Shown here: positions 1 through 64,000 of the stretch, in pieces
Numbering within the stretch: the stretch's first letter is position 1
Layout: every line of letters starts with the position of its first letter
Assembly: GCF_000744255.1 (NCBI RefSeq)
Contig: NZ_JQLO01000001.1
Coordinates: forward strand, 1,984,001-2,048,000
Source: Carnobacterium divergens DSM 20623
Lineage (GTDB): Bacteria; Bacillota; Bacilli; Lactobacillales; Carnobacteriaceae
Length of the DNA: 64,000 nucleotides
Direction of reading: 5' to 3'
Made by a program: the position numbers and the translations under genes
The notes under the pieces: model-generated
Databases searched by the model: none
Seen by the model: only the letters and a program-made list of their open reading frames with translations
What the model was told of the DNA's origin: nothing

Positions 1-1145
1 AACGCAATTGATTCACCCGGTTCTACATGAAAATTGATATTTTTTAAGATATCTTTTCCCTCTTCATAGCGGAAAGTCACATTTCTAAAGAGTACATCTC
101 CTTTGATAGGTGGCATTTCAATCGCTGTTGGACTATCTTTAATATCTGGTTCTACATCCAGCGTTTCAAAAATCCGTTCAAGATAAGCCGTTGCAGTAAT
201 TAATGAGTTATAAAAATTCCCAATGTTGATGACTGGATTCCAAAAATTATTCACATAACCAATAAAAGCAATCAACGTTCCCGTAGTAATATCTACGCCA
301 ATTCCACGAATCCCGACATAATAAATTAAGGAAGTCGTAATCACCGCAATATTTTGTACCCCTGGCCATAATAAAAACTGAATACTAACAGCTTTCATCC
401 ATGAAGCTCGATAATTTTTACTTACTTCAGAAAAAATCTCATCATTTACATTTTCCCTTGCAAAGGATTGCGTAACTTTAATGCCTGCAATGCTTTCATG
501 AATATACGCATTCATATTCGATTGCTTGTTACTTAAATCTTGATAAGCTTTACGCTGTTTATTTTTGATAAACATCACAAAGACAAACAATACTGGCAAC
601 AAAACTAAACTATATAACGTTAACTTCCAATCAATAGCTAACATAAAAATCAACGTGATTACAACACTTAAAATATCTGAAATTAAGTTAATTAAACCGT
701 TCGATAATAAATCACTCAACGTATTGATGTAATTGACCACACGAATCAATATTTTCCCATGAGGACGACTGTCAAAATAAGAAAATGGTAGCTTTTGCAA
801 ATGCTCAAAAATAGCTGAGCGCATATCCTTTAATATATCCTGTCCAATTACTGTAATGGACTGAATACGATACCACATACACCAACCCGTTACAATTACA
901 GAGGCTAGAAAAGCTACACCAACCCATATCAACAAAGTCATATTTTTAGTTGGAAGCACATCATCAATGACAACTTTGCTTAAATATGGTCCTAGCATCA
1001 TTGCAATATTCGCAATTAAAATAACAAACAACGTTTGATAAATCGGCTTTTTATAAGGTTTAACATAAAACAATAATCGTTTAAAATCTTCTCTATTAAA
1101 TTCCTGAGCCAACTCTTCATCTACATCAAATTTATTCCTCGCCAT
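1..1145 (-). CDS. ABC exporter half-transporter, partial (3' end outside window)
   Basis: This is the N-terminal part (about 381 residues) of an exporter-type ABC protein; the gene continues past base 1. The ATG at 1143-1145 lies inside the end of the preceding ABC gene (14-nt overlap), so the two are translationally coupled. The visible part holds a six-helix type I exporter membrane domain and the beginning of the nucleotide-binding domain (FRNVTFRYEEGKDIL, then PGESIAL), and it stops just before the Walker A loop. Together with the upstream gene it should form a heterodimeric exporter of the BmrCD/LmrCD/EfrCD kind, which expels drugs or other amphiphiles across the membrane. Substrate unknown. 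Pairing with the upstream degenerate subunit is inference from context. Confidence 0.9.
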   Translation of the reverse strand, partial: MARNKFDVDEELAQEFNREDFKRLLFYVKPYKKPIYQTLFVILIANIAMMLGPYLSKVVIDDVLPTKNMTLLIWVGVAFLASVIVTGWCMWYRIQSITVIGQDILKDMRSAIFEHLQKLPFSYFDSRPHGKILIRVVNYINTLSDLLSNGLINLISDILSVVITLIFMLAIDWKLTLYSLVLLPVLFVFVMFIKNKQRKAYQDLSNKQSNMNAYIHESIAGIKVTQSFARENVNDEIFSEVSKNYRASWMKAVSIQFLLWPGVQNIAVITTSLIYYVGIRGIGVDITTGTLIAFIGYVNNFWNPVINIGNFYNSLITATAYLERIFETLDVEPDIKDSPTAIEMPPIKGDVLFRNVTFRYEEGKDILKNINFHVEPGESIA

Positions 1146-2892
1146 TACTTGCTTCCTCCTTTTCATCAAAATTGCCTAGCTGTTTATTAAAGACATCATA
1201 ATAATAGCCTTTTTTAGCTAACAAAGATTCATGCGTTCCTCGTTCAATTATCTTACCTTGCTCCAAGATCAAAATCTCATCCGCATCTTTCACAGATGAA
1301 ATGCGATGGGCAATAATAAATGTTGTCTTATTCCCGGTAATTCCATCAAGTTCCTCTTGAATCTTCGTTTCTGTTTCCATATCAACTGCTGACGTCGTAT
1401 CATCTAATATCAAAATAGCTGGGTTTTTCATCAATGCTCTTGCTAAAGAAATTCGTTGCTTTTGTCCACCAGATAACCCAACACCTCGTTCCCCAACAAT
1501 TGTGCCATATCCTTCTGGCATCTTTTCAATAAAATGATTGGCATCTGCAATTTGAGCCATTCGTTGAATATCCGCATCCTCAGCATCCGGTACACCAAAA
1601 GCAATATTGTCCCCAATTGTATCCGAAAACAGAAAAATATCTTGCATGACGATTGCAATATGATTACGCAATTCACGAACATGCCATTTTCTAGCATCTA
1701 CTCCATCTATTAAAATTTTTCCAGCTGTTGGGTCATAAAAACGAGCAATCAAATTAACTAACGTCGACTTACCTGATCCTGTTTCACCTAAAATACCAAT
1801 CGTCTGACCTGGCGCTGCCTTTAAACTAATATCACTTAAAACCTCTGTGGTTGGATCATCATCAAAATGGAAAGACACATGATCAAACTCAACAAAACCT
1901 TCTAAATGTGGCACCGAATTTTCAGAATGAATTGGGATTCTTGATTTTGCTCCTAGCATTTCACGAATTTTAAATGAAGAGGCAATAAAACGTTGCACAT
2001 CGTTAATAAGCCAACCGCTCATTCGCATCGGCATATTTAACATCCATAAAAAACCTGTAAATGCGACTAAATCTCCAAGTGTCATTTGTTCGATAATCAC
2101 AAGATACCCACCAAAAACAAAGGTAATAATCGTTAAGCTACTTGCTAAGGAATCCAAAATTGGCAAGTATCGTTTTGAAACTGCAGCTGAATCCATATTT
2201 CGTTGCTTAAAATCCTCATTGTGTTTATTAAATTTATCAATTTCATAGTCTTCTCTAGCAAAAGCTTTCACCACACGATTGCCACTAATATTTTCTTCTA
2301 CCATTGAATTCAATCTTGAAAAACTTTCTCTAATTTCATAAAAAATAGGTTGTGCTTCATTGGCCATTCGCATCGTTAAAATCCCAATGATTGGCGTAAC
2401 AGCAACTAGCGCCAACATCAAGCGCCAATCAATCGTCGCCATAACAACTACTGCGCAAATAAATAACAATAAATTCTCTAATAAATTATAAAATACCCAG
2501 GAGATAAAGTGACGAATCGCATCTGTATCACCTGTCATACGAGCCATAATATCTCCCACTCTCGTTTGATTGAAAAAATTAAAATCTAATTCTTGCAATT
2601 TTTGATATAGATCTTCTCGTATCCGAAACAATGAATCTTGACCAATTTTTTCAAACATGATTTGATAGCAATATCGCAACACCGTTCTTAAAAAAGCAAC
2701 GCCCATCATCACACCTAGTATCGGAACCAGTAAATTTGTTTTTCCTTGATCAATTACAACATCAACAATTTTTCCACCTAATAATGGATAAACAATACTT
2801 AAAACTGATGTTACAATAACTAAAAAAATAGCAATTACAGTTAACAAACGATACTTCTTGGCGTATTGCCAAACCCACTTCACACTCTCCAT
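1132..2892 (-). CDS. Heterodimeric ABC exporter, subunit with degenerate catalytic site
   Basis: A 586-residue half-transporter with an N-terminal membrane domain (about residues 15-310) and a C-terminal ATPase. Walker A is GETGSGKST near 369-377, the signature is LSGGQ near 473-477, and Walker B ends LDD, so the catalytic glutamate is replaced by aspartate. In heterodimeric exporters such as TM287/288 and LmrCD one subunit carries exactly this change, so this is probably the non-canonical partner of the downstream gene. The ATG at 2890-2892 is preferred over a GTG three bases upstream because an AGGAGG sits 7 nt before it. A perfect 14-bp palindrome 42 nt upstream may be an operator. No substrate can be read from the sequence. 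Confidence 0.92.
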   Translation of the reverse strand: MESVKWVWQYAKKYRLLTVIAIFLVIVTSVLSIVYPLLGGKIVDVVIDQGKTNLLVPILGVMMGVAFLRTVLRYCYQIMFEKIGQDSLFRIREDLYQKLQELDFNFFNQTRVGDIMARMTGDTDAIRHFISWVFYNLLENLLLFICAVVVMATIDWRLMLALVAVTPIIGILTMRMANEAQPIFYEIRESFSRLNSMVEENISGNRVVKAFAREDYEIDKFNKHNEDFKQRNMDSAAVSKRYLPILDSLASSLTIITFVFGGYLVIIEQMTLGDLVAFTGFLWMLNMPMRMSGWLINDVQRFIASSFKIREMLGAKSRIPIHSENSVPHLEGFVEFDHVSFHFDDDPTTEVLSDISLKAAPGQTIGILGETGSGKSTLVNLIARFYDPTAGKILIDGVDARKWHVRELRNHIAIVMQDIFLFSDTIGDNIAFGVPDAEDADIQRMAQIADANHFIEKMPEGYGTIVGERGVGLSGGQKQRISLARALMKNPAILILDDTTSAVDMETETKIQEELDGITGNKTTFIIAHRISSVKDADEILILEQGKIIERGTHESLLAKKGYYYDVFNKQLGNFDEKEEASNGEE

Positions 2893-2933
2893 CACACTTC
2901 CTCCTCACGTATCACTAACTACTAACAGATTAA

Positions 2934-2947
2934 TGTATCCGGATACA
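2934..2947. promoter_or_regulatory. Perfect 14-bp palindrome, candidate operator
   Basis: TGTATCCGGATACA is its own reverse complement. It lies in the divergent intergenic region between the ABC exporter genes and the Mga-like regulator, 42 nt upstream of the exporter start codon. Such a site fits a dimeric repressor controlling the exporter. No adjacent TetR, MarR or PadR gene is seen, so the binding protein is unknown. Confidence 0.45.
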
Positions 2948-3085
2948 AAAAAGAATGGTCATTTTTCTTATTTTTGATGGATAAAATTCTTTAATTAATT
3001 CTTGCAAAAGAGACATAATAGTTGTTTAATAAGGCATAATGGTTCACAATTAGTGTACATATTTGCAAGACAAAGGAGCATTTTT

Positions 3086-4600
3086 ATGGAATTTTTCATC
3101 GACAAAACAGCTGAAAAAAAATTAGCACTCTTTAAACTACTTTTCTTTGCTGACGAACCAATTTCTGTAAAGGAAATTCTAACTCAATTACAGTTTTCAA
3201 AATCAACACTTTTTCGTTATTTAAAAGAACTAGAAGAAGATTTGGCTTTAACTTTTGATCCTCAAAGTTTTTTGCTTATCAATGAAAATAACGTGTACGC
3301 ATATAAAAGTGAAACTCAGATTGATAAAAGTTTGATTGTGAATCGACTGAATCTGTACTATGTTAAAGGCTCGATTCGTTTTAAAATCATCCTCGCTCTT
3401 TATAAAAAACGTTACACTTCAGTTGATGAAGTTGCTAATGATCTCTATGTCAGTCCTTCTTATTTATATCGACAGCTCAAAGATATTTATACTTTTTTAG
3501 ATGACTTTCATTTGAAAATCAATTTCAAACCAGACATACAACAATCGACAAATTTTGTAGGTAGCGAGATTCATTTACGCTTCTTTTTCGTCTATTTCTA
3601 CTGGTCTGTTTTTAAAGGCATTGAATGGCCCTTCAAGCGCTTACCTGAATCAATGTATGATTTATATTATAAAAATGAAATTGACAAACATTTTCCAAAA
3701 GAAAATTTAGCTCCTGCTAAGGCAACCCAAATTGGTTACCTATTGACCATCACTTTTTGGAGAGTAAACTCAAGAAAAGAATATATTCAATTAGACAATG
3801 ATTTAACTGAAATTCTTACAGCTATTTGTGAAATCAATGATATTTCAAGCTCCATTGCGACAACTTGGACTCAATTACCAGAAAATATTGTCACTCAAGA
3901 AAAATTATTTTTTAATTTTTTTACTCGGATAGTTGTAGCAAGCGTTGATAGCGATGAAATGAAGGCCGACATTGCAAAACATCTCCTAACCTTAGATTCT
4001 TCAATCATCTATTATTGTGTTTCTTTTTTAGACGAATTACAACTTTATTTCAACTTAAAAATGACACCTCAAAAAAAGATGATTAATCTTTACTACGTTA
4101 TTTTATATCATCTGTACATGCGCTATATTAAGGTTGAGCATGCTAAGTACTTAAATGATCCTTTTCAATTGAAGGAATTAAATAGTCCTGTCAAACTTTC
4201 TAAATCATTAGAAGCCAGTCTTAATAAATTTTACTCTCAATTTATTAAAAAAAACCATTCATTCAATCAAAGCGATTCTTCCAAACAACTTACATTTTCG
4301 CTAAGCTACTTTATTATCAACAGCATTGAATTAGAACCGATTCCCGTTTTGGTTCACTTTTCTAATAATATTTCTGGAGAATACCTCATAAAAAACAAAA
4401 TCAATACTATTTTCGGAACCTCAAACATTCGATTTATTGATGATATCGACCAAGCCTTTCTAGTTATTTCTGACTGCTACGAAGGGGCTATCCCCAATGA
4501 AAATTATTTCTATATTGAAGAAATGCATAATCCCATCATTTGGAAAGGTCTTTTTGATTTTATCCAGCAACACCTCTTCAATCATTCTTTTGCAAATTAA
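3086..4600 (+). CDS. Mga-like helix-turn-helix transcriptional regulator
   Basis: A 504-residue protein with an N-terminal HTH (around residues 15-55, including the stretch SKSTLFRYLKELEEDL), a second HTH-like segment (VDEVANDLYVSPSYLYRQL), and a long helical C-terminal region, the architecture of Mga/AtxA-type regulators of Gram-positive surface and virulence genes. The ATG at 3086 is chosen because AAAGGAG ends 7 nt before it; the longer reading from 3002 has no ribosome binding site. It is divergent from the ABC exporter and convergent with a second Mga-like gene. Targets are unknown; surface-protein genes such as the giant LPxTG protein in this window are only a speculative candidate. Confidence 0.8.
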   Translation: MEFFIDKTAEKKLALFKLLFFADEPISVKEILTQLQFSKSTLFRYLKELEEDLALTFDPQSFLLINENNVYAYKSETQIDKSLIVNRLNLYYVKGSIRFKIILALYKKRYTSVDEVANDLYVSPSYLYRQLKDIYTFLDDFHLKINFKPDIQQSTNFVGSEIHLRFFFVYFYWSVFKGIEWPFKRLPESMYDLYYKNEIDKHFPKENLAPAKATQIGYLLTITFWRVNSRKEYIQLDNDLTEILTAICEINDISSSIATTWTQLPENIVTQEKLFFNFFTRIVVASVDSDEMKADIAKHLLTLDSSIIYYCVSFLDELQLYFNLKMTPQKKMINLYYVILYHLYMRYIKVEHAKYLNDPFQLKELNSPVKLSKSLEASLNKFYSQFIKKNHSFNQSDSSKQLTFSLSYFIINSIELEPIPVLVHFSNNISGEYLIKNKINTIFGTSNIRFIDDIDQAFLVISDCYEGAIPNENYFYIEEMHNPIIWKGLFDFIQQHLFNHSFAN

Positions 4601-4643
4601 AAACCAGCAAGGATAACTTTTACAAGCTATCCTTGCTGGTTTA
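4601..4643. terminator. Bidirectional intrinsic terminator
   Basis: A 15-bp stem (AAACCAGCAAGGATA against TATCCTTGCTGGTTT) sits between the two convergent Mga-region transcripts, with A-rich and T-rich flanks on either side. Confidence 0.85.
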
Positions 4644-4645
4644 AA

Positions 4646-4924
4646 TTATTTAAATGTTTCTTTAATCGTTTTAGCTAACTTAGTATATCGCTTTTCTAAT
4701 AACGTGTATTGCTTCATAATAAAAACACTCTCATCTGCCGCAGTCATCATCAGTTCTAGCGGAACATTTTCAATGGCTTTTTCTTCATCAATCAACTCAT
4801 CACAATATTGTGCATAGTACAAAATATTACTTTGAGCTCGATTCAACGCCTTAACTAACTCTATATTCCCATAAATATCAAGTTGCTCCGACCTTTGATC
4901 GTCTATACGTTTTCCGTAATCCAA
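4646..4924 (-). CDS. Small hypothetical protein coupled to Mga-like gene
   Basis: A 92-residue acidic, apparently soluble and largely helical protein that I do not recognise. The reading begins with TTG at 4922-4924, preceded by AGAGGTGA about 9 nt upstream, and overlaps the end of the upstream Mga-like gene by 22 nt, which suggests coupled translation. It ends immediately before the shared terminator. No signal peptide or membrane segment is visible. Its position implies a role with the regulator, perhaps as a partner or modulator, but that is inference only. Confidence 0.6.
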   Translation of the reverse strand: MDYGKRIDDQRSEQLDIYGNIELVKALNRAQSNILYYAQYCDELIDEEKAIENVPLELMMTAADESVFIMKQYTLLEKRYTKLAKTIKETFK

Positions 4925-6279
4925 TTTAAAAAATCACCTCTTCTTTGATACATGGTATTATTTGTTATCACATATTTTTTGTGCTTATTTGAAAATTTAT
5001 GAAGTTCGCGATCCGTCACTACAAGGCCTACTTGCTCATCTAAATAATCAACCACCTCAATATGGTCTAGTAGCTCTAATGTTAAAAATTGTCTTTTAAA
5101 ACTGTGGCTATTAAAGCCATGAATTGCTACATGTAGTTTTATTTTGTCAAATTCAATAATCTCTTGCAAACACCACGCAATCGCTTCATTGCTTAAATAA
5201 TCATTTTGATAATGACTTTGATTTAGCAATTTTAAACACTTATAGTAATTCATACTTTGTTTCTTAATCCCAATAAAATAATTTAACACAACTGTGCTAT
5301 TGCATTTTCTTAAAATCATACATTTTTTGATTTTTAAATGAATTCGATCTTGATTTTCTTCATTCAATGTAACACCTAATATTGAATGAATATCTTTTAA
5401 TACTTTTTCATAGGGTTCATCAAATTCTGACAAGCGAACTTCCTCAGTCTTTGGTAAAATTTGATGCACTGTTTCTTCTAAACCAACAATCAACTGATAC
5501 CAAATAAATTTTGCCTCCATATAAATCTGCTTTGGTTTGACATCTGGTGGCAAATGATTAGACACCCACATCAAAATCGATTCAGGAACCTCAACCCGAT
5601 CTTGATTTTTTACTTTAATAAAATTACCTTGCTCCCAACGTATTTTAGAGGCAATCAGAACTGTGTAAATATAAGAATTTTTAGGTGGTAACTCAATCCC
5701 TTCAAGAAGAGGATAAAGATCTTCTAGTGATTCTTTTAATTCATCTAGTTGTTCTTGATATTCATTATCTGTTTCAAGCATCAAAATAGCAATGTACTGA
5801 CGTAATACTTCTTCATTTCCGATTATTTTAACTGGTGAACTTCTTTGAATTTGAAAATGTGGACTAAATTGCTCGTTAATCAAATGAATCCTTCGGTAAA
5901 CTGCTGAGTAACTTAAATATTGATTGTCTGCATATTCTGTAATCGATGGAACTAGTTCTTCAAAACAGGCAAAAAACAAATTAATTAAAAGAGATTCTTG
6001 ATAAAAATAATGTTTTAGTCTTTTCATAGAAAATTCTGTAGAAAAGACTGCTTGAATTAGTGAGCTTTGACGCTCCCAAGTTACTTGAACACCTAATTCT
6101 TGAAGTTTAGTTCTTTCTACTATTTCGTCAACAACTACACGTAATGTTTTTAGAGTAACCCCTAGTTCCTTTACTAGTTCTCGTTTAGAGACTAATCCAT
6201 TTGGTGACTCATATAACCTTTTAATAATACTGTATTTTCTTTTCTTCTCTTTTTCTACTAAAAAACCATCCTGTTCCAA
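4903..6279 (-). CDS. Mga-like helix-turn-helix regulator
   Basis: A 458-residue protein with an N-terminal winged-HTH (SKRELVKELGVTLKTLRVVVDEI, split by its turn near residue 43) and a long helical region of the Mga/PRD-like regulator type. No ATG exists near the N-terminus; TTG at 6277-6279 is the plausible start although its ribosome binding site is weak, so the exact start is uncertain. It is followed by an overlapping 92-residue ORF. The region upstream (6280-6493) is AT-rich and contains no gene. Target genes cannot be deduced. Confidence 0.72.
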   Translation of the reverse strand: MEQDGFLVEKEKKRKYSIIKRLYESPNGLVSKRELVKELGVTLKTLRVVVDEIVERTKLQELGVQVTWERQSSLIQAVFSTEFSMKRLKHYFYQESLLINLFFACFEELVPSITEYADNQYLSYSAVYRRIHLINEQFSPHFQIQRSSPVKIIGNEEVLRQYIAILMLETDNEYQEQLDELKESLEDLYPLLEGIELPPKNSYIYTVLIASKIRWEQGNFIKVKNQDRVEVPESILMWVSNHLPPDVKPKQIYMEAKFIWYQLIVGLEETVHQILPKTEEVRLSEFDEPYEKVLKDIHSILGVTLNEENQDRIHLKIKKCMILRKCNSTVVLNYFIGIKKQSMNYYKCLKLLNQSHYQNDYLSNEAIAWCLQEIIEFDKIKLHVAIHGFNSHSFKRQFLTLELLDHIEVVDYLDEQVGLVVTDRELHKFSNKHKKYVITNNTMYQRRGDFLNWITENV

Positions 6280-6493
6280 TTTATTACCAGCTTCTTTCTT
6301 TTTATTTTGATAGGTTATATTTATAAGATAACATCAAAAAAGCAATTTCCTTTCTCTATTTCCAGTCCATTTCGTCCCATTTTTGTTCAAAGTTCTATTT
6401 TTCACAAAGGGGTATTTAATAACAAAGAAGCTCCTAAGTTAGTGCTTATTTTTTGAATGCCTTTTCTTTCTTTGACGAATACTTGAAATACTG

Positions 6494-6522
6494 TTGCCAC
6501 TAGTTTCTATTTCACGTATAAT
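6494..6522 (+). promoter_or_regulatory. Sigma-A type promoter of the AraC gene
   Basis: TTGCCA (6494-6499), a 17-bp spacer and a consensus TATAAT (6517-6522) lie 28 nt upstream of the AraC-family start codon. This is a near-consensus housekeeping promoter. Confidence 0.75.
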
Positions 6523-6550
6523 AGAAAGCGCTTAAGGAGGTGTTTTAATC

Positions 6551-7387
6551 GTGTTACAACTAAATCCAAAAACATTTAACCCTGAAATTTTATATATTTT
6601 TGACTATTCCAATGTTGGCCCTACTACGGGACAAAATCATGCCCATGACTTTTTAGAGATGTCGATTATTATCGATGGTTCTGTTGAATATTTAATTGAT
6701 GAAAAAGCTTTTTTATTAGAAAAAGAGACTATTCTTTTATTTAATCCAGGGATTCATCACTACGAACATTACGAAGCAGGTATGGAAAGTACACAGATTC
6801 ATATTGGTTTTCGCAACTTTTCTTTAACGGATTTCCCCAGAGATCATTTCCCTTTTAAAACATCGATTCTAAAATTAACCAAGTTTAAAAAAGAATTTTT
6901 TGAAGTCTGTCAGGAAATTTTAGTTGAAAAAGCAAAAGGCGAAGAAGGATATGACTTAATGTTAAAGACGTTAGTTATGAAGTTGATTATTTACATTTTA
7001 AGGGATGCTGAATCCAATCATTTAGAAATTAATGCATTAAAACTATCCTATGAAGAACAAGAAAAACAAACAATTGTTAGCAATATTATTCATTATTTAG
7101 AAAAACATCATACAGAAGACGTCAGCCTATCTTCACTTTCTCAAACTTTGTACATCAGCCCTACCTATATTTCTCGTGTTTTTAAGGAGGAAACAGGTGA
7201 ATCTCCGATTAATTATTTAATCAAGCTCCGGTTAACTAGAGCAAAAGAGCTACTAGAAAATCAAGAAGACATTACCGTTAAAGAAGCTGCAAACTTAGTT
7301 GGCTATAATGATGCATACTATTTTAGTAAACTTTTCAAAAAATACTATGGCAAACCACCTTCTGTTTTTATCCGAAACAAGCACTAA
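6551..7387 (+). CDS. AraC family transcriptional regulator with cupin domain
   Basis: A 278-residue regulator. Residues 20-100 form a cupin-like sensor with HAHDFLEMS and the NPGIHH turn; the last 100 residues contain the two-helix-turn-helix AraC DNA-binding domain (ISPTYISRVFKEETG, then DAYYFSKLFKKYYG). The start is GTG at 6551 with AAGGAGG about 10 nt upstream. Proteins of this architecture usually sense a small sugar or related ligand and activate a nearby catabolic operon, but no such operon lies adjacent; the downstream gene is an anion transporter. Ligand and target are therefore unknown. Confidence 0.85.
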   Translation: MLQLNPKTFNPEILYIFDYSNVGPTTGQNHAHDFLEMSIIIDGSVEYLIDEKAFLLEKETILLFNPGIHHYEHYEAGMESTQIHIGFRNFSLTDFPRDHFPFKTSILKLTKFKKEFFEVCQEILVEKAKGEEGYDLMLKTLVMKLIIYILRDAESNHLEINALKLSYEEQEKQTIVSNIIHYLEKHHTEDVSLSSLSQTLYISPTYISRVFKEETGESPINYLIKLRLTRAKELLENQEDITVKEAANLVGYNDAYYFSKLFKKYYGKPPSVFIRNKH

Positions 7388-7474
7388 ATCAGAAATGATG
7401 ATAGGCTTGTTTTTAATTTAATGCCTTAAGTGGTAAAATGTGGTTATACTTGCACATCAGAAAGGACGTTTTTC

Positions 7475-8737
7475 TTGATTACTTTAAATCATCAATTAAA
7501 AAAATTAAAGAAATTAGAATTTGTAGAAATTATTTTTTATTTCATTAAATGGAGCTTTTATGCTGGTGTCGTCGGAATTCTAGTCGGCTGTTTATCGGCT
7601 TTTTTTCTTTTGACCTTAGACATGACAACTGCTGAACGGCTAGCTCACCCCTGGTTGCTTTTTGGACTGCCATTTGCTGGAGCATTTATTAGCTATCTGT
7701 ATTTTAAGTTTGGAAAAAATGCTGGTCGAGGTAATAATTTAGTCATTGAGCAAGCAAATGGGGGTTCAGAAACTATCCCTAAACGATTGATACCTTTAAC
7801 ATTAATTGGAACACTTGCTACTCATCTTTTTGGTGGTTCTGCTGGTCGTGAAGGAACCGCTGTTCAAATGGGCGGTTCAGTTGCAGATGCTGTTGGGTCT
7901 CTTTTTAAAATTAACGCAAAAGAACGACGCATTTTAATTATTTGTGGTATGAGTGCTGGTTTTAGCTCTGTTTTTGGAACCCCTATTGCTGGAACACTTT
8001 TTGCTTTAGAAGTGCTCGCTCTAGGTTTTTTTCGTGAAGAAGGTCTATTTCCAAGTTTATGGGCTGCATTGATTGCCAATTGGGTGACCCTATCTTTTGG
8101 AGTCATTCATCATTCCTATCAAATGGGCACTATTCCTGCTGCAAGTTTTGGCTTAATAGCAAAAATTATGCTAGCGGCTTTGTGTTTTGGCTTAACCGGT
8201 CGTTTATTTAGCCGTCTAACCGACTTCTTGAAGAGCTTCTTTAAAAAATGGATTCTAAATCCTGCTTTAAGAAGTTTTATCGGCGGCGCTCTAATTATTT
8301 TGATGGTTTTTGTCGTTGGATCAAGAGATTATTTAGGTCTAAGCTTGCCGTTGATTGATCAAGCTTTTAATGGAGAAGCTCATCCCTTTGCATTTTTATT
8401 GAAGTTATTTTTTACTGCTTTTACTTTAGGAACAGGGTTTCAAGGAGGCGAAGTCACTCCGTTGTTTGTCATTGGAGCTACACTTGGAAGTACATTAGCT
8501 CCCATACTGGGGGTTGCAATCCCATTTCTTACTGGTCTTGGTTTCATCGGCGTCTTTGCTGGTGCCACAAATACACCAATCGCATGCTTTGTAATGGGGC
8601 TAGAATTATTTGGAACTAAAGCACTGCCCTATTTATTTTTAGTTTGTGTCATTAGCTATCTCTTTTCAGGAAACTTTGGCATTTATGAGTCTCAAAAAAT
8701 TGGAATTCGTAAAACAAAGCTTTTTGAAGATGACTAA
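7475..8737 (+). CDS. CLC-family anion transporter, CLC-F-like
   Basis: A 420-residue membrane protein of the CLC chloride channel/antiporter fold. The gating-glutamate motif reads GREGT (Glu about residue 126) instead of the usual GKEGP, the first selectivity loop reads GRGNNL where canonical CLCs have GSGIP, and the third conserved loop reads GGEVTPLF. Loss of the chloride-binding serine together with GREGT resembles the fluoride/proton antiporter (CLC-F) branch. No fluoride (crcB) riboswitch is seen upstream. The start TTG at 7475 has AAAGGA 8 nt upstream; the longer GTG reading from 7430 lacks one. CLC membership is secure, fluoride specificity is inference. Confidence 0.82.
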   Translation: MITLNHQLKKLKKLEFVEIIFYFIKWSFYAGVVGILVGCLSAFFLLTLDMTTAERLAHPWLLFGLPFAGAFISYLYFKFGKNAGRGNNLVIEQANGGSETIPKRLIPLTLIGTLATHLFGGSAGREGTAVQMGGSVADAVGSLFKINAKERRILIICGMSAGFSSVFGTPIAGTLFALEVLALGFFREEGLFPSLWAALIANWVTLSFGVIHHSYQMGTIPAASFGLIAKIMLAALCFGLTGRLFSRLTDFLKSFFKKWILNPALRSFIGGALIILMVFVVGSRDYLGLSLPLIDQAFNGEAHPFAFLLKLFFTAFTLGTGFQGGEVTPLFVIGATLGSTLAPILGVAIPFLTGLGFIGVFAGATNTPIACFVMGLELFGTKALPYLFLVCVISYLFSGNFGIYESQKIGIRKTKLFEDD

Positions 8738-8739
8738 TA

Positions 8740-8796
8740 AAAAAAAGCCATTGACTCTATCTTTTATTAAAAGATAAAGTCAATGGCTTTTTTTAT
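8740..8796. terminator. Strong bidirectional terminator
   Basis: A long hairpin (AAAGCCATTGACT paired with AGTCAATGGCTTT, with an inner TATCTTTT/AAAAGATA stem) sits between the convergent CLC gene and the 97-residue ORF, with A-run and T-run flanks. Confidence 0.9.
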
Positions 8797-8801
8797 TTTA
8801 A

Positions 8802-9095
8802 TCACACATAGGTAAAAGGAACCGATGGACGGTTATTTTTAATCCATTCATGCAAATTCATTTCTTTAAAGTGTGGATTCTCATAATCAATTTCTTCATG
8901 TTTTTTCATACAAACATCCATATAAGCTGATGCCGTTTCACTAAATTTATTTTCTTTATCTTGACGCATTTCACTAATAATTCTAAATTCATCCTTATCT
9001 TCAATTCCTAGTAGTTCACAAGTCCGTTCCCATTCGTTGTCTTCAATTAAATTCAGCATAATATCGATAAAACATTTTAATTTTAATGGGTTCAT
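8802..9095 (-). CDS. Hypothetical protein
   Basis: A 97-residue, acidic, cytoplasmic-looking protein that I do not recognise. The ATG at 9093-9095 is preceded by AGGAG 9 nt away, and the gene ends against a strong terminator, so it is very likely expressed. The sequence is predicted mostly helical with two cysteines and no membrane segment. It is monocistronic and divergent from the papain-like gene. No function is proposed. Confidence 0.7.
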   Translation of the reverse strand: MNPLKLKCFIDIMLNLIEDNEWERTCELLGIEDKDEFRIISEMRQDKENKFSETASAYMDVCMKKHEEIDYENPHFKEMNLHEWIKNNRPSVPFTYV

Positions 9096-9541
9096 GTTGA
9101 ACCACTCCTATCTTAATTTTGAATGATTGCATAATGTTAAATAACAGAAAGATAGATACACTAATTCCTTTGGAATAGTTACAAAAACTATTTAAAATCA
9201 GTCTAACTTTCGTTTATTACAGGTATTAAGATAACATATAAAAAAAGAAATTAAAATATTTTAGTCTTTATTAACAGAAAACTCTCACCCTTTTTATACT
9301 ATGAGTTGTGTTGATAAAAGCTTATTTAAGTACATTTCAAGCAGTTTATACCATCTTTTTTTGCTAATTCTCTATTTTTTTCTGAATTTCTCTAATTATT
9401 GATAAATTTAAATCCGGCTAATTTTTAGAATTTTTGATAATTCAGGCTTAGACGAATTTCAGTCTAAAGGTCTATATCTATCTCTACTTATTTCTTGTAT
9501 AATTATTAAAAATACCTATTACATACAAAAAGGATAAACTA
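9096..9541. other. 446-bp AT-rich intergenic region
   Basis: No ORF, tRNA or riboswitch is recognised here. It must hold divergent promoters for the 97-residue gene and the papain-like gene; a TATAAT at 9498-9503 lies 39 nt before the latter start, but no convincing -35 accompanies it. Confidence 0.5.
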
Positions 9542-10087
9542 ATGAAAATATACCTAGTTTTAACAGCTACAAGTAGCTTACTTTCAAAAACAATTAAATT
9601 ATATACGGGTGCAAATTACAATCATGCCTCCATCGCTCTTTCCTCTGACTTAAATGATTTAACTAGCTTTGGTCGAAAGGACATTAACAATCCATTTATT
9701 GGAGGCTTTGTTAAAGAAGATATTTCCCACGCTTTTTTTCTAGACGCACAATGCTCTATTTATACGTGTGAAGTATCACCTAAAGAATACGCTCATCTAA
9801 AAAGAGAATTAGATTACTATCATCAACAACAAGATTTCTTTCGTTACAATTTTCTTGGCTTACTCGCTTTAGCTGTCAATGTAAACTACAAACGAGATCA
9901 CGCTTTTTTTTGCTCTGAATTTATCGCAACACTATTAGAAGAGTGTCAGATTTATCAATTTGATAAATCTCCAAACCTTGTTACTCCCCAAGATTTACAA
10001 GCTTCTATTATTTTCAAACCTATTTATACAGGAACAATCAAAAATTATCTTGTCAAAACCCACATACCTCTGTATGACTATGTTTAA
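9542..10087 (+). CDS. YiiX-like permuted papain-fold cysteine hydrolase (putative)
   Basis: A 181-residue protein with an early YNHASIAL motif (His about residue 29) and a late FFCSEFIA motif (Cys about residue 125). The order His before Cys is that of circularly permuted papain-fold amidases such as YiiX and the NlpC/P60-like superfamily. There is no clear signal peptide, so it is probably cytoplasmic. AAAAGGA lies 8 nt before the ATG. It ends in a terminator immediately upstream of the copper operon, which therefore has its own promoter. Substrate unknown; membrane-lipid or peptide amides are possible from family knowledge. Confidence 0.65.
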   Translation: MKIYLVLTATSSLLSKTIKLYTGANYNHASIALSSDLNDLTSFGRKDINNPFIGGFVKEDISHAFFLDAQCSIYTCEVSPKEYAHLKRELDYYHQQQDFFRYNFLGLLALAVNVNYKRDHAFFCSEFIATLLEECQIYQFDKSPNLVTPQDLQASIIFKPIYTGTIKNYLVKTHIPLYDYV

Positions 10088-10118
10088 AAAACAGCTTCTA
10101 ATCGAAGTTGTTTTTTAT
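10086..10118 (+). terminator. Intrinsic terminator of the papain-like gene
   Basis: The hairpin AACAGCTTC/GAAGTTGTT followed by TTTTTT overlaps the region just behind the stop codon. Confidence 0.75.
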
Positions 10119-10139
10119 TTTGCTCTTGTTATCTTTTTC

Positions 10140-10196
10140 TTGACAAAAAACGATTACAAGTGTAAACTTCAATTATCACAAACGTTTACTTCTGTA
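10140..10196 (+). promoter_or_regulatory. Copper-responsive promoter with two cop boxes
   Basis: TTGACA (10140-10145), a 17-bp spacer and TAAACT (10163-10168) form the promoter. TACAAGTGTA at 10155-10164 is a perfect match to the CopY operator TACANNTGTA, placed over the spacer and -10. A second copy, TACTTCTGTA at 10187-10196, has one mismatch and lies 32 bp downstream, matching the paired operators of enterococcal and lactococcal cop promoters. The repressor gene itself is not in this operon. Confidence 0.85.
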
Positions 10197-10226
10197 ATCG
10201 AAAAAAAGAGAAAGAAGGAATCTATT

Positions 10227-10436
10227 ATGAAACAAACTTTTAAAATCACTGGAATGACTTGTCAACATTGCGTTAAAAATATTGAAACTGCTGTTCAAGA
10301 ACTAAATGGTCTTAAAAAGATAAAAATTCACTTAAAAAAAGAGACTGCTTTAGTACATTACAACGAAGAACAACTTTCAAGTGAAGCGATTATCAATAAA
10401 ATTACTGAAGCTGGCTATCAAGCCGAGGTGATTTAA
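10227..10436 (+). CDS. copZ: Copper chaperone CopZ
   Basis: A 69-residue protein consisting of one heavy-metal-associated domain with the Cu(I)-binding motif GMTCQHC at residues 9-15. It binds Cu(I) in the cytoplasm and delivers it to the CopA ATPase or to the CopY repressor. The ATG at 10227 follows GAAGGAA; the longer in-frame reading from 9960 only overlaps the neighbouring gene. It is the first gene of a two-gene operon and is one base away from copA. Expression should be induced by copper through the cop boxes upstream. Confidence 0.93.
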
Positions 10437-10437
10437 T

Positions 10438-12648
10438 ATGAGCCAAGATAAAAATATTGCCATGGATACACTCGTACTCACTGGAATGACCTGTGCAAAC
10501 TGCGCACAAAAAATTGAAAAAACATTAAATCAACAAGAAGGCGTAGAGTTCGCTAATGTCAATTTAGCAACTGAGAAAGCCACCGTCACCTTCAATACAC
10601 ACACAACTACCTTGGAGCAATTAATTGCAAGTATTGAAAAAACAGGTTATGGGGCTATTCGTTACGACGAAGAACATCGCGCTGAAGTAGCTAGAATCAA
10701 AGAGAAGAAAAACAAGCGGTTAAAAGTTGACTTTATTGCAAGCGCGCTTCTTAGTGCACCTATGGTTCTTGCGATGATTTTTATGTTACTTGGCTTCCAC
10801 AACCCTGTTATTAATTTTTTTGAAATGCCACTTGTTCAATTTATTCTAGCAACTCCAGTTCAATTTATCATTGGTTGGCGCTTTTATAAAGGAGCCTATC
10901 ACGCTATTAAATCGCTATCTCCCAATATGGATGTCTTAGTTGCAATGGGAACTTCTGCTGCCTATGCTCTTAGTGTCTACAACGGGTTCTTTTCTGGGAA
11001 TAGCCATGAGCTTTACTTTGAAAGTAGTGCTGTGATCATTACATTGATTCTATTAGGAAAATATTTAGAGCATAATGCAAAAAATAAAACCGGATCAGCG
11101 ATTAAACAACTGATGGCGCTACAAGCAAAATCTGCAGTCGTCATTCGAGATGGCAAAGAAATAACTGTTCCAATTGAAGAAGTTCAACCTCATGATCTAT
11201 TAAGTATTAAACCTGGTGAAAAAATTCCCGTTGACGGAAACATTATCGAAGGTAGTAGCTCATTAGATGAAAGTATGCTTACAGGTGAAAGCTTACCTGT
11301 TGACAAGACAACAGGCGACAATGTATTTGGTGGCACTGTCAATACCAATGGTCGTTTAGTGGTTGAAGCGACTAAAATTGGCAGCGAAACTGCTCTTTCT
11401 CGTATCATTCAAATGGTAGAAGAAGCTCAAGGCAGCAAAGCTCCGATCCAACAAATTGCCGATCGAATTTCAGCGATTTTCGTGCCAATCGTACTCGTAG
11501 TTGCATTAGCAACCTTAGTCATCACTGGATTTCTCACTCAAAATTGGGAAACAGCCTTGATTCATAGTGTAGCTGTATTAGTTATCGCCTGCCCTTGTGC
11601 ATTGGGACTTGCTACACCAACTGCAATTATGGTTGGAACGGGACTTGGTGCTAAAAACGGAATATTAATCAAAGGGGGCGAATCCTTAGAAGCCGCTGCA
11701 AAAATCCAAGCGATTATTTTAGACAAAACGGGTACAATTACAAAAGGAAAACCTGACGTTACCGATTATGAAACACGTCCAAATACTGATAAAAATGAAA
11801 TTCTCTCTTGGATGATGGCACTTGAAAAAAATTCAGAACACCCTCTTGGCAAAGCTATTTTCAATTATGGCGCACAAAAAATAGCTATCGATACTCCAAA
11901 AGTCGATGACTTCAAAGCCTTAGTTGGATCTGGTATTTCAGGAACAATTAATGGAATGCCGATGTATATGGGAGCCAAACGTTTAATGATTGAAAAAGGA
12001 ATTGATTTTTCTTATTTTGAAAAAGATATCGAAAGGTTAGAAGCAAGTGGCAAAACAGCAATGCTTTTTGCTAAAGAAGATCAATGTTTAGCAATGATTG
12101 CTGTAGCTGATCAAATTAAAGACACGTCAAAAGAGGCCATTGAAAAACTAAAACAACTCAATGTAGATGTGTATATGCTAACGGGTGATAATCGCTTAAC
12201 TGCAGAAAGTATTGGTCGTGAAGTTGGTTTAACAGCTGATCACATTTTTGCAGAAGTCTTACCTGAAGACAAAGCAAACCATGTTGTAAAACTACAAAAG
12301 CAAGGTCTTTTGGTTGCTATGGTTGGCGATGGCATTAATGATGCTCCGGCACTTGCCACAGCTGACGTTGGAATTGCGATGGGCACTGGAACTGACATTG
12401 CGATGGAAGCTTCTGATATTACCTTAATGAATGGCGACTTAAACAGCATTCCAAAAACCATCCATTTATCTAAAATCACTTTAAGTAAAATCAAGCAAAA
12501 CTTATTTTGGGCATTTATTTACAATACGATTGGCATTCCCTTTGCTGCTTTTGGTTTATTAAATCCAATTGTTGCAGGCGGGGCGATGGCCTTTAGTTCT
12601 GTAAGTGTCTTGATTAATTCACTAAGCTTAAATCGCAGAAAAATCTAA
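10438..12648 (+). CDS. copA: Copper-exporting P1B-type ATPase CopA
   Basis: A 736-residue P-type ATPase. It has one N-terminal metal-binding domain (MTCANC, Cys 19 and 22), eight expected membrane helices, the actuator motif TGES, the CPC ion-binding motif at about 385-387 that marks the Cu/Ag class, the phosphorylation motif DKTGT (Asp 429), the SEHPLG motif of the nucleotide domain and the hinge GDGINDAP. It pumps Cu(I) out of the cytoplasm using ATP. GAGGTGA within the end of copZ serves as ribosome binding site. No copB or copY follows; the operon ends in a strong terminator. Confidence 0.96.
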
Positions 12649-12651
12649 TAC

Positions 12652-12686
12652 AAAAGCCCTGAATTAAAAATAATTCAGGGCTTTTT
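12652..12686. terminator. Bidirectional intrinsic terminator
   Basis: AAAAGCCCTGAATT pairs with AATTCAGGGCTTTT between copA and the convergent small membrane protein gene. Confidence 0.92.
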
Positions 12687-12687
12687 G

Positions 12688-12885
12688 CTATTCTTTTTTT
12701 CGATTTTTTAAATTAATGACTAATAATACGGCGAAAATAATGGCAATGACTAATAATCCAAACAGACAAATTTTAACCAATAACATATTCTTCGTAAAGA
12801 AATAAAGTCCTAAGAATAGAATAATTAAAATTGAATAGATTGAACTTAATTGACTAATCAATTTTTTTTGATCAATATTTTTCAT
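12688..12885 (-). CDS. Small two-helix membrane protein
   Basis: A 65-residue protein with two hydrophobic segments (about residues 12-30 and 34-56) and a basic C-terminal tail ending NRKKE. The ATG at 12883-12885 has AAGGAG 11 nt upstream; a GTG four codons earlier is the alternative. It is monocistronic and ends directly at the terminator shared with copA. I do not recognise the family and no function can be assigned. Confidence 0.6.
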   Translation of the reverse strand: MKNIDQKKLISQLSSIYSILIILFLGLYFFTKNMLLVKICLFGLLVIAIIFAVLLVINLKNRKKE

Positions 12886-13008
12886 AAACGCTGGCACTCC
12901 TTATTCACATTAGTAGCTAAAGCATACCTTAATTTCTTGATGATATCAAATATTTTCAAAATCAGTAAACGATTTTCACAGTTTTTTAAAATTTCCTTAC
13001 TTTATATT

Positions 13009-13052
13009 AAAAAAAGTTGTTCAAGAAAGACCACAGCCTCCACTGAACAACT
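13009..13052 (-). terminator. Terminator of the nrdHIEF operon
   Basis: A 9-bp perfect stem (AGTTGTTCA/TGAACAACT) with a 20-nt loop, followed on the minus strand by TTTTTTT, lies six bases behind the nrdF stop codon. Confidence 0.85.
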
Positions 13053-13057
13053 CGTTT

Positions 13058-14017
13058 TTAAAATTCATAATCTGATTTTTGCATAGGTTCTACAACGCCT
13101 AATAAATAACCATTTCCCACTTGTGAGAAGAAATCATGATTACTTGTTCCAGCCGAAATCCCATTCATCACGATTGGGTTAACGTCCTCTGCATTATCAG
13201 GGAATAACGCATCCATACCTAAATTCATTAACGCTTTGTTTCCGTTATAACGTAAGAAGACTTTTACTTCCTCTGTCCAACCCACTGTATCGTATAACAA
13301 TTCTGTATACTTCACTTCATTTTCATACAGTTTGTACAACAACTCATATGTCCAACCTTTAAGAGCCATCTGCTCTTCTTCTGGCAGTTCATTGAAGCCT
13401 AATTGGAACTTATAACCAATGTACGTACCATGAACTGATTCATCGCGAATAATCAATTTAATGATTTCTGCCACGTTTGGTAGTTTGTTGATTCCCAAGT
13501 AGTAAAGTGGTGTGTAAAATCCTGAATAGAACAAGAATGTTTCAAGAAAAACGCTGGCTACTTTCTTTTGTAAAGGCGATCCATTTTGGTAAATATCATT
13601 GATAATACGCGCTTTTTCTTGAAGAAAAGCATTTGTATTTGTCCAATCAAAAATTTCTTCGATTTCTCTTGGTGTATTCAACGTGCTAAAAATAGACGAA
13701 TAGCTTTTAGCATGGACCGATTCCATAAATTGAATATTATTAAAAACAGCTTCTTCGTGAGGAGAGCGAACATCGGCTTTCAATGCTTCAATTCCATCTT
13801 GTGATTGTAGTGTATCTAGTAAAGTTAAACCACCAAAAACACGCTCTACTAATGTTTTTTCGATGCTAGACAGCTTGCGCCAATCATCTAAATCATTTGA
13901 AATTGGAATACGTGTATCTAACCAAAATTGTTCTGTTAGTTTTTCCCAAGTTTTTTTATCAATTATATCTTCAAAGCTATTCCAATTTATCGCAGCATAG
14001 TTTTCTGATTCTGTCAT
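13058..14017 (-). CDS. nrdF: Ribonucleotide reductase class Ib, beta subunit NrdF
   Basis: A 319-residue radical-generating subunit. The first metal ligands and the radical tyrosine occur in the expected pattern: Asp 68, Glu 99, His 102 and Tyr 106 (FMESVHAKSY). The later ESVHG motif supplies the second Glu and His. It houses a dimanganese-tyrosyl radical cofactor that is assembled with NrdI and is passed to NrdE to reduce ribonucleoside diphosphates. The ATG at 14015-14017 follows AAGGGA. A 100-nt gap containing a small hairpin separates it from nrdE, and the operon terminator follows directly. Confidence 0.96.
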   Translation of the reverse strand: MTESENYAAINWNSFEDIIDKKTWEKLTEQFWLDTRIPISNDLDDWRKLSSIEKTLVERVFGGLTLLDTLQSQDGIEALKADVRSPHEEAVFNNIQFMESVHAKSYSSIFSTLNTPREIEEIFDWTNTNAFLQEKARIINDIYQNGSPLQKKVASVFLETFLFYSGFYTPLYYLGINKLPNVAEIIKLIIRDESVHGTYIGYKFQLGFNELPEEEQMALKGWTYELLYKLYENEVKYTELLYDTVGWTEEVKVFLRYNGNKALMNLGMDALFPDNAEDVNPIVMNGISAGTSNHDFFSQVGNGYLLGVVEPMQKSDYEF

Positions 14018-14117
14018 CGTCTAAAATCCCTTCTTATCCAAACAGCATTCAAAATCAATGACTCATTTTAGATAAAATGAACCATCGACTTTGAAGCGTG
14101 CATTCGTTTATTCTTAT

Positions 14118-16289
14118 TTAAATCGAGCAACTTTCACAGGCATTACTTCCAATTTCTTGTGTATCGTCAGTAAATGTGCGGATATAATAGATTGATTTTA
14201 CACCTTTATGGAAGGCGTAGTTACGCAAAATACTTAAATCTCTAGTTGTTTGTTTATCAGAAGTTTTCCATTCATATAGACCATCTGGCATCGTTGAACG
14301 CAAGAATAGCGTTAAGCTCATTCCTTGATCAATATGTTGTTGTGCCGCAGCGTAAACATCGATGACCTTACGCATATCCATGTCGTAGGCTGACGTATAA
14401 TAAGGAATTGTATCATCCGATAAGAATGGTGCTGGATAATAAGTTTTACCTGTTTTCTTTTCTTGACGCTCTTCAATTCTTTGCGTGATTGGGTGCAAGC
14501 TTGCACTTGTTTCATTGACATATGAAATCGAGCCATTTGGAGCTACTGCTAAACGGTTTTGATTGTATAAACCATGAGCTTTCACACTTTCACGTAAGTT
14601 TTCCCAATCTTCTGGTGTTGGGATAAAAATGCCTTCAAATAATTCTTTGATTTTATCGGTTTCAGGGAACCAAGCTTCGTTGATATATTTATCAAAGTAA
14701 GTGCCTGATGCATAATCAGATTCAGCAAAGCTAGCAAAGGTTTCTCCACGTTCTTTAGCAATCGCATTGCTTTCTACTAGTGTCCAGTAGTTTAACAGTA
14801 AGAAATAGATATTGATGAAGTCAACCGATTCAGTTGAACCATAGTGAATATGATTCTTCGCTAAATACGTGTGTAAACCCATTGCGCCTAAACCAATCGT
14901 ATGGGCTTCATCATTTCCGCGCTTAATTGAAGGTACCACACCAATTGATGAGCTATCTGTAATAAATGTCAACGCACGCGTCATCACTCGAACTGATTTT
15001 CCAAAATCTGGTGACTCCATTAAATTCACGATATTGCTTGAACCTAAGTTACAGCTGATATCTGTTCCAATCACTTGATAGCTTTGATCGTCATTAATCA
15101 CGGATGGTTTTTGAACTTGTAAAATCTCTGAACACAAGTTACTCATTAGAATTTTACCGCTAATTGGATTGCTACGGTTAGCAGTATCAATGTTAATAAT
15201 GTAAGGATAGCCTGATTCTTGTTGCAATTTACTGATTTCAATTTCTAAATCACGGGCTTTAATTTTTGATTTTTTGATTTCAGGGTTATTTACTAGTTCA
15301 TCGTATTTAGCTGTGATGTCGATATAAGAGAATGGCTCGCCATAAATGCGCTCCACATCATATGGACTAAATAAATACATATAATCATCGTTTTTTGCCA
15401 ACTCATAAAATTTATCTGGAACCACTAGCCCAAGAGATAGAGTTTTCACACGAACTTTTTCATCGGCATTTTCTTTTTTAGTCGCTAAGAAAGACACCAC
15501 ATCTGGATGGAAAACACTTAGATAAACCGCTCCAGCACCTTGACGTTGACCTAGTTGGTTACTATATGAAAAACTATCCTCTAGCAATTTCATTACAGGC
15601 ACTACACCACTTGCAGCTCCTTCATAACCTTTAATAGGGTCACCTGCAGCACGTAAGTTAGAAAGTGAAATCCCAACTCCACCACCAATTCTTGATAATT
15701 GCAAAGCACTATTAATTCCACGTCCGATACTGTTCATATCATCCGTTAATTGTAATAAGAAACAAGATACCAATTCCCCACGACGTTTTCGACCTGCATT
15801 TAAAAATGAAGGTGTCGCTGGCTGGTAACGTTGGCTGATTAGTTCTTCTGCTAAATCCATTGCCAATTGTTCATTGCCATCTGCAAAGTACAACGCATTA
15901 AAGGCGATACGATCTTCGTAACGTTCTAAATAGCGCATATTGTCGTTGGTTTTTAACGCATATTGAGTATAAAATTTATGAGCTCCCATAAATGAACGGA
16001 AACGGAATTTTTTGTCATAAACTTGTTGGAATAATTTCTTGATAAATTCAAATGAATAATTGCTTAAAAACGCTTCTTCTACATAATCATTTTCAACCAA
16101 ATAATCAATTTTCTCTTTTAAGGAATGAAAAAAAACAGTGTTTGGGTTTACATGCTCTAGAAAATAAGCACGAACCGCTTCTTTATCTTTATGTAGTTGG
16201 ATTTTACCATCTACAGGAATATTTAATTGGTTGTTTAACTTGAAGTAGCTCGGGTTGTGTTGTTCTTTTGGAATATCATAAACGTTCAA
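14118..16289 (-). CDS. nrdE: Ribonucleotide reductase class Ib, alpha subunit NrdE
   Basis: A 723-residue catalytic subunit that converts ribonucleoside diphosphates to deoxyribonucleotides. It shows the ATPSFLNAG and ELVSCFL region with an active-site Cys, the NLCSEI loop, the PNGSISY motif, and a C-terminal redox pair (CESC) that is re-reduced by NrdH. I place the start at TTG 16287-16289, where AAGAGG stands 9 nt upstream and the length fits the family; the longer reading from 16352 would run deep into nrdI. It overlaps nrdI by 14 nt. As expected for class Ib, no N-terminal ATP-cone is seen. Confidence 0.94.
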   Translation of the reverse strand: MNVYDIPKEQHNPSYFKLNNQLNIPVDGKIQLHKDKEAVRAYFLEHVNPNTVFFHSLKEKIDYLVENDYVEEAFLSNYSFEFIKKLFQQVYDKKFRFRSFMGAHKFYTQYALKTNDNMRYLERYEDRIAFNALYFADGNEQLAMDLAEELISQRYQPATPSFLNAGRKRRGELVSCFLLQLTDDMNSIGRGINSALQLSRIGGGVGISLSNLRAAGDPIKGYEGAASGVVPVMKLLEDSFSYSNQLGQRQGAGAVYLSVFHPDVVSFLATKKENADEKVRVKTLSLGLVVPDKFYELAKNDDYMYLFSPYDVERIYGEPFSYIDITAKYDELVNNPEIKKSKIKARDLEIEISKLQQESGYPYIINIDTANRSNPISGKILMSNLCSEILQVQKPSVINDDQSYQVIGTDISCNLGSSNIVNLMESPDFGKSVRVMTRALTFITDSSSIGVVPSIKRGNDEAHTIGLGAMGLHTYLAKNHIHYGSTESVDFINIYFLLLNYWTLVESNAIAKERGETFASFAESDYASGTYFDKYINEAWFPETDKIKELFEGIFIPTPEDWENLRESVKAHGLYNQNRLAVAPNGSISYVNETSASLHPITQRIEERQEKKTGKTYYPAPFLSDDTIPYYTSAYDMDMRKVIDVYAAAQQHIDQGMSLTLFLRSTMPDGLYEWKTSDKQTTRDLSILRNYAFHKGVKSIYYIRTFTDDTQEIGSNACESCSI

Positions 16290-16647
16290 TCTGCTCAACC
16301 TCTTTCTTAAAATTAATGACATCTTGGTCTGTTCCACTGAATTCAAATTCAAAAATCATCGGAACGTTGTAAAGTTTGGCTAAATCTTTTGCTGTGAAAA
16401 CAAACAAGTCCGCAAAATTACGATTTCCACCACCTGCAACACCCTTTAAGTGTTGTTGGTTATCGCCATATTCAATAAAATCATTGATAATCTCAGTGAC
16501 TTCGATGTCATATGTCGGTGCAACTACAATATAATCTTCTTCAATTGGTTGAAAAGGATTCGTTGCATTGACTTCATAGCTATCTAACCCTAGCTTTTTG
16601 ACAAATCTTCTTGTTTGTCCAGTCAATGAAAAGTAAACGATTTTCAT
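16276..16647 (-). CDS. nrdI: Flavodoxin-like NrdI
   Basis: A 123-residue flavodoxin-fold protein with the FMN-phosphate loop SLTGQTRRF at residues 7-15 and the GGGNRNF loop typical of NrdI. It supplies the oxidant needed to build the dimanganese-tyrosyl cofactor of NrdF. Its ATG overlaps the nrdH stop codon (ATGA), and its own end overlaps nrdE, so translation of nrdH, nrdI and nrdE is coupled. Confidence 0.94.
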   Translation of the reverse strand: MKIVYFSLTGQTRRFVKKLGLDSYEVNATNPFQPIEEDYIVVAPTYDIEVTEIINDFIEYGDNQQHLKGVAGGGNRNFADLFVFTAKDLAKLYNVPMIFEFEFSGTDQDVINFKKEVEQIERL

Positions 16648-16877
16648 ATTGCTTTCAGTTCTTTTAGACGTTCAGGCTGAAATCCAACGATTGGCTCAAT
16701 TCCTTCCACTAAAACAACAGGAACACTCATAAACCCTTTTTCTTTTAAGAAATTAAGATGATCTTCATCTTCCATGATATTTCTTTCATGAAATTCAATA
16801 TTTTCGTTCTTTAATAAGAACTTTGTCATATCACATTGTGGACAATTTGGTTTACTATATACATGAATTTTACTCAT
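16644..16877 (-). CDS. nrdH: Glutaredoxin-like NrdH redoxin
   Basis: A 77-residue thioredoxin-fold protein with the redox motif CPQC (Cys 12 and 15) and the FQPERLKEL C-terminus characteristic of NrdH, which accepts electrons from thioredoxin reductase and reduces NrdE. The ATG at 16875-16877 has GGAGG 8 nt upstream and is preferred over a TTG two codons earlier. It is the first gene of nrdHIEF and is preceded by a promoter carrying NrdR-like boxes. Confidence 0.94.
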   Translation of the reverse strand: MSKIHVYSKPNCPQCDMTKFLLKNENIEFHERNIMEDEDHLNFLKEKGFMSVPVVLVEGIEPIVGFQPERLKELKAI

Positions 16878-16929
16878 TTTCAATTCCTCCAGTTACGTAA
16901 AAAATTAATTAATTTATTCAACAAATTCT

Positions 16930-17008
16930 ATTATAGGCTACCCGAGAAAGAAACACAATATATTGTACCTAAATCTTCATTTTTATTTAACAATACTATA
17001 TATAGCGT
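16930..17008 (-). promoter_or_regulatory. nrd promoter with two NrdR-like boxes
   Basis: On the minus strand a TATAAT -10 (16930-16935) follows a weak -35 by 17 bp. The 16-bp box ACACAATATATTGTAC (16953-16968) covers that -35, and ATACTATATATAGCGT (16993-17008) lies 40 bp further upstream. Both fit the NrdR consensus ACACWATATMTWGTGT with only two mismatches each. This predicts repression by the ATP/dATP-sensing repressor NrdR. The rest of 17009-17137 shows nothing I recognise. Confidence 0.8.
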
Positions 17009-17137
17009 TTGTTTTTTTCTTAAGGAAACCTTATTATAGTCTAATTTACAGGAAAAAAGCAATCAATTTCTACTGCGTTTCCCTTTATTTTTTAGTTGCT
17101 GCTTGTTTTAACTTGTTCTAACAACCTTTCGCCACAA

Positions 17138-17186
17138 AAAAATAAAACAACTAAATGTTGCCCTCTCTTTTAAGGAAACATTTAGC
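17138..17186 (-). terminator. Terminator of the lipoprotein gene
   Basis: The stem CTAAATGTT/AACATTTAG (17151-17185) is followed on the minus strand by a T-rich run, eight bases behind the lipoprotein stop. Confidence 0.7.
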
Positions 17187-17193
17187 AGTTTAT

Positions 17194-17742
17194 TTATAAG
17201 TGATCGGTTCCTGCTGGCAACCCTTTTTCAACATCAATCATAACTGTATCGATTACTTCATCATTTTCATCAAAAAAGATTAGGTTGACTGGATTGACAT
17301 TGTTTCTTAGTTTCCAGCCATCAATGCAATCAATTGTTTCTGATTGCCCAACATATTTATCCGCATTTTGAATCAACTCATTATCAGTGTCTGTTAAACT
17401 AGCATACTCAAAGTAGGCTTGCGAAATGTACGTATCTCCATCTGGCATAGCGGATGCTTGGCTAATGTCTAAATAAGTATCATTAGCAGACATCTCTTCT
17501 TCACTATTGTTTTTAAATGTATAATAAATAAGCACTGCTGGTAATGCTTCGTTATCCCGAACTACTTTATAGCCTGTAAGCTGCAATTCAAAAGTTTCTC
17601 CAGTAACGGTTTTATTTAATTTGTAAAACTTATCATAATTAAAGGCATTCTCAATAGTATTTGACTCTTTTTTCATTCTAGTACAACCTACCAATAAAAA
17701 TACCATAAAAAGAAATACGATGATTTTCTTTGACTTTCCCAC
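17194..17742 (-). CDS. Putative lipoprotein, DUF5067-like
   Basis: A 182-residue secreted protein with a signal peptide ending in the lipobox LLVGC (Cys 20), so it should be attached to the outer face of the membrane. The mature part is predicted beta-rich, with a conserved-looking segment (VLIYYTFKNNSEE, SQAYFEYASL) that resembles the DUF5067 immunoglobulin-like family of lactic acid bacteria. The GTG start at 17740-17742 follows GGGAGGG. It sits downstream of the giant surface protein gene, separated by a terminator, so it is probably transcribed alone. No function is assigned. Confidence 0.72.
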   Translation of the reverse strand: MGKSKKIIVFLFMVFLLVGCTRMKKESNTIENAFNYDKFYKLNKTVTGETFELQLTGYKVVRDNEALPAVLIYYTFKNNSEEEMSANDTYLDISQASAMPDGDTYISQAYFEYASLTDTDNELIQNADKYVGQSETIDCIDGWKLRNNVNPVNLIFFDENDEVIDTVMIDVEKGLPAGTDHL

Positions 17743-17815
17743 TTATTTCCCTCCCTTTAAGTCTTCTTCTTTTTATTAATTATAACATATTCAATTTATC
17801 TATTCTTGAATTAAA

Positions 17816-17861
17816 TAAAAATCAGTTCTTAGAAATGATTTCTCTAAGAACTGATTTTTTG
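17816..17861. terminator. Terminator of the giant surface protein gene
   Basis: A perfect AAATCAGTTCTTAGA/TCTAAGAACTGATTT hairpin lies between the lipoprotein gene and the end of the surface-protein gene, flanked by A- and T-runs. Confidence 0.9.
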
Positions 17862-17862
17862 A

Positions 17863-20800
17863 TTATCTAACTATTCTTGTTCGACGTTTATGCGTAAAGT
17901 ATAACGTAGACAAGCCTAATAATAATACTCCTACTTGTTGAATCAGTTGATTCCTCTCATCTTCCCCAGTTTGTGGCAGTTTTTGATTCACTGGCGGTGT
18001 TGGATTCATTGGCGGCAAAGGACTAGGTTGCGTGTTAGTTTGAGGTACTATCGGCTTAGTGACAATCGTTTGAACCTCATTACTATCTAAGTCTTGACCT
18101 TCTGTTATAGATGGATCATCCGAAACAAGAGAGGCAATATTTGAAATGGTTGTTGTCTCACTGGGAATATCTGTAATCTTCACTTGGAATCGAATAGTCA
18201 CACTTTGATTCCCTCGTAATCCTTCAACCATCACAGAAAGGTGACGTCCTTGCCAAATAGTATCATCTGCCAACTTAATGCTTTCACCTGTTGTATTAGT
18301 AACTGTTGTGCTGTCTGGAAGATAGGCAGTATGCTCTGGTATAGTATCTGTAACTTGACCAGACCACAGACCGCCATTGGGTCCATTTTTCACGACTAAT
18401 TCATAGGTTAATACCTCCCCAACTGTGGCATTTTTTTGATCGACCACTTTTAAAATTGATATTTCAGAGGCTATTTTATTGTCTACGGACGGATGTTGTT
18501 CAATTCGTGTTTCAGGTTGCCCAGCTACTTGAACTGCCGTACCAGTAACATCTGCTGTATTCAAGATAGTAGTGTTCTCAGCTACTTCTTGTCCAATCAG
18601 CACCTCAAAGGAAATAGCAGCTTTTTCACCACTAAGCAATCTGCCTACCTCAACTGTAATCGTTTGGCCAACAACATGTTCATCCCCTAACCGTTCTGAG
18701 TTTAAATGTAGGGTTCCTTTGATATAACTCAAGCCGTTTGGCAATTGATCTTGCATAACAACTTGATTGACGTTTGCTGGTCCCGTGCTGATATTTTCAA
18801 TCACAATTTCATAGCGTAATTTATCCCCTACTTTTACTGCTTTTCCACTGACATCTTCTGTTCCTTGGTAAGCTTTCTTAGTAGAATTTAATTTTCCTGG
18901 ACCAGCCTGTAGAATAAATTCTGTTTCATCTTCTACTGGCTCCGTTAGAACTCCGTCCCCATTTGCACCAATAAATGTTGCTTTATTAACAATCGCTTTA
19001 TCAAACTCAAGAGAGGTTACTAGAACCTTGAATTCAATGGTTAATTCTTCATTTTCTGCTAGCTTAATGTCTTTGATTGTTAACGAATTATTTTTCCAAA
19101 TACCTGCATCTGCAATGTCTTTATTTGCAATTTTAGTCGTATTTGGTTGGTAACGAACTCCTGCTGGTAACGTATCCGTCACTACACCATCTTGTAAGAA
19201 ACCTGCATTTTTGGCATTGCTAACAACCAAGCGGTACGTCAAAATAGTATTGGTAAAAGAATGCCCATTGAATTGAGGTGTTCCGTCTGTAACTGTTTTT
19301 ATAATGTTTGGTTCTGGTTGCGCATTATTTAAAACATTAGGTGTTTCTTTTAATTCCGTTTCTTTTTCAGGTTCTTCTGAATTGACAGCGGTCATTCCTT
19401 TTGCTGTTGCAATATTTGCAATAGTTCCACTTGCTTTATTGGTTATTTTCACATCAAATATCACAACTGCTTTTTCTCTTGATTTCAAGGTACCAATGTT
19501 CAATGATAAGAATTGTTTCTCTTGATTAACGGCATCATCACTTTGTTGAATCAATTGGTTATCTTTTTCTAAATAAAGAGTATTTGGCAAATAGGATACT
19601 CCACTTGGAAGTAAATCTTCAACAATAACATCATGTACTTCTGAAAGTTTTTTCTCGCTTTTATTTTCTACTATCACTTTATAGCGAATGGTGTCATTAA
19701 CATTAACTACTGTGTTATGAATGTTGTCACCATCTGATCCATCTGCATGAACGGCATAAACGGATTTAATCGCATCAATTTCACCTGGATCCGCAATAAC
19801 ATCAAATTTTGCACTGTCTTTTTGTTCCGTTATTGGATTATTGTAACTGTCTGTTCCGTTCATATAAGCAGTATTTAAAATATCTGTAACTACTTGCGGA
19901 ACAGCTACTTTTACTTTGAATTTGATTTCCATCATTTCGCCACCAGCCAATTCAATATTACTTAATTTGAATTGATTGTTTGTCCAACTAAGTTGATCGG
20001 TATTATCTTCGATAGAAACGCCATTTATTGTGGTTGTTCCAGGTTGGTACTGTACTTCTTTTGGTAAGTTGTCTTCAACCGTTCCGTTTTTCAACACACT
20101 CGCACCTACTTCATTATGCAAAACGAGTGTGTAGATTAGGATACTCTCATTAAATACTACTGTTTTATTTGTCGCATTTTCTTCGGTAACAGATTTTTTA
20201 ATGCTTGGTTTTGGATGAACTTCATTTTTAACTGAATTCGTTGGAATTTCTCCAATTTCTAAATTTTCACGATTTGGATCTTGTGGATCTGAGGGGGTTG
20301 GCGTCACAATCCCGTTAACTAAAGCTATATTGGTTAATAGTCCATCCGCCTTTTTATCCACGGTTACTTCAAAGCGAATAATCGCTTTTTCACCACTTAA
20401 CAGATGTCCTATCGCTAAGTTTAAATAGTCGTTTCCATTTGAATCTGTAATTACGTTATCTGCTACGGTTTTTCCATTGACGGTTGTGGTACCTTTGATA
20501 TAATTTAACCCCACTGGAATTGCATCTGTCACTACAATGTCGCGTACTTCAGAAATATCTAGCTCTGTATTGGTTACGATAATTTCATAGCATAAAGTAT
20601 CGCCAATCTTAACTACTTGATTTTCAATTGGCTCACCAGCTTTATTGTAGACCGCTTTGACGGGTTCAATCTTACCTGGTCGTGGAACTACGTTTAATTT
20701 AGCGGAATCTGAAGCTTCTTCGGATGGTAGATTGTCTTTATCGGTACCATTAAAGGTTGCTTTATTTACAATTCCTGCCGTTGCTTTAGCAACGGTTATT

Positions 20801-23800
20801 TTAGCTTTAAATGTAATCGTCATAAATTCACCTGAAGCTAATTCAATTTGATCAAATCTAAAATTGTTGCCATTCCAATAGTTTTTTTCAGCATCTTGCC
20901 CATTTATTTGAGTAGTTCCTTCTTGATAAATAACGCCATCTGGCAATTTATCTGTTACAACCCCGTTATAAAGGTGTCCACTTCCCTCTTCATTGCGTAC
21001 AATTAAGGTGTAGACTACTGTGTCTCCATTAAAGTTATTCTCTTGACTAACTGATTTTTCAATACTTGGTTTTGGTTTAGCTTCGTTCACTACTGGTGGT
21101 GTTTGACTACTATCTGGTTCAGCTGGCTCGTTTGGTTTAGGTGTAATTACCCCATTGGCTACAGCAATATTAGTTAATTTCCCACTCGCATTTGACATAA
21201 CTTCAACCTCAAAAGAAATAACCGTTTGTTCCTTGCTGGCTAAATGTCCAATTGAAACTTCAAGCAGTTGATTTCCTGGACTAGCAGGGTTTTCAAAAAT
21301 AAGTTCGTCGTCATTTGACATTAATTGATTATTAACAGTTAATGTATTTTTCACATATTTTAGACCTGTTGGAATAGCATCTTTTACAATCACATCACGT
21401 ACTTCAGAAAAAGGAGTCTCAGTAATGTTCGAGACACTAATTTCATAGCGAATTGTCTCGCCAACTTTAACCTTATGATTATTGATATCTGTGCCATCTT
21501 TCCCATAGACCGCTTTTTTGGCTTCTAGTTTGCCGGGACTGTTGATAATTGTAACCGTCACATCGTCTTTTTTAGGCGGTAGCTTGTTTCCGTCACCGTC
21601 TTCACCCACAACTGTTGCTTCATTGAGGATGTTCATTGGAACTGCAGTTGCCGCTACTTTAACGGTAAAACTAATCTTCATTTCTTGTCCACTAACTAAT
21701 TCAATATTTTCTTTTTTGAAAGTATTTCCTTGCCAATTTTCATCTCCTACTGACTTCCCATCAATAAAGGTTGATTTCGGTTTGTAAACAAGACCCTGTG
21801 GCAAGGAATCTTCTACCACACCATTTTTTAGTAACCCTGCTCCTGTTTGATTCGTTACAATTAACGTGTAGATTAACTCGTCTTCGTTAAATGCAGGTAG
21901 TGGTACCATCTCATGAGTTGTTTCATTTGTTGTGCCCACAGCTTTTACTGACTTTCTAATGGTTGGTTCAGGTTGAATCAGATTATTTACTGGTGGTGTT
22001 GTTTTATCACCAGTCGGCGTATCTGTTTCAGTTGGTGTCTGATTTGTTGTTCCATTTGCGATTGCAATATTTTTTAATGTTCCACTCGCATTTTTAGAAA
22101 CGACTACTTCAAAGGATACCGTTGCTGTTGCTAAACTTCCTAATGTACCGATTGGTAGATTTAAATGGTAGATTCCAGTTTTTGAATCTAATGTAATAGC
22201 ATCATCTTTTTGCAATACTCCATCTAAGGTTAACGAACCTGCTACATAAGTTAAACCAAATGGAATTTCATCTTTCAAGTGAACCTCTCGAACTTCGGAA
22301 AGAGGTGCTTCAGTTGTATTTGACACAATAATTTCGTAACGAATTGTGTCTGACACACTAACTTTCCCATCATTAATTGATTCACCCGCTTGGTTATAGA
22401 CTGCTTTTTTGGCTTCTAACTCGCCTGTATTGCTAATCACTTTAACAGGAACTTTGGCTTCAACCTTCTTAGTACCTTCGCCATTGACATCTTTACCTAG
22501 GAAGCTGGCTGTATTGGTAATTGTTTGAAGTTCTTTGACTTTTATTTTAACTTTAAAACGAATGGTCATTTCTTGATTCTCGATTAACTCAATATCTCTT
22601 TTATTAAAGATATTGTCTTTCCAATTGTCATCATTTACTTTTTTGCCATCGATTTCTGTCGAGCCCTCCACATAGGTAATTCCGACTGGTAAACGATCTT
22701 CAACTTCTCCAAAATACAATTTACCTGCGTTTTTTTCATTTTTGATGACTAAGGTATAGTAAAATTCATCGTCATTGAATGCAACACCTTGATTATCCAA
22801 CGATTTTGTAATGGATGGTGCAATTGGAACGCTATTTTTAACGGTTTCAGTTTCTGCTTTTGATGGTTTGGTAATGGTCAAATCATCTGGTTGCAAGGCT
22901 ACTTCCCCTTCGGATTGGGCTGTATTCGTGAATTCTCCACTAGCCGAATCAAGTACGATAACATCTAATAAAATTTCAATTGACTTACCACCTGTCAATT
23001 CTTTTAGTTCAACAGAAAGAGTTTCTTCCCCTTGATCATTTTTTGTTACTTTCGCAATCGCAGTATTATCCCCCACTACTTTCAACGTATTATCAACATA
23101 ATAAACGCTACTTGGTAACAGGTCACTTACTGTTATATTTTTAATAGTTGAAAGTGACTTGCCTTCGTTTTTCACTACAATTCTGTATTGAATTTGATCG
23201 CCAACTTGAAGTTTTTCTCCATTGATATTGGTTGCAATTTTCCCTGTAGAATATACAGCTTTTGTCGCGGACAGTACCCCTGGTGAAGCAACAATATCAA
23301 ATTTTGCTTCGGCTGTGTTGCCGATAACTTCTTTTTTATCTTTGTCTGTTCCTTTAATTGAAACTTTATTTACGATATCTGTTTTCAACTGTTCTGATTT
23401 CACTTTTACTTTAAAAAGAACTTTGAAGGATTCGTTTTCTGCCAAGGTAAATCCTGAAATTCTTAACTTTCCTTCTATCCACACATCTTGATCTTTTAAC
23501 TTTTCAATTTTTCCGTCTTCGTAATGAATCTCTGTACTTTCTGCAATATAACTTACTTCATCTGGTAATTTTTTATCCTCAATTTCGCCATTAAAAAGAA
23601 CTCCTGCATTTTTCCCATTGGCAACTGTTAAGGTATAAGTCAATGTATCTTCATTAAAAGTTTGCAAATTTTCATTTTCTTTTGCGTTACGAATCTCCTC
23701 ACCTACATTACGGCCCACTTCTTTTTTGATCGTTGGTTTTGGAGGCACATGATTTTGAACGCGGTCTGAATCATGTGTTTCAGCAGGTTTTGTTGGTTTG

Positions 23801-26800
23801 TCCTCTTCAGGTAACTTAGGATCCGTTGGTTCGGTAATGACATTTCCTTTTGAGGTTGCAATATTCGTTATTTCACCACTCGCTTCTTTTGTAACCGTCA
23901 CTTTGAATGTTAGTGTAGCAAATTCACCGCCTTTGAGCGTCCCAACTAAAGCATCAATGGCTTGCTTTTCAATGTTGATAGTGTCTTCATCTTTTAGAGC
24001 AGTGACGGTGTCTCCAATTGTTAACTCCAAACTATTGGGCACATAAGCCAATCCTTTTGGCAACTGATCCTGTAAGTGAACGTTTTTCACTTCAGTTGCT
24101 CTATCGCCTGTATTGGCTACGCTAATTTGATAAGCAATTGTATCATTAACTTGAACATTTCCATTGTTGATCGTGCTATCTAGCGAGCCATCTTCCGTTA
24201 AGCTATAAACTTCTTTCGTTGCTGCGAGTTTACCTGGACTTGGAACAAGTTCAAATTCTGCCTCAGCATCCTTTTCGTAATTTTTGGAATCCTTTCCTTC
24301 ATTACTTGTTCCCGTAATTTTCGCATAATTAATAATGGGTTTTTCAAATACAGCCTCTATCACTTTAACTTGGTATTGGATGGTAATGGTTTCTCCCTCT
24401 TTTAAAGTTAGTCCTGATAAGGAGAAATTACGCTCATTCCAATACTTGTCATTTTGAGCGCCTTCATGAATAACGCCATTTTGATCGATAATAACTGTGC
24501 TACCTGTTTCATAGGCCACTTCATCTGGTAGCTGATCTGTTACTTTGCCATTTACTAATAAACCGGCTTTTTTTGTATTGCTTATTACAAGTTCGTAATT
24601 TAAAACGTCATCTTTAAAAGCAAACTTACGATCAATTGACTTTGTGATTGTTGGATCTGGATCAACTACTGTGGTTGTACTTGAGTTGGGAGGGTTTAAA
24701 GAAATATCCGGCTGTGACGGTGTTTTATCAATAAATCCAACTACTTGCGCTTCATTTTTCAATGTTCCACTTGCTTGTTTCGTCACTCTAACATTAAATG
24801 TAACGACTGTTCGCTTGTCTAGTTCTTGATTGGTTCCTTGTAAATTCTTAATCTTAACAGTTAAAATAGGATGCATGGGATCTGCTGTATTCATTTCTGC
24901 ATCTGCATCTTCAACAACTTTTCCTGATCTAGTAACCGTTAACGTACCTTGCATATATTCTAAACCTTCTGGTATAACATCTTTGATTTCGATATCTCGA
25001 ACCGCCGTATTTTCATCTAATGGATTCCAAACAACAATTTGGTACTGAATAATGTCTCCAACAGCTACATTTTCTCCGTCATTAGATTCGCCAACAGCAC
25101 CATCCACAACTGGAAAGACAGATTTCTCTGATTCTAGTTCTCCTGGTTGGAAAACGAATCTTGTGTCTACTTTGTCTTTATCAGTTGTTTTAAAAAGTTT
25201 ATCTTTGTCGGTCCCACTAACTTCGGCCTCATTTTTCAAGATTTCCCCAGCAATTGACACATCTGGAATCACCTTAAAGGTAATGACTGCCTGTTGGGTA
25301 CGGTTCATTGTTAAATCACTAATGGTTAAAATATCTCGTCCTTCTGTATTTTGGCTCCATGAAGAAGTCACATTACGAAATTCTCTTTTCAAAGCTGGAT
25401 CTGTTATTAACTTTGTAGTGGGTTTTGTATCAATTATAATCGTAGCGTCTCCTAGTGGTTTTAAACCTGCTGGCAAGATATCGGTTATGACGCCATTATG
25501 AAGTGCTCCGGATTCTTCATCTAAGGTGACAACCAACCTGTATTCAAAGGGTTCTCCAACATAACCTACCGAATTAGCACTTTTTTGAATCTTAACGTTA
25601 GGTTTAATGTAGTTTTCTACTGAATTTGACGTGTAGTCAATAGACGCTCCCCATGAATTGTCAACAAAATCATTCTCTCTTACTTGTCCTTTTACTAATG
25701 CCGTATTTTCTAGAATCCCACTAGCATCTGGGGTTAATTCTACTTCAATTGTAATTAACATTCTCGCATCTTTAGGATCGTTTGTAATACTTAACAATTT
25801 ATTTCTAGCAATTCTAGATACTGCAATTGATAGTTCATTTCCTTTTAACTCAAATAATTTTGAATTAATTGGTTTCGCCCCATCAATAGAAACTTTAATT
25901 TTAGATGGATCACTTACATTAATTCCAGCTGGTAATGTGTCAATAATATCAGTAGGTTTAATTTGACTATAGAGTTCACCTATTGCCGTAATTTGTATAT
26001 CGTAACGCAACTTATTACTTCCAATAATAGTTGTTTTATTGTCTTTAATATCTGTAGTGACCCATTTTTCTGTTTGTTCTTTTGATTTTTCAAGAACTTC
26101 TACGGTTTTATCCACCTTTAAACTAATTGCTTTTTTAGGGTGAGCCATTACTTCAGCTTTATTTGCAAATTTTATAGATGCTTTTCCATTTTTATCAATC
26201 CCCATACCATTAATAGACATGGTGTACATCTGCATAAATGCTTTTGAATCTCTAGGAGTCATAATCCATTCTGTTACTAATTCTAATTTTTCGCCCGCTC
26301 CTAAAGGTTCTTTTATAGTAAATCCATTATTTTCATCTGTTAAGTCTATTTGATAGTCCAAAATATAGCCTTCTTCAACACTGCCTTGCATTTGCCAAAC
26401 ATCGTCATCATTCAAAGAAATTCGATCAACTTCAACATTATCTTTGTATCTAATTAGAACTGGATTAGGCAACTTCCTTAAACCACGTGCACTAGCTTGT
26501 GGAATACCTGCATCTGAAGGAATGGAAATGAAGTGCGCTTTGACAACATCTGTTCCATCTGTATAAATCATTTCTTGTCTGAATGTTACCTTATCTCCAT
26601 AATAACCTTCAATTATATCCGCTGTTACTTTATTTTCAATAATTGGAGCAAGCGCAATTAACCCTAATTCATTTGGGTTTCCTTCACTAGCATTACTAAT
26701 TCTGTTGGCCTCTCCTTCAAATTCAAACTTATATTGTTCACCGTTATCTCCTGTTATTAAATATCCAGATGCCTCTAATATCATAATAGAATATTTTGAT

Positions 26801-28119
26801 GCGTCTTTGTTCTCTCTTAAAGGTAAATAGGCTACACCTTTATCATCTGTATAAATAGTATAAATTTCATCATCTGCTAGGACATTTTTCACACCTAGTT
26901 TAACATTAGGGATTGTCATTCCTGATAAGCTATCTTTCGTGACAACCTTTGTTGCTTGAGGATAAGTCCCTTTCAGTATGAATTCTGAAGAAGAAACACT
27001 TTTTTTATTAGAGGTTTCATAGTAGATATCAAAATTCGGTTTAAAATCATTAAACCCTGAATGTAAATTAAAAATTGAATCGTAATTAACTCCAAGTTTT
27101 AAAAGCAAGGAAAAATCATAAGTGTACGTACCCGCAGGAAGATTATCTCCTATAAATCCATCCTCCATATCTTCATAAAAATCATAATATGCATCATTTG
27201 AGTTTCCAGAAGAATCTGTATACGTAATATCTATAGGGGTTGTAATCCCAGTATCTGTCCAAAATGAATCCAACCCCAAATTGTTATCAAATCTTAACTC
27301 ATTGAAGTCTTCTTCACTTGTAATCGTCATTCTAAATCGGACTTCTTTTTTATAATCACTTGGAGTCGCTAGTGTAGGATTCGTTATTTCATTTCCACTT
27401 TCATCAATCACTGCGAAACTTGTTTTTACATCTGCAGATTTAACTTGTTTTGTTTTTTCTAGGTTCTCTGATTCCTTTGAATTTTCTACTTTTTCTTCTT
27501 TATTTACAACAACCGTTAGCGGTCGTGCAGTATATGTTTGTCCATCTCTCGTGGTTTGAACTGTAATATTATGACTTCCTGACTCTACTCCTTTAAACAC
27601 CAATAAAACTTTTTTAGGTTTTTGTTCTTTTTCTTCAACGGGTGGTGTATTTTCTATTTTAGAAGCAACTTCAGCTTCTTCTTTAGAAAGTAATCCTGCT
27701 TTTTCTGCAAGTGTCGTTGCTTCTTGTTGAACCTCTTCTTGCGTTTCATTCGTTTCTACTGTTGGTGACGTTACCCAGTTCACTAAAATATTCCCAGCTT
27801 CTTTACTATACGCCACTGTCACTTGGTTCTCTTGATTTGCACTATTCGTTGCTTCTTGATCTAACTCTAACCCTGGCAAAATCGTAACTGATAATTGCTG
27901 ATCCGATGGATTATCAGATTTGATAACTGTCGTTAATTTTTCTCCCAATAAAATAGAAGCTTGGTCTAGTTTCTCTCCCGCTTCATTTGTAAAATATAAA
28001 TCTTCAATTTGATTATTAACCCCGTCAGCAAATGCTTTGACACTTGTGGTTGCTGTTGCAATGACTTGAATAAACATGCTCAAAGTCAATAACCAATGAA
28101 TTAATTTGCTTTTTTTCAT
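17863..28119 (-). CDS. Giant LPxTG cell-wall protein with alternating DUF11-like repeats
   Basis: A 3418-residue secreted protein. Residues 1-31 form a signal peptide (likely cut after SVKA). A unique N-terminal region of about 650 residues includes a Cna-B/prealbumin-like segment near 390-480. From about 650 to 3330 come some 18 DUF11-like modules of two alternating kinds, one opening with motifs like PKPSIKKSV and the other with PGKLEAKKAVY. A Pro-rich linker leads to the sortase signal LPQTG (3381-3385), a hydrophobic stretch and the basic tail HKRRTR. It should be anchored to peptidoglycan by sortase A as a long stalk. AAGGAG precedes the ATG. A ligand or adhesive role is inference; no frameshift is seen across 10.3 kb. 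Confidence 0.93.
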   Translation of the reverse strand: MKKSKLIHWLLTLSMFIQVIATATTSVKAFADGVNNQIEDLYFTNEAGEKLDQASILLGEKLTTVIKSDNPSDQQLSVTILPGLELDQEATNSANQENQVTVAYSKEAGNILVNWVTSPTVETNETQEEVQQEATTLAEKAGLLSKEEAEVASKIENTPPVEEKEQKPKKVLLVFKGVESGSHNITVQTTRDGQTYTARPLTVVVNKEEKVENSKESENLEKTKQVKSADVKTSFAVIDESGNEITNPTLATPSDYKKEVRFRMTITSEEDFNELRFDNNLGLDSFWTDTGITTPIDITYTDSSGNSNDAYYDFYEDMEDGFIGDNLPAGTYTYDFSLLLKLGVNYDSIFNLHSGFNDFKPNFDIYYETSNKKSVSSSEFILKGTYPQATKVVTKDSLSGMTIPNVKLGVKNVLADDEIYTIYTDDKGVAYLPLRENKDASKYSIMILEASGYLITGDNGEQYKFEFEGEANRISNASEGNPNELGLIALAPIIENKVTADIIEGYYGDKVTFRQEMIYTDGTDVVKAHFISIPSDAGIPQASARGLRKLPNPVLIRYKDNVEVDRISLNDDDVWQMQGSVEEGYILDYQIDLTDENNGFTIKEPLGAGEKLELVTEWIMTPRDSKAFMQMYTMSINGMGIDKNGKASIKFANKAEVMAHPKKAISLKVDKTVEVLEKSKEQTEKWVTTDIKDNKTTIIGSNKLRYDIQITAIGELYSQIKPTDIIDTLPAGINVSDPSKIKVSIDGAKPINSKLFELKGNELSIAVSRIARNKLLSITNDPKDARMLITIEVELTPDASGILENTALVKGQVRENDFVDNSWGASIDYTSNSVENYIKPNVKIQKSANSVGYVGEPFEYRLVVTLDEESGALHNGVITDILPAGLKPLGDATIIIDTKPTTKLITDPALKREFRNVTSSWSQNTEGRDILTISDLTMNRTQQAVITFKVIPDVSIAGEILKNEAEVSGTDKDKLFKTTDKDKVDTRFVFQPGELESEKSVFPVVDGAVGESNDGENVAVGDIIQYQIVVWNPLDENTAVRDIEIKDVIPEGLEYMQGTLTVTRSGKVVEDADAEMNTADPMHPILTVKIKNLQGTNQELDKRTVVTFNVRVTKQASGTLKNEAQVVGFIDKTPSQPDISLNPPNSSTTTVVDPDPTITKSIDRKFAFKDDVLNYELVISNTKKAGLLVNGKVTDQLPDEVAYETGSTVIIDQNGVIHEGAQNDKYWNERNFSLSGLTLKEGETITIQYQVKVIEAVFEKPIINYAKITGTSNEGKDSKNYEKDAEAEFELVPSPGKLAATKEVYSLTEDGSLDSTINNGNVQVNDTIAYQISVANTGDRATEVKNVHLQDQLPKGLAYVPNSLELTIGDTVTALKDEDTINIEKQAIDALVGTLKGGEFATLTFKVTVTKEASGEITNIATSKGNVITEPTDPKLPEEDKPTKPAETHDSDRVQNHVPPKPTIKKEVGRNVGEEIRNAKENENLQTFNEDTLTYTLTVANGKNAGVLFNGEIEDKKLPDEVSYIAESTEIHYEDGKIEKLKDQDVWIEGKLRISGFTLAENESFKVLFKVKVKSEQLKTDIVNKVSIKGTDKDKKEVIGNTAEAKFDIVASPGVLSATKAVYSTGKIATNINGEKLQVGDQIQYRIVVKNEGKSLSTIKNITVSDLLPSSVYYVDNTLKVVGDNTAIAKVTKNDQGEETLSVELKELTGGKSIEILLDVIVLDSASGEFTNTAQSEGEVALQPDDLTITKPSKAETETVKNSVPIAPSITKSLDNQGVAFNDDEFYYTLVIKNEKNAGKLYFGEVEDRLPVGITYVEGSTEIDGKKVNDDNWKDNIFNKRDIELIENQEMTIRFKVKIKVKELQTITNTASFLGKDVNGEGTKKVEAKVPVKVISNTGELEAKKAVYNQAGESINDGKVSVSDTIRYEIIVSNTTEAPLSEVREVHLKDEIPFGLTYVAGSLTLDGVLQKDDAITLDSKTGIYHLNLPIGTLGSLATATVSFEVVVSKNASGTLKNIAIANGTTNQTPTETDTPTGDKTTPPVNNLIQPEPTIRKSVKAVGTTNETTHEMVPLPAFNEDELIYTLIVTNQTGAGLLKNGVVEDSLPQGLVYKPKSTFIDGKSVGDENWQGNTFKKENIELVSGQEMKISFTVKVAATAVPMNILNEATVVGEDGDGNKLPPKKDDVTVTIINSPGKLEAKKAVYGKDGTDINNHKVKVGETIRYEISVSNITETPFSEVRDVIVKDAIPTGLKYVKNTLTVNNQLMSNDDELIFENPASPGNQLLEVSIGHLASKEQTVISFEVEVMSNASGKLTNIAVANGVITPKPNEPAEPDSSQTPPVVNEAKPKPSIEKSVSQENNFNGDTVVYTLIVRNEEGSGHLYNGVVTDKLPDGVIYQEGTTQINGQDAEKNYWNGNNFRFDQIELASGEFMTITFKAKITVAKATAGIVNKATFNGTDKDNLPSEEASDSAKLNVVPRPGKIEPVKAVYNKAGEPIENQVVKIGDTLCYEIIVTNTELDISEVRDIVVTDAIPVGLNYIKGTTTVNGKTVADNVITDSNGNDYLNLAIGHLLSGEKAIIRFEVTVDKKADGLLTNIALVNGIVTPTPSDPQDPNRENLEIGEIPTNSVKNEVHPKPSIKKSVTEENATNKTVVFNESILIYTLVLHNEVGASVLKNGTVEDNLPKEVQYQPGTTTINGVSIEDNTDQLSWTNNQFKLSNIELAGGEMMEIKFKVKVAVPQVVTDILNTAYMNGTDSYNNPITEQKDSAKFDVIADPGEIDAIKSVYAVHADGSDGDNIHNTVVNVNDTIRYKVIVENKSEKKLSEVHDVIVEDLLPSGVSYLPNTLYLEKDNQLIQQSDDAVNQEKQFLSLNIGTLKSREKAVVIFDVKITNKASGTIANIATAKGMTAVNSEEPEKETELKETPNVLNNAQPEPNIIKTVTDGTPQFNGHSFTNTILTYRLVVSNAKNAGFLQDGVVTDTLPAGVRYQPNTTKIANKDIADAGIWKNNSLTIKDIKLAENEELTIEFKVLVTSLEFDKAIVNKATFIGANGDGVLTEPVEDETEFILQAGPGKLNSTKKAYQGTEDVSGKAVKVGDKLRYEIVIENISTGPANVNQVVMQDQLPNGLSYIKGTLHLNSERLGDEHVVGQTITVEVGRLLSGEKAAISFEVLIGQEVAENTTILNTADVTGTAVQVAGQPETRIEQHPSVDNKIASEISILKVVDQKNATVGEVLTYELVVKNGPNGGLWSGQVTDTIPEHTAYLPDSTTVTNTTGESIKLADDTIWQGRHLSVMVEGLRGNQSVTIRFQVKITDIPSETTTISNIASLVSDDPSITEGQDLDSNEVQTIVTKPIVPQTNTQPSPLPPMNPTPPVNQKLPQTGEDERNQLIQQVGVLLLGLSTLYFTHKRRTRIVR
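18400..26160 (-). repeat. Eight tandem DUF11 superrepeats of about 0.9 kb inside the surface protein gene
   Basis: The PG-x-L-x-x-x-K-x-VY module start recurs near 25110, 24205, 23250, 22400, 21510, 20650, 19750 and 18860, giving a period of about 850-955 bp. Each unit pairs one module of the PxPSIxKSV kind with one of the AxKxVY kind. Copies are diverged in DNA and protein, so the array is old rather than a recent amplification. An additional degenerate module lies at each end. Confidence 0.85.
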
Positions 28120-28153
28120 TTTTTATCCTACTCCTTTCAGATTTAAATACCGA

Positions 28154-28348
28154 TCATTCCTCATTTTTTTTATCTTCATCTACGACTGTAACAGTTGCTG
28201 GATTGGTTTTCTGCTCTAGTTTTTCTTCCGTTATCTCACTAGAAACTTCACTTTTTTCTGGTGAACTTTCTTTATTTTTATGATTCTGACAAGCTCCCAA
28301 GCTTACCAACAACAGACAAAGTAATAAAATATTGATTAATTTTTTCAT
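28154..28348 (-). CDS. Small lipoprotein upstream of the giant surface protein
   Basis: A 64-residue protein with a signal peptide and the lipobox LVSLGAC (Cys 20); the mature 45 residues are a highly charged, low-complexity Glu/Lys/Ser stretch. GGGGGGAAG precedes the ATG. It ends 34 nt before the giant LPxTG gene in the same direction with no terminator between, so both are likely one transcript. It may be a surface-retained accessory peptide; no family is recognised and its function is unknown. Confidence 0.65.
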   Translation of the reverse strand: MKKLINILLLCLLLVSLGACQNHKNKESSPEKSEVSSEITEEKLEQKTNPATVTVVDEDKKNEE

Positions 28349-28710
28349 TTTTTTCTTCCCCCCTACACTAAAATAATCGATTTTTTAAACATATTACATT
28401 CTATATTGAAAGTATCAAAATAACTGATTTTTATATATATATAAACCACCCACTATCAAAACATTATATCAAACAAAATAACAAACGATTTTTTTATTTT
28501 TTCTCTTTTTCAAGTAATTTATAAAAATAAAAATAAGGAATCATGATTATTTTATATCTCCTCACATTCGATCTAATCTACTGTTCACTTTACCTACAGC
28601 GATTATGTTCGAATCTTCCCTATCAAGATTTCGCGAACCATCAACTTTAAACACACACACATTTTTCATCTGATTTAATAACATTTATTATCTTCATTTC
28701 AAACTGAACA
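28349..28710. other. AT-rich intergenic region upstream of the surface-protein operon
   Basis: No ORF is supported. On the minus strand a TATAAT stands about 110 nt before the small lipoprotein start in a long A/T-rich leader, but the -35 is not convincing. The remainder shows nothing I recognise. Confidence 0.45.
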
Positions 28711-28747
28711 ATAAAAAAGATACCTTCCAAAAATAGGAAAGTATCTC
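28711..28747 (-). terminator. Terminator of the alpha-glucoside PTS operon
   Basis: GATACTTTCC and GGAAGGTATC (minus strand) form a stem followed by TTTTTT, about 90 nt behind the IIBC stop codon. The stem resembles three other terminators in this window. Confidence 0.75.
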
Positions 28748-28840
28748 ATAGATCTGTTTGACTTTTTAAACCATCACTCTAGTTTTTTTATCGATTTGTC
28801 TAACTATTTTTGAATCTCAATGAAAATAGAACTCTTCTTC

Positions 28841-30259
28841 TTAGCGTTCTTCACTTATCATCAATTCTTGTGGAACTGCAAATAGATACGTTAAAACAAA
28901 AGCAACAGCAAATGTTAACACTCCAACTAAGATATAGGTAATTAATTGATAAGGATCATAAATATACATCAAGGGAGATAAAATCACGGCTAGCCCATAG
29001 GAGTTCGCTTGAACGCCTAAAATAGAAAGCAATGCTCCACCAACGGCTGAACAAATTAGCATCACTAATAACGGTTTCATTCCATATCGGAGAGTAATTC
29101 CAAATAATGCTGGTTCGCTAACACCTAATAATTGTGTGATTCCTGCACTTGTTCCAATCACCTTGATATTTTTATTTTTGGCTTTAGTACTAATTGCAAA
29201 ACAAACTGCTGCATTCGCAAATCCATACATCGCACATAGAGTAATCAAAGGATTGAAACCTGTTGACGCTAATAATGTCGTTTCAATCATAATAAATAAA
29301 TGATGCATTCCCGTCATTACGGCTAACGGATATAAAAAACCAATAATCAATCCGCCAATTCCAAAAGGAACATGAATCAAGCCTTCAACTACATAAACTA
29401 AACCATTTTCAACAAAGTGCAACAGTGGTCCCAATATAAGTAATCCTGTTAGCATCATTACAAAAATAACGACAAAAGGGGTGAACATTAAATCTAGTGA
29501 ATCTGGCATTCTTTTCCGTAAAATCCGCTCTAATTTTGCGCCTAAAATCCCAATGACTAATGCCGTCAAAACACTTCCTTGATATCCCACAATTGGTATA
29601 AAGCCAAATGCAATAATCGGATTAACGCCACTGTTAATATCTGCTACAGAATATGCATTAGGAAGCATTGGCGACACTAACATCAATCCTATGACAAATC
29701 CAATAATTGGTGTTCCTCCAAATTTTTTAAATGCGGACCAACAAATTAATGCTGGTAAAAAAGCAAAAACAGTGTCTGTTAAAACACTCATCAACGTTAA
29801 CATATACGCAGGTATATGGTCGGCTGAAGTTCCAAAAAATCCCAAGACTGTATCATTTAACACAACACCTTTTAGTCCGAGAAATAGACCCGTTGCAACA
29901 ATTCCCGGAATAATTGGAATGAAGATATCCGCTAACGTACGAATCCCTCGTTTGATTGGATTGCCTTCTTTTTTGATTTCTTCTAAATTGGTAACCTTGT
30001 CTTGAAAGACAGGATTATTTTGAATAATCGACTCGTATACTTTATTTACAATTCCAGTTCCTAAAATAATTTGGTACTGTCCAGCATTAAAAAAGACCCC
30101 TTTGACTTGATCAATTTTTTCTATCTCTTGGTCCTCAATCAGCATCCGGTCCTTAACTTCTAGTCGTAAACGAGTTGCACAATGTGTTATCGATAGAATA
30201 TTTCCTTCGCCAACTACTGCAAGAATGTCTTCGCCTATCTTTTTATAATCTGTCGCCAT
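28841..30259 (-). CDS. PTS EIIBC permease, trehalose/sucrose (glucose superfamily) type
   Basis: A 472-residue sugar-specific PTS protein. Residues 1-85 form the IIB domain with the phosphorylated Cys 27 in the motif THCATRLRL; residues 105-460 form a IIC channel with about ten membrane helices and the GVSEPALFG loop. No IIA domain is fused, so phosphate must come from a separate glucose-type IIA. It imports and phosphorylates a disaccharide, most likely trehalose or another alpha-glucoside, for the downstream-pathway glucosidase encoded next to it. GGAGGG precedes the ATG, 20 nt after the glucosidase gene. The exact sugar cannot be fixed from sequence. Confidence 0.87.
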   Translation of the reverse strand: MATDYKKIGEDILAVVGEGNILSITHCATRLRLEVKDRMLIEDQEIEKIDQVKGVFFNAGQYQIILGTGIVNKVYESIIQNNPVFQDKVTNLEEIKKEGNPIKRGIRTLADIFIPIIPGIVATGLFLGLKGVVLNDTVLGFFGTSADHIPAYMLTLMSVLTDTVFAFLPALICWSAFKKFGGTPIIGFVIGLMLVSPMLPNAYSVADINSGVNPIIAFGFIPIVGYQGSVLTALVIGILGAKLERILRKRMPDSLDLMFTPFVVIFVMMLTGLLILGPLLHFVENGLVYVVEGLIHVPFGIGGLIIGFLYPLAVMTGMHHLFIMIETTLLASTGFNPLITLCAMYGFANAAVCFAISTKAKNKNIKVIGTSAGITQLLGVSEPALFGITLRYGMKPLLVMLICSAVGGALLSILGVQANSYGLAVILSPLMYIYDPYQLITYILVGVLTFAVAFVLTYLFAVPQELMISEER

Positions 30260-30279
30260 GTTGTTCCCTCCAAAATTTT

Positions 30280-31938
30280 CTATTTTACTAAAATACTTTG
30301 ATACGGTGCAAGTTTGATTTCTTTGCCTAGTAGCTGCGTCGAGTGAGATGTTAAATAAAGCACTTCCACTTCTTTTTCTACTATCAGCGTTTCTGACACA
30401 GGACTCAAATTGGTAAAAGAGTATATCTTTTCTCCTCCTAATTCTCGATAATACCCAATAATAGAATCTGGCAATTCCTTCAAGAAATGAATAGCGCCAG
30501 TTTTTAAAATTGGACTTATTGGCGAGTTTTGTCTCAACTCAATCATTTTTTTATAAAATTCTAACACTGTATTTTTCGCAGCGTTAATCGTTGGATATTC
30601 TTCAGTCATCGCTAACCATGGTTGATGATTTGAAAAACCACCATATTGGCTATTGTCCCATGGCATCGGTGTCCGAGAGTTATCACGGCTTCTCAAGTTA
30701 ACAAAATTAAGTGCCTCTTTTTCAGAAATTCCCTCTTGTATTGCGCGGTAAAAATTATCAATGCTTGAGATATCATCAAATTGTTTCATATGATGTCGCT
30801 CGGCATTAATCATCCCTAATTCTTGACCTTGATAGATGAATGGCGTTCCTCTTAAAAAGAAATACATTGCACCAATTCCCTTAGCAGCTTCGGCTGTTTG
30901 AAATTCTTTCTTAACAAGCTTAGACAATGCTCTTGGTTGGTCGTGATTTTCAATAAAATTGGCTCCCCAACCTGCATTTTGTAGCGCTTCCTGAGATTGA
31001 ATTATTAATTCTTTAAATTCTTTTGTAGTCCAGTTGGTTCGTTTAAACCAATCAGATCCAGATTCCACATCAATATCTGCATAATGGAAATCAAAAATCA
31101 TTGAAAAATAACCCTCTTCTCCAATAAAATCTGAAAATTCATCGTAAGCCACTCCTGGAGCTTCTCCAACAGTTACACAATTGTATTTCTCAAAAGTCTC
31201 TTTCTTTAATTCATTCAGGAAAAATTCGATTCCTGGTTGATTTCTAGTCTTATGCTTGCAAGACACGAGACCGTCTACACCATCAGCAGGTAGACTTTCA
31301 TAGTTCTGATCCTTCTTGATAAACGTAATCGAATCAATACGAAACCCTGCAATTCCCTTTTCAAGCCAACGATTAATCATCTGATACAACTCTTGGCGTA
31401 GCTCTGGATTTTCCCAATTTAAATCGGGCTGCTTTTTATCAAAGACATGCAAGTAGTAGCTCTCTTCTCCTGGAACTTTTTCCCAAACAGATCCTCCAAA
31501 AATCGAACGCCAATTATTCGGACGTTCCTTCCCTTCTTTAAAGATGTAATATTCTCGATATTTACTTTTTTTGTCGGCCAATGCTTGCTGAAACCAAGTG
31601 TGTTCGTCTGAGGTATGATTGATGACAAGATCTAGCATCAGCTTAATCTCTAGTTTTTTTGCTTCTGCTACTAATTCATCAAACTCTTCCATTGTTCCAA
31701 ATTCAGGGTTAATGCCTTCAAAATCTGCAATATCATAGCCGTTGTCAACCATTGGTGAGGTAAAAATTGGGCAGATCCAAAGAGTTGTGATGCCTAATTC
31801 TTTTAGATAGGGTAACTTTTCTTTGATTCCTTTGATGTCTCCTACACCATCATTATTTGAATCTTTAAAACTCTTGGGATAGACTTGGTAAATAACTTCT
31901 TCTTTCCACCAATCTTTTGTTGTTTTGCTCTTTTTCAT
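30280..31938 (-). CDS. GH13 alpha-glucosidase (oligo-1,6-glucosidase / phospho-alpha-glucosidase like)
   Basis: A 552-residue cytoplasmic glycoside hydrolase of family 13. The three catalytic residues are visible: nucleophile Asp 202 in GFRIDSI, acid/base Glu 259 in VTVGEAP, and Asp 333 in ENHDQPR; the DLVINHTSDEH and QPDLNWENPE motifs are typical of the oligo-1,6-glucosidase/trehalose-6-phosphate hydrolase group. Next to a PTS permease it probably cleaves the imported phosphorylated disaccharide into glucose and glucose 6-phosphate. It differs from classic TreC around the ENHDQ motif, so trehalose 6-phosphate is only one candidate. AGAGG precedes the ATG. Confidence 0.85.
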   Translation of the reverse strand: MKKSKTTKDWWKEEVIYQVYPKSFKDSNNDGVGDIKGIKEKLPYLKELGITTLWICPIFTSPMVDNGYDIADFEGINPEFGTMEEFDELVAEAKKLEIKLMLDLVINHTSDEHTWFQQALADKKSKYREYYIFKEGKERPNNWRSIFGGSVWEKVPGEESYYLHVFDKKQPDLNWENPELRQELYQMINRWLEKGIAGFRIDSITFIKKDQNYESLPADGVDGLVSCKHKTRNQPGIEFFLNELKKETFEKYNCVTVGEAPGVAYDEFSDFIGEEGYFSMIFDFHYADIDVESGSDWFKRTNWTTKEFKELIIQSQEALQNAGWGANFIENHDQPRALSKLVKKEFQTAEAAKGIGAMYFFLRGTPFIYQGQELGMINAERHHMKQFDDISSIDNFYRAIQEGISEKEALNFVNLRSRDNSRTPMPWDNSQYGGFSNHQPWLAMTEEYPTINAAKNTVLEFYKKMIELRQNSPISPILKTGAIHFLKELPDSIIGYYRELGGEKIYSFTNLSPVSETLIVEKEVEVLYLTSHSTQLLGKEIKLAPYQSILVK

Positions 31939-31961
31939 TTTTTATACCTCTTTTCATTTTG

Positions 31962-31975
31962 TGGTATCGATATCA
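31962..31975. promoter_or_regulatory. LacI/CcpA-type operator before the glucosidase gene
   Basis: TGGTATCGATATCA is an imperfect palindrome (12 of 14 positions symmetric) 24 nt upstream of the glucosidase start. A nearly identical site, TGGTATCGATTTCA, stands before the lacI gene. A shared site in front of the regulator and the structural genes suggests it is bound by the operon's own LacI protein; it is also close to the cre consensus. Confidence 0.65.
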
Positions 31976-31989
31976 TATTAAAGATATAA

Positions 31990-32019
31990 GAAAACCCGTA
32001 TATGTTTAAACGGATTTTC
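31990..32019 (-). terminator. Hairpin overlapping the lacI stop codon
   Basis: On the minus strand GAAAATCCGT pairs with ACGGGTTTTC around the lacI stop, followed by a weak T-rich stretch. It may partly terminate lacI transcription or set the ratio of regulator to downstream enzymes. Confidence 0.45.
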
Positions 32020-33004
32020 TTTGAACTAATGTTAATTCAAGTTGTGATTGATCTACTTGGTACGTTGTTTCTTCAATGAGCGAAATCAATAACTTCGTGG
32101 ATTCTGCACCTAATGCGGCAACAGGTTGATTAATCGTTGTTAGTGGAACGGCCAGTAGTGAAGTAAATGGCTGGTTATCAAAGCCCATGATTGCTATATC
32201 TTCAGGAACTTGAAGCTTTTGCTGAAGAGTGTATTCTAAAATCCCCATCGCTACCTCATCACTATTTGTAAAAATAGCATCTGGTCGATTGCTCTCAGGC
32301 AACTCGATTAGTTGCTTTGCAACTTGATGGCCATCTTCAATTGTGTGTACTTGTTGAAAAATCCATTCTTTCTTAATAGCTAATTTTTGCTCAAGCATCG
32401 CACGTTCAAAGCCTTGCGTCCGCGTTTTTCCATGTCCCTTTGTCGTTAATGTTCCACCTGTACAATAGGCAATTTTCTGATAATTTTTTTTAATCAAAAA
32501 TTGAATCGCTTCATATGTCGCTTGCTCTTGATTGGTTATGACCTGAGGTACTGCTGCTTCTGGTAGTTGTTCATTGCAAAAAACAATGGGACCAAAAGTT
32601 TGATAATCTTCTATCATTTTTGCATCGCCTTCAACTGAGCACATAATCAATCCATTAATAACACTCTGCTTCAACATTTCCAGCATCTTCATTTCTGCAT
32701 CTGAATCATCATAGGTTTGCATAATCAAAACATTATAGCCATGCTCCTTTGCTTGCTTTTCTATGGCATCCACCAAATAAGAAAAAAATGGGTTGGTGAT
32801 TCTGGATACTAAAATACCAATCATTGTTCCTTTTTTTGAACGTAGCTGAGTAGCGATTGAGCTAGGGGTATAATTTAGCTCCTCCATTGCTGCTTTAATT
32901 CGCTTTTTCTTGTCGTCAGAGATATAAGGATGTTGGTTTAAATACCTTGAAACGGTGGAAACTGAAAGATCAGCCCTTTTTGCTACATCTTTAATCGTCG
33001 CCAT
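32006..33004 (-). CDS. LacI family repressor of the alpha-glucoside operon
   Basis: A 332-residue regulator with an N-terminal LacI HTH (TIKDVAKRADLSVSTVSRYL, residues 3-22) and hinge, followed by a periplasmic-binding-protein-like sugar domain (about 60-330). The ATG at 33002-33004 has GGAG 9 nt upstream and is preferred over a TTG two codons earlier. It heads the operon for a GH13 glucosidase and a PTS permease, which it should repress until the sugar or its phosphate binds. Trehalose operons more often use GntR-type TreR, so the LacI type argues for some caution about the substrate. Confidence 0.87.
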   Translation of the reverse strand: MATIKDVAKRADLSVSTVSRYLNQHPYISDDKKKRIKAAMEELNYTPSSIATQLRSKKGTMIGILVSRITNPFFSYLVDAIEKQAKEHGYNVLIMQTYDDSDAEMKMLEMLKQSVINGLIMCSVEGDAKMIEDYQTFGPIVFCNEQLPEAAVPQVITNQEQATYEAIQFLIKKNYQKIAYCTGGTLTTKGHGKTRTQGFERAMLEQKLAIKKEWIFQQVHTIEDGHQVAKQLIELPESNRPDAIFTNSDEVAMGILEYTLQQKLQVPEDIAIMGFDNQPFTSLLAVPLTTINQPVAALGAESTKLLISLIEETTYQVDQSQLELTLVQRKSV

Positions 33005-33021
33005 TTTCAATAACTCCTTTA

Positions 33022-33069
33022 TGGTATCGATTTCATAATCAGTTTAAATGATTGCCCTTACATTGTCAA
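33022..33069 (-). promoter_or_regulatory. Promoter and operator of lacI
   Basis: On the minus strand TTGACA (33064-33069), a 17-bp spacer and TAAACT (33041-33046) form a promoter. The operator TGGTATCGATTTCA (33022-33035) lies just downstream of the -10, in a position where a bound repressor would block transcription. Its reverse complement, TGAAATCGATACCA, also fits a loose cre consensus. Confidence 0.7.
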
Positions 33070-33088
33070 GACAATTTAAAACTCTATA

Positions 33089-33125
33089 AGAAAAAAAGAA
33101 CACTTAAAAAAACTGTTACGTGTCC
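33089..33125 (-). terminator. Terminator of the MarR-acetyltransferase-B3/4 operon
   Basis: AGGACAC pairs with GTGTTCT (one G-U) and is followed by TTTTTT on the minus strand, 15 nt behind the B3/4 gene. Confidence 0.7.
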
Positions 33126-33139
33126 TTCTACCCTATTTT

Positions 33140-33850
33140 TTAAATTGCGATTTCTGATTTTTCTTTTACTAGCGTAAAGGAAGTAGTTTCAGCACCAAAA
33201 TAAGTTTGAATTTCTTTTTGTAATTCATTCATTGCTTGATTAGCACGTTTTGATTGCTTTTCATTGATTGATTCTATCACTAAAATTGCATCTTTAGTTT
33301 CTTCTGTCAATAGGGTACGTTGTGCTTCACGCCAATTCAAGCAGCGACAAATTGCGCCTTCATTGTCATAATAAATAAATTCTCCTGCTAACGCTGGCGC
33401 ATCTTTATCTGCTCCTAAAGGACGAAAAGCTTCTCCGCCAGTTGCTATTCCAAGACGCAACGCCCCATTAATTGAAGCACTATCTTCACCGCCGCAAGGA
33501 ATTCCATATTTTAAAGATATGCTGTTGTAACAATCTACTAGAGGATTAATCGGGGTAAAGCTTTTTTCTTGGCTCACTCGTTTTAGCAATGCTTCTATTG
33601 AGGAACGTGCTCCTTTTTTAGTTTTAAACTTTGAAAAAGCCTCTCTCCATTCAGCAATTACTTCATTTTGGCTAAAAATTTCATCTTTCAAAAACCCTTT
33701 TGCTTCTTGCATTGCGTTCGTTAATAAATCAGCAAAATAGGCTTCATTCACTTCCGTTTTGTGATTATCAATGCCTTTAACAATCAGTATATTGAGTTGT
33801 CCTTCTGGAAAAACTTCCCAGAAAGCAGGTTCTACAATCATTTTGTTCAT
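33140..33850 (-). CDS. B3/B4 tRNA-binding domain protein
   Basis: A 236-residue stand-alone protein resembling the B3/B4 (editing) module of the phenylalanyl-tRNA synthetase beta subunit, with the motifs NPLVDCYNSISL and IPCGGEDS and the RPLGAD segment. Free-standing members are proposed to deacylate or bind aminoacyl-tRNAs, but their role is unproven. The ATG follows GGAGG that lies inside the end of the acetyltransferase gene, so they are translationally linked. It is the last gene of a three-gene operon headed by a MarR regulator. Confidence 0.8.
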   Translation of the reverse strand: MNKMIVEPAFWEVFPEGQLNILIVKGIDNHKTEVNEAYFADLLTNAMQEAKGFLKDEIFSQNEVIAEWREAFSKFKTKKGARSSIEALLKRVSQEKSFTPINPLVDCYNSISLKYGIPCGGEDSASINGALRLGIATGGEAFRPLGADKDAPALAGEFIYYDNEGAICRCLNWREAQRTLLTEETKDAILVIESINEKQSKRANQAMNELQKEIQTYFGAETTSFTLVKEKSEIAI

Positions 33851-33852
33851 TA

Positions 33853-34383
33853 TTACGCCTCCATTGTCGTTACTTTTTTTGTCATAATAATATCTAGTTG
33901 TTTTTCGCTTCCCATATAAAATGAATGTTCGCTTGTTTCTACAAATCCTAAGTGTTTATAAAAGTCCCGCGCATGGCTATTGTGTTCCCATACTCCAAGC
34001 CAAATTAGCTTTTTCTTTTTTTGATTTGCTAATTCTTCTGCTTTAGCAATCATTTTTCGTCCATACCCTTGACCTTTAGCTGTTTTCTTAATATAAATTC
34101 GTTCAACTTCTAAAGCTTCCTCTGCGATATTTTCTGACTGAGCAGTGTTTACATTAACCTTCAAATATCCAACAATTTCTTGCTTGTCCTTCAAAAAAAG
34201 AAAGGTTGAATCTGGATTGTTTAATTCATTTCTTAATTGTTCTGTATGGTACGCTTGCTCTAAATAAGTTATTAGATTTTCCGTTGTGTTTTGGTCTTTG
34301 AATGTATCGCTAAATGTTTCAATACTCATTTTTTGTAACGCCTGTAAATCACTCTCTCTACAAATACAAAATTCCAAGGTCAT
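33853..34383 (-). CDS. GNAT family acetyltransferase (PaiA-like)
   Basis: A 176-residue GCN5-related acetyltransferase. The acetyl-CoA pyrophosphate loop is KGQGYGRK near residue 104, preceded by VERIYIKK and followed by WLGVWEHNSHARDFYKHLGF, a combination resembling PaiA-type polyamine acetyltransferases. The acceptor substrate is not determined by sequence. AAGGAA precedes the ATG. It lies between marR and the B3/4 gene in one operon. Confidence 0.8.
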   Translation of the reverse strand: MTLEFCICRESDLQALQKMSIETFSDTFKDQNTTENLITYLEQAYHTEQLRNELNNPDSTFLFLKDKQEIVGYLKVNVNTAQSENIAEEALEVERIYIKKTAKGQGYGRKMIAKAEELANQKKKKLIWLGVWEHNSHARDFYKHLGFVETSEHSFYMGSEKQLDIIMTKKVTTMEA

Positions 34384-34403
34384 CTAATTCCTTCTTTCCT
34401 TTT

Positions 34404-34856
34404 TTAATATGTGCGTTTTTTTCCTTTTTTTACATCGTTCCAATCGTCTTCGATATTTTCTTTGACTCTCTTCAATAAACTCGCAATCTGTTCTTTTTCT
34501 TGATTGGTTAAGCCTTTTAGAGCTACTTCATTGGAATAGTGATGTTCTTTAATAATAAACGGAAACGTCTTTTGACCTTTTTCAGTTGGAAAAAGTTTTT
34601 TTATTTTCTTATTAGTGTTGTCCATTCTTTTTTCAATAAAGCCTTTTGCTTCAAGCTTTTTAATCGCTCTTGCCGCAGTCGTTCGATCTACTTTTATCAT
34701 CTCTGCCAACCGATCTTGAATAACACCTGGATTTTCAACAATCCTCACAAGGTAGAGGTATTGGCCTTTGGCTAGATCGTATTCTTTAAATTCTATATTT
34801 GCAATTGAATCCAATGCTCTACTTATAATCCCGATATCTCTAAGAATGTCTGTCAT
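34404..34856 (-). CDS. MarR family transcriptional regulator
   Basis: A 150-residue winged-helix protein with the MarR recognition region (QDRLAEMIKVDRTTAARAI, about residues 46-64) and the wing KRMDNTNKKIKKLF. It heads the operon with an acetyltransferase and a B3/4 protein. A 20-bp inverted repeat overlaps its own promoter, consistent with autorepression relieved by a small ligand. GGGAGA precedes the ATG. The inducer is unknown. Confidence 0.87.
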   Translation of the reverse strand: MTDILRDIGIISRALDSIANIEFKEYDLAKGQYLYLVRIVENPGVIQDRLAEMIKVDRTTAARAIKKLEAKGFIEKRMDNTNKKIKKLFPTEKGQKTFPFIIKEHHYSNEVALKGLTNQEKEQIASLLKRVKENIEDDWNDVKKGKKRTY

Positions 34857-34885
34857 ATCATATCTCCCTATTATTGGTTACCTTT

Positions 34886-34918
34886 AGTATAAAATAATAT
34901 TGTTGTATTTGCAACAAT
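34886..34918 (-). promoter_or_regulatory. MarR operon promoter with overlapping operator
   Basis: On the minus strand TTGCAA (34909-34914), a 17-bp spacer and TATACT (34886-34891) form a near-consensus promoter. The inverted repeat ATTGTTG-6-CAACAAT (34899-34918) covers the -35, a typical MarR operator arrangement. Confidence 0.8.
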
Positions 34919-35042
34919 AAAGAAAGACACATCACTCAATGAGGATTGGCAAATCTTTCCTTTGATTCTTTCGCCTATTCTTAGTATAATAATTGTGCCT
35001 TTTGGAAAAGTAATCGCGCGAAATAGAATGGAGTTTAGCTAT

Positions 35043-36014
35043 ATGACAACTAATTTTTGGGCAGATTTACCAAAGCCCTTTTTTATTTTAGCACCAATGG
35101 AGGATGTGACGGATGTCGTCTTTCGCCATGTGATTAAAGAAGCCGGCTCGCCTGACGTCTTTTTTACGGAATTCACAAACTCGGATAGCTATTGCCATCC
35201 AGATGGAATCGAAAGCGTACGTGGCCGTTTAGTTTTCACCGAAGACGAGCAGCCAATTGTCGCTCATATATGGGGAGATAAACCAGAATTTTTTAGAGAA
35301 ATGAGTATTGGATTAGCCGAAATGGGCTTTAAAGGCGTTGATATTAACATGGGCTGCCCGGTTCCAAATGTCGCTGGTCGCGGAAAAGGCAGTGGCCTAA
35401 TTTTACGCCCAGATGTAGCTGCAGAGTTGATTGAAGCTGCCAAAGCAGGTGGCTTACCCGTTAGCGTCAAAACCCGTATCGGATACAAGGAAATGGCTGA
35501 AATGGAAGACTGGATTACTCACTTGCTGAAACAAGACATTGCCAACTTGTCCATTCACTTACGAACACGAGAAGAAATGAGTAAGGTGGATGCCCATTGG
35601 GAGATTATTCCTCAAATTATGGCGATTCGCGATCGCATCGCACCTGACACGCTTATCACAATCAACGGCGATATTCCTGATCGTCAAACAGGTTTGATGC
35701 TTGCTGAAAAATATGGAGTGGACGGGATTATGATTGGTCGAGGGATCTTTAAAAATCCTTACGCCTTTGAAAAAGAACCTCAAGAGCATTCTTCAAAAGA
35801 GCTACTTGGTTTACTACAATTACAACTAGATTTACAAGATCACTATTCAGAGCTAGCTCCACGCTCCATCGTTGGCTTGCATCGTTTCTTTAAAATTTAT
35901 GTAAAAGGCTTTCCTGGCGCTAGCGATTTACGTGTTAAATTAATGACGACCAAATCGACAGATGAAGTTCGTCAGATTTTGACTGATTTTAACAAGAATG
36001 ATTCTTTGATTTAA
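35043..36014 (+). CDS. tRNA-dihydrouridine synthase
   Basis: A 323-residue FMN-dependent enzyme of the Dus family that reduces uridine to dihydrouridine in tRNA. It has [12 protein letters not shown] near the N-terminus (residues 17-28), the catalytic cysteine in [15 protein letters not shown], and the FMN-phosphate segment INGDI...DGIMIGRGI. The ATG at 35043 is chosen because GGAG lies 9 nt upstream; the longer reading from 34962 starts inside the promoter region. Overall it resembles the short DusC-like group. It is monocistronic, with a terminator behind it. Confidence 0.88.
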
Positions 36015-36030
36015 TAGGTTGCAAATTTTG

Positions 36031-36060
36031 AACACTTTCCAGAAATGGGAAGTGTTTTTT
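36031..36060 (+). terminator. Terminator of the dihydrouridine synthase gene
   Basis: AACACTTTCC pairs with GGGAAGTGTT and is followed by TTTTT, 17 nt behind the stop codon. Confidence 0.88.
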
Positions 36061-36124
36061 GTTTTAAAGATGATTTGCGAAAAAGCTTTTTACTATGTAG
36101 TCGTTATTCTAGATAAAAAATGGT

Positions 36125-36160
36125 AAAAAAAAGACTCTCCATTTTTTGGAAAGTGTTTTT
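36125..36160 (-). terminator. Terminator of the 42-residue gene
   Basis: On the minus strand AACACTTTCC and GGAGAGTCTT form an imperfect stem followed by TTTTTT, 27 nt behind the small gene's stop codon. Confidence 0.6.
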
Positions 36161-36186
36161 AAATCGACCTATTCTCATTTAAATAA

Positions 36187-36315
36187 TTATTTATTATAAA
36201 TTTTCGGACCTTTTCGCATGTTTTTACGGTCATTTTTTGGCGCTGTCACTTGGTTTGATCTGCCACCAGATTGTTTGTTTTTAATGATTTCTAACATTTT
36301 TTCTTTTGCGTTCAT
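36187..36315 (-). CDS. Small basic protein, 42 residues
   Basis: A short gene found by direct reading. The ATG at 36313-36315 follows AAAGGTGG, and the product is strongly basic (begins MNAKEKMLEIIKNKQ, ends MRKGPKIYNK) with a Gly-Gly-Arg turn in the middle. A terminator follows on the same strand. Small basic proteins of this kind occur in lactic acid bacteria without known function; nucleic-acid or ribosome binding is possible given the charge, but this is inference. Confidence 0.6.
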   Translation of the reverse strand: MNAKEKMLEIIKNKQSGGRSNQVTAPKNDRKNMRKGPKIYNK

Positions 36316-36541
36316 TTCTTCTACCACCTTTAATACTATTATCACTTGCTCACTCTCTTATGTCAATCTAGTATTGGTGATTCGTGTAATAAAAAAGAGC
36401 TTCACAACAAAGGTAAAAAACTACTTATTAGATATTATGTACATGAATTATTTAGAATAAGGTAATTGATTTAATTAGCCTATACAGAAATAAAATAAAG
36501 TAGCTTACTTAATGAGTAGTGAACTGAGATGAGGTGTGATT

Positions 36542-36688
36542 TTGCGAAAGAAAACATGGATATTAGTAGGGATTCTCATATTTATTCTAATTGGCGGTGT
36601 TAGTTTGTTTAATTTTAATCAAAACAAAGAGCAAATGGAAGAACGACAAATTGTGAGAATGGAAACAATAGCGAGAAACCAGTATTAG
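36542..36688 (+). CDS. Small membrane-anchored ORF, possibly a truncated gene
   Basis: A 48-codon reading from TTG (36542) with GAGGTG about 7 nt upstream. The product begins with RKKTW and one hydrophobic helix (about residues 6-24), followed by a charged stretch with RMETIARNQY at the end. It looks like the N-terminus of a longer membrane-anchored protein cut short at TAG, because the downstream 36689-36860 has no continuing frame that I can recognise. It may be a remnant rather than a functional gene. Confidence 0.4.
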   Translation: MRKKTWILVGILIFILIGGVSLFNFNQNKEQMEERQIVRMETIARNQY

Positions 36689-36863
36689 TAGTAGATACTA
36701 TGAAACTTGGCGCTAACGCAATACAGACGCTTTTTTTAAAGACTTGATAATTAGTGCCCTAGATTAAATAAACTTTCAAAAAATAAAATCTTTAAAGCAT
36801 GATAACAGTTCACACCTCGTCTATGTTATTCTTGATTTCCAAGAATAAAAATTATTTTGGTAA

Positions 36864-36908
36864 AACATTCTTACGTTTCTATGAATGTTCTTTATTTTAT
36901 GTTATCAT
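36864..36908 (+). promoter_or_regulatory. Promoter with inverted repeat before the ArsR gene
   Basis: AACATTC (36864-36870) and GAATGTT (36883-36889) are perfect inverted arms separated by 12 bp, as in ArsR/SmtB operators. An extended -10 (TGTTATCAT, TATCAT at 36903-36908) follows. The start codon of the ArsR gene is 40 nt downstream. Confidence 0.6.
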
Positions 36909-36947
36909 ACACTAAATAAATAATACGTTCCAGAAAAAGGAGACGCC

Positions 36948-37271
36948 ATGTCAAAAAATAACAGTGGGCAAACAATCGCTCTTTTAGATTCAATTGATGC
37001 TCAAAAAATGAGTGCTTTTTTCAAGTTAATGTCTGAAGAAATTAGATTTAAACTCATTTTTATTCTTGCTCACGAGGGAGAAATGTGTGTTAGTGACTTA
37101 GCAAAATGGGTTGATTCTACCATAGCTACTACCTCTCATCACTTACAACTTTTGAAAAAAAATAAAGTAATTGAAAATCGTCGTGAAGGCAAACAAATTT
37201 TCTACTTTATTGATAACATTAAAGTCAGCCACTTTATTAATATTGGACTTGATTTTAATCATTTATCTTAA
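36948..37271 (+). CDS. ArsR/SmtB family transcriptional regulator
   Basis: A 107-residue winged-helix repressor. The HTH region (EMCVSDLAKWVDSTIATTSHHLQLL, interrupted by its turn) and the wing NRREGKQIFYFI are clear. The metal-box position reads MCVSD with one Cys, and the C-terminal helix keeps only some of the Asp/His ligands of zinc sensors such as CzrA, so its signal may not be a classical metal. AAAGGAG precedes the ATG. It lies 18 nt before the CLC-like gene and probably regulates both. Confidence 0.85.
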   Translation: MSKNNSGQTIALLDSIDAQKMSAFFKLMSEEIRFKLIFILAHEGEMCVSDLAKWVDSTIATTSHHLQLLKKNKVIENRREGKQIFYFIDNIKVSHFINIGLDFNHLS

Positions 37272-37289
37272 CTGAAAGGAACAAAATGC

Positions 37290-38516
37290 ATGAAAAAAAA
37301 CTTATTAATTATCCGACTTATCTTCTATGGTCTGCTTTTAAGTAGCACTATTAGTGCTATTTCATTTGCCTTTATTTTTTTAGAAAGTAACATATCCCAC
37401 TACTTTTGGGGAAACCTGCTAATCAACCTCCCCTTTAAAATGCTTTCTACTCTAATTTTTTGTCTTTTAGGTGGGTTGATTTTAGGTAGCTTACGAGCTA
37501 AGTGGGGAAACTACCCACAAACGGCTCACTACACGATTGACCATTTAAAAAAACATCAAACAGTGGACTACAAACCTGTTTTTAAAAATCTGTTAGTTGC
37601 CTTAACAATTCTAATCTTTGGCGCAGGTGTTGGGCCTGAAGCCGCTTTGTTAAGCTCGATTGTTATGTTATCGATTTGGCAAGCAGATAAAATTCGGTAT
37701 CTTTTTTTTAATCAGGAAGTATTTTCAGCACTCAATCCTTTCGAGCGAGTGACTCACATGCTTCATCCGACAAAATATTTAGTGATGTATAACCCAACCA
37801 TAGCTCCTACTGATAAAAATTTTGTATCAACTAAAAAAGCGATGAATTTATTCTTTGTTATTAATGGTTTAGTTTCTTTTACACTATTGATGAAACTAAC
37901 AAAACAGCCTTCATTCATCAGTAAAATGGGTGATTCTATGTGGCATCTCAACGATTTATGGTTGTTTATTCCTTTGATTATTTTAGGTCTTCTTTCAGGT
38001 GAATTATACAATTTATTCAAAAATAAAATGTCACAGTGGTTAAATTTTTGGCCAAATAATCCTATAAAAAAAGCGTTACTTGGGTCTATTACTATCTTTA
38101 TCGTGGGTACATTTTTGCCTAATTTACTTTTCTCTGGTCAAGTAGCATTAGGCTCTGTTCCTAAAAAATATGTACACTTTTCGGTTTTAATTTTACTTTT
38201 TATCGTCATTGTTAAATTGATTTTTCTACAAATTTGTCTGAATACTGGTTGGATTGGCGGAGATATTTTCCCGATTGTCTTTGCTGCTATTATTCAAGGG
38301 TTTGCCATTTCTAAATTATTTCCATCATTTGATGTCATCTTTATTGTAGCAACTGTTGCTACTTCTATGGCTGTCACTATTTTAAATTCTCCAATTGGAG
38401 TAGCTATTTTTATGGCTTTGTTCTTCCCAGTTCAAATTTCACCTATTATCGCAGCAACTGCTCTTCTTTTAAAATTCACTAAAGAGTATATTCAAAAGAA
38501 AACTGCACGAGAATAA
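37290..38516 (+). CDS. Divergent CLC-like channel/transporter
   Basis: A 408-residue membrane protein with about ten hydrophobic segments. The gating motif is GAGVGPEAAL (Glu 117, corresponding to GKEGP) and the second conserved loop is GWIGGDIFPI, which places it in the CLC family, but the GSGIP chloride-selectivity loop is not recognisable. It is unlike the other CLC gene at 7475. AAAGGAA precedes the ATG. Its operon partner is an ArsR regulator, so it may export or import an ion sensed by that regulator. The substrate is unknown. Confidence 0.75.
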   Translation: MKKNLLIIRLIFYGLLLSSTISAISFAFIFLESNISHYFWGNLLINLPFKMLSTLIFCLLGGLILGSLRAKWGNYPQTAHYTIDHLKKHQTVDYKPVFKNLLVALTILIFGAGVGPEAALLSSIVMLSIWQADKIRYLFFNQEVFSALNPFERVTHMLHPTKYLVMYNPTIAPTDKNFVSTKKAMNLFFVINGLVSFTLLMKLTKQPSFISKMGDSMWHLNDLWLFIPLIILGLLSGELYNLFKNKMSQWLNFWPNNPIKKALLGSITIFIVGTFLPNLLFSGQVALGSVPKKYVHFSVLILLFIVIVKLIFLQICLNTGWIGGDIFPIVFAAIIQGFAISKLFPSFDVIFIVATVATSMAVTILNSPIGVAIFMALFFPVQISPIIAATALLLKFTKEYIQKKTARE

Positions 38517-38728
38517 CACAACAGTCAGTTAATTTATTGGTTCTAAGCGATGAAATCAACTCCTTACTCGATGTTTGAAAACAGATGCTGAACTTGGCAG
38601 CTGCTTTTGATTCCATCATTCACCCAAATATATCTTGTGACCGGGGTCTAACTCTGTAAAACATACCCTAGTCACTTGAAATATAACGGTGGAATAAGAA
38701 TCCCCCCTTCTTATCTTCCGCTTGAACT
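38517..38728. other. Non-coding region behind the CLC-like gene
   Basis: No gene is supported. The base composition and the broken look of the sequence suggest degraded mobile-element DNA continuing from the IS3 fragment next to it, but I cannot identify a family. Confidence 0.35.
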
Positions 38729-38876
38729 GACCTGGAACTGACCCCATTTAATGGGACATGATCAAAAAAAAGCGCTTGTTAGGCTATAAATTTCCGATAT
38801 TCTATCGGTTATTTATAGCCTAATTTTTGATGAATTCGAATTTTATTAGAGTATTTAATGTAATCTATTACAGTCT
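38729..38876 (-). pseudogene. IS3-family transposase remnant (C-terminal end and terminal repeat)
   Basis: On the minus strand 38876-38779 reads TVIDYIKYSNKIRIHQKLGYK, then a TAA (38809-38811), then PIEYRKFIA and a stop, one residue apart from a normal IS3 orfB ending. This is the C-terminal tail of an IS150-like transposase with an in-frame stop. The segment 38729-38755, containing GGAACTGACCCC, looks like the element's terminal inverted repeat. The rest of the element is missing, so it is inactive. Confidence 0.65.
38781..38821. repeat. 41-bp hairpin inside the IS3 remnant
   Basis: AGGCTATAAAT (38781-38791) pairs perfectly with ATTTATAGCCT (38811-38821), and an inner CCGAT/ATCGG extends the stem. 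The plus-strand copy is followed by ATTTTTG and the minus-strand copy lies ahead of a run of eight T, so it could act as a terminator. Confidence 0.6.
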
Positions 38877-38886
38877 GTATTACAAT

Positions 38887-38921
38887 AAAAAAGACACCTT
38901 CCAAAAATTGGAAAGTGTCTT
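38887..38921 (-). terminator. Displaced original rpsI terminator
   Basis: On the minus strand AAGACACTTTCC pairs with GGAAGGTGTC and is followed by TTTTTT. It lies 14 nt beyond the copy of the rpsI 3' end at 38935, as expected for the ancestral rpsI terminator now separated from the gene by the island. Confidence 0.75.
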
Positions 38922-38934
38922 GATATAACAAAGA

Positions 38935-38986
38935 TTAACGTTTTGAGAATTGTGAAGCTTTACGGGCTTTTTTAAGACCTGGTTTT
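38935..38986 (-). repeat. Attachment site (distal copy): 52-bp duplicate of the rpsI 3' end
   Basis: This sequence is identical over 52 bp to 42489-42540, the last 16 codons plus stop of rpsI. No S9 coding sequence precedes it. It is the attachment-site copy at the far end of the island. Confidence 0.93.
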
Positions 38987-39110
38987 GTATAATAGTTTAA
39001 TAAATAACTTCAATTTCTTTATATTTATTATTTTGCTGCACAATCATGTAAAGTCTATTTTAACGAATTACAATAATTTTCTTATAGATCGTCCCACGCA
39101 ATACTACTCT

Positions 39111-40772
39111 TTATTTACCACCATCTATATGGTCTTTAAATCCTTTTTGGATCAATTTTCTAGCAGGACTTAACTTATCATCCTTTTTATATTCTATTAA
39201 ATAATCTTCAAGCAGTTCGATACATTCATGAATAGATTTTTTTGGATATTTTTCCATGATGTATATAATGTACAAATATTTTTGATGATATTCATCATAT
39301 TTAGAATCTATATAGTCTTTTTCTATCTCATAATATTTTATTATCAGATTAGCTAAAAATTCAAAATCTAATGTTTCTACATCAAAAATATCATCATAAT
39401 ATTTTTCAAATAACGCTTTTTTCTGATTAGTTGCTCTATCTGGATAACCTTTATAAGAGTATAATAACTGAGCCGTTTTCTCCATTGATATTCGGTGTAT
39501 ATATTTCTCATCTTTTTTCCCCGTATCACCAGATTTGCGAACATATAAAATACCCATTGCTTCTAAATATGCTCCTATTTGAATTTGGTAATTACTTATT
39601 GACTTCAAATCAATAGAAGATATTGCATTTTGACTATTAGTATATTCCGCTATATCATTAGTCAATTCTTTATCTGTTTCTGTTTGAAATAATCGTACTA
39701 ACACCTCGGCATTCGCTAAGCTTTTTTCATCAAACTGACTTTTGTTAAACTCATATATAGTTCTTAAAGTTTGTCCGCCATTAACAATTTGAAAACCATT
39801 AATTGTACATTCAAATTTTTTATTTCCATTTTTATCTCCAGCAGTAATATTTTTTGCTGTCATTGTTATTCCGTTATTAAACATAAAAAACTTATTAGGA
39901 TCTTCTACAATAGTTTTAATAATATTTTTATTGAATTTTGTAGTAGCTCCTAAGTACCCTCTTACATTATCAAATAATAAACTTAACTCTATTTCTTGTC
40001 CTTGTAATTTACTATAATCTGCATTTATATTATTTCTTAACTCTTCATTCTTACAAGTAATTCTAATTAATTCTGCTAAAGGTAGTTTAATTAGATAAGA
40101 TTTACTAGATGACAATTTATCAATCTCATATGTCATTACAGAAGTACTATCCACCATAAATTTCGCACTTAAATCATCAGGAAACCCTGAAATATATGAA
40201 ACAATATCATCTAAAACTACAGTTTTCACTTTCATACCATAACTATCTTTAAATTGATCCACCGTTGGATTCTCTAATTCCAAAGCCCGATTTTCATTGG
40301 AAACCATAAATAATTCAATAGTCCAAACATCTGTAGAATTTAAAGCTTCAATTATTTTATTAATTTTATTTTTAGTTATTGATGTGACCTTATCTGTATT
40401 TTCATTAGCGATATGAATTAAAAATTTGGTAACATCTATCATATCACCCAATTCTTGTCCTTTTTTTACTTTAAAGCTATCTCTATATTTAAAGTTAAAC
40501 AGTTGTATCTTTCTATCTTCCTCGTCAATATTAACTGCATCAACACCTAAATCATTGTTTTTTTGTTTATAAACAACGCTTCTGAAATCTGTATCAATAA
40601 CCATATCTACTAAATCACTTATTTCTTTAACATTAGTTATACACTCCAATGCTAATAAATAAAATCCAAATCTAGAACCATTTTTCTCCATTTGCTCAGG
40701 AGTCAAATTTAAAAATTCTGAATATTTTTTAGATTTCATATTTACCGTTTTAAAATCGTTAATATTAGCCAT
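39111..40772 (-). CDS. AIPR family abortive phage resistance protein with nuclease-like N-terminus
   Basis: A 553-residue protein and the only intact cargo gene of the island. The AIPR hallmarks are present in order: FMFNNGITM (297-305), FQIVNGGQT (327-335) and TNSQNAISSIDL (378-389). The N-terminal part contains LGVDAVNID and QLFNFKYRD, where Asp 78 and the NFK at 93-95 resemble a PD-(D/E)xK nuclease core with Asn in place of the usual acidic residue or Gln. AIPR proteins are linked to abortive infection against phage. AAAGGAG precedes the ATG. A TACAAT -10 at 40802-40807 lies about 30 nt upstream. Antiphage function here is inference. Confidence 0.85.
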   Translation of the reverse strand: MANINDFKTVNMKSKKYSEFLNLTPEQMEKNGSRFGFYLLALECITNVKEISDLVDMVIDTDFRSVVYKQKNNDLGVDAVNIDEEDRKIQLFNFKYRDSFKVKKGQELGDMIDVTKFLIHIANENTDKVTSITKNKINKIIEALNSTDVWTIELFMVSNENRALELENPTVDQFKDSYGMKVKTVVLDDIVSYISGFPDDLSAKFMVDSTSVMTYEIDKLSSSKSYLIKLPLAELIRITCKNEELRNNINADYSKLQGQEIELSLLFDNVRGYLGATTKFNKNIIKTIVEDPNKFFMFNNGITMTAKNITAGDKNGNKKFECTINGFQIVNGGQTLRTIYEFNKSQFDEKSLANAEVLVRLFQTETDKELTNDIAEYTNSQNAISSIDLKSISNYQIQIGAYLEAMGILYVRKSGDTGKKDEKYIHRISMEKTAQLLYSYKGYPDRATNQKKALFEKYYDDIFDVETLDFEFLANLIIKYYEIEKDYIDSKYDEYHQKYLYIIYIMEKYPKKSIHECIELLEDYLIEYKKDDKLSPARKLIQKGFKDHIDGGK

Positions 40773-40801
40773 ATACTTCTCCTTTTAATACTTTTTCATC
40801 C

Positions 40802-40818
40802 ATTGTATCATGATCATG
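40802..40818 (-). promoter_or_regulatory. Promoter region of the AIPR gene with a palindrome
   Basis: A minus-strand TACAAT -10 occupies 40802-40807. The perfect palindrome CATGATCATG (40809-40818) lies in the spacer just upstream of it, a place where a repressor could sit. The -35 is weak (TTCATT at 17-bp spacing). Confidence 0.45.
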
Positions 40819-40879
40819 TTTAATAATGAACTAGTCTAGAACAATAATTTTATTATATATTTTTTCTTAAATCTATTTG

Positions 40880-41279
40880 TTACAAATTATCAATTAGTTT
40901 TAAATCTACAATAGTTGATGTCGCATCTGACAGTAAAACAGTTTTCAAATTACTTGGTAATTCTACTCCCTTCGTCATTCTTTCCACGAGATTATCAGCT
41001 AGTACTACTAAATCATTTTCATGTTCATTACAAAATTCTATTATTCCATATAGTTTGGTCCATTCATAAGCTTTTGTATTATAGAATTGTAATTGTCCTT
41101 CCGTTTTAAAACCTATAGTCCTCTCAATTAGCGAACCAAGTATAGGTGGACGGGTCTGTACACCAAAAAATTTTGATTTGCTTTGCAGATGCTTTTTTTA
41201 GCCAGTCAGCTATATATTGAGGAATAGCTAATTCTATTCCCATACTGTCAATAATAACTTTGTAACCTGAAACATCCAT
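40880..41279 (-). pseudogene. Frameshifted unknown gene of the island
   Basis: Starting at the ATG 41277-41279 the frame reads MDVSGYKVIIDSMGIELAIP onward for 51 codons and stops. From a run of six T (minus strand, about 41165-41170) a second frame continues with QTRPPILGSLIERTIGFK and ends LKLIDNL at 40880. The total of 400 bp is one base more than a multiple of three, so a single indel in the homopolymer splits a protein of about 132 residues. There is no ribosome binding site at the ATG, so the 5' end may also be lost. I do not recognise the family. Confidence 0.6.
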
Positions 41280-42419
41280 ACTATGACAAAACGTTTAAAA
41301 CTCTACAACAAGCAAAACAAGCTGATTTAGATTTTGATAATTATATTCAAGAAATACGAAGGAGACAACATATGAATGAGTTTGAGCTTGGTGGAAATAT
41401 GATATTTGAGGATTTTTGTATCAAATATTGGTATGATGCTTATATCAATGGTTCAACAAGTTCTTATCCTACCCAACCCACCTGCTATACAGAACACTAA
41501 AGATATGTTTAGACTTCATATCTTGCCAATGCTCGGAGAACAGACATTAAACTTTTTAAATAACCACCCTGAATTTGTTACACCTAGAATGACTGCGAAA
41601 GCTAAAGAATACGCTAATTTTAAAGTTCTAAGGTGTTACGTGAATCAGGTTTTTGATTTAGCTGTTCACTATAAATATATTGAATACAACAGGGTTGCTG
41701 AACCACTTAAAAAAATAAAAGCTTTGAAAAAGATTCAGCTAGCAGAAAGCAAACTTGATGAAGACAGGTATCTAAACGAAAATGAATTGAATTACTGCTT
41801 CAAAGCAATTAATGAAGACTACAAAAATGGCGATTTAACTACACAAGAATATATGCTATTTTGGACAACATTCTTTTTGAGTTGTAGGAAAAGTGAATGC
41901 TATGCACTTCAATGGAAACATATTGATTTTGAACATAATTGTATTCATTTAGATCAAACATTGGATAAAAAAGGAACTGTAAAAGCTACTAAAGGACGCA
42001 AGAAAACAACGATTAAAATATCAGCAAATTTAAAAGCTATTTTAATCGCTTGGAATGAGCAACAGAAAAGAGAGCTGAAACAACTTGGAATTTCTCAAGA
42101 CCCTAATCAGTTCCTCTTCACTTTCTGTGATAGTCAAGGAAATATTAACAAACGGGTTCACACGGATTCTTTAAATTACAGAATGAAAGTAGTCGAAAAA
42201 CGACACCCTGAGCTCACACATGCCTCACCCCATAAACTTCGACACACTTCAGCAAGTTTAGCTAGTAAGCACGGAATGTCGTTAGACGATATTATGGAGG
42301 CTTTGACTCATAGTGACCAAGAAACAACGAAAATTTATATTAATATAAAGCCTACTGTTAGGATTACGCCTGCAGATTACATCTTTGATAATATTTCTGA
42401 ATGTAGCGGTGGGGAATAG
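41258..42419 (+). pseudogene. int: Tyrosine recombinase/integrase, frameshifted near the N-terminus
   Basis: The long frame 41406-42419 holds a complete catalytic domain: Arg 161 (SCRKSECYALQW), a Lys in KGRKKTTIKI, the HKLRH box (His 276, Arg 279), His 302 and Tyr 311 (KIYINI), numbering from 41406. The N-terminal part lies in another frame: 41258-41498 reads KHPYYDKTFKTLQQAKQA, then FEDFCIKYWYDAYINGST, typical of an arm-type domain and the start of the core-binding domain. Around 41480 the frame must shift by one base to reach NTKDMFRLHILPMLG. AAGGAG before the ATG at 41372 could serve a shortened start. It is a mutated integrase, unless the shift is a sequencing error. Confidence 0.8.
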
Positions 42420-42433
42420 ATGGGGATTCAAAA

Positions 42434-42467
42434 AAAGACTCCCAGATAAAATATCTGAGAGTCTTGT
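42434..42467 (-). terminator. Terminator supplied to rpsI by the island
   Basis: On the minus strand AAGACTCTCAGATA pairs with TATCTGGGAGTCTT and is followed by TTTTT, 22 nt beyond the rpsI stop codon. It replaces the original terminator now found at 38887-38921, and may also limit integrase read-out. Confidence 0.8.
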
Positions 42468-42488
42468 AAATCCCTTGATAACAAGGTT

Positions 42489-42540
42489 TTAACGTTTTGA
42501 GAATTGTGAAGCTTTACGGGCTTTTTTAAGACCTGGTTTT
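42489..42540 (-). repeat. Attachment site (rpsI copy)
   Basis: The last 52 bp of rpsI are identical to 38935-38986. The identity ends exactly at 42540, inside the codons for the Lys-Pro-Gly-Leu segment of S9. Confidence 0.93.
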
Positions 42541-42881
42541 TTACGTTCTTTCATACGTGGGTCACGAGTTAATAGTCCAGCCGCTTTTAATGGTGCGCGG
42601 AATTCTGGGTCAACTTGTAACAATGCACGAGCGATTCCGTGACGAGCAGCGCCTGCTTGTCCAGTGAATCCTCCGCCATTTACGTTAACGTGGATATCGT
42701 AGCTTCCTAGAGTTTCTGTAGCTGCAAGAGGTTGTTTTACTACCTCGTGTAGGTATGGAAATGGAATGTATTCAACGATATCTTTTTTGTTCATGATGAT
42801 TTTACCTGTTCCTGGTACTAAACGTACGCGAGCAGTTGAGTTTTTACGACGGCCTGTGCCGATATATTGTACTTGTGCCAA
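42489..42881 (-). CDS. rpsI: 30S ribosomal protein S9
   Basis: A 130-residue protein of normal length, ending in the conserved basic tail RKASQFSKR whose last residues reach the P-site tRNA. The start is TTG at 42879-42881 with GGAGG 8 nt upstream, giving the usual N-terminus [14 protein letters not shown]. It follows rplM by 13 nt in the normal L13-S9 operon. Its 3' end serves as the integration site of the adjacent island; the coding sequence is intact. Confidence 0.97.
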
Positions 42882-42894
42882 TGAAATTCCCTCC

Positions 42895-43338
42895 TTAAAT
42901 TAGGTTGTTGATGTCCAATAATACTGGTTGTTGTGCTTGGTGTTCATGTTCAGTTCCACCGTAAACGTTTAATTTAGTAAATTGTTTGCGACCTAAAGAA
43001 GTCTTTGGTAACATACCTTTTACTGATAATTCAACTAATTTACGAGAATTGTTCGCACGTAATTCGCCAGCTGATACTTGTTTCAAACCACCTTGGAATC
43101 CACTATGGTGATAATAGATTTTGTCAGTTGCTTTTTTACCAGTTAATTTAATTTTGTCTGCATTGATTACGATCACGAAATCCCCTGTATCTACATGAGG
43201 TGTGAAAGTTGGTTTATTTTTACCACGTAAAATAGTTGCTACTGCTGTAGATAGACGTCCTAATGGAATATCAGTTGCGTCTACTACGTACCATTTACGG
43301 TCTACTTCGTTTGTTTTAGCCATATAAGTTGTACGCAC
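42895..43338 (-). CDS. rplM: 50S ribosomal protein L13
   Basis: A 147-residue protein, the family's usual length, beginning [20 protein letters not shown] after the start. The start is GTG at 43336-43338 with GGAGG 8 nt upstream; the longer reading to 43353 would begin inside the ribosome binding site. L13 is an early-assembly protein of the large subunit. It is the first gene of the L13-S9 operon and is preceded by a structured leader. Confidence 0.97.
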
Positions 43339-43430
43339 GTTAATTTCCTCCATATTCTTATCTGTTTGTTTGAATGCACAATAAGTTTCCGGGGCTCATC
43401 GTGGGGGCAAACAATACCATCTAACATATT
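43339..43430 (-). promoter_or_regulatory. Candidate L13 autoregulatory leader
   Basis: The 90 nt upstream of rplM contain a GC-rich block (GCCCCCACGATGAGCCCCGG on the minus strand) in otherwise AT-rich DNA, at the place where the L13 leader RNA of Firmicutes occurs. The resemblance is by eye. In other Firmicutes this leader is thought to bind L13 and control the operon. Confidence 0.5.
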
Positions 43431-43479
43431 ACCGTTTTTTATCGGTTTTGTCAATCTTATTTCAAACTTTTACCAGAAT

Positions 43480-43959
43480 TTATTTGTTTAGTAAATACCC
43501 CATAAAGACATCCTCTACATATCGATCCTTGATCCAAAATTCATCTTTTAAAACGCCCTCTTCAACAAATCCATGACGTTTATAAAAACGAATTGCTCCT
43601 TCGTTCGTCCCTAATACCCGCAGTGATAACTTATGAATGCCGCGTTCTTTAGCAAGTTCTTTAAGCTTTGACACCAGAAAATTCCCTACACCTCTACCTT
43701 GCGCGCTTGGCAAAACGCCAATGTCTAGCAACCAGGTTCTTTGATGCGCTGCTAAGCCTGTTGGGGGATGAAAGCCTAACAAACCTAAGACCTCCCCATT
43801 TTCAACTGCAACTAAATGTGAGCCAGTAGGATAGCGCAGTTGAAATTCAGCAACACTATTATAGGTCGTCACAGATGGCGTGTTTAAATCGTTCCAAATA
43901 CTATTTTCAATGGCTACCATTCCGGGGTAATCTTCTACTAAACTTAATCTAATCTCCAT
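43480..43959 (-). CDS. GNAT family N-acetyltransferase
   Basis: A 159-residue acetyltransferase with the acetyl-CoA loop [11 protein letters not shown] and the C-terminal [17 protein letters not shown] motif common to ribosomal-protein and antibiotic acetyltransferases. The ATG at 43957-43959 has AGGAG 10 nt upstream; a GTG two codons earlier would be only 4 nt from it. It overlaps the end of truA by 11 nt and is the last gene of the ecf-truA transcript. Its substrate is unknown. Confidence 0.8.
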
Positions 43960-44779
43960 TTTCACTCAGCTCCTTTTGTCGATCCCAAGCTTCCTTTTCA
44001 GCAATTTTTTCAGCGATTTCAGCAGCATTCAAATAATATACTTTTTTTAAATAGAGTCCATGGGGCAAGGCTGTCGGCCCTGCTTGTTGTCGGTCTTTTG
44101 CTTCAATGATGCGTTTCATATCTGTGACAGGTCGACGTCCGTTTGCAATTTGCATCAACGTCCCTATTAAAATCCGAACCATATTGTATAAAAAGCCATT
44201 GCCATAAAATTCAAAAATCAATTCATCACGCGTTTCATCTTTCGTTACGGTTGCTTCATAGATTGTTCTAACTTTATTTTCACGTCCACTTTTCACCGCA
44301 CAAAAACTTGTGAAATCATGAGTTCCTACAATGTCCTTTAACGCTGCTTCTAAATACTCCATATGAATGGGGTAGGGATGGTGTAACGTATAATCTCTTA
44401 AAAATGGATCAGCAACTTTGCTGATATTGACTCGATACTGGTATCTTTTACCATTTGTAAAGTAGCGGGCATGAAACTGATCGTCCACAATCTCTGCTTC
44501 TATAAAGGCAATTTCATCTGTTGTTAAGCTATTTAAAGCCCGAAGCATATTAGCTGGTGGAATCTCACTAGGATAGTCAAAGTGAATCACCTGCCCTAAT
44601 GCATGGACACCAGCATCTGTTCTACCCGACGCTTGGATTTTGATGACAGTGCCTTTCGTCATGGTTTTTAAAGCTTTTTCGATTTCTCCTTGAACCGTTC
44701 GACACTTTGGTTGAATCTGAAAACCAGCAAAATGCGTGCCATCATATTGAAGAGTTACTTTATAGCGTGTTGTTTTCAT
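43949..44779 (-). CDS. truA: tRNA pseudouridine synthase A
   Basis: A 276-residue enzyme that converts uridines 38-40 of the tRNA anticodon arm to pseudouridine. The catalytic aspartate is Asp 55 in [10 protein letters not shown], and other family motifs are [16 protein letters not shown] and [16 protein letters not shown] precedes the ATG. It follows ecfT after a gap with a hairpin, the normal neighbourhood in Lactobacillales, although here an acetyltransferase is placed between truA and rplM. Confidence 0.96.
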
Positions 44780-44805
44780 TCGATTTCTCCTTGTTTCTGC
44801 TAATA

Positions 44806-44834
44806 GAAAAGACTATTTCAATTAGAAATAGTCC
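44806..44834 (-). terminator. Hairpin between ecfT and truA
   Basis: GACTATTTC pairs with GAAATAGTC in the 65-nt gap and is followed by TTTTC on the minus strand. It may act as a partial terminator of the ecf operon. Confidence 0.6.
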
Positions 44835-44844
44835 TTCAAGTTGT

Positions 44845-45642
44845 TTAAGTTCTTAAATATACAAGTAAAACAGTTACCACTGCGTATACTAAAATTACGA
44901 GTGTATCATTGCGTTTCCATTTTAGTAAGCGATATTTGGTTCGACCTTCCCCACCTTGATAGCCTCGAGCCTCCATTGCTGTTGCAAGCTCTTCCGCGCG
45001 GTTAAAGGAACTGACAAAAAGCGGGACTAGTAATGGGACGATGGATTTCATTTGTTGGAAGACATTGCCTTCACCAAAATCAACTCCACGAGCCCGTTGA
45101 GCGTTCATAATTTTTTCCGTTTCATCCATCAATGTCGGAACAAATCGCAATGCTATCGATAGCATTAACGCAATTTCATGCACTGGAAATTTAACTACAT
45201 TTAATGGGCGTAATAAAAATTCAATCGCATCGGTTAATGCTAAAGGCGCCGTAGTTAACGTCAATAAGGTCGACATAAAAATAATCAACACAAAACGACA
45301 GAAGATAAATACACCGTTTAACAACCCAAATTGTGAGATGACGATTGGTCCCCACTCAAAGTAGACTTCACCACCTCGGCTAAATAAAACTTGTAAGACA
45401 ACGGTAAACAAGATTAACCAAATTAGTGGTTTTACGCCGTTAATAAAAAACTTATACTTGATTTTAGAAAGAGCGATTGTTGCCATTGTAAAGGCAAATA
45501 AAAATAAATATGTTTGCCAATTGTTTGCTAAAAAGATAATACCAATAAAGTAAAAACTTGCTAGTAATTTTGCTCGCGGGTCTAAACGATGAATAATCGA
45601 ATCCCCAGGTATATAACGACCAAAAATCAGTTTGTCCATCAT
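44845..45642 (-). CDS. ecfT: Energy-coupling factor transporter membrane protein EcfT
   Basis: A 265-residue membrane scaffold of group II ECF vitamin transporters. It has about six hydrophobic segments and the two coupling-helix motifs AQRARG and AMEARGY that contact the ATPases. It links the EcfA1-EcfA2 pair to interchangeable substrate-binding S components located elsewhere in the genome. Its ATG overlaps the ecfA2 stop by four bases (ATGA). Confidence 0.95.
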   Translation of the reverse strand: MMDKLIFGRYIPGDSIIHRLDPRAKLLASFYFIGIIFLANNWQTYLFLFAFTMATIALSKIKYKFFINGVKPLIWLILFTVVLQVLFSRGGEVYFEWGPIVISQFGLLNGVFIFCRFVLIIFMSTLLTLTTAPLALTDAIEFLLRPLNVVKFPVHEIALMLSIALRFVPTLMDETEKIMNAQRARGVDFGEGNVFQQMKSIVPLLVPLFVSSFNRAEELATAMEARGYQGGEGRTKYRLLKWKRNDTLVILVYAVVTVLLVYLRT

Positions 45643-46514
45643 TTGCCGTCACCTGCTTTGTCTTGAATTTTCGTCACAAGCAAATCAGCTAAAGCCTCTG
45701 TCGTTAATGGCAATTCGCCTAAGTCAACACCTGTTCGTGCTTCAAAATAGTTACTGAAAGCAACCGCCGTTGGCACTCCTAATTGTTTTTCCTTTAACCA
45801 ATCGGATTCTTTAAAAATCTCACTCGGTAAGCCTTTTTTCACAATTGTGCCACCTTCTAAAACAACCATTTGATCCGCATAATCTGCCACGTCATCCATT
45901 TGATGGGTTACTAAAACGATTGTCAGTCCCTTTTCTTTATAGAGATAGTGAAACATTTCCATCATATCTAGACGTCCTTTTGGATCTAAGCCTGCTGTTG
46001 GTTCATCTAAGACCAAGACATCTGGCTCCATCGCTAAGACACCTGCAATCGCCACACGGCGCATCTGGCCACCGGATAGATCAAATGGTGAGCGTTCCAT
46101 ATAAGATTCGTCTAAGCCCACCAAATCAAGCATTTCTTTTGCTAGCGCTTTGCCTTCTTCTTCCGTTGCGCCAAAATTTCGAGGACCAAATGCAATATCC
46201 TTTGCGATGGTCTCTTCAAAAAGCTGCGCTTCTGGAAATTGAAACACAATACCAACTTTTTTACGAATGCTTTTTAGGTTCTTATTATTGGTTTCAGGTG
46301 TAATCACACGATCGCCAATCGTTACAACACCTTCAGTAGGTTTCATTAGTGCATTTAAGTGTTGTAATACAGTCGATTTCCCACTACCAGTATGTCCCAC
46401 TAACGCTGTAAAACTGCCTGATTTGATTTCTAAATCAATATCATATAAGGCGCGATTTTGAAAAGGAGTGCCTTTTTGGTAGGTATAGCCTACTTTTTCG
46501 AAAGTAATGTCCAT
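45639..46514 (-). CDS. ecfA2: Energy-coupling factor ATPase EcfA2
   Basis: A 291-residue ATPase with Walker A GHTGSGKST, Q-loop FQFPEAQLF, signature LSGGQMRR and Walker B VLVLDEPTAGLD, plus a C-terminal dimerisation extension. With EcfA1 and EcfT it powers uptake of vitamins such as riboflavin or folate. The ATG at 46512-46514 is chosen because GGTGG lies about 7 nt upstream; the gene overlaps the end of ecfA1 by 25 nt. Confidence 0.95.
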   Translation of the reverse strand: MDITFEKVGYTYQKGTPFQNRALYDIDLEIKSGSFTALVGHTGSGKSTVLQHLNALMKPTEGVVTIGDRVITPETNNKNLKSIRKKVGIVFQFPEAQLFEETIAKDIAFGPRNFGATEEEGKALAKEMLDLVGLDESYMERSPFDLSGGQMRRVAIAGVLAMEPDVLVLDEPTAGLDPKGRLDMMEMFHYLYKEKGLTIVLVTHQMDDVADYADQMVVLEGGTIVKKGLPSEIFKESDWLKEKQLGVPTAVAFSNYFEARTGVDLGELPLTTEALADLLVTKIQDKAGDGK

Positions 46515-47329
46515 AGCCAATCCACCATCCCTTCCTCAGTTAAATACTCTTCTGGTACTGTGATATTTCTAGCCTTCAATGCTGACTTTAATTTTTCTGG
46601 AAATGGCAAATCTAAGCCCATTTCAATCAGCTCATCCCCATAAGAGAAAATTTCTTCTGGAGTCCCTTCTTTAATCAACTTGCCCTCTTTCATCACTAAC
46701 ACACGATTTGCACTAGCCGCTTCATTGATGTCATGAGTGATTGAAATCACCGTTAAATTAGCAGTCTCTTTGATTGCTCGCACAGTCGCAAGTACTTCTT
46801 CTCGGCCTTGAGGATCCAGCATACTTGTTGCTTCATCTAAGATAATAATATCTGGACGCAGTGCCACCACACCGGCAATGGCCACTCGTTGCTTTTGTCC
46901 ACCTGAAAGTCTGGCCGGCTCTTTTTCAAGATAATCCGTCATTTTCACTTTATCAATTGCGTCTTTTACGCGTTCTATCATTTTTTCACGGGGAACACCT
47001 ATATTTTCTAAACCAAAAGCTACATCATCTTGAACCGTTGAACCTACAAATTGATTGTCTGGATTTTGAAAGACCATTCCAACCATTTTTCGAATATCCC
47101 AAACAGATTCTTCCGTTAAAAGATGTCCGCCAACGGTAACCGTTCCTTGAGTTGGAGCTAGTAACCCATTAATGGTTTTCGCTAAGGTGGATTTTCCTGA
47201 ACCGTTATGTCCAATAATTGCAATCCATTCTCCAGCTTCAATATCAAGTGAGACACCGTCAATTGCTAAACCTTCTGCATCTGGATGATATTTATAGGAT
47301 ATGTCATTTAATGTTATAATTTTCTCCAC
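46490..47329 (-). CDS. ecfA1: Energy-coupling factor ATPase EcfA1
   Basis: A 279-residue ATPase with Walker A GHNGSGKST, Q-loop FQNPDNQFVG, signature LSGGQKQR and Walker B IIILDEATSMLD. It is the first gene of ecfA1-ecfA2-ecfT. I start it at GTG 47327-47329 because GGAGG lies 8 nt upstream; the ATG at 47344 would sit on that same ribosome binding site. In many Lactobacillales ecfA1 directly follows rplQ; here a peptidase/transporter pair is inserted between. Confidence 0.94.
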   Translation of the reverse strand: MEKIITLNDISYKYHPDAEGLAIDGVSLDIEAGEWIAIIGHNGSGKSTLAKTINGLLAPTQGTVTVGGHLLTEESVWDIRKMVGMVFQNPDNQFVGSTVQDDVAFGLENIGVPREKMIERVKDAIDKVKMTDYLEKEPARLSGGQKQRVAIAGVVALRPDIIILDEATSMLDPQGREEVLATVRAIKETANLTVISITHDINEAASANRVLVMKEGKLIKEGTPEEIFSYGDELIEMGLDLPFPEKLKSALKARNITVPEEYLTEEGMVDWLWTLLSKK

Positions 47330-47364
47330 TGACGAAACCTCCATATTGATTCAATTCAATCCCT

Positions 47365-47392
47365 ATAAGACTATCAAAAAAGAGAGTCTTAT
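47365..47392 (-). promoter_or_regulatory. Inverted repeat upstream of ecfA1
   Basis: ATAAGACT and AGTCTTAT are perfect 8-bp arms separated by 12 nt, 36 nt before the ecfA1 start. It overlaps the region where a promoter is expected (TTGCAT lies just upstream on the minus strand), so it may be an operator or a leader hairpin. Confidence 0.4.
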
Positions 47393-47440
47393 GCAATATT
47401 ATTTGTTTTAACTCCCTCTATTATAATGTTTCTGAAATTC

Positions 47441-47480
47441 AAAAACTAGCCTAAAATTTTCCCTTAGACTAGTTTTTTTA
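47441..47480 (-). terminator. Terminator of the M20D peptidase operon
   Basis: AAAACTAG...TTTTAGGCTAGTTTT forms a hairpin directly behind the peptidase stop codon, with T-rich sequence after it on the minus strand. Confidence 0.8.
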
Positions 47481-48650
47481 TTAGTTATTTAAATAGTTAT
47501 ATGCGTACTGAGCATACATCTCTGCCCCCATTTTCATTGCGTCTTCATCAACGTTGAATTTCCCATGGTGGTGCGCCCATTCTGTGTCTTTAGCTGGATT
47601 TCCACAGCCCACTAGAGCAAAGCAACCTGGAGTATGTTCTGTAAAGTAGCTAAAATCTTCCCCACCAGTAGTTGGTGGCTCTTGAAGTAATGCGTCCTCA
47701 CCAAAGCTATCTTGAATAATTTTTTGCGCAAACAAGGCATCTTTTTCATCATTTACAACTGGAAGCGTCCCGTATTGGTAATCAACTGCTGCTGTTGCTC
47801 CGTAAGTTAACGCTGTATGTTCTGCATATCGTTGAATCGCTTTTTTTACTCGCTCTCTTGTTTCAATACTAAAGCAACGAACGGTTCCTTCTAAACGTGC
47901 ATTTTCCGCAATGACATTGAATCGCGTTCCAACATCCATTCTACCAATCGTCACTACTACTGGATCTAACGGATGTGTCTCTCTTGAAACGATTGCTTGA
48001 ACATTCATTACAAAAGCAGACGCCACCATCGTTGCATCAATACATGCATCTGGCATCGCCCCATGACCTCCTCGTCCAGTAAAATCAATTGTGAAAATAT
48101 CAGCAGAAGCAAATGAAGAACCTACTACACAAGAAACTTTTCCCGAAGGCATTTGTGACCAAATGTGAATGCCAAAAACATTGTCTACCTCTTCGACAGC
48201 ACCTTGCTCCACCATCGCTTTAGCCCCTTTTGCATTTTCTTCAGACGGTTGAAAAATAAATCGTATCGTTCCTTTAATATCAGATTGAATCTCTTTTAAA
48301 GCTTTAGCAGCCGTTACCAGCATCGCTGTATGGGCATCGTGTCCACAGGCATGCATTTTACCGTCTTCTAAAGATTTATAAGCTAATCCTTCATTTAATT
48401 CTTGAACAGGTAATGCATCCATGTCAGCACGTAACGCTACTGTCTTACCAGGTTTCCCTCCTACTAACTCTGCAATCAAACCAGTAGGAACTGTTTTTCT
48501 ATAAGGAATTCCTAACTTATCCATTTCATCTGCTACTTTTTGAGTCGTACGAAATTCTTCCCATTGCAATTCTGGGTGTTGATGTAAATCTCGTCTAAAT
48601 GCAATCATTTCTTCTTCGTATTTTTTAACACTAGCTTTTAAATTCCCCAT
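47481..48650 (-). CDS. M20D family metallo-amidohydrolase/peptidase
   Basis: A 389-residue zinc-dependent amidohydrolase related to hippurate hydrolase and N-acyl amino acid hydrolases. Metal-binding motifs are visible: HACGHDAH, PSEEN, and HHHGKF near the C-terminus, with GGEDFSYF between. The dimerisation domain lies in the middle (about 180-290). It probably removes acyl groups from amino acids or cleaves small peptides in the cytoplasm. The ATG at 48648-48650 has GAGGT 8 nt upstream. It follows a transporter gene by 17 nt, so the imported compound is probably its substrate. Confidence 0.87.
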   Translation of the reverse strand: MGNLKASVKKYEEEMIAFRRDLHQHPELQWEEFRTTQKVADEMDKLGIPYRKTVPTGLIAELVGGKPGKTVALRADMDALPVQELNEGLAYKSLEDGKMHACGHDAHTAMLVTAAKALKEIQSDIKGTIRFIFQPSEENAKGAKAMVEQGAVEEVDNVFGIHIWSQMPSGKVSCVVGSSFASADIFTIDFTGRGGHGAMPDACIDATMVASAFVMNVQAIVSRETHPLDPVVVTIGRMDVGTRFNVIAENARLEGTVRCFSIETRERVKKAIQRYAEHTALTYGATAAVDYQYGTLPVVNDEKDALFAQKIIQDSFGEDALLQEPPTTGGEDFSYFTEHTPGCFALVGCGNPAKDTEWAHHHGKFNVDEDAMKMGAEMYAQYAYNYLNN

Positions 48651-48667
48651 CAATTAAGACCTCATTT

Positions 48668-49873
48668 CTATAAATTTGATAAAATGCTTGAAAAAATACC
48701 TGCTAAAACAACAGATACGATTGTAACCGTGATAAAGCCTGCTACTAGCATCGGAGGCAGCATATGACTTGTTAATGCTTCTTGCTCTTTCTTGTCTTCT
48801 GTCAAAGCTTGGATCACTTCATTGGTAATAATATAATCTGCTGGGAAACCATAGAGCGCTGTTAGCGAAACTGCAAAAGCCATTTCTTTACTCACACCTA
48901 GTAGCCTTCCTATAATTGCTGAAAATACATACATTCCAAATACTCCAATGACAATAATTCCTACCATCGGCAACAATAATTCTTTTAGCATTTCTGGTGT
49001 CGCATTTTTTAATCCATCAAAGATAAACAACATCAAGCCTAAAATTGCAAAACCAAAACCATTTGCTTTTTGAAGTGGTTGTTTTTCTAAGAAACCACTA
49101 CTTGAAGCTATAACTCCAAATAATAAACACAAAACAAACGGGCTAACTGAAACAAATGGAGCCAACCAAACAGAAACATAATAAGCGAACATTCCAACAA
49201 TGGACAATCTAAAAAATCTAGAAAAATTTGTATGATATCGTTTTGGAACTTTGGCAAATAATTTAGGAATTTCTTCATCCTCTTCTTTTATTGCTTTTTG
49301 CTGTTCTTGCTCATTTGTAGGAGTCCATTCGCCACTTCGATAGTTGGCTAGCATTCGTTTGCCTTCCTTTTTCAACATAATCGATGTCAAAGGATACCCT
49401 GCAAAACCTTGCATCACATAGATCAAAATTGCAAGCACGGATAATGACATCAAACCAGCCTGTTGTGCTGCTTCTGACATAATCAAAGAGGAAACAACTC
49501 CACCCACCAATGGAGGGATCGCTACTAAAATCGTTTGTAAATCAAAAAACAACATCCCAACTGTTAAAAGTAAGACAACAATTCCAGCAATTCCTGACAG
49601 TGTGATGACAATCGTTTTCCACTGATTGATTAGCTCCTTAACAGAAAGCAATGTTCCCATATTGGTAATTAGCAAGTACATCAGTAACGTAGCTACGACA
49701 CTTGGAATACCTGCGACTTCAACAATATTCTTTGGAAAAATAGTCCAATACCCAATAATAAACAAGACTGCACAAACAAAGACAGAGGATACCCAAGCTT
49801 TCGTTTTAGCAGATATAATATCTCCTATGTATAAAATTCCCATCAATAAAGTAAAAGCTAACATTTGCGACAT
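48668..49873 (-). CDS. Multi-pass membrane transporter, GltS-like (putative)
   Basis: A 401-residue protein with about eleven hydrophobic helices and a charged loop near residues 175-220. It loosely resembles sodium/glutamate symporters and related uncharacterised carriers (LVGGVVSSLIMSEAA and LTALYGFPADYI being likely pore regions). The ATG at 49871-49873 has GGGGA 6 nt upstream. It is co-transcribed with an M20D amidohydrolase, so it may import a peptide or an acylated amino acid. The family assignment is tentative. Confidence 0.6.
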   Translation of the reverse strand: MSQMLAFTLLMGILYIGDIISAKTKAWVSSVFVCAVLFIIGYWTIFPKNIVEVAGIPSVVATLLMYLLITNMGTLLSVKELINQWKTIVITLSGIAGIVVLLLTVGMLFFDLQTILVAIPPLVGGVVSSLIMSEAAQQAGLMSLSVLAILIYVMQGFAGYPLTSIMLKKEGKRMLANYRSGEWTPTNEQEQQKAIKEEDEEIPKLFAKVPKRYHTNFSRFFRLSIVGMFAYYVSVWLAPFVSVSPFVLCLLFGVIASSSGFLEKQPLQKANGFGFAILGLMLFIFDGLKNATPEMLKELLLPMVGIIVIGVFGMYVFSAIIGRLLGVSKEMAFAVSLTALYGFPADYIITNEVIQALTEDKKEQEALTSHMLPPMLVAGFITVTIVSVVLAGIFSSILSNL

Positions 49874-49893
49874 AAACATTCCCCATGTTGTGT

Positions 49894-49949
49894 TATTGTC
49901 AGAATATTCTGATTTACAATAGTATACAAAAGAACCATTTGAATTGCAA
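49894..49949 (-). promoter_or_regulatory. Promoter and candidate CodY box of the transporter-peptidase operon
   Basis: On the minus strand TTGCAA (49944-49949), a 17-bp spacer and TATACT (49921-49926) form a strong promoter. Downstream of the -10 stands the perfect palindrome TCAGAATATTCTGA (49899-49912). The overlapping 15-mer AATATTCTGACAATA (49894-49908) matches the CodY consensus AATTTTCWGAAAATT at 12 of 15 positions, which would fit nutrient repression. Confidence 0.6.
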
Positions 49950-49999
49950 CCTTATTTTAAAACAAGCGTTAGTTTACGATTCTAATCCAAATAAAAAAA

Positions 50000-50040
50000 C
50001 AGTTTTTACGAGCTCTTTTAAAAGAGTTTCGTAAAAACTG
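50000..50040 (-). terminator. Strong hairpin terminator downstream of rplQ
   Basis: A 12-bp perfect stem CAGTTTTTACGA/TCGTAAAAACTG with an inner CTCTTTTAAAAGAG is followed on the minus strand by TTTTTTT. Confidence 0.88.
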
Positions 50041-50195
50041 CTAGAAAACAAAAAAAATAATCACCTTTGATGAATTTACCTCCCCTGAAAACATTCAGGG
50101 GAAGTTTCGAGCTAGACTTGGAAGTAAACTTCCATCATCGTAACACTCTTTACAAACATCGATAAAGTGAAGCATTTGTAATGTTTAAATTGAAA
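50041..50195 (-). other. Structured 3' region behind rplQ
   Basis: Between the rplQ stop and the strong terminator lie further hairpins: CCCCTGAATGTTTTCAGGGG, GGAAGTTTACTTCC, and a weaker TCATCAAAGGTGA stem followed by TTTTTTTT that may already terminate transcription. No ORF is supported. It may be only a structured 3' UTR of the ribosomal operon. Confidence 0.5.
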
Positions 50196-50576
50196 TTAAA
50201 CCAATTCAATGATAACCATTGGTGCAGCGTCTCCGCGGCGAGGTTCAGTTTTCATGATACGAGTGTATCCACCTTGACGCTCAGCGTAACGAGGTGCTAC
50301 ATCGCCAAATAATTTTTGTAAAGCTGATTCAGTAACAATTTTTTCGCCATCTTCTTTAACAGAAGCAACTTCGTTACGAACAAATGCAGCTGCCTGACGA
50401 CGAGCGTGCAAATCGCCACGTTTACCTAAAGTAATCATTTTTTCAGTTGTAGAGCGAACTTCTTTAGCACGAGCCTCAGTTGTTACAATACGTTCGTTAA
50501 TGATTAAATCAGTCGTTAAATCGCGCAACATTGCTTTACGTTGTGAACTTGTACGTCCTAATTTACGGTAACCCAT
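50196..50576 (-). CDS. rplQ: 50S ribosomal protein L17
   Basis: A 126-residue protein beginning [20 protein letters not shown], the typical short bacterial form. It ends [13 protein letters not shown]17 lies near the exit of the peptide tunnel. GGGAGG precedes the ATG. It is the last gene of the alpha operon, 26 nt behind rpoA, and several hairpins follow. Confidence 0.97.
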
Positions 50577-50602
50577 TGTGATTTTCCTCCCTTGATACGG
50601 TA

Positions 50603-51547
50603 CTAGTCGTCTTGACGTAGACCTAAACTTAATTCTGCTAGTTTAAATTTCACTTCTTCAAGTGATTTACGACCAAGATTACGCACCTTAATCATTTCTG
50701 CTTCAGATTTGTCTGTCAATTCTTGAACGGAGTTAATACCAGCACGTTTCAAACAGTTGTATGAACGTACAGATAAATCTAGTTCTTCAATTGTCATCTC
50801 AAGCATTTTTTCTTTATGCGTTTCTTCTTTTTCTACCATGATTTCAGCTTTACGGGCTTCATCAGTTAGATTTACGAAGATATTTAAATGCTCTGTAAGA
50901 ATTTTAGCTGCTAAACTCACAGCCTCTTCTGGGCTAATAGAACCATCTGCCCATACATCAAGTGTTAATTTGTCAAAGTTATCTTTTTGACCCACTCGAG
51001 TATTTTCTACTTGATAGTTCACACGACTAACTGGGGTGTAAATCGAGTCGACTGGTAATACACCAATAGGCATATCATCGTGTTTATTATGTTCAGCTCT
51101 TGCATAACCTCTTCCTGATTTTGCAGTTAAACGAACGTGGAAACGTGCGCCTTCAGCTACTGTACAAATGTACAAGTCAGGATTTAAGATTTCAACATCG
51201 CTATCATAAGTGATATCGGCTGCTGTTACAACTGCTGGACCTTTTACATCGATTTCAATCGTTTTATCTTCACCAGAATATAACTTGAGTGCAAGTTTTT
51301 TAATATTCAAAATGATTGAAGTTACATCCTCAACAACGCCATCAACGGTTGAAAATTCATGTAAAACACCATCAATTTGGATAGTAGTTACTGCTGCACC
51401 TGGAAGAGATGACAACAATATACGACGTAGAGAATTCCCTAGCGTTGTACCATAACCACGTTCAAGTGGTTCTACAACGAATTTACCAAACTTGGCATCA
51501 TCGCTGATCTCAATCGTTTCAATTCTTGGTTTTTCAATTTCGATCAT
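50603..51547 (-). CDS. rpoA: RNA polymerase alpha subunit
   Basis: A 314-residue subunit with the N-terminal assembly domain ([14 protein letters not shown]) and, after a flexible linker, the C-terminal domain that binds UP elements and activators ([19 protein letters not shown]). The ATG at 51545-51547 is chosen over one three codons earlier because AAGGGG is 10 nt upstream. It lies between rpsK and rplQ in the alpha operon. Confidence 0.97.
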
Positions 51548-51620
51548 TCTATACATACCCCTTTCAAAACGTTAAGTTCATGTTACTGAGTGCAAACAAG
51601 TTCAATGTAGCAGCTCTCAA

Positions 51621-52010
51621 TTAAACACGACGGCGTTTTGGAGGGCGGCATCCATTGTGAGGAACTGGAGTTACATCACGAATACCTGTAACTTCTAAAC
51701 CAGTAGCTTGTAATGAACGAATTGCAGCTTCACGTCCTGAACCAGGACCTTTTACAGCAACTTCTACAGTTTTCATACCATGTTCCATACACGCTTTAGC
51801 TGCAACTTCTGCTGCCATTTGAGCTGCGAATGGAGTTGATTTTTTAGATCCACGGTAGCCTAATGATCCAGCTGATGACCATGAAATTGCATTCCCATGA
51901 GTATCAGTAATCATTACAATAGTATTGTTGAATGTTGAACGGATATGTGCTACACCAGATTCAATATTCTTTTTCACACGACGTTTACGAACGACTTTTT
52001 TTCCTGCCAT
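51621..52010 (-). CDS. rpsK: 30S ribosomal protein S11
   Basis: A 129-residue platform protein with the motifs [18 protein letters not shown] and the conserved basic end [16 protein letters not shown] precedes the ATG. It stands between rpsM and rpoA. Confidence 0.97.
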
Positions 52011-52036
52011 GAAGAGTTACCTCCTAACTTAATTAA

Positions 52037-52402
52037 TTATTTTTTCTTGCCTGCAACTGTTCTAGCTGGGCCTTTACGAGTACGCGCGTTGTTTTTCGTG
52101 TTTTGTCCACGAGTTGGTAAACCACGGCGGTGACGCATGCCTCGGTATGATCCGATTTCCATTAAACGTTTGATGTTTAGGTTAACTTCACGACGTAAGT
52201 CACCCTCAACTTTCAACGAGTCAATTTCAGCACGGATGCGATCTAATTGATCATTTGTTAATTCACGTACACGAATTTCTTCTGATACGTCTGCAGCTTT
52301 CAAAACTTCGATAGCTGTGTTTTTACCGATTCCATAAATATAAGTTAAAGAGATTACTACACGTTTATCACGTGGAATATCTACACCTGCAATACGAGCC
52401 AT
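52037..52402 (-). CDS. rpsM: 30S ribosomal protein S13
   Basis: A 121-residue head protein beginning [19 protein letters not shown], with the conserved GIGKNTA helix-hairpin-helix and the C-terminal [19 protein letters not shown] tail that contacts tRNA and S19. GGAGG precedes the ATG. Confidence 0.97.
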
Positions 52403-52433
52403 TACAATTACACCTCCTGTATATTTTTAGTTA

Positions 52434-52550
<117 letters not shown>

Positions 52551-52581
52551 CTATACCTCCCATTTTATTGACGGAGTACAA

Positions 52582-52800
52582 TTATTTAAAGCGATAGGTA
52601 ATGCGACCGCGAGTTAAATCATACGGTGACAATTCTACTGTTACTTTGTCTCCAGGTAAAATACGAATGTAGTGCATACGGATTTTTCCTGAAACATGAG
52701 CCAATACAACATGCCCATTTTCAAGTTCCACTTTAAACATTGCATTCGGCAAAGTTTCAACGACTGTTCCTTCAATTTCAATGACATCGTCTTTAGCCAC
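52582..52800 (-). CDS. infA: Translation initiation factor IF-1
   Basis: A 72-residue OB-fold protein with the standard sequence around [18 protein letters not shown] and the C-terminus [11 protein letters not shown]. It occupies the ribosomal A site during initiation. The start is GTG at 52798-52800 with AGGAGG 8 nt upstream, giving the usual length; the longer reading to 52830 is rejected. A strong promoter lies 140 nt upstream. Confidence 0.96.
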
Positions 52801-52937
52801 GCCTAGTACCTCCTTAAAATTGTTTCGCAAATCAATGCGATAAACTTAGCGAGAACCTTGGCCCCCACCATTCTGTTTCATCTTAACCTATTAATTCTAT
52901 CACAATATAGACGCATTGAAAAGTCAAGACCCCGAAT

Positions 52938-52966
52938 ATTGTACCATAGAATTAAAATAGTGACAA
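52938..52966 (-). promoter_or_regulatory. Internal promoter for infA and the alpha operon
   Basis: On the minus strand TTGTCA (52961-52966), a 17-bp spacer and an extended -10, TGGTACAAT (TACAAT at 52938-52943), form a strong promoter in the only large gap of the ribosomal cluster. It should drive infA-rpmJ-rpsM-rpsK-rpoA-rplQ independently of secY-adk. A second TTGACT is present closer to infA. Confidence 0.75.
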
Positions 52967-52991
52967 GCCCCTCATGAGACTACCGCTTTTC

Positions 52992-53020
52992 CTCGTTCAA
53001 CAATTTGGATAAAACGAGGC
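52992..53020 (-). terminator. Hairpin behind adk
   Basis: CCTCGTT pairs with AACGAGG in the gap behind adk, but no T-run follows on the minus strand. It may be a weak terminator or processing site at the end of the spc operon. Confidence 0.4.
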
Positions 53021-53049
53021 TTCATTTTCGTCATTAAAAAACTAAGCTT

Positions 53050-55048
<1,999 letters not shown>

Positions 55049-55049
<1 letters not shown>

Positions 55050-55489
55050 TAGATCACCTCGATTGAACCACCAGCAGCAACGATTGCTTTTTCTGCTGCT
55101 TCGGAGAATTTGCTTGCTTTAACAGTCAGTTTACGTTCAACTTGACCATTACCCAAAACTTTAATCCCTGATTTTTCATTTTTAACGATACCAGATTCCA
55201 CCAACAATGCTGGTGTAACTACTGTTCCGTCTTCGAAGCGATTTAATGTTTCTAAATTAACGATTGCAAACTCTTTGCGGTTAATGTTAGTAAAACCACG
55301 TTTTGGTAAACGACGGAATAAAGGTGTTTGTCCACCTTCAAAGCCTAAACGTACTCCACCGCCTGAACGTGAGTTTTGTCCTTTTTGACCGCGACCTGAA
55401 GTTTTACCATTACCAGATGAAGTTCCACGTCCAACGCGGTTACGCACTTTACGAGAACCTTCAGCAGGTTTTAATTCATGAAGTTTCAT
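55049..55489 (-). CDS. rplO: 50S ribosomal protein L15
   Basis: A 146-residue protein with the glycine- and arginine-rich N-terminal extension ([19 protein letters not shown]) and the [18 protein letters not shown] motif. AAGGAGG precedes the ATG. It is coupled to secY by a one-base overlap. Confidence 0.97.
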
Positions 55490-55531
55490 ATAGATTGGGC
55501 ACCTCCTTCAATAATAAGTCTCATTCTTTTT

Positions 55532-55711
55532 TTAAACTTCTTTTACGTCCACTAAATGCGAAATTGTGTTAACCATACCTTTGATTGCTTCATTAGCTGG
55601 TTTCACGACAGTGCTGTTCAGTTTGTTTAAACCTAGAGCTTTCGCAGTATCTTTTTGATTTTGAGGACGTCCGATAACGCTACGTTTTAAAGTAATTTCT
55701 AAATTAGCCAT
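55532..55711 (-). CDS. rpmD: 50S ribosomal protein L30
   Basis: A 59-residue protein found by direct reading. It begins [20 protein letters not shown], contains [13 protein letters not shown] and ends VDVKEV, the usual short bacterial L30. GGAGG lies 9-10 nt before the ATG at 55709-55711. It stands between rpsE and rplO, its standard place. Confidence 0.95.
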
Positions 55712-55726
55712 TTCTTATTGTCCTCC

Positions 55727-56227
55727 TTAACCTGTAATTTCTTCAACTGATTTGCCGCGAAGTTTTGCAACTTCTTCAACACGTTTCAATTGTTTTAAAC
55801 CGTCAACTGTTGCACGAACAACGTTAATTGGAGTGCTTGAGCCTAATGATTTACTTGTAATATCAGCAACACCTGCTAACTCAAGGACCGAACGAACGGG
55901 ACCTCCAGCACTGACTCCAGAACCGGCTACGGCTGGTTTCATTAAGATGTTTCCGCCGCCAAAGCGTCCGATAACTTCATGAGGAATTGTTGAATCTACC
56001 ATTGGTACTTCAACAAGATTCTTCTTAGCATCTTCAATTGCTTTACGGATAGCTTCAGGTACTTCTTGGGCTTTCCCAGTACCGAAACCTACGTGACCAT
56101 TTCTATCTCCTACAACTACTAAAGCAGCAAAACGTAAACGACGTCCACCTTTAACAACTTTAGTAACACGGTTGATAGCAACGACACGGTCTTCTAATTC
56201 CAAATGTGTTGGATCGATATAAACCAT
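55727..56227 (-). CDS. rpsE: 30S ribosomal protein S5
   Basis: A 166-residue protein with the double-stranded-RNA-binding N-terminal domain ([18 protein letters not shown]) and the [18 protein letters not shown] segment. It affects decoding accuracy. GGAGG precedes the ATG. Its neighbours are rplR and rpmD. Confidence 0.97.
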
Positions 56228-56247
56228 GAATGGTATTCCTCCTTTTA

Positions 56248-56604
56248 TTAAAATTCTAGTCCATTTTCGCGAGCAGCTTCAGCTAAAGCTTGTACACGGC
56301 CATGGTAAAGGTAACCACCACGGTCAAAGACTACTTCTTTAACGCCTTTTTCAACAGCGCGTTTAGCTACTAAAGCTCCCACAGCAGATGCTAGTTCAAC
56401 TTTAGTTTCGCCTGATACTTCTTTATCTAATGTAGATGCACTTGCTAGCGTTACACCCGCTACGTCATCAATTAATTGAGCGTAGATGTTTTTGTTTGAA
56501 CGGAAAATGTTCAAGCGTGGGCACTCTGCAGTACCTGAAATCTTAGAGCGAACTCGTGCGTGTCTCTTTTGACGCATTTTGTTTTTATCTAGTTTCGTAA
56601 TCAC
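56248..56604 (-). CDS. rplR: 50S ribosomal protein L18
   Basis: A 118-residue 5S-rRNA-binding protein with [29 protein letters not shown] and the end [13 protein letters not shown] at 56602-56604 has AGAGG 8 nt upstream; the longer reading begins on that ribosome binding site. Confidence 0.96.
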
Positions 56605-56648
56605 AATTGTCACCTCTTTAATAGTTTATTTAGGCTATTCGCAGGCGA

Positions 56649-57185
56649 TTATTTACCTGTTTTACCTTCTTTACGACGAACGTGTTCTCCAACGTAACGA
56701 ATCCCTTTGCCTTTATAAGGCTCTGGAGGACGTACTCCGCGGATGTTAGCAGCTAATTCGCCAACGCGTTCTTTGTTAGCTCCTTTGATAATTACACTAG
56801 TATTTGAAGGAACTTCAACAGTAATTCCTTCTTCTGGTGTAAATTCAACTGGATGTGAGTAACCAACGTTCAATACAAGTTTTTTACCTTGTAATTGTGC
56901 ACGGTACCCAACCCCGATTAATTCTAAAGCTTTTTCAAATCCTTCTGTTACTCCGATAACCATGTTATTTAGGTTAGCGCGCATTGTTCCGTGTAAAGCA
57001 CGGTTTTCTTTATCGTCGTTTGGACGAGTAAAAGTAATTTCGTTACCTTCCACATGCATTGTAATGTTAGGGCTGAAAGAGCGAGTTAATTCACCTTTAG
57101 GTCCTTTAACAGTAATATCGTTACCATTTTCAGTAACAGTTACTCCTGCAGGAATTGTGATTGGTTTTTTACCAATACGGCTCAC
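56649..57185 (-). CDS. rplF: 50S ribosomal protein L6
   Basis: A 178-residue two-domain protein beginning [16 protein letters not shown] after the start and ending with the [16 protein letters not shown] region near the sarcin-ricin loop. The start is GTG at 57183-57185 preceded by AAGGAGG. It lies between rpsH and rplR. Confidence 0.97.
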
Positions 57186-57216
57186 AGCAATGCACCTCCT
57201 TGTTTAATCTTAAATA

Positions 57217-57615
57217 TTACCAAACGTAAGCGACGATTTCGCCACCAATGTTTTTAGCTCTTGCTTCTTTATCAGTGATAACACCTTCAGAAGTTGAAAC
57301 GATCGCAATTCCTAGTCCGTTAAGAACTTTAGGAACTTCACCAGTTTTAGCGTAAACACGTAAACCAGGTTTAGAAATACGTTTCAATCCAGTGATAACA
57401 CGTTCGTTGTTTTTTCCATATTTTAAGAAAACACGGATAACACCTTGTTTGTCATCTTCAATATACTCAACATCTTTAATAAAACCTTCACGTTTTAAAA
57501 TTTCAGCGATATCTTTTTTTATTCTTGAAGCAGGCAATTCTAGTGATTCGTGACGCACCATGTTGGCGTTACGAATGCGCGTTAGAAAATCTGCAATCGG
57601 ATCTGTCATGACCAT
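57217..57615 (-). CDS. rpsH: 30S ribosomal protein S8
   Basis: A 132-residue central-domain protein with the N-terminus [17 protein letters not shown] and the C-terminal [13 protein letters not shown] motif that binds helix 21 of 16S rRNA. In many bacteria S8 represses the spc operon. AGGAGG stands 11 nt before the ATG. Confidence 0.97.
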
Positions 57616-57648
57616 TGTACTTATTACCTCCTTTTTGCAAGTATCGTT

Positions 57649-57834
57649 TTACCAGCTTGCTTTCTTCACGCCGGGAATTTGTCCTTTATAGGCAAGTTCG
57701 CGGAAGCAAATACGGCAAAGTTTAAATTTACGATAAACTGAATGTGGACGACCGCAACGTTCGCAACGTGTGTATGCTTGTGTTGAGAATTTTGCAGGGC
57801 GTTTATTCTTAGCAATCATTGATTTTTTAGCCAC
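57649..57834 (-). CDS. rpsN: 30S ribosomal protein S14 type Z
   Basis: A 61-residue zinc-binding S14 with two C-x2-C pairs (CERC and CRIC) and the end [11 protein letters not shown]. This is the short (C+) form usual in Firmicutes. The start is GTG at 57832-57834 with AAAGGAGG upstream. Confidence 0.97.
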
Positions 57835-57852
57835 GTAGTTCGCCTCCTTTTT

Positions 57853-58392
57853 TTATTTTTGGAATGGCATTCCAAGTTGTGTTAAAAGTTCGCGTGATTC
57901 TTCGTCTGTGTTTGCAGTTGTTACAATAACAATATCCATTCCGCGGACTTTGTCTACCATATCGTAGTCAACTTCTGGGAAGATTAATTGTTCTTTGATT
58001 CCTAACGTGTAGTTACCGCGTCCATCGAAAGCTTTTTTAGAAACTCCGTGGAAGTCACGTACACGAGGTAATGAAACTGAAACTAATTTGTCTAAGAATT
58101 CATACATTCTTTCGCCACGTAAAGTTACTTTAGTGCCGATTGGCATTCCTTCACGTAAACGGAATCCAGCGATTGATTTCTTAGCTTTAGTGATCAATGG
58201 TTTTTGACCAGAGATTACAGTTAATTCGTCAACAGCTTTGTCTAAGTTTTTAGCGTTTGAAACAGCATCACCCACACCCATGTTAATAACGATTTTATCA
58301 ACTTTAGGAGCTTGCATTACTGATTTGTAACTAAATTTTTCCATCATTGATGGAGTAATTTCTTTGATATATTTTTCTTTAAGGCGGTTCAT
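57853..58392 (-). CDS. rplE: 50S ribosomal protein L5
   Basis: A 179-residue 5S-rRNA-binding protein with [33 protein letters not shown] and the end [15 protein letters not shown] precedes the ATG. It lies between rplX and rpsN. Confidence 0.97.
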
Positions 58393-58419
58393 GAAGTTAG
58401 TACCTCCTTCCTAATAGTA

Positions 58420-58731
58420 TTATTTATCTAGAACTTCACCGGTTTTTTTAGAAACACGTACTTTTTTGCCGTCTTCAACTTTAAAGCCAACACGAGTTGG
58501 TTCATTTGTTTTAGGGTCAATAAGCATTACGTTTGATACGTGGATAGGAGCTTCCGTTTCAAGAATTCCACCTTGTGGATTTGCTGAATTCGGTTTTTGA
58601 TGTTTTTTCATCATGTTGATTCCTTCAACGATCACGCGATCTTTTTTAGGGAAAGCTTTTAAAATTACGCCTTCTTTACCTTTGTCTTTACCAGTAATAA
58701 CTTTAACTTTGTCACCAGTTTTTACGATCAT
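58420..58731 (-). CDS. rplX: 50S ribosomal protein L24
   Basis: A 103-residue KOW-domain protein ([18 protein letters not shown]) that starts assembly of the large subunit. GAGGTG lies about 10 nt before the ATG. Confidence 0.97.
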
Positions 58732-58766
58732 GTTTTTCTCGCACCTCCTTCATGGATGGTTGTATA

Positions 58767-59156
<390 letters not shown>

Positions 59157-59188
59157 TTAGAAATCTCTTTGTCTCATCAAAATTTGTT

Positions 59189-59455
59189 TTAGATAACTAC
59201 TGCTTCTTCAACAATTTCTACTAAACGGAAACGTTTTGTAGCTGATAATGGACGAGTTTCCATAATTTTTACGATATCTCCAGTTTTTGCAGCGTTATTT
59301 TCATCATGCGCTTTAAATTTCTTAGAGTATTTTACACGTTTACCATAGATGCCGTGTTTTTTATAAGTTGCAATTTCAACAACGATGGTTTTATCCATTT
59401 TGTCAGAAACAACACGTCCTTGGTAAACTTTACGTTGGTTACGTTCTTCACTCAT
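59189..59455 (-). CDS. rpsQ: 30S ribosomal protein S17
   Basis: An 88-residue OB-fold protein with [18 protein letters not shown] and a C-terminal segment ending in VEEAVVI. GGAGG lies 10 nt before the ATG. Confidence 0.97.
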
Positions 59456-59488
59456 TTAGATGTGGCCTCCTTTGCTTACTAGTCTCAA

Positions 59489-59683
59489 CTATTTTTGTAA
59501 TTCACTTTGACGTAACGCAGTTTTAATGCGTGCAATCGATTTGCGAACTTCACTTAAGCGAGCAGTATTTTCTAATTGACCAGTCGCTAATTGGAATCGT
59601 AGATTGAATAATTCTTCTTTATATTCTTTCTCTTTTTCAACCATTTCAGCAGTGGATAACTCTTTAAGTTCATTAGCCTTCAT
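59489..59683 (-). CDS. rpmC: 50S ribosomal protein L29
   Basis: A 64-residue helical protein containing [18 protein letters not shown]. It lies beside the exit tunnel. The ATG at 59681-59683 has GGTGG 8 nt upstream and overlaps the rplP end by 11 nt; the longer reading to 59698 is rejected because it lacks a ribosome binding site. Confidence 0.96.
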
Positions 59684-60107
59684 TCGATTCACCACCAATT
59701 TCTTTACGTTTTACAATCTTAGTTTTAACTGGTAATTTGTGAGATGCTAAGCGTAATGCTTCGCGAGCCACTTCTTCTGATACGCCGTCAATTTCAAACA
59801 TGATCTTGCCGCGTTTTACTGGTGCTACCCAACCTTCAGGTGCTCCTTTACCAGAACCCATACGAACTCCGATTGCTTTTGCAGTATATGATTTATGAGG
59901 GAAGATTTTAATCCATACTTTCCCACCACGTTTCATATAACGAGTCATGGCAATACGGGCTGCTTCGATTTGACGGTTAGTAATCCAATGTGAATCTACA
60001 GCTTGTAAACCCCATTCACCAAAAGTTACTTCTTTTCCACCTTTTGCTTCACCACGCATTTTACCTCTAAACTCACGACGGTGTTTAACACGTTTAGGTA
60101 CTAACAT
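59673..60107 (-). CDS. rplP: 50S ribosomal protein L16
   Basis: A 144-residue protein with [24 protein letters not shown]-like segment [18 protein letters not shown] and [15 protein letters not shown]. It helps place the A-site tRNA. AGGAGG precedes the ATG, two bases behind rpsC. Confidence 0.97.
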
Positions 60108-60109
60108 GA

Positions 60110-60766
60110 TTATTTCCCTCCTTTCTCAGCGTTCTTTTTTGTAGGAAGTACTTCTCCACGGTGAATCCAAACTTTAACGCCTAGTTTACCGTAAGTAGTG
60201 TCTGCTTCTTCCCATGCGTAATCGATATCGGCACGCAATGTATGAAGAGGTACAGTTCCTTCAGAATAGCTTTCCGCACGTGCGATGTCTGCTCCGTTTA
60301 AACGACCAGAAACTTGCGTTTTGATCCCTTTAGCGCCAGAACGCATTGTGCGTTGAATTGCTTGTTTTTGAGCACGACGAAATGCTACACGGTTTTCTAA
60401 TTGACGTGCAATTCCTTCGCCTACTAATTTAGCATCTAAATCAGGTTTTTTGATTTCAACGATGTTGATGTGAACTCGTTTACCTGTTAATTGGTTTAAG
60501 TTTTTACGTAACGATTCAACTTCAGAACCACCTTTACCGATAACCATTCCTGGTTTAGCAGTGTGTACTGATACGTTTACGCGGTTAGCGGCACGTTCAA
60601 TCTCAACGGTTGAAACAGCTGCATCGCTTAGGTTTTTAGCAATGTATTTACGGATACGTAAATCTTCGTGTAAATAGTTAGCATACTCTTTTTCTGCATA
60701 CCATTTAGCATCCCAATCACGGATAACGCCAACACGCAAACCTATTGGATTAATTTTTTGACCCAC
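60110..60766 (-). CDS. rpsC: 30S ribosomal protein S3
   Basis: A 218-residue protein with the KH domain ([18 protein letters not shown]) and a C-terminal S3 domain. It forms part of the mRNA entry tunnel. The start is GTG at 60764-60766 with GGAGG 8 nt upstream, inside the rplV stop region. Confidence 0.97.
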
Positions 60767-60769
60767 TGA

Positions 60770-61126
60770 TTACCCCTCCTTTTTTTCTGATACCACGATT
60801 GTAATGTGGCTTGTACGTTTCATAATTGGTGAAGCTGAACCTTTTGCACGTGGACGGAAGCGTTTCATTGTTGGTCCTTCGTTTGCATAAGCTTCGCTAA
60901 TCACTAAGTTTTCTACGTCTAAATCGTAGTTGTGTTCTGCATTAGCTACTGCTGACATTAGTACTTTCTCAACAGGTACTGAAGCACCATTTGGAGTGAA
61001 TTTCAAGATTGAAATTGCTTCTCCTATGCTTTTTCCTCTGATAAGATCGATAACTAAACGAACTTTTCGAGCTGAAATGCGAACAGTATTTGCAGTTGCT
61101 TTAGCTGCTGTAATTTGTTCTGACAT
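60770..61126 (-). CDS. rplV: 50S ribosomal protein L22
   Basis: A 118-residue protein with [18 protein letters not shown] and the tunnel-lining loop containing [14 protein letters not shown], the site of macrolide-resistance mutations in other species. GGAGG precedes the ATG. Confidence 0.97.
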
Positions 61127-61146
61127 GAGTAATCCTCCCCTCGATA

Positions 61147-61425
61147 TTAACGTCTAGTTTTTTTGTCATCCGCAGCATGTCCGCGGTATGTTCTTGTTGG
61201 TGCAAATTCACCTAGTTTGTGGCCTACCATATCTTCTTGAATATATACTGGCACATGTTTACGTCCATCATATACTGCAATAGTGTATCCAACAAAGCTT
61301 GGAAAAATTGTTGAACGGCGTGACCAAGTTTTAACAACGTGTTTTTTTTCACTTTCAGCGAGAGCATCCATTTTTTTCATTAGGTGCTCATCAATAAAAG
61401 GTCCTTTTTTTAAACTACGTCCCAT
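61147..61425 (-). CDS. rpsS: 30S ribosomal protein S19
   Basis: A 92-residue protein beginning [19 protein letters not shown] and ending [11 protein letters not shown]. The ATG at 61423-61425 has AAGGAGG upstream; the longer reading to 61476 lacks one. Confidence 0.97.
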
Positions 61426-61481
61426 GGTTGAACCTCCTTCTATTCGGTTGCTAACTGGCTTGTCGCCAGTTAACATTATTT

Positions 61482-62315
61482 TTATTTAGTTTTACGACGA
61501 CGAACGATAAATTTATCTGATTTAGCTTTTTTGTTACGAGTTTTGTAACCAAGAGCTGGTTGACCCCAAGGAGAAACTGGAGCTTTACGTCCGATTGGAG
61601 CTTTACCTTCACCACCACCGTGTGGGTGATCGTTAGGGTTCATTACAGATCCACGAACTGTAGGACGTTTGCCCATCCAACGTGAACGACCTGCTTTACC
61701 AATATTGATTAGTTCATGTTGTTCGTTACCAACAGAACCGATTGTTGCACGGCATGTTGCTAAGATCATGCGAACTTCACCAGAGTTTAAGCGAACTAAT
61801 ACGTATTTGCCTTCTTTACCAAGTACTTGAGCACTTGTTCCAGCTGAACGAACTAATTGTCCACCTTTACCAGGTTTCATTTCAATATTGTGGATAACAG
61901 TACCTACTGGAATATTTTCCAATGGCAATGCGTTTCCGATTTTGATATCTGCGTCTTTACCAGAGAAGACACGTTGACCTACTTCAATTCCTTTTGGTGC
62001 AATGATATAAGTTTTAATACCATCAGTATAGTGAATTAGGGCAATGTTAGCTGAACGGTTTGGATCATATTCAACTGTTTTTACGATACCAGCGATATCG
62101 TCTTTGTTACGTTTGAAGTCAATCACACGGTATTGGCGTTTGTGACCACCACCATGATGACGAACAGTAATTCTACCATTATTGTTACGGCCAGCAGTTT
62201 TTTTAGTTGATTCTAACAAAGTCTTTTCAGGCGTTGTTGAAGTGATTTCAGCGAAATCTGAACCAGTCATATTACGACGACCGTTTGTGGTAGGTTTATA
62301 CTTTCTAATTCCCAA
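61482..62315 (-). CDS. rplB: 50S ribosomal protein L2
   Basis: A 277-residue protein at the peptidyl-transferase centre, with [19 protein letters not shown], the conserved HPHGGGEG loop and the end [10 protein letters not shown]. The start is TTG at 62313-62315 with GGAGG 8 nt upstream. It lies between rplW and rpsS. Confidence 0.97.
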
Positions 62316-62352
62316 GTGTTTTCCCTCCCGATATTTATTTTTAAGCTTTTAA

Positions 62353-62637
62353 TTAAGCTTCAAAAAATTGAATTTCTTTAGATTCAGCTGTTAAAGTTAC
62401 GATAGCTTTACGACGTTTTTTAGTGTATCCAGCGTATTTACCCATACGTTTTAATTTCCCACGTACATTCATGATATTTACGTTTTCAACTTTAACATCG
62501 AAAATTTCTTCAACTGCTTGTTTTACTAACGTTTTATTAGCGCGAACATCTACTTCGAAAGTGTATTTCTTGTCATCTGTAACAAGCATTGATTTCTCAG
62601 TGATGATTGGGCGTAAAATTATGTCACGTACATTCAT
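62353..62637 (-). CDS. rplW: 50S ribosomal protein L23
   Basis: A 94-residue protein at the exit tunnel that docks trigger factor and SRP. It contains [11 protein letters not shown] and [26 protein letters not shown] lies 10 nt before the ATG, which overlaps the rplD stop by one base. Confidence 0.97.
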
Positions 62638-63260
62638 TATTGAAGAGCCTCCTCTACCTTAGTAAGAGCAGTCTGTGTTAAAATCATTTTTTTGTTTGAA
62701 ACAACATCTAGTACAGTAACGTTGTCATGAGCTACTACTGTAACTCCTGGAATGTTACGTGCTGATAATGTTGCAAAGTCGTTAGTGTCTTCAACAACAA
62801 CTAATACTTTTGAATCAACGTTAAGATTTTTTAACACTTGTGCAAATTCTTTTGTTTTTGGTGCATCAAAGTTCAATGCGTCAACAACGATTAGGTCTTG
62901 TTCTGCTACTTTAGTAGAAAGAACAGATTTAATCGCTAAACGACGAACTTTTTTAGGAAGTTTATAGCTGTATGAACGAGGTGTTGGTCCGAAGACAACG
63001 CCACCGCCACGCCATTGTGGAGATCTGATTGACCCTTGACGAGCACGACCAGTTCCTTTTTGACGCCATGGTTTACGTCCACCACCGCGGACAGCACTAC
63101 GGTTTTTAACCGAGTGATTTCCTTGTCTTAATGAAGCGCGTTGCATGATGATTGCATCAAAAACAACGTTTTCGTTTGGTTCGATACCGAAAATTGCGTC
63201 GTTTAAAGTAACTTCGCCGTTTTGTGTACCGTCTTGCTTAAATAATGCTACATTAGCCAT
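62637..63260 (-). CDS. rplD: 50S ribosomal protein L4
   Basis: A 207-residue tunnel protein with [19 protein letters not shown] and [16 protein letters not shown] in its extended loop. In some bacteria L4 represses the S10 operon. AGGAGG lies 9 nt before the ATG. It is coupled to rplW. Confidence 0.97.
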
Positions 63261-63285
63261 TCCTTAGTTCCTCCTCTCTTCTCTA

Positions 63286-63921
63286 TTATTTAGCTGCTGA
63301 TTTAAGAGCAGTTCTGATTTGGATTAACGATTTTTTAGCTCCAGGAACATTACCTTTAATTAAGATAACATTTTTTTCTACGTCAACACGGACGATTTCA
63401 AGGTTTTGAATCGTAATACGATTTCCACCCATACGACCTGGTAATAATTTACGTTTAAATACTCTATTAGGAGCAACTGGACCCATTGAACCAGGACGAC
63501 GATGGTAACGAGAACCGTGGGCCATTGGGCCGCGGCTTTGTCCGTGACGTTTGATAACGCCTTGGAAACCTTTACCTTTAGAAGTCCCTGTGACATCAAC
63601 GATGTCTCCTGCTTCAAATACATCAACTTTAATTTCTTGTCCTACTTCGTATTCTCCAAGCTCTACATCGTTAAATTCACGAATGAAGCGCTTAGGAGTA
63701 GCATTTGCTTTTGCTACATGACCTTTAGCAGGTTTGTTTGACAATACTTCACGTTTATCTTGGTAACCCACTTGAACTGCTTCGTATCCATCGTTTTCCA
63801 TTGTTTTTAATTGTAAAACAACGTTTGGAGTAGATTCGATTACTGTTACTGGGATTAATTCACCATTTTCAGTGAAGACTTGCGTCATTCCTACTTTTCT
63901 TCCTAAGATTCCTTTGGTCAT
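63286..63921 (-). CDS. rplC: 50S ribosomal protein L3
   Basis: A 211-residue protein beginning [20 protein letters not shown], with the [20 protein letters not shown] loop that reaches the peptidyl-transferase centre. GGAGG precedes the ATG. It is the second gene of the S10 operon. Confidence 0.97.
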
Positions 63922-63969
63922 GAGTACACCTCCATTATAATTAGTTTAGTTTTTTTGTCTTGCGGGGTA

Positions 63970-64000
63970 TTACAGTTTAATTTCGATGTCTACGCCACTT
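63970..64000 (-). CDS. rpsJ: 30S ribosomal protein S10, C-terminal end only
   Basis: The last codons before the window edge read SGVDIEIKL and a stop on the minus strand, the usual S10 C-terminus. The rest of the gene lies beyond base 64000. It should head the S10 operon. Confidence 0.85.
   Translation of the reverse strand, partial: SGVDIEIKL

Follow-up and report, generated by a model that had tools for sequence, protein, structure and literature searches.

The 64,000-nucleotide stretch of DNA analysed here (the window) encodes a giant surface protein whose stalk is made of two kinds of DUF11-type module, A and B, in strict alternation, and this alternation recurs in four families, whereas other DUF11 arrays are mostly of a single type. 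The class of adhesin stalks and the alternation of CLIPPER-type domains are already known; it is the recurrence of the strict order, and its contrast with the single-type arrays, that we did not find in the open-access literature. Both kinds of array occur within one order and are directly comparable, a clean natural setting in which to ask what the alternation of two isopeptide-domain types is for. With a probability of about 75%, we read the giant as a fibrillar adhesin anchored by sortase, its stalk locked by covalent bonds.

The gene of the giant occupies positions 17863-28119 on the minus strand, with its ATG at the 28119 end preceded by AAAGGAG, and encodes 3418 amino acids. An earlier note on this DNA had given the reading frame, length and coordinates exactly and had left the strand unstated; its estimate of about eight A-B pairs with a period of about 0.9 kb, and its LPQTG anchor, are borne out by the layout that follows, in which all features lie on the minus strand. 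The head comprises residues 1-661 (26137-28119) and includes a signal peptide at residues ~1-31 (28027-28119), read by eye, where the head model has a helix at residues 2-31. The stalk has the form B0-(A-B)x8-A9, that is nine A and nine B modules: the diverged B0 (residues 662-840; 25600-26136) is followed by A1 (25141-25599) and B1 (24658-25140), A2 (24232-24657) and B2 (23740-24231), A3 (23278-23739) and B3 (22822-23277), A4 (22423-22821) and B4 (21970-22422), A5 (21532-21969) and B5 (21073-21531), A6 (20674-21072) and B6 (20212-20673), A7 (19783-20211) and B7 (19315-19782), A8 (18895-19314) and B8 (18469-18894), and finally by A9 (residues 3218-3353; 18061-18468). From the start of A1 to that of A9 there are 2377 residues, which divided by eight gives a period of 297 residues, or 891 bp. 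In the tail (17866-18060), the LPQTG sorting motif lies at 17965-17979, and the C-terminus matches the LPXTG anchor model TIGR01167 (NCBIfam). A terminator-like hairpin of 19 pairs (17817-17859) stands directly after the stop codon and another (28717-28747) between the upstream PTS gene and a small ORF described below, both being consensus matches only.

The segmentation was done twice, by motifs and then by module HMMs, and all 18 modules were assigned by motifs, HMMs and a residue triad, A5, B5 and A6 also by a structure model. Two of the 48620 possible orders of nine A and nine B modules alternate strictly, a figure given as a description and not as a p-value, the modules not being independent. 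For 17 modules, all but B0, the HMMs separated A from B by 71-134 bits; they had been built with modules from the window and from two relatives, G001 and G002, so that there they are a consistency check and a real test only for other proteins. In a midpoint-rooted tree of 50 modules from these three proteins (25 A, 25 B), the two types formed separate clades (supports 0.977 and 0.883), which, together with the double segmentation, supports the two distinct module types proposed before. Among the copies in the giant, identity was 22-50% between A modules and 18-50% between B modules. At the DNA level, the direct repeats of at least 30 nt in the gene form five families, with copies 63-78% identical to their reference, and the sole array that Tandem Repeats Finder reported in this gene is a small one of period 18 in the tail.

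Both module types are DUF11/TIGR04226 domains and are probably self-crosslinking. A Lys-Asp-Asn triad was invariant in all modules (41 of 41 A, 39 of 39 B) of five proteins, those of the window, G001, G002, G346 and G342, as the earlier note had thought worth checking. The only invariant columns of the alignment of 41 A modules were K6, Y20, D40 and N123, and those of the 39 B modules K10, Y45, D66, P69 and N144. Above the cut-offs, the whole protein matched TIGR01451 in 14 stretches, TIGR04226 in 11 and Pfam DUF11 (PF01345), since renamed CLIPPER (PMC12617251), in 10. At E 0.001, TIGR01451 matched 37/41 A and 35/39 B modules and TIGR04226 33/41 and 24/39, B0 of the window matching none of the profiles; DUF11 matched 36/41 A and 35/39 B, and DUF7507 7/41 and 13/39. 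As both types match DUF11, these two Pfam models fail to separate A from B.

The structure of an A-B unit was predicted with confidence: the AF2 model of A5-B5-A6, made from a 34-row alignment, reached pLDDT 94.7 and pTM 0.80, with every residue at 70 or above. In each module the Lys lies in the first strand, the Asp in a middle one and the Asn in a late one, which matches the order Lys 715, Asp 748, Asn 806 described for DUF11 in the crystal structure 9IFR (PMC12617251) and was counted in favour of an isopeptide stalk. The model agreed with the CLIPPER domain 9ifr (VIA) with Z 12.3 and rmsd 2.7 over 119 aligned residues, a CnaA-like beta-sandwich by prediction. The best matches were the C-terminal Ig domains of PrgB (8beg; Z 14.9, 356 aligned), where the rmsd of 11.9 reflects a chain of similar domains and no single rigid fit, and of antigen I/II (3qe5; Z 14.6, 363 aligned, rmsd 12.6), with an identity in the structural alignments of only 14-15%. 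Since integrin chains rank among the top matches, the fold is a common one and its match alone says little. A PDB sequence search with the whole protein gave one chance match only (E 0.49).

To follow the alternation in relatives, an A-B-A profile was searched against 395 genomes of the order, 22 of which matched at E ≤ 1e-35, and 149 genomes of the phylum, 7 of which matched at E ≤ 1e-12. Sixteen further loci were classified, from 10 of the 17 further genomes of the order, 5 of the 6 further genomes of the phylum and a second locus of the host; as the top of the A-B-A search, this sample leans towards A-B-like stalks. Alternating arrays were found in eight proteins (that of the window, L007, L008, L021, L022, L023, L053 and L054; families f1, f2, f7 and f9), L023 and L053 coming from one genome. 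Three loci (L055, L056 and L060; f8) have a single A-B or B-A pair. Arrays that are only or mostly B-like were seen within the order in L057, L058, L059, L061 and L062 (f2), and outside it in L047-L050, which showed many low margins and no alternation; L051 (aaaB) and L052 (one module) were too short to classify. Because these other arrays are mostly single-type, alternation is no general product of DUF11 arrays or of the module HMMs. The triad was complete in 22/23 A and 18/20 B modules of six further alternating or A-B-bearing loci. In ten other, mostly single-type loci it was scored complete in 12/12 A-like and 10/101 B-like segments, from which no loss of the triad can be concluded, since the Lys column was gapped in 69 of the latter, often with the match starting after the Lys.

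The number of repeats was compared in two relatives. G001, whose DNA is 97% identical to that of the host over two test stretches of 12 kb, has a giant of 3416 residues with the same 18 modules in unchanged order, and the distant G002 one of 2703 residues with 14 modules (B0, A1-B1 ... A6-B6, A7). G346 and G342, which belong to another family, carry homologues of the head and an array B0-A-(B-A)x6-A. In the module tree, the modules of host and G001 grouped position by position, and B0, A1 and the last A grouped with their counterparts in G002 (supports 0.999, 0.932 and 0.823). Orthologues at the same position, a synonymous divergence of up to ~1.0 and a dN/dS of ~0.18 overall agree well with the long-term maintenance that had been argued from the diverged copies. 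Between host and G001, synonymous divergence, for which four-fold sites were also used, was ~0.98 in residues 1-235, 0.38 in 236-385, 0.07-0.25 from residue 386 to B3, 0.59-0.94 from A4 to A7, 0.44-0.60 from B7 to A9 and 0.38 in the tail; the corresponding values for three genes flanking the giant were 0.04-0.06, and the lipoprotein gene downstream had 0.25. Given the genome background of 97% identity, this mosaic is likely to come from recombination with diverged alleles. The dN/dS of the single segments was 0.06-0.50 and stays low, so that the exchanged parts are under constraint. Strong divergence is not unique to the giant gene, as six other genes, at 1.1-10.1 kb of the window, likewise share no more than 77-86% identity between host and G001. 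The mosaic could also mean that the giant is an immune target or has a shielding role.

The head had been called atypical, a description that holds in so far as it reached no Pfam cut-off (best E 0.013, with no recognised adhesive domain) and that fits less well with a low-confidence model resembling the ordinary Ig folds of adhesins and pilins. A PDB search with the head profile gave two chance-level matches (E 0.44 and 0.49). Two scans of genome contigs with the head, aimed at named relatives, returned no match, and neither did tblastn against plasmids with the head or with modules A2-A4 as query. The model, built from five sequences, is weak (pLDDT 68.3, pTM 0.38), with strands over most of its length, and all the fold matches given here are to be read with this in mind. 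Across the whole head, antigen I/II C123 was matched (VIA) with Z 12.0 but rmsd 33. Residues 231-491 matched EbpB (VIA; Z 10.9, rmsd 8.6, 209 aligned), and residues 491-661 matched TTHA1873 (VIA; Z 11.7, rmsd 2.7, 135 aligned) and the collagen-binding domains of RspB (Z 10.1, rmsd 3.7, 133 aligned) and ACE (Z 9.5, rmsd 3.8, 132 aligned). The modelled head thus looks like an Ig-like adhesin architecture, which is no proof of a ligand. The idea that residues 491-661 form a crosslinked domain was dropped, the fitting Lys and Asn not being conserved in the alignment, as judged by eye. The head profile matched 12 of the 395 genomes of the order: nearly the whole head in five (the host G000, G001, G002, G346 and G342), the first 97-151 residues only in G023, G161, G215, G378 and G210 (E 1.8e-17 to 1.1e-4), and only an inner stretch of ~65-80 residues in G249 and G043.

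The giant has features of a fibrillar adhesin, namely the signal peptide read by eye, the stalk domains and the wall anchor. We picture its action as follows. The protein would be exported, and its 18 DUF11/CLIPPER modules would fold, each closing a Lys-Asn isopeptide bond catalysed by the Asp; the locked modules would give a rod resistant to stretching and to proteases; sortase would join the giant to the wall at LPQTG; and the rod would hold the 661-residue Ig-like head, likely the binding part in adhesion, away from the wall. A long reach of the stalk beyond the wall is plausible.

In SasG, too, the stalk is made of two alternating domain types, E and G5. SasG and the other periscope proteins are likewise single-chain, wall-anchored stalks, and are described as having highly identical repeats in variable number (PMC9704523), whereas the giant lacks highly identical tandem repeats, its copies being diverged and equal in count to those of G001. 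The report on CLIPPER domains describes tandem CnaA-like domains with a Lys/Asp/Asn triad in long surface proteins with a sorting signal, and the stalk in the window is alike in triad, tandem domains and sorting signal; the same report notes that DUF11 and DUF7507 often alternate in tandem (PMC12617251), whereas here both alternating types fall under DUF11 and the order is strict over 18 modules. A 3404-residue protein specific to E. faecalis subspecies B, listed with DUF11, D2 isopeptide and LPXTG domains and of nearly equal length, has as its best match the Carnobacterium divergens protein IV74_GL000625 (A0A0R2HW93), at 31.8% (PMC12502612). E. faecalis EF2224, an LPxTG protein with DUF11 repeats from a survey of surface proteins, has, by its description, four copies (table) or five (text) against 18 here (PMC3059304), and a giant adhesin of Mobiluncus is described as having likewise Ig domains and intramolecular crosslinks (PMC10619420).

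Whether the alternation serves a function at all has to be weighed against a simpler origin, since once one A-B pair exists, unequal crossing-over adds only whole pairs and the order would be a by-product. We give this explanation real weight, though we place it below even odds. L023 contains a run of five 810-bp units with 98% identity (794-798 of 810 bases against the first unit), which shows that duplication there proceeded by whole A-B pairs, and the array would grow by pairs as in this relative; in G002 the middle expanded independently, A3-A5 and B2-B4 clustering within the protein. Co-duplication of pairs inside the window protein found no significant support, as the similarities of A and B were not significantly correlated (Mantel r 0.30 and 0.37 in two registers, reached by 1597 and 842 of 10000 permutations). 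A by-product would not readily keep its order across modules diverged to 18-50% identity and across four families, the exceptions being confined to the ends of arrays (A-A C-terminally in L021 and L022 and, with a weak first A, at the beginning of L054), and the mostly single-type arrays (L057-L059, L061, L062 and L047-L050) imply that loss of a module should sometimes be tolerated. The pair is at most a candidate functional unit: what stands of that suggestion is a unit of duplication in L023 and an arrangement conserved in four families, and the Mantel test in the window protein was not significant. On the functional reading, A and B probably differ in their contacts to the next module, alternating neighbours packing best. 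That the module number is merely an artefact of assembly, which the earlier note had named as a danger to the repeat count, is of negligible probability: nothing for this gene speaks for it, the related L023 contig ending inside its 98% identical array being the nearest case, and against it the modules are at most 50% identical with no long near-identical repeats, which makes a collapse unlikely, the gene is complete in a genome of one contig (2,619,222 bases) where the DNA of the region was found once, plus one 43-base match, and 18 modules are also present in G001.

As to function, the stalk might be a spacer or shield that, like SasG, repels cells, phages or antibodies or hides shorter adhesins, with a non-adhesive head. 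The lack of a recognised adhesive Pfam domain in the head would suit this, and SasG stalks of at least 50 nm are described as blocking binding by a neighbouring adhesin (PMC9704523); however, the first 100-150 residues of the head recur in more other surface proteins than any other part of it, which a spacer tip would not need, although they may serve export or folding, and we consider the shield unlikely. A subunit of a sortase-polymerised pilus is very unlikely: TIGR04226 is named after the D2 domain of the pilin RrgB, and the pilin domains EbpB, RrgB and SpaD are among the fold matches of the stalk, but no sortase gene accompanies the locus as in sortase-C pilins, the seven sortase matches of the genome all lying outside the window with the nearest at ~141 and ~181 kb from the giant gene, and 18 modules are already present in one chain. 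The wall-anchored adhesin remains our preferred reading.

Directly upstream of the giant gene, across a gap of 34 bp, lies a 64-residue ORF with a hydrophobic start (28154-28348, minus strand), a putative lipoprotein with the lipobox LGAC, a charged linker and the C-terminal KTNPATVTVV. Homologues of 63-81 residues occupy the matching place in G001, G002, G346 and G342. Others were found in G254 (65 residues, 9 bp upstream of the alternating L054 giant), in G024 (53 residues, downstream and overlapping the stop of the A-B-bearing L056 ORF by 4 bp) and in G023 (79 residues, 142 bp upstream of an 1819-residue protein with an LLKTG end and three B modules). The gene, of 53-81 residues, is therefore present in 8 of the 395 genomes, always beside a gene for a large DUF11-bearing surface protein, a regularity to be read with the fact that seven of the eight were found via such neighbours, five beside giants and those of G254 and G024 beside known stalk loci, while the G023 member was picked by ORF size alone, as one of four so picked. 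A profile including the signal part matched 347 of 395 genomes, mostly longer frames read as signal peptides, the five training genomes (E ≤ 1.3e-25) standing apart from all others (E ≥ 2.9e-8); as it was unspecific, the search was repeated with the mature part only. The eight-member mature profile matched nine genomes of the 395, at one place each: the eight known members, from which it was built (E ≤ 1.1e-11), and G317, a marginal match in a broken frame (E 6.9e-4). In this small set, with a search seeded from neighbours, no such gene was found apart from a stalk-type gene in the 395 genomes. Six stretches were fetched on weak matches or for their neighbour, and only L075 gave a new member by a large surface protein; L076, L079 and L080 had none beside such a protein, L077 was cut by the contig end and L078 is the same as L056. 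The L075 protein (824-6283) has an LPXTG-like end and three B modules spread among other repeats, with the small lipoprotein gene upstream. Alternation does not require the small lipoprotein, since L053 and L023 alternate although no such ORF was found upstream of them.

The lipobox Cys after the hydrophobic segment, in a box read by eye, is invariant in all eight members, as are one Asn and one Val. Of 30 loci searched with a lipobox pattern, four yielded the small ORF; in L008, L054 and L056 it escaped the pattern and was found by inspection, and G002 has the less usual box IGVGC, which the pattern missed. Against G001, the 64-residue ORF had a dN/dS of 0.27 over 60 codons, and three of the small lipoproteins matched no Pfam or NCBIfam model at cut-off. 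Their C-terminal strand, [KE][TS]N-x-[AV]-[TE]-[VI]-x-V, resembles the Asn strand of the modules, N-x-A-x-x-x-G; compared with shuffles, the likeness reached ~0.017, uncorrected, in three of the eight sequences and failed in the other five, in two of which the best place was not the motif in register. All modules of the five best-studied giants have their own Asn, leaving none as an acceptor, and with such weak statistics the idea of a covalent tag was rejected. From the gene neighbourhood, the small lipoprotein would most likely help assemble or retain the giants at the membrane; that it is a dedicated, membrane-tethered maturation partner, acting by strand complementation, as an export chaperone or as a SpyTag-like tag, seems quite improbable. 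We did not find such a neighbour of giants in the open-access literature. The table of E. faecalis subspecies B proteins also lists a 64-residue membrane protein matching C. divergens IV74_GL000624, in a row separate from that of the 3404-residue protein and with no stated link, so that its pair and that of the window are compared by table description only (PMC12502612); the consecutive tags IV74_GL000624 and IV74_GL000625 suggest a gene pair of the window type in C. divergens. A small lipoprotein beside giants may give a handle on the membrane assembly of very large wall proteins.

Some features of the neighbourhood and of other loci were also noted. Downstream of the giant, a gene for a DUF5067 lipoprotein-like protein (17194-17742) has a counterpart at the corresponding place in G001. 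Upstream, at 28841-33010, there are genes for a PTS EIIBC, an alpha-glucosidase and a LacI-like regulator, with no BLAST match in the G001 stretches fetched. A perfect 51-bp direct repeat at 38935 and 42489 brackets a 3.55-kb unit (38935-42539) carrying an integrase-like ORF and a gene for an AIPR protein, which scored far under the cut-off for MzaE of an anti-phage system; the copy at 42489 forms the 3' end of what was read as the gene of ribosomal protein S9. In the G001 stretch this repeat occurs three times, with 0-2 mismatches, and probably frames two such units in tandem. Elsewhere in the host, another large surface protein is encoded by L052 (475-4350; G000:C1 ~163.5-167.3 kb), close to a sortase match at 170775; it combines a pectate-lyase-like adhesive domain with a single B-like module. 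Finally, an Mga-domain regulator gene at 4903-6279 of the window, which falls well short of the AcpB/EbpR/MafR family cut-off, is possibly a regulator of surface proteins.
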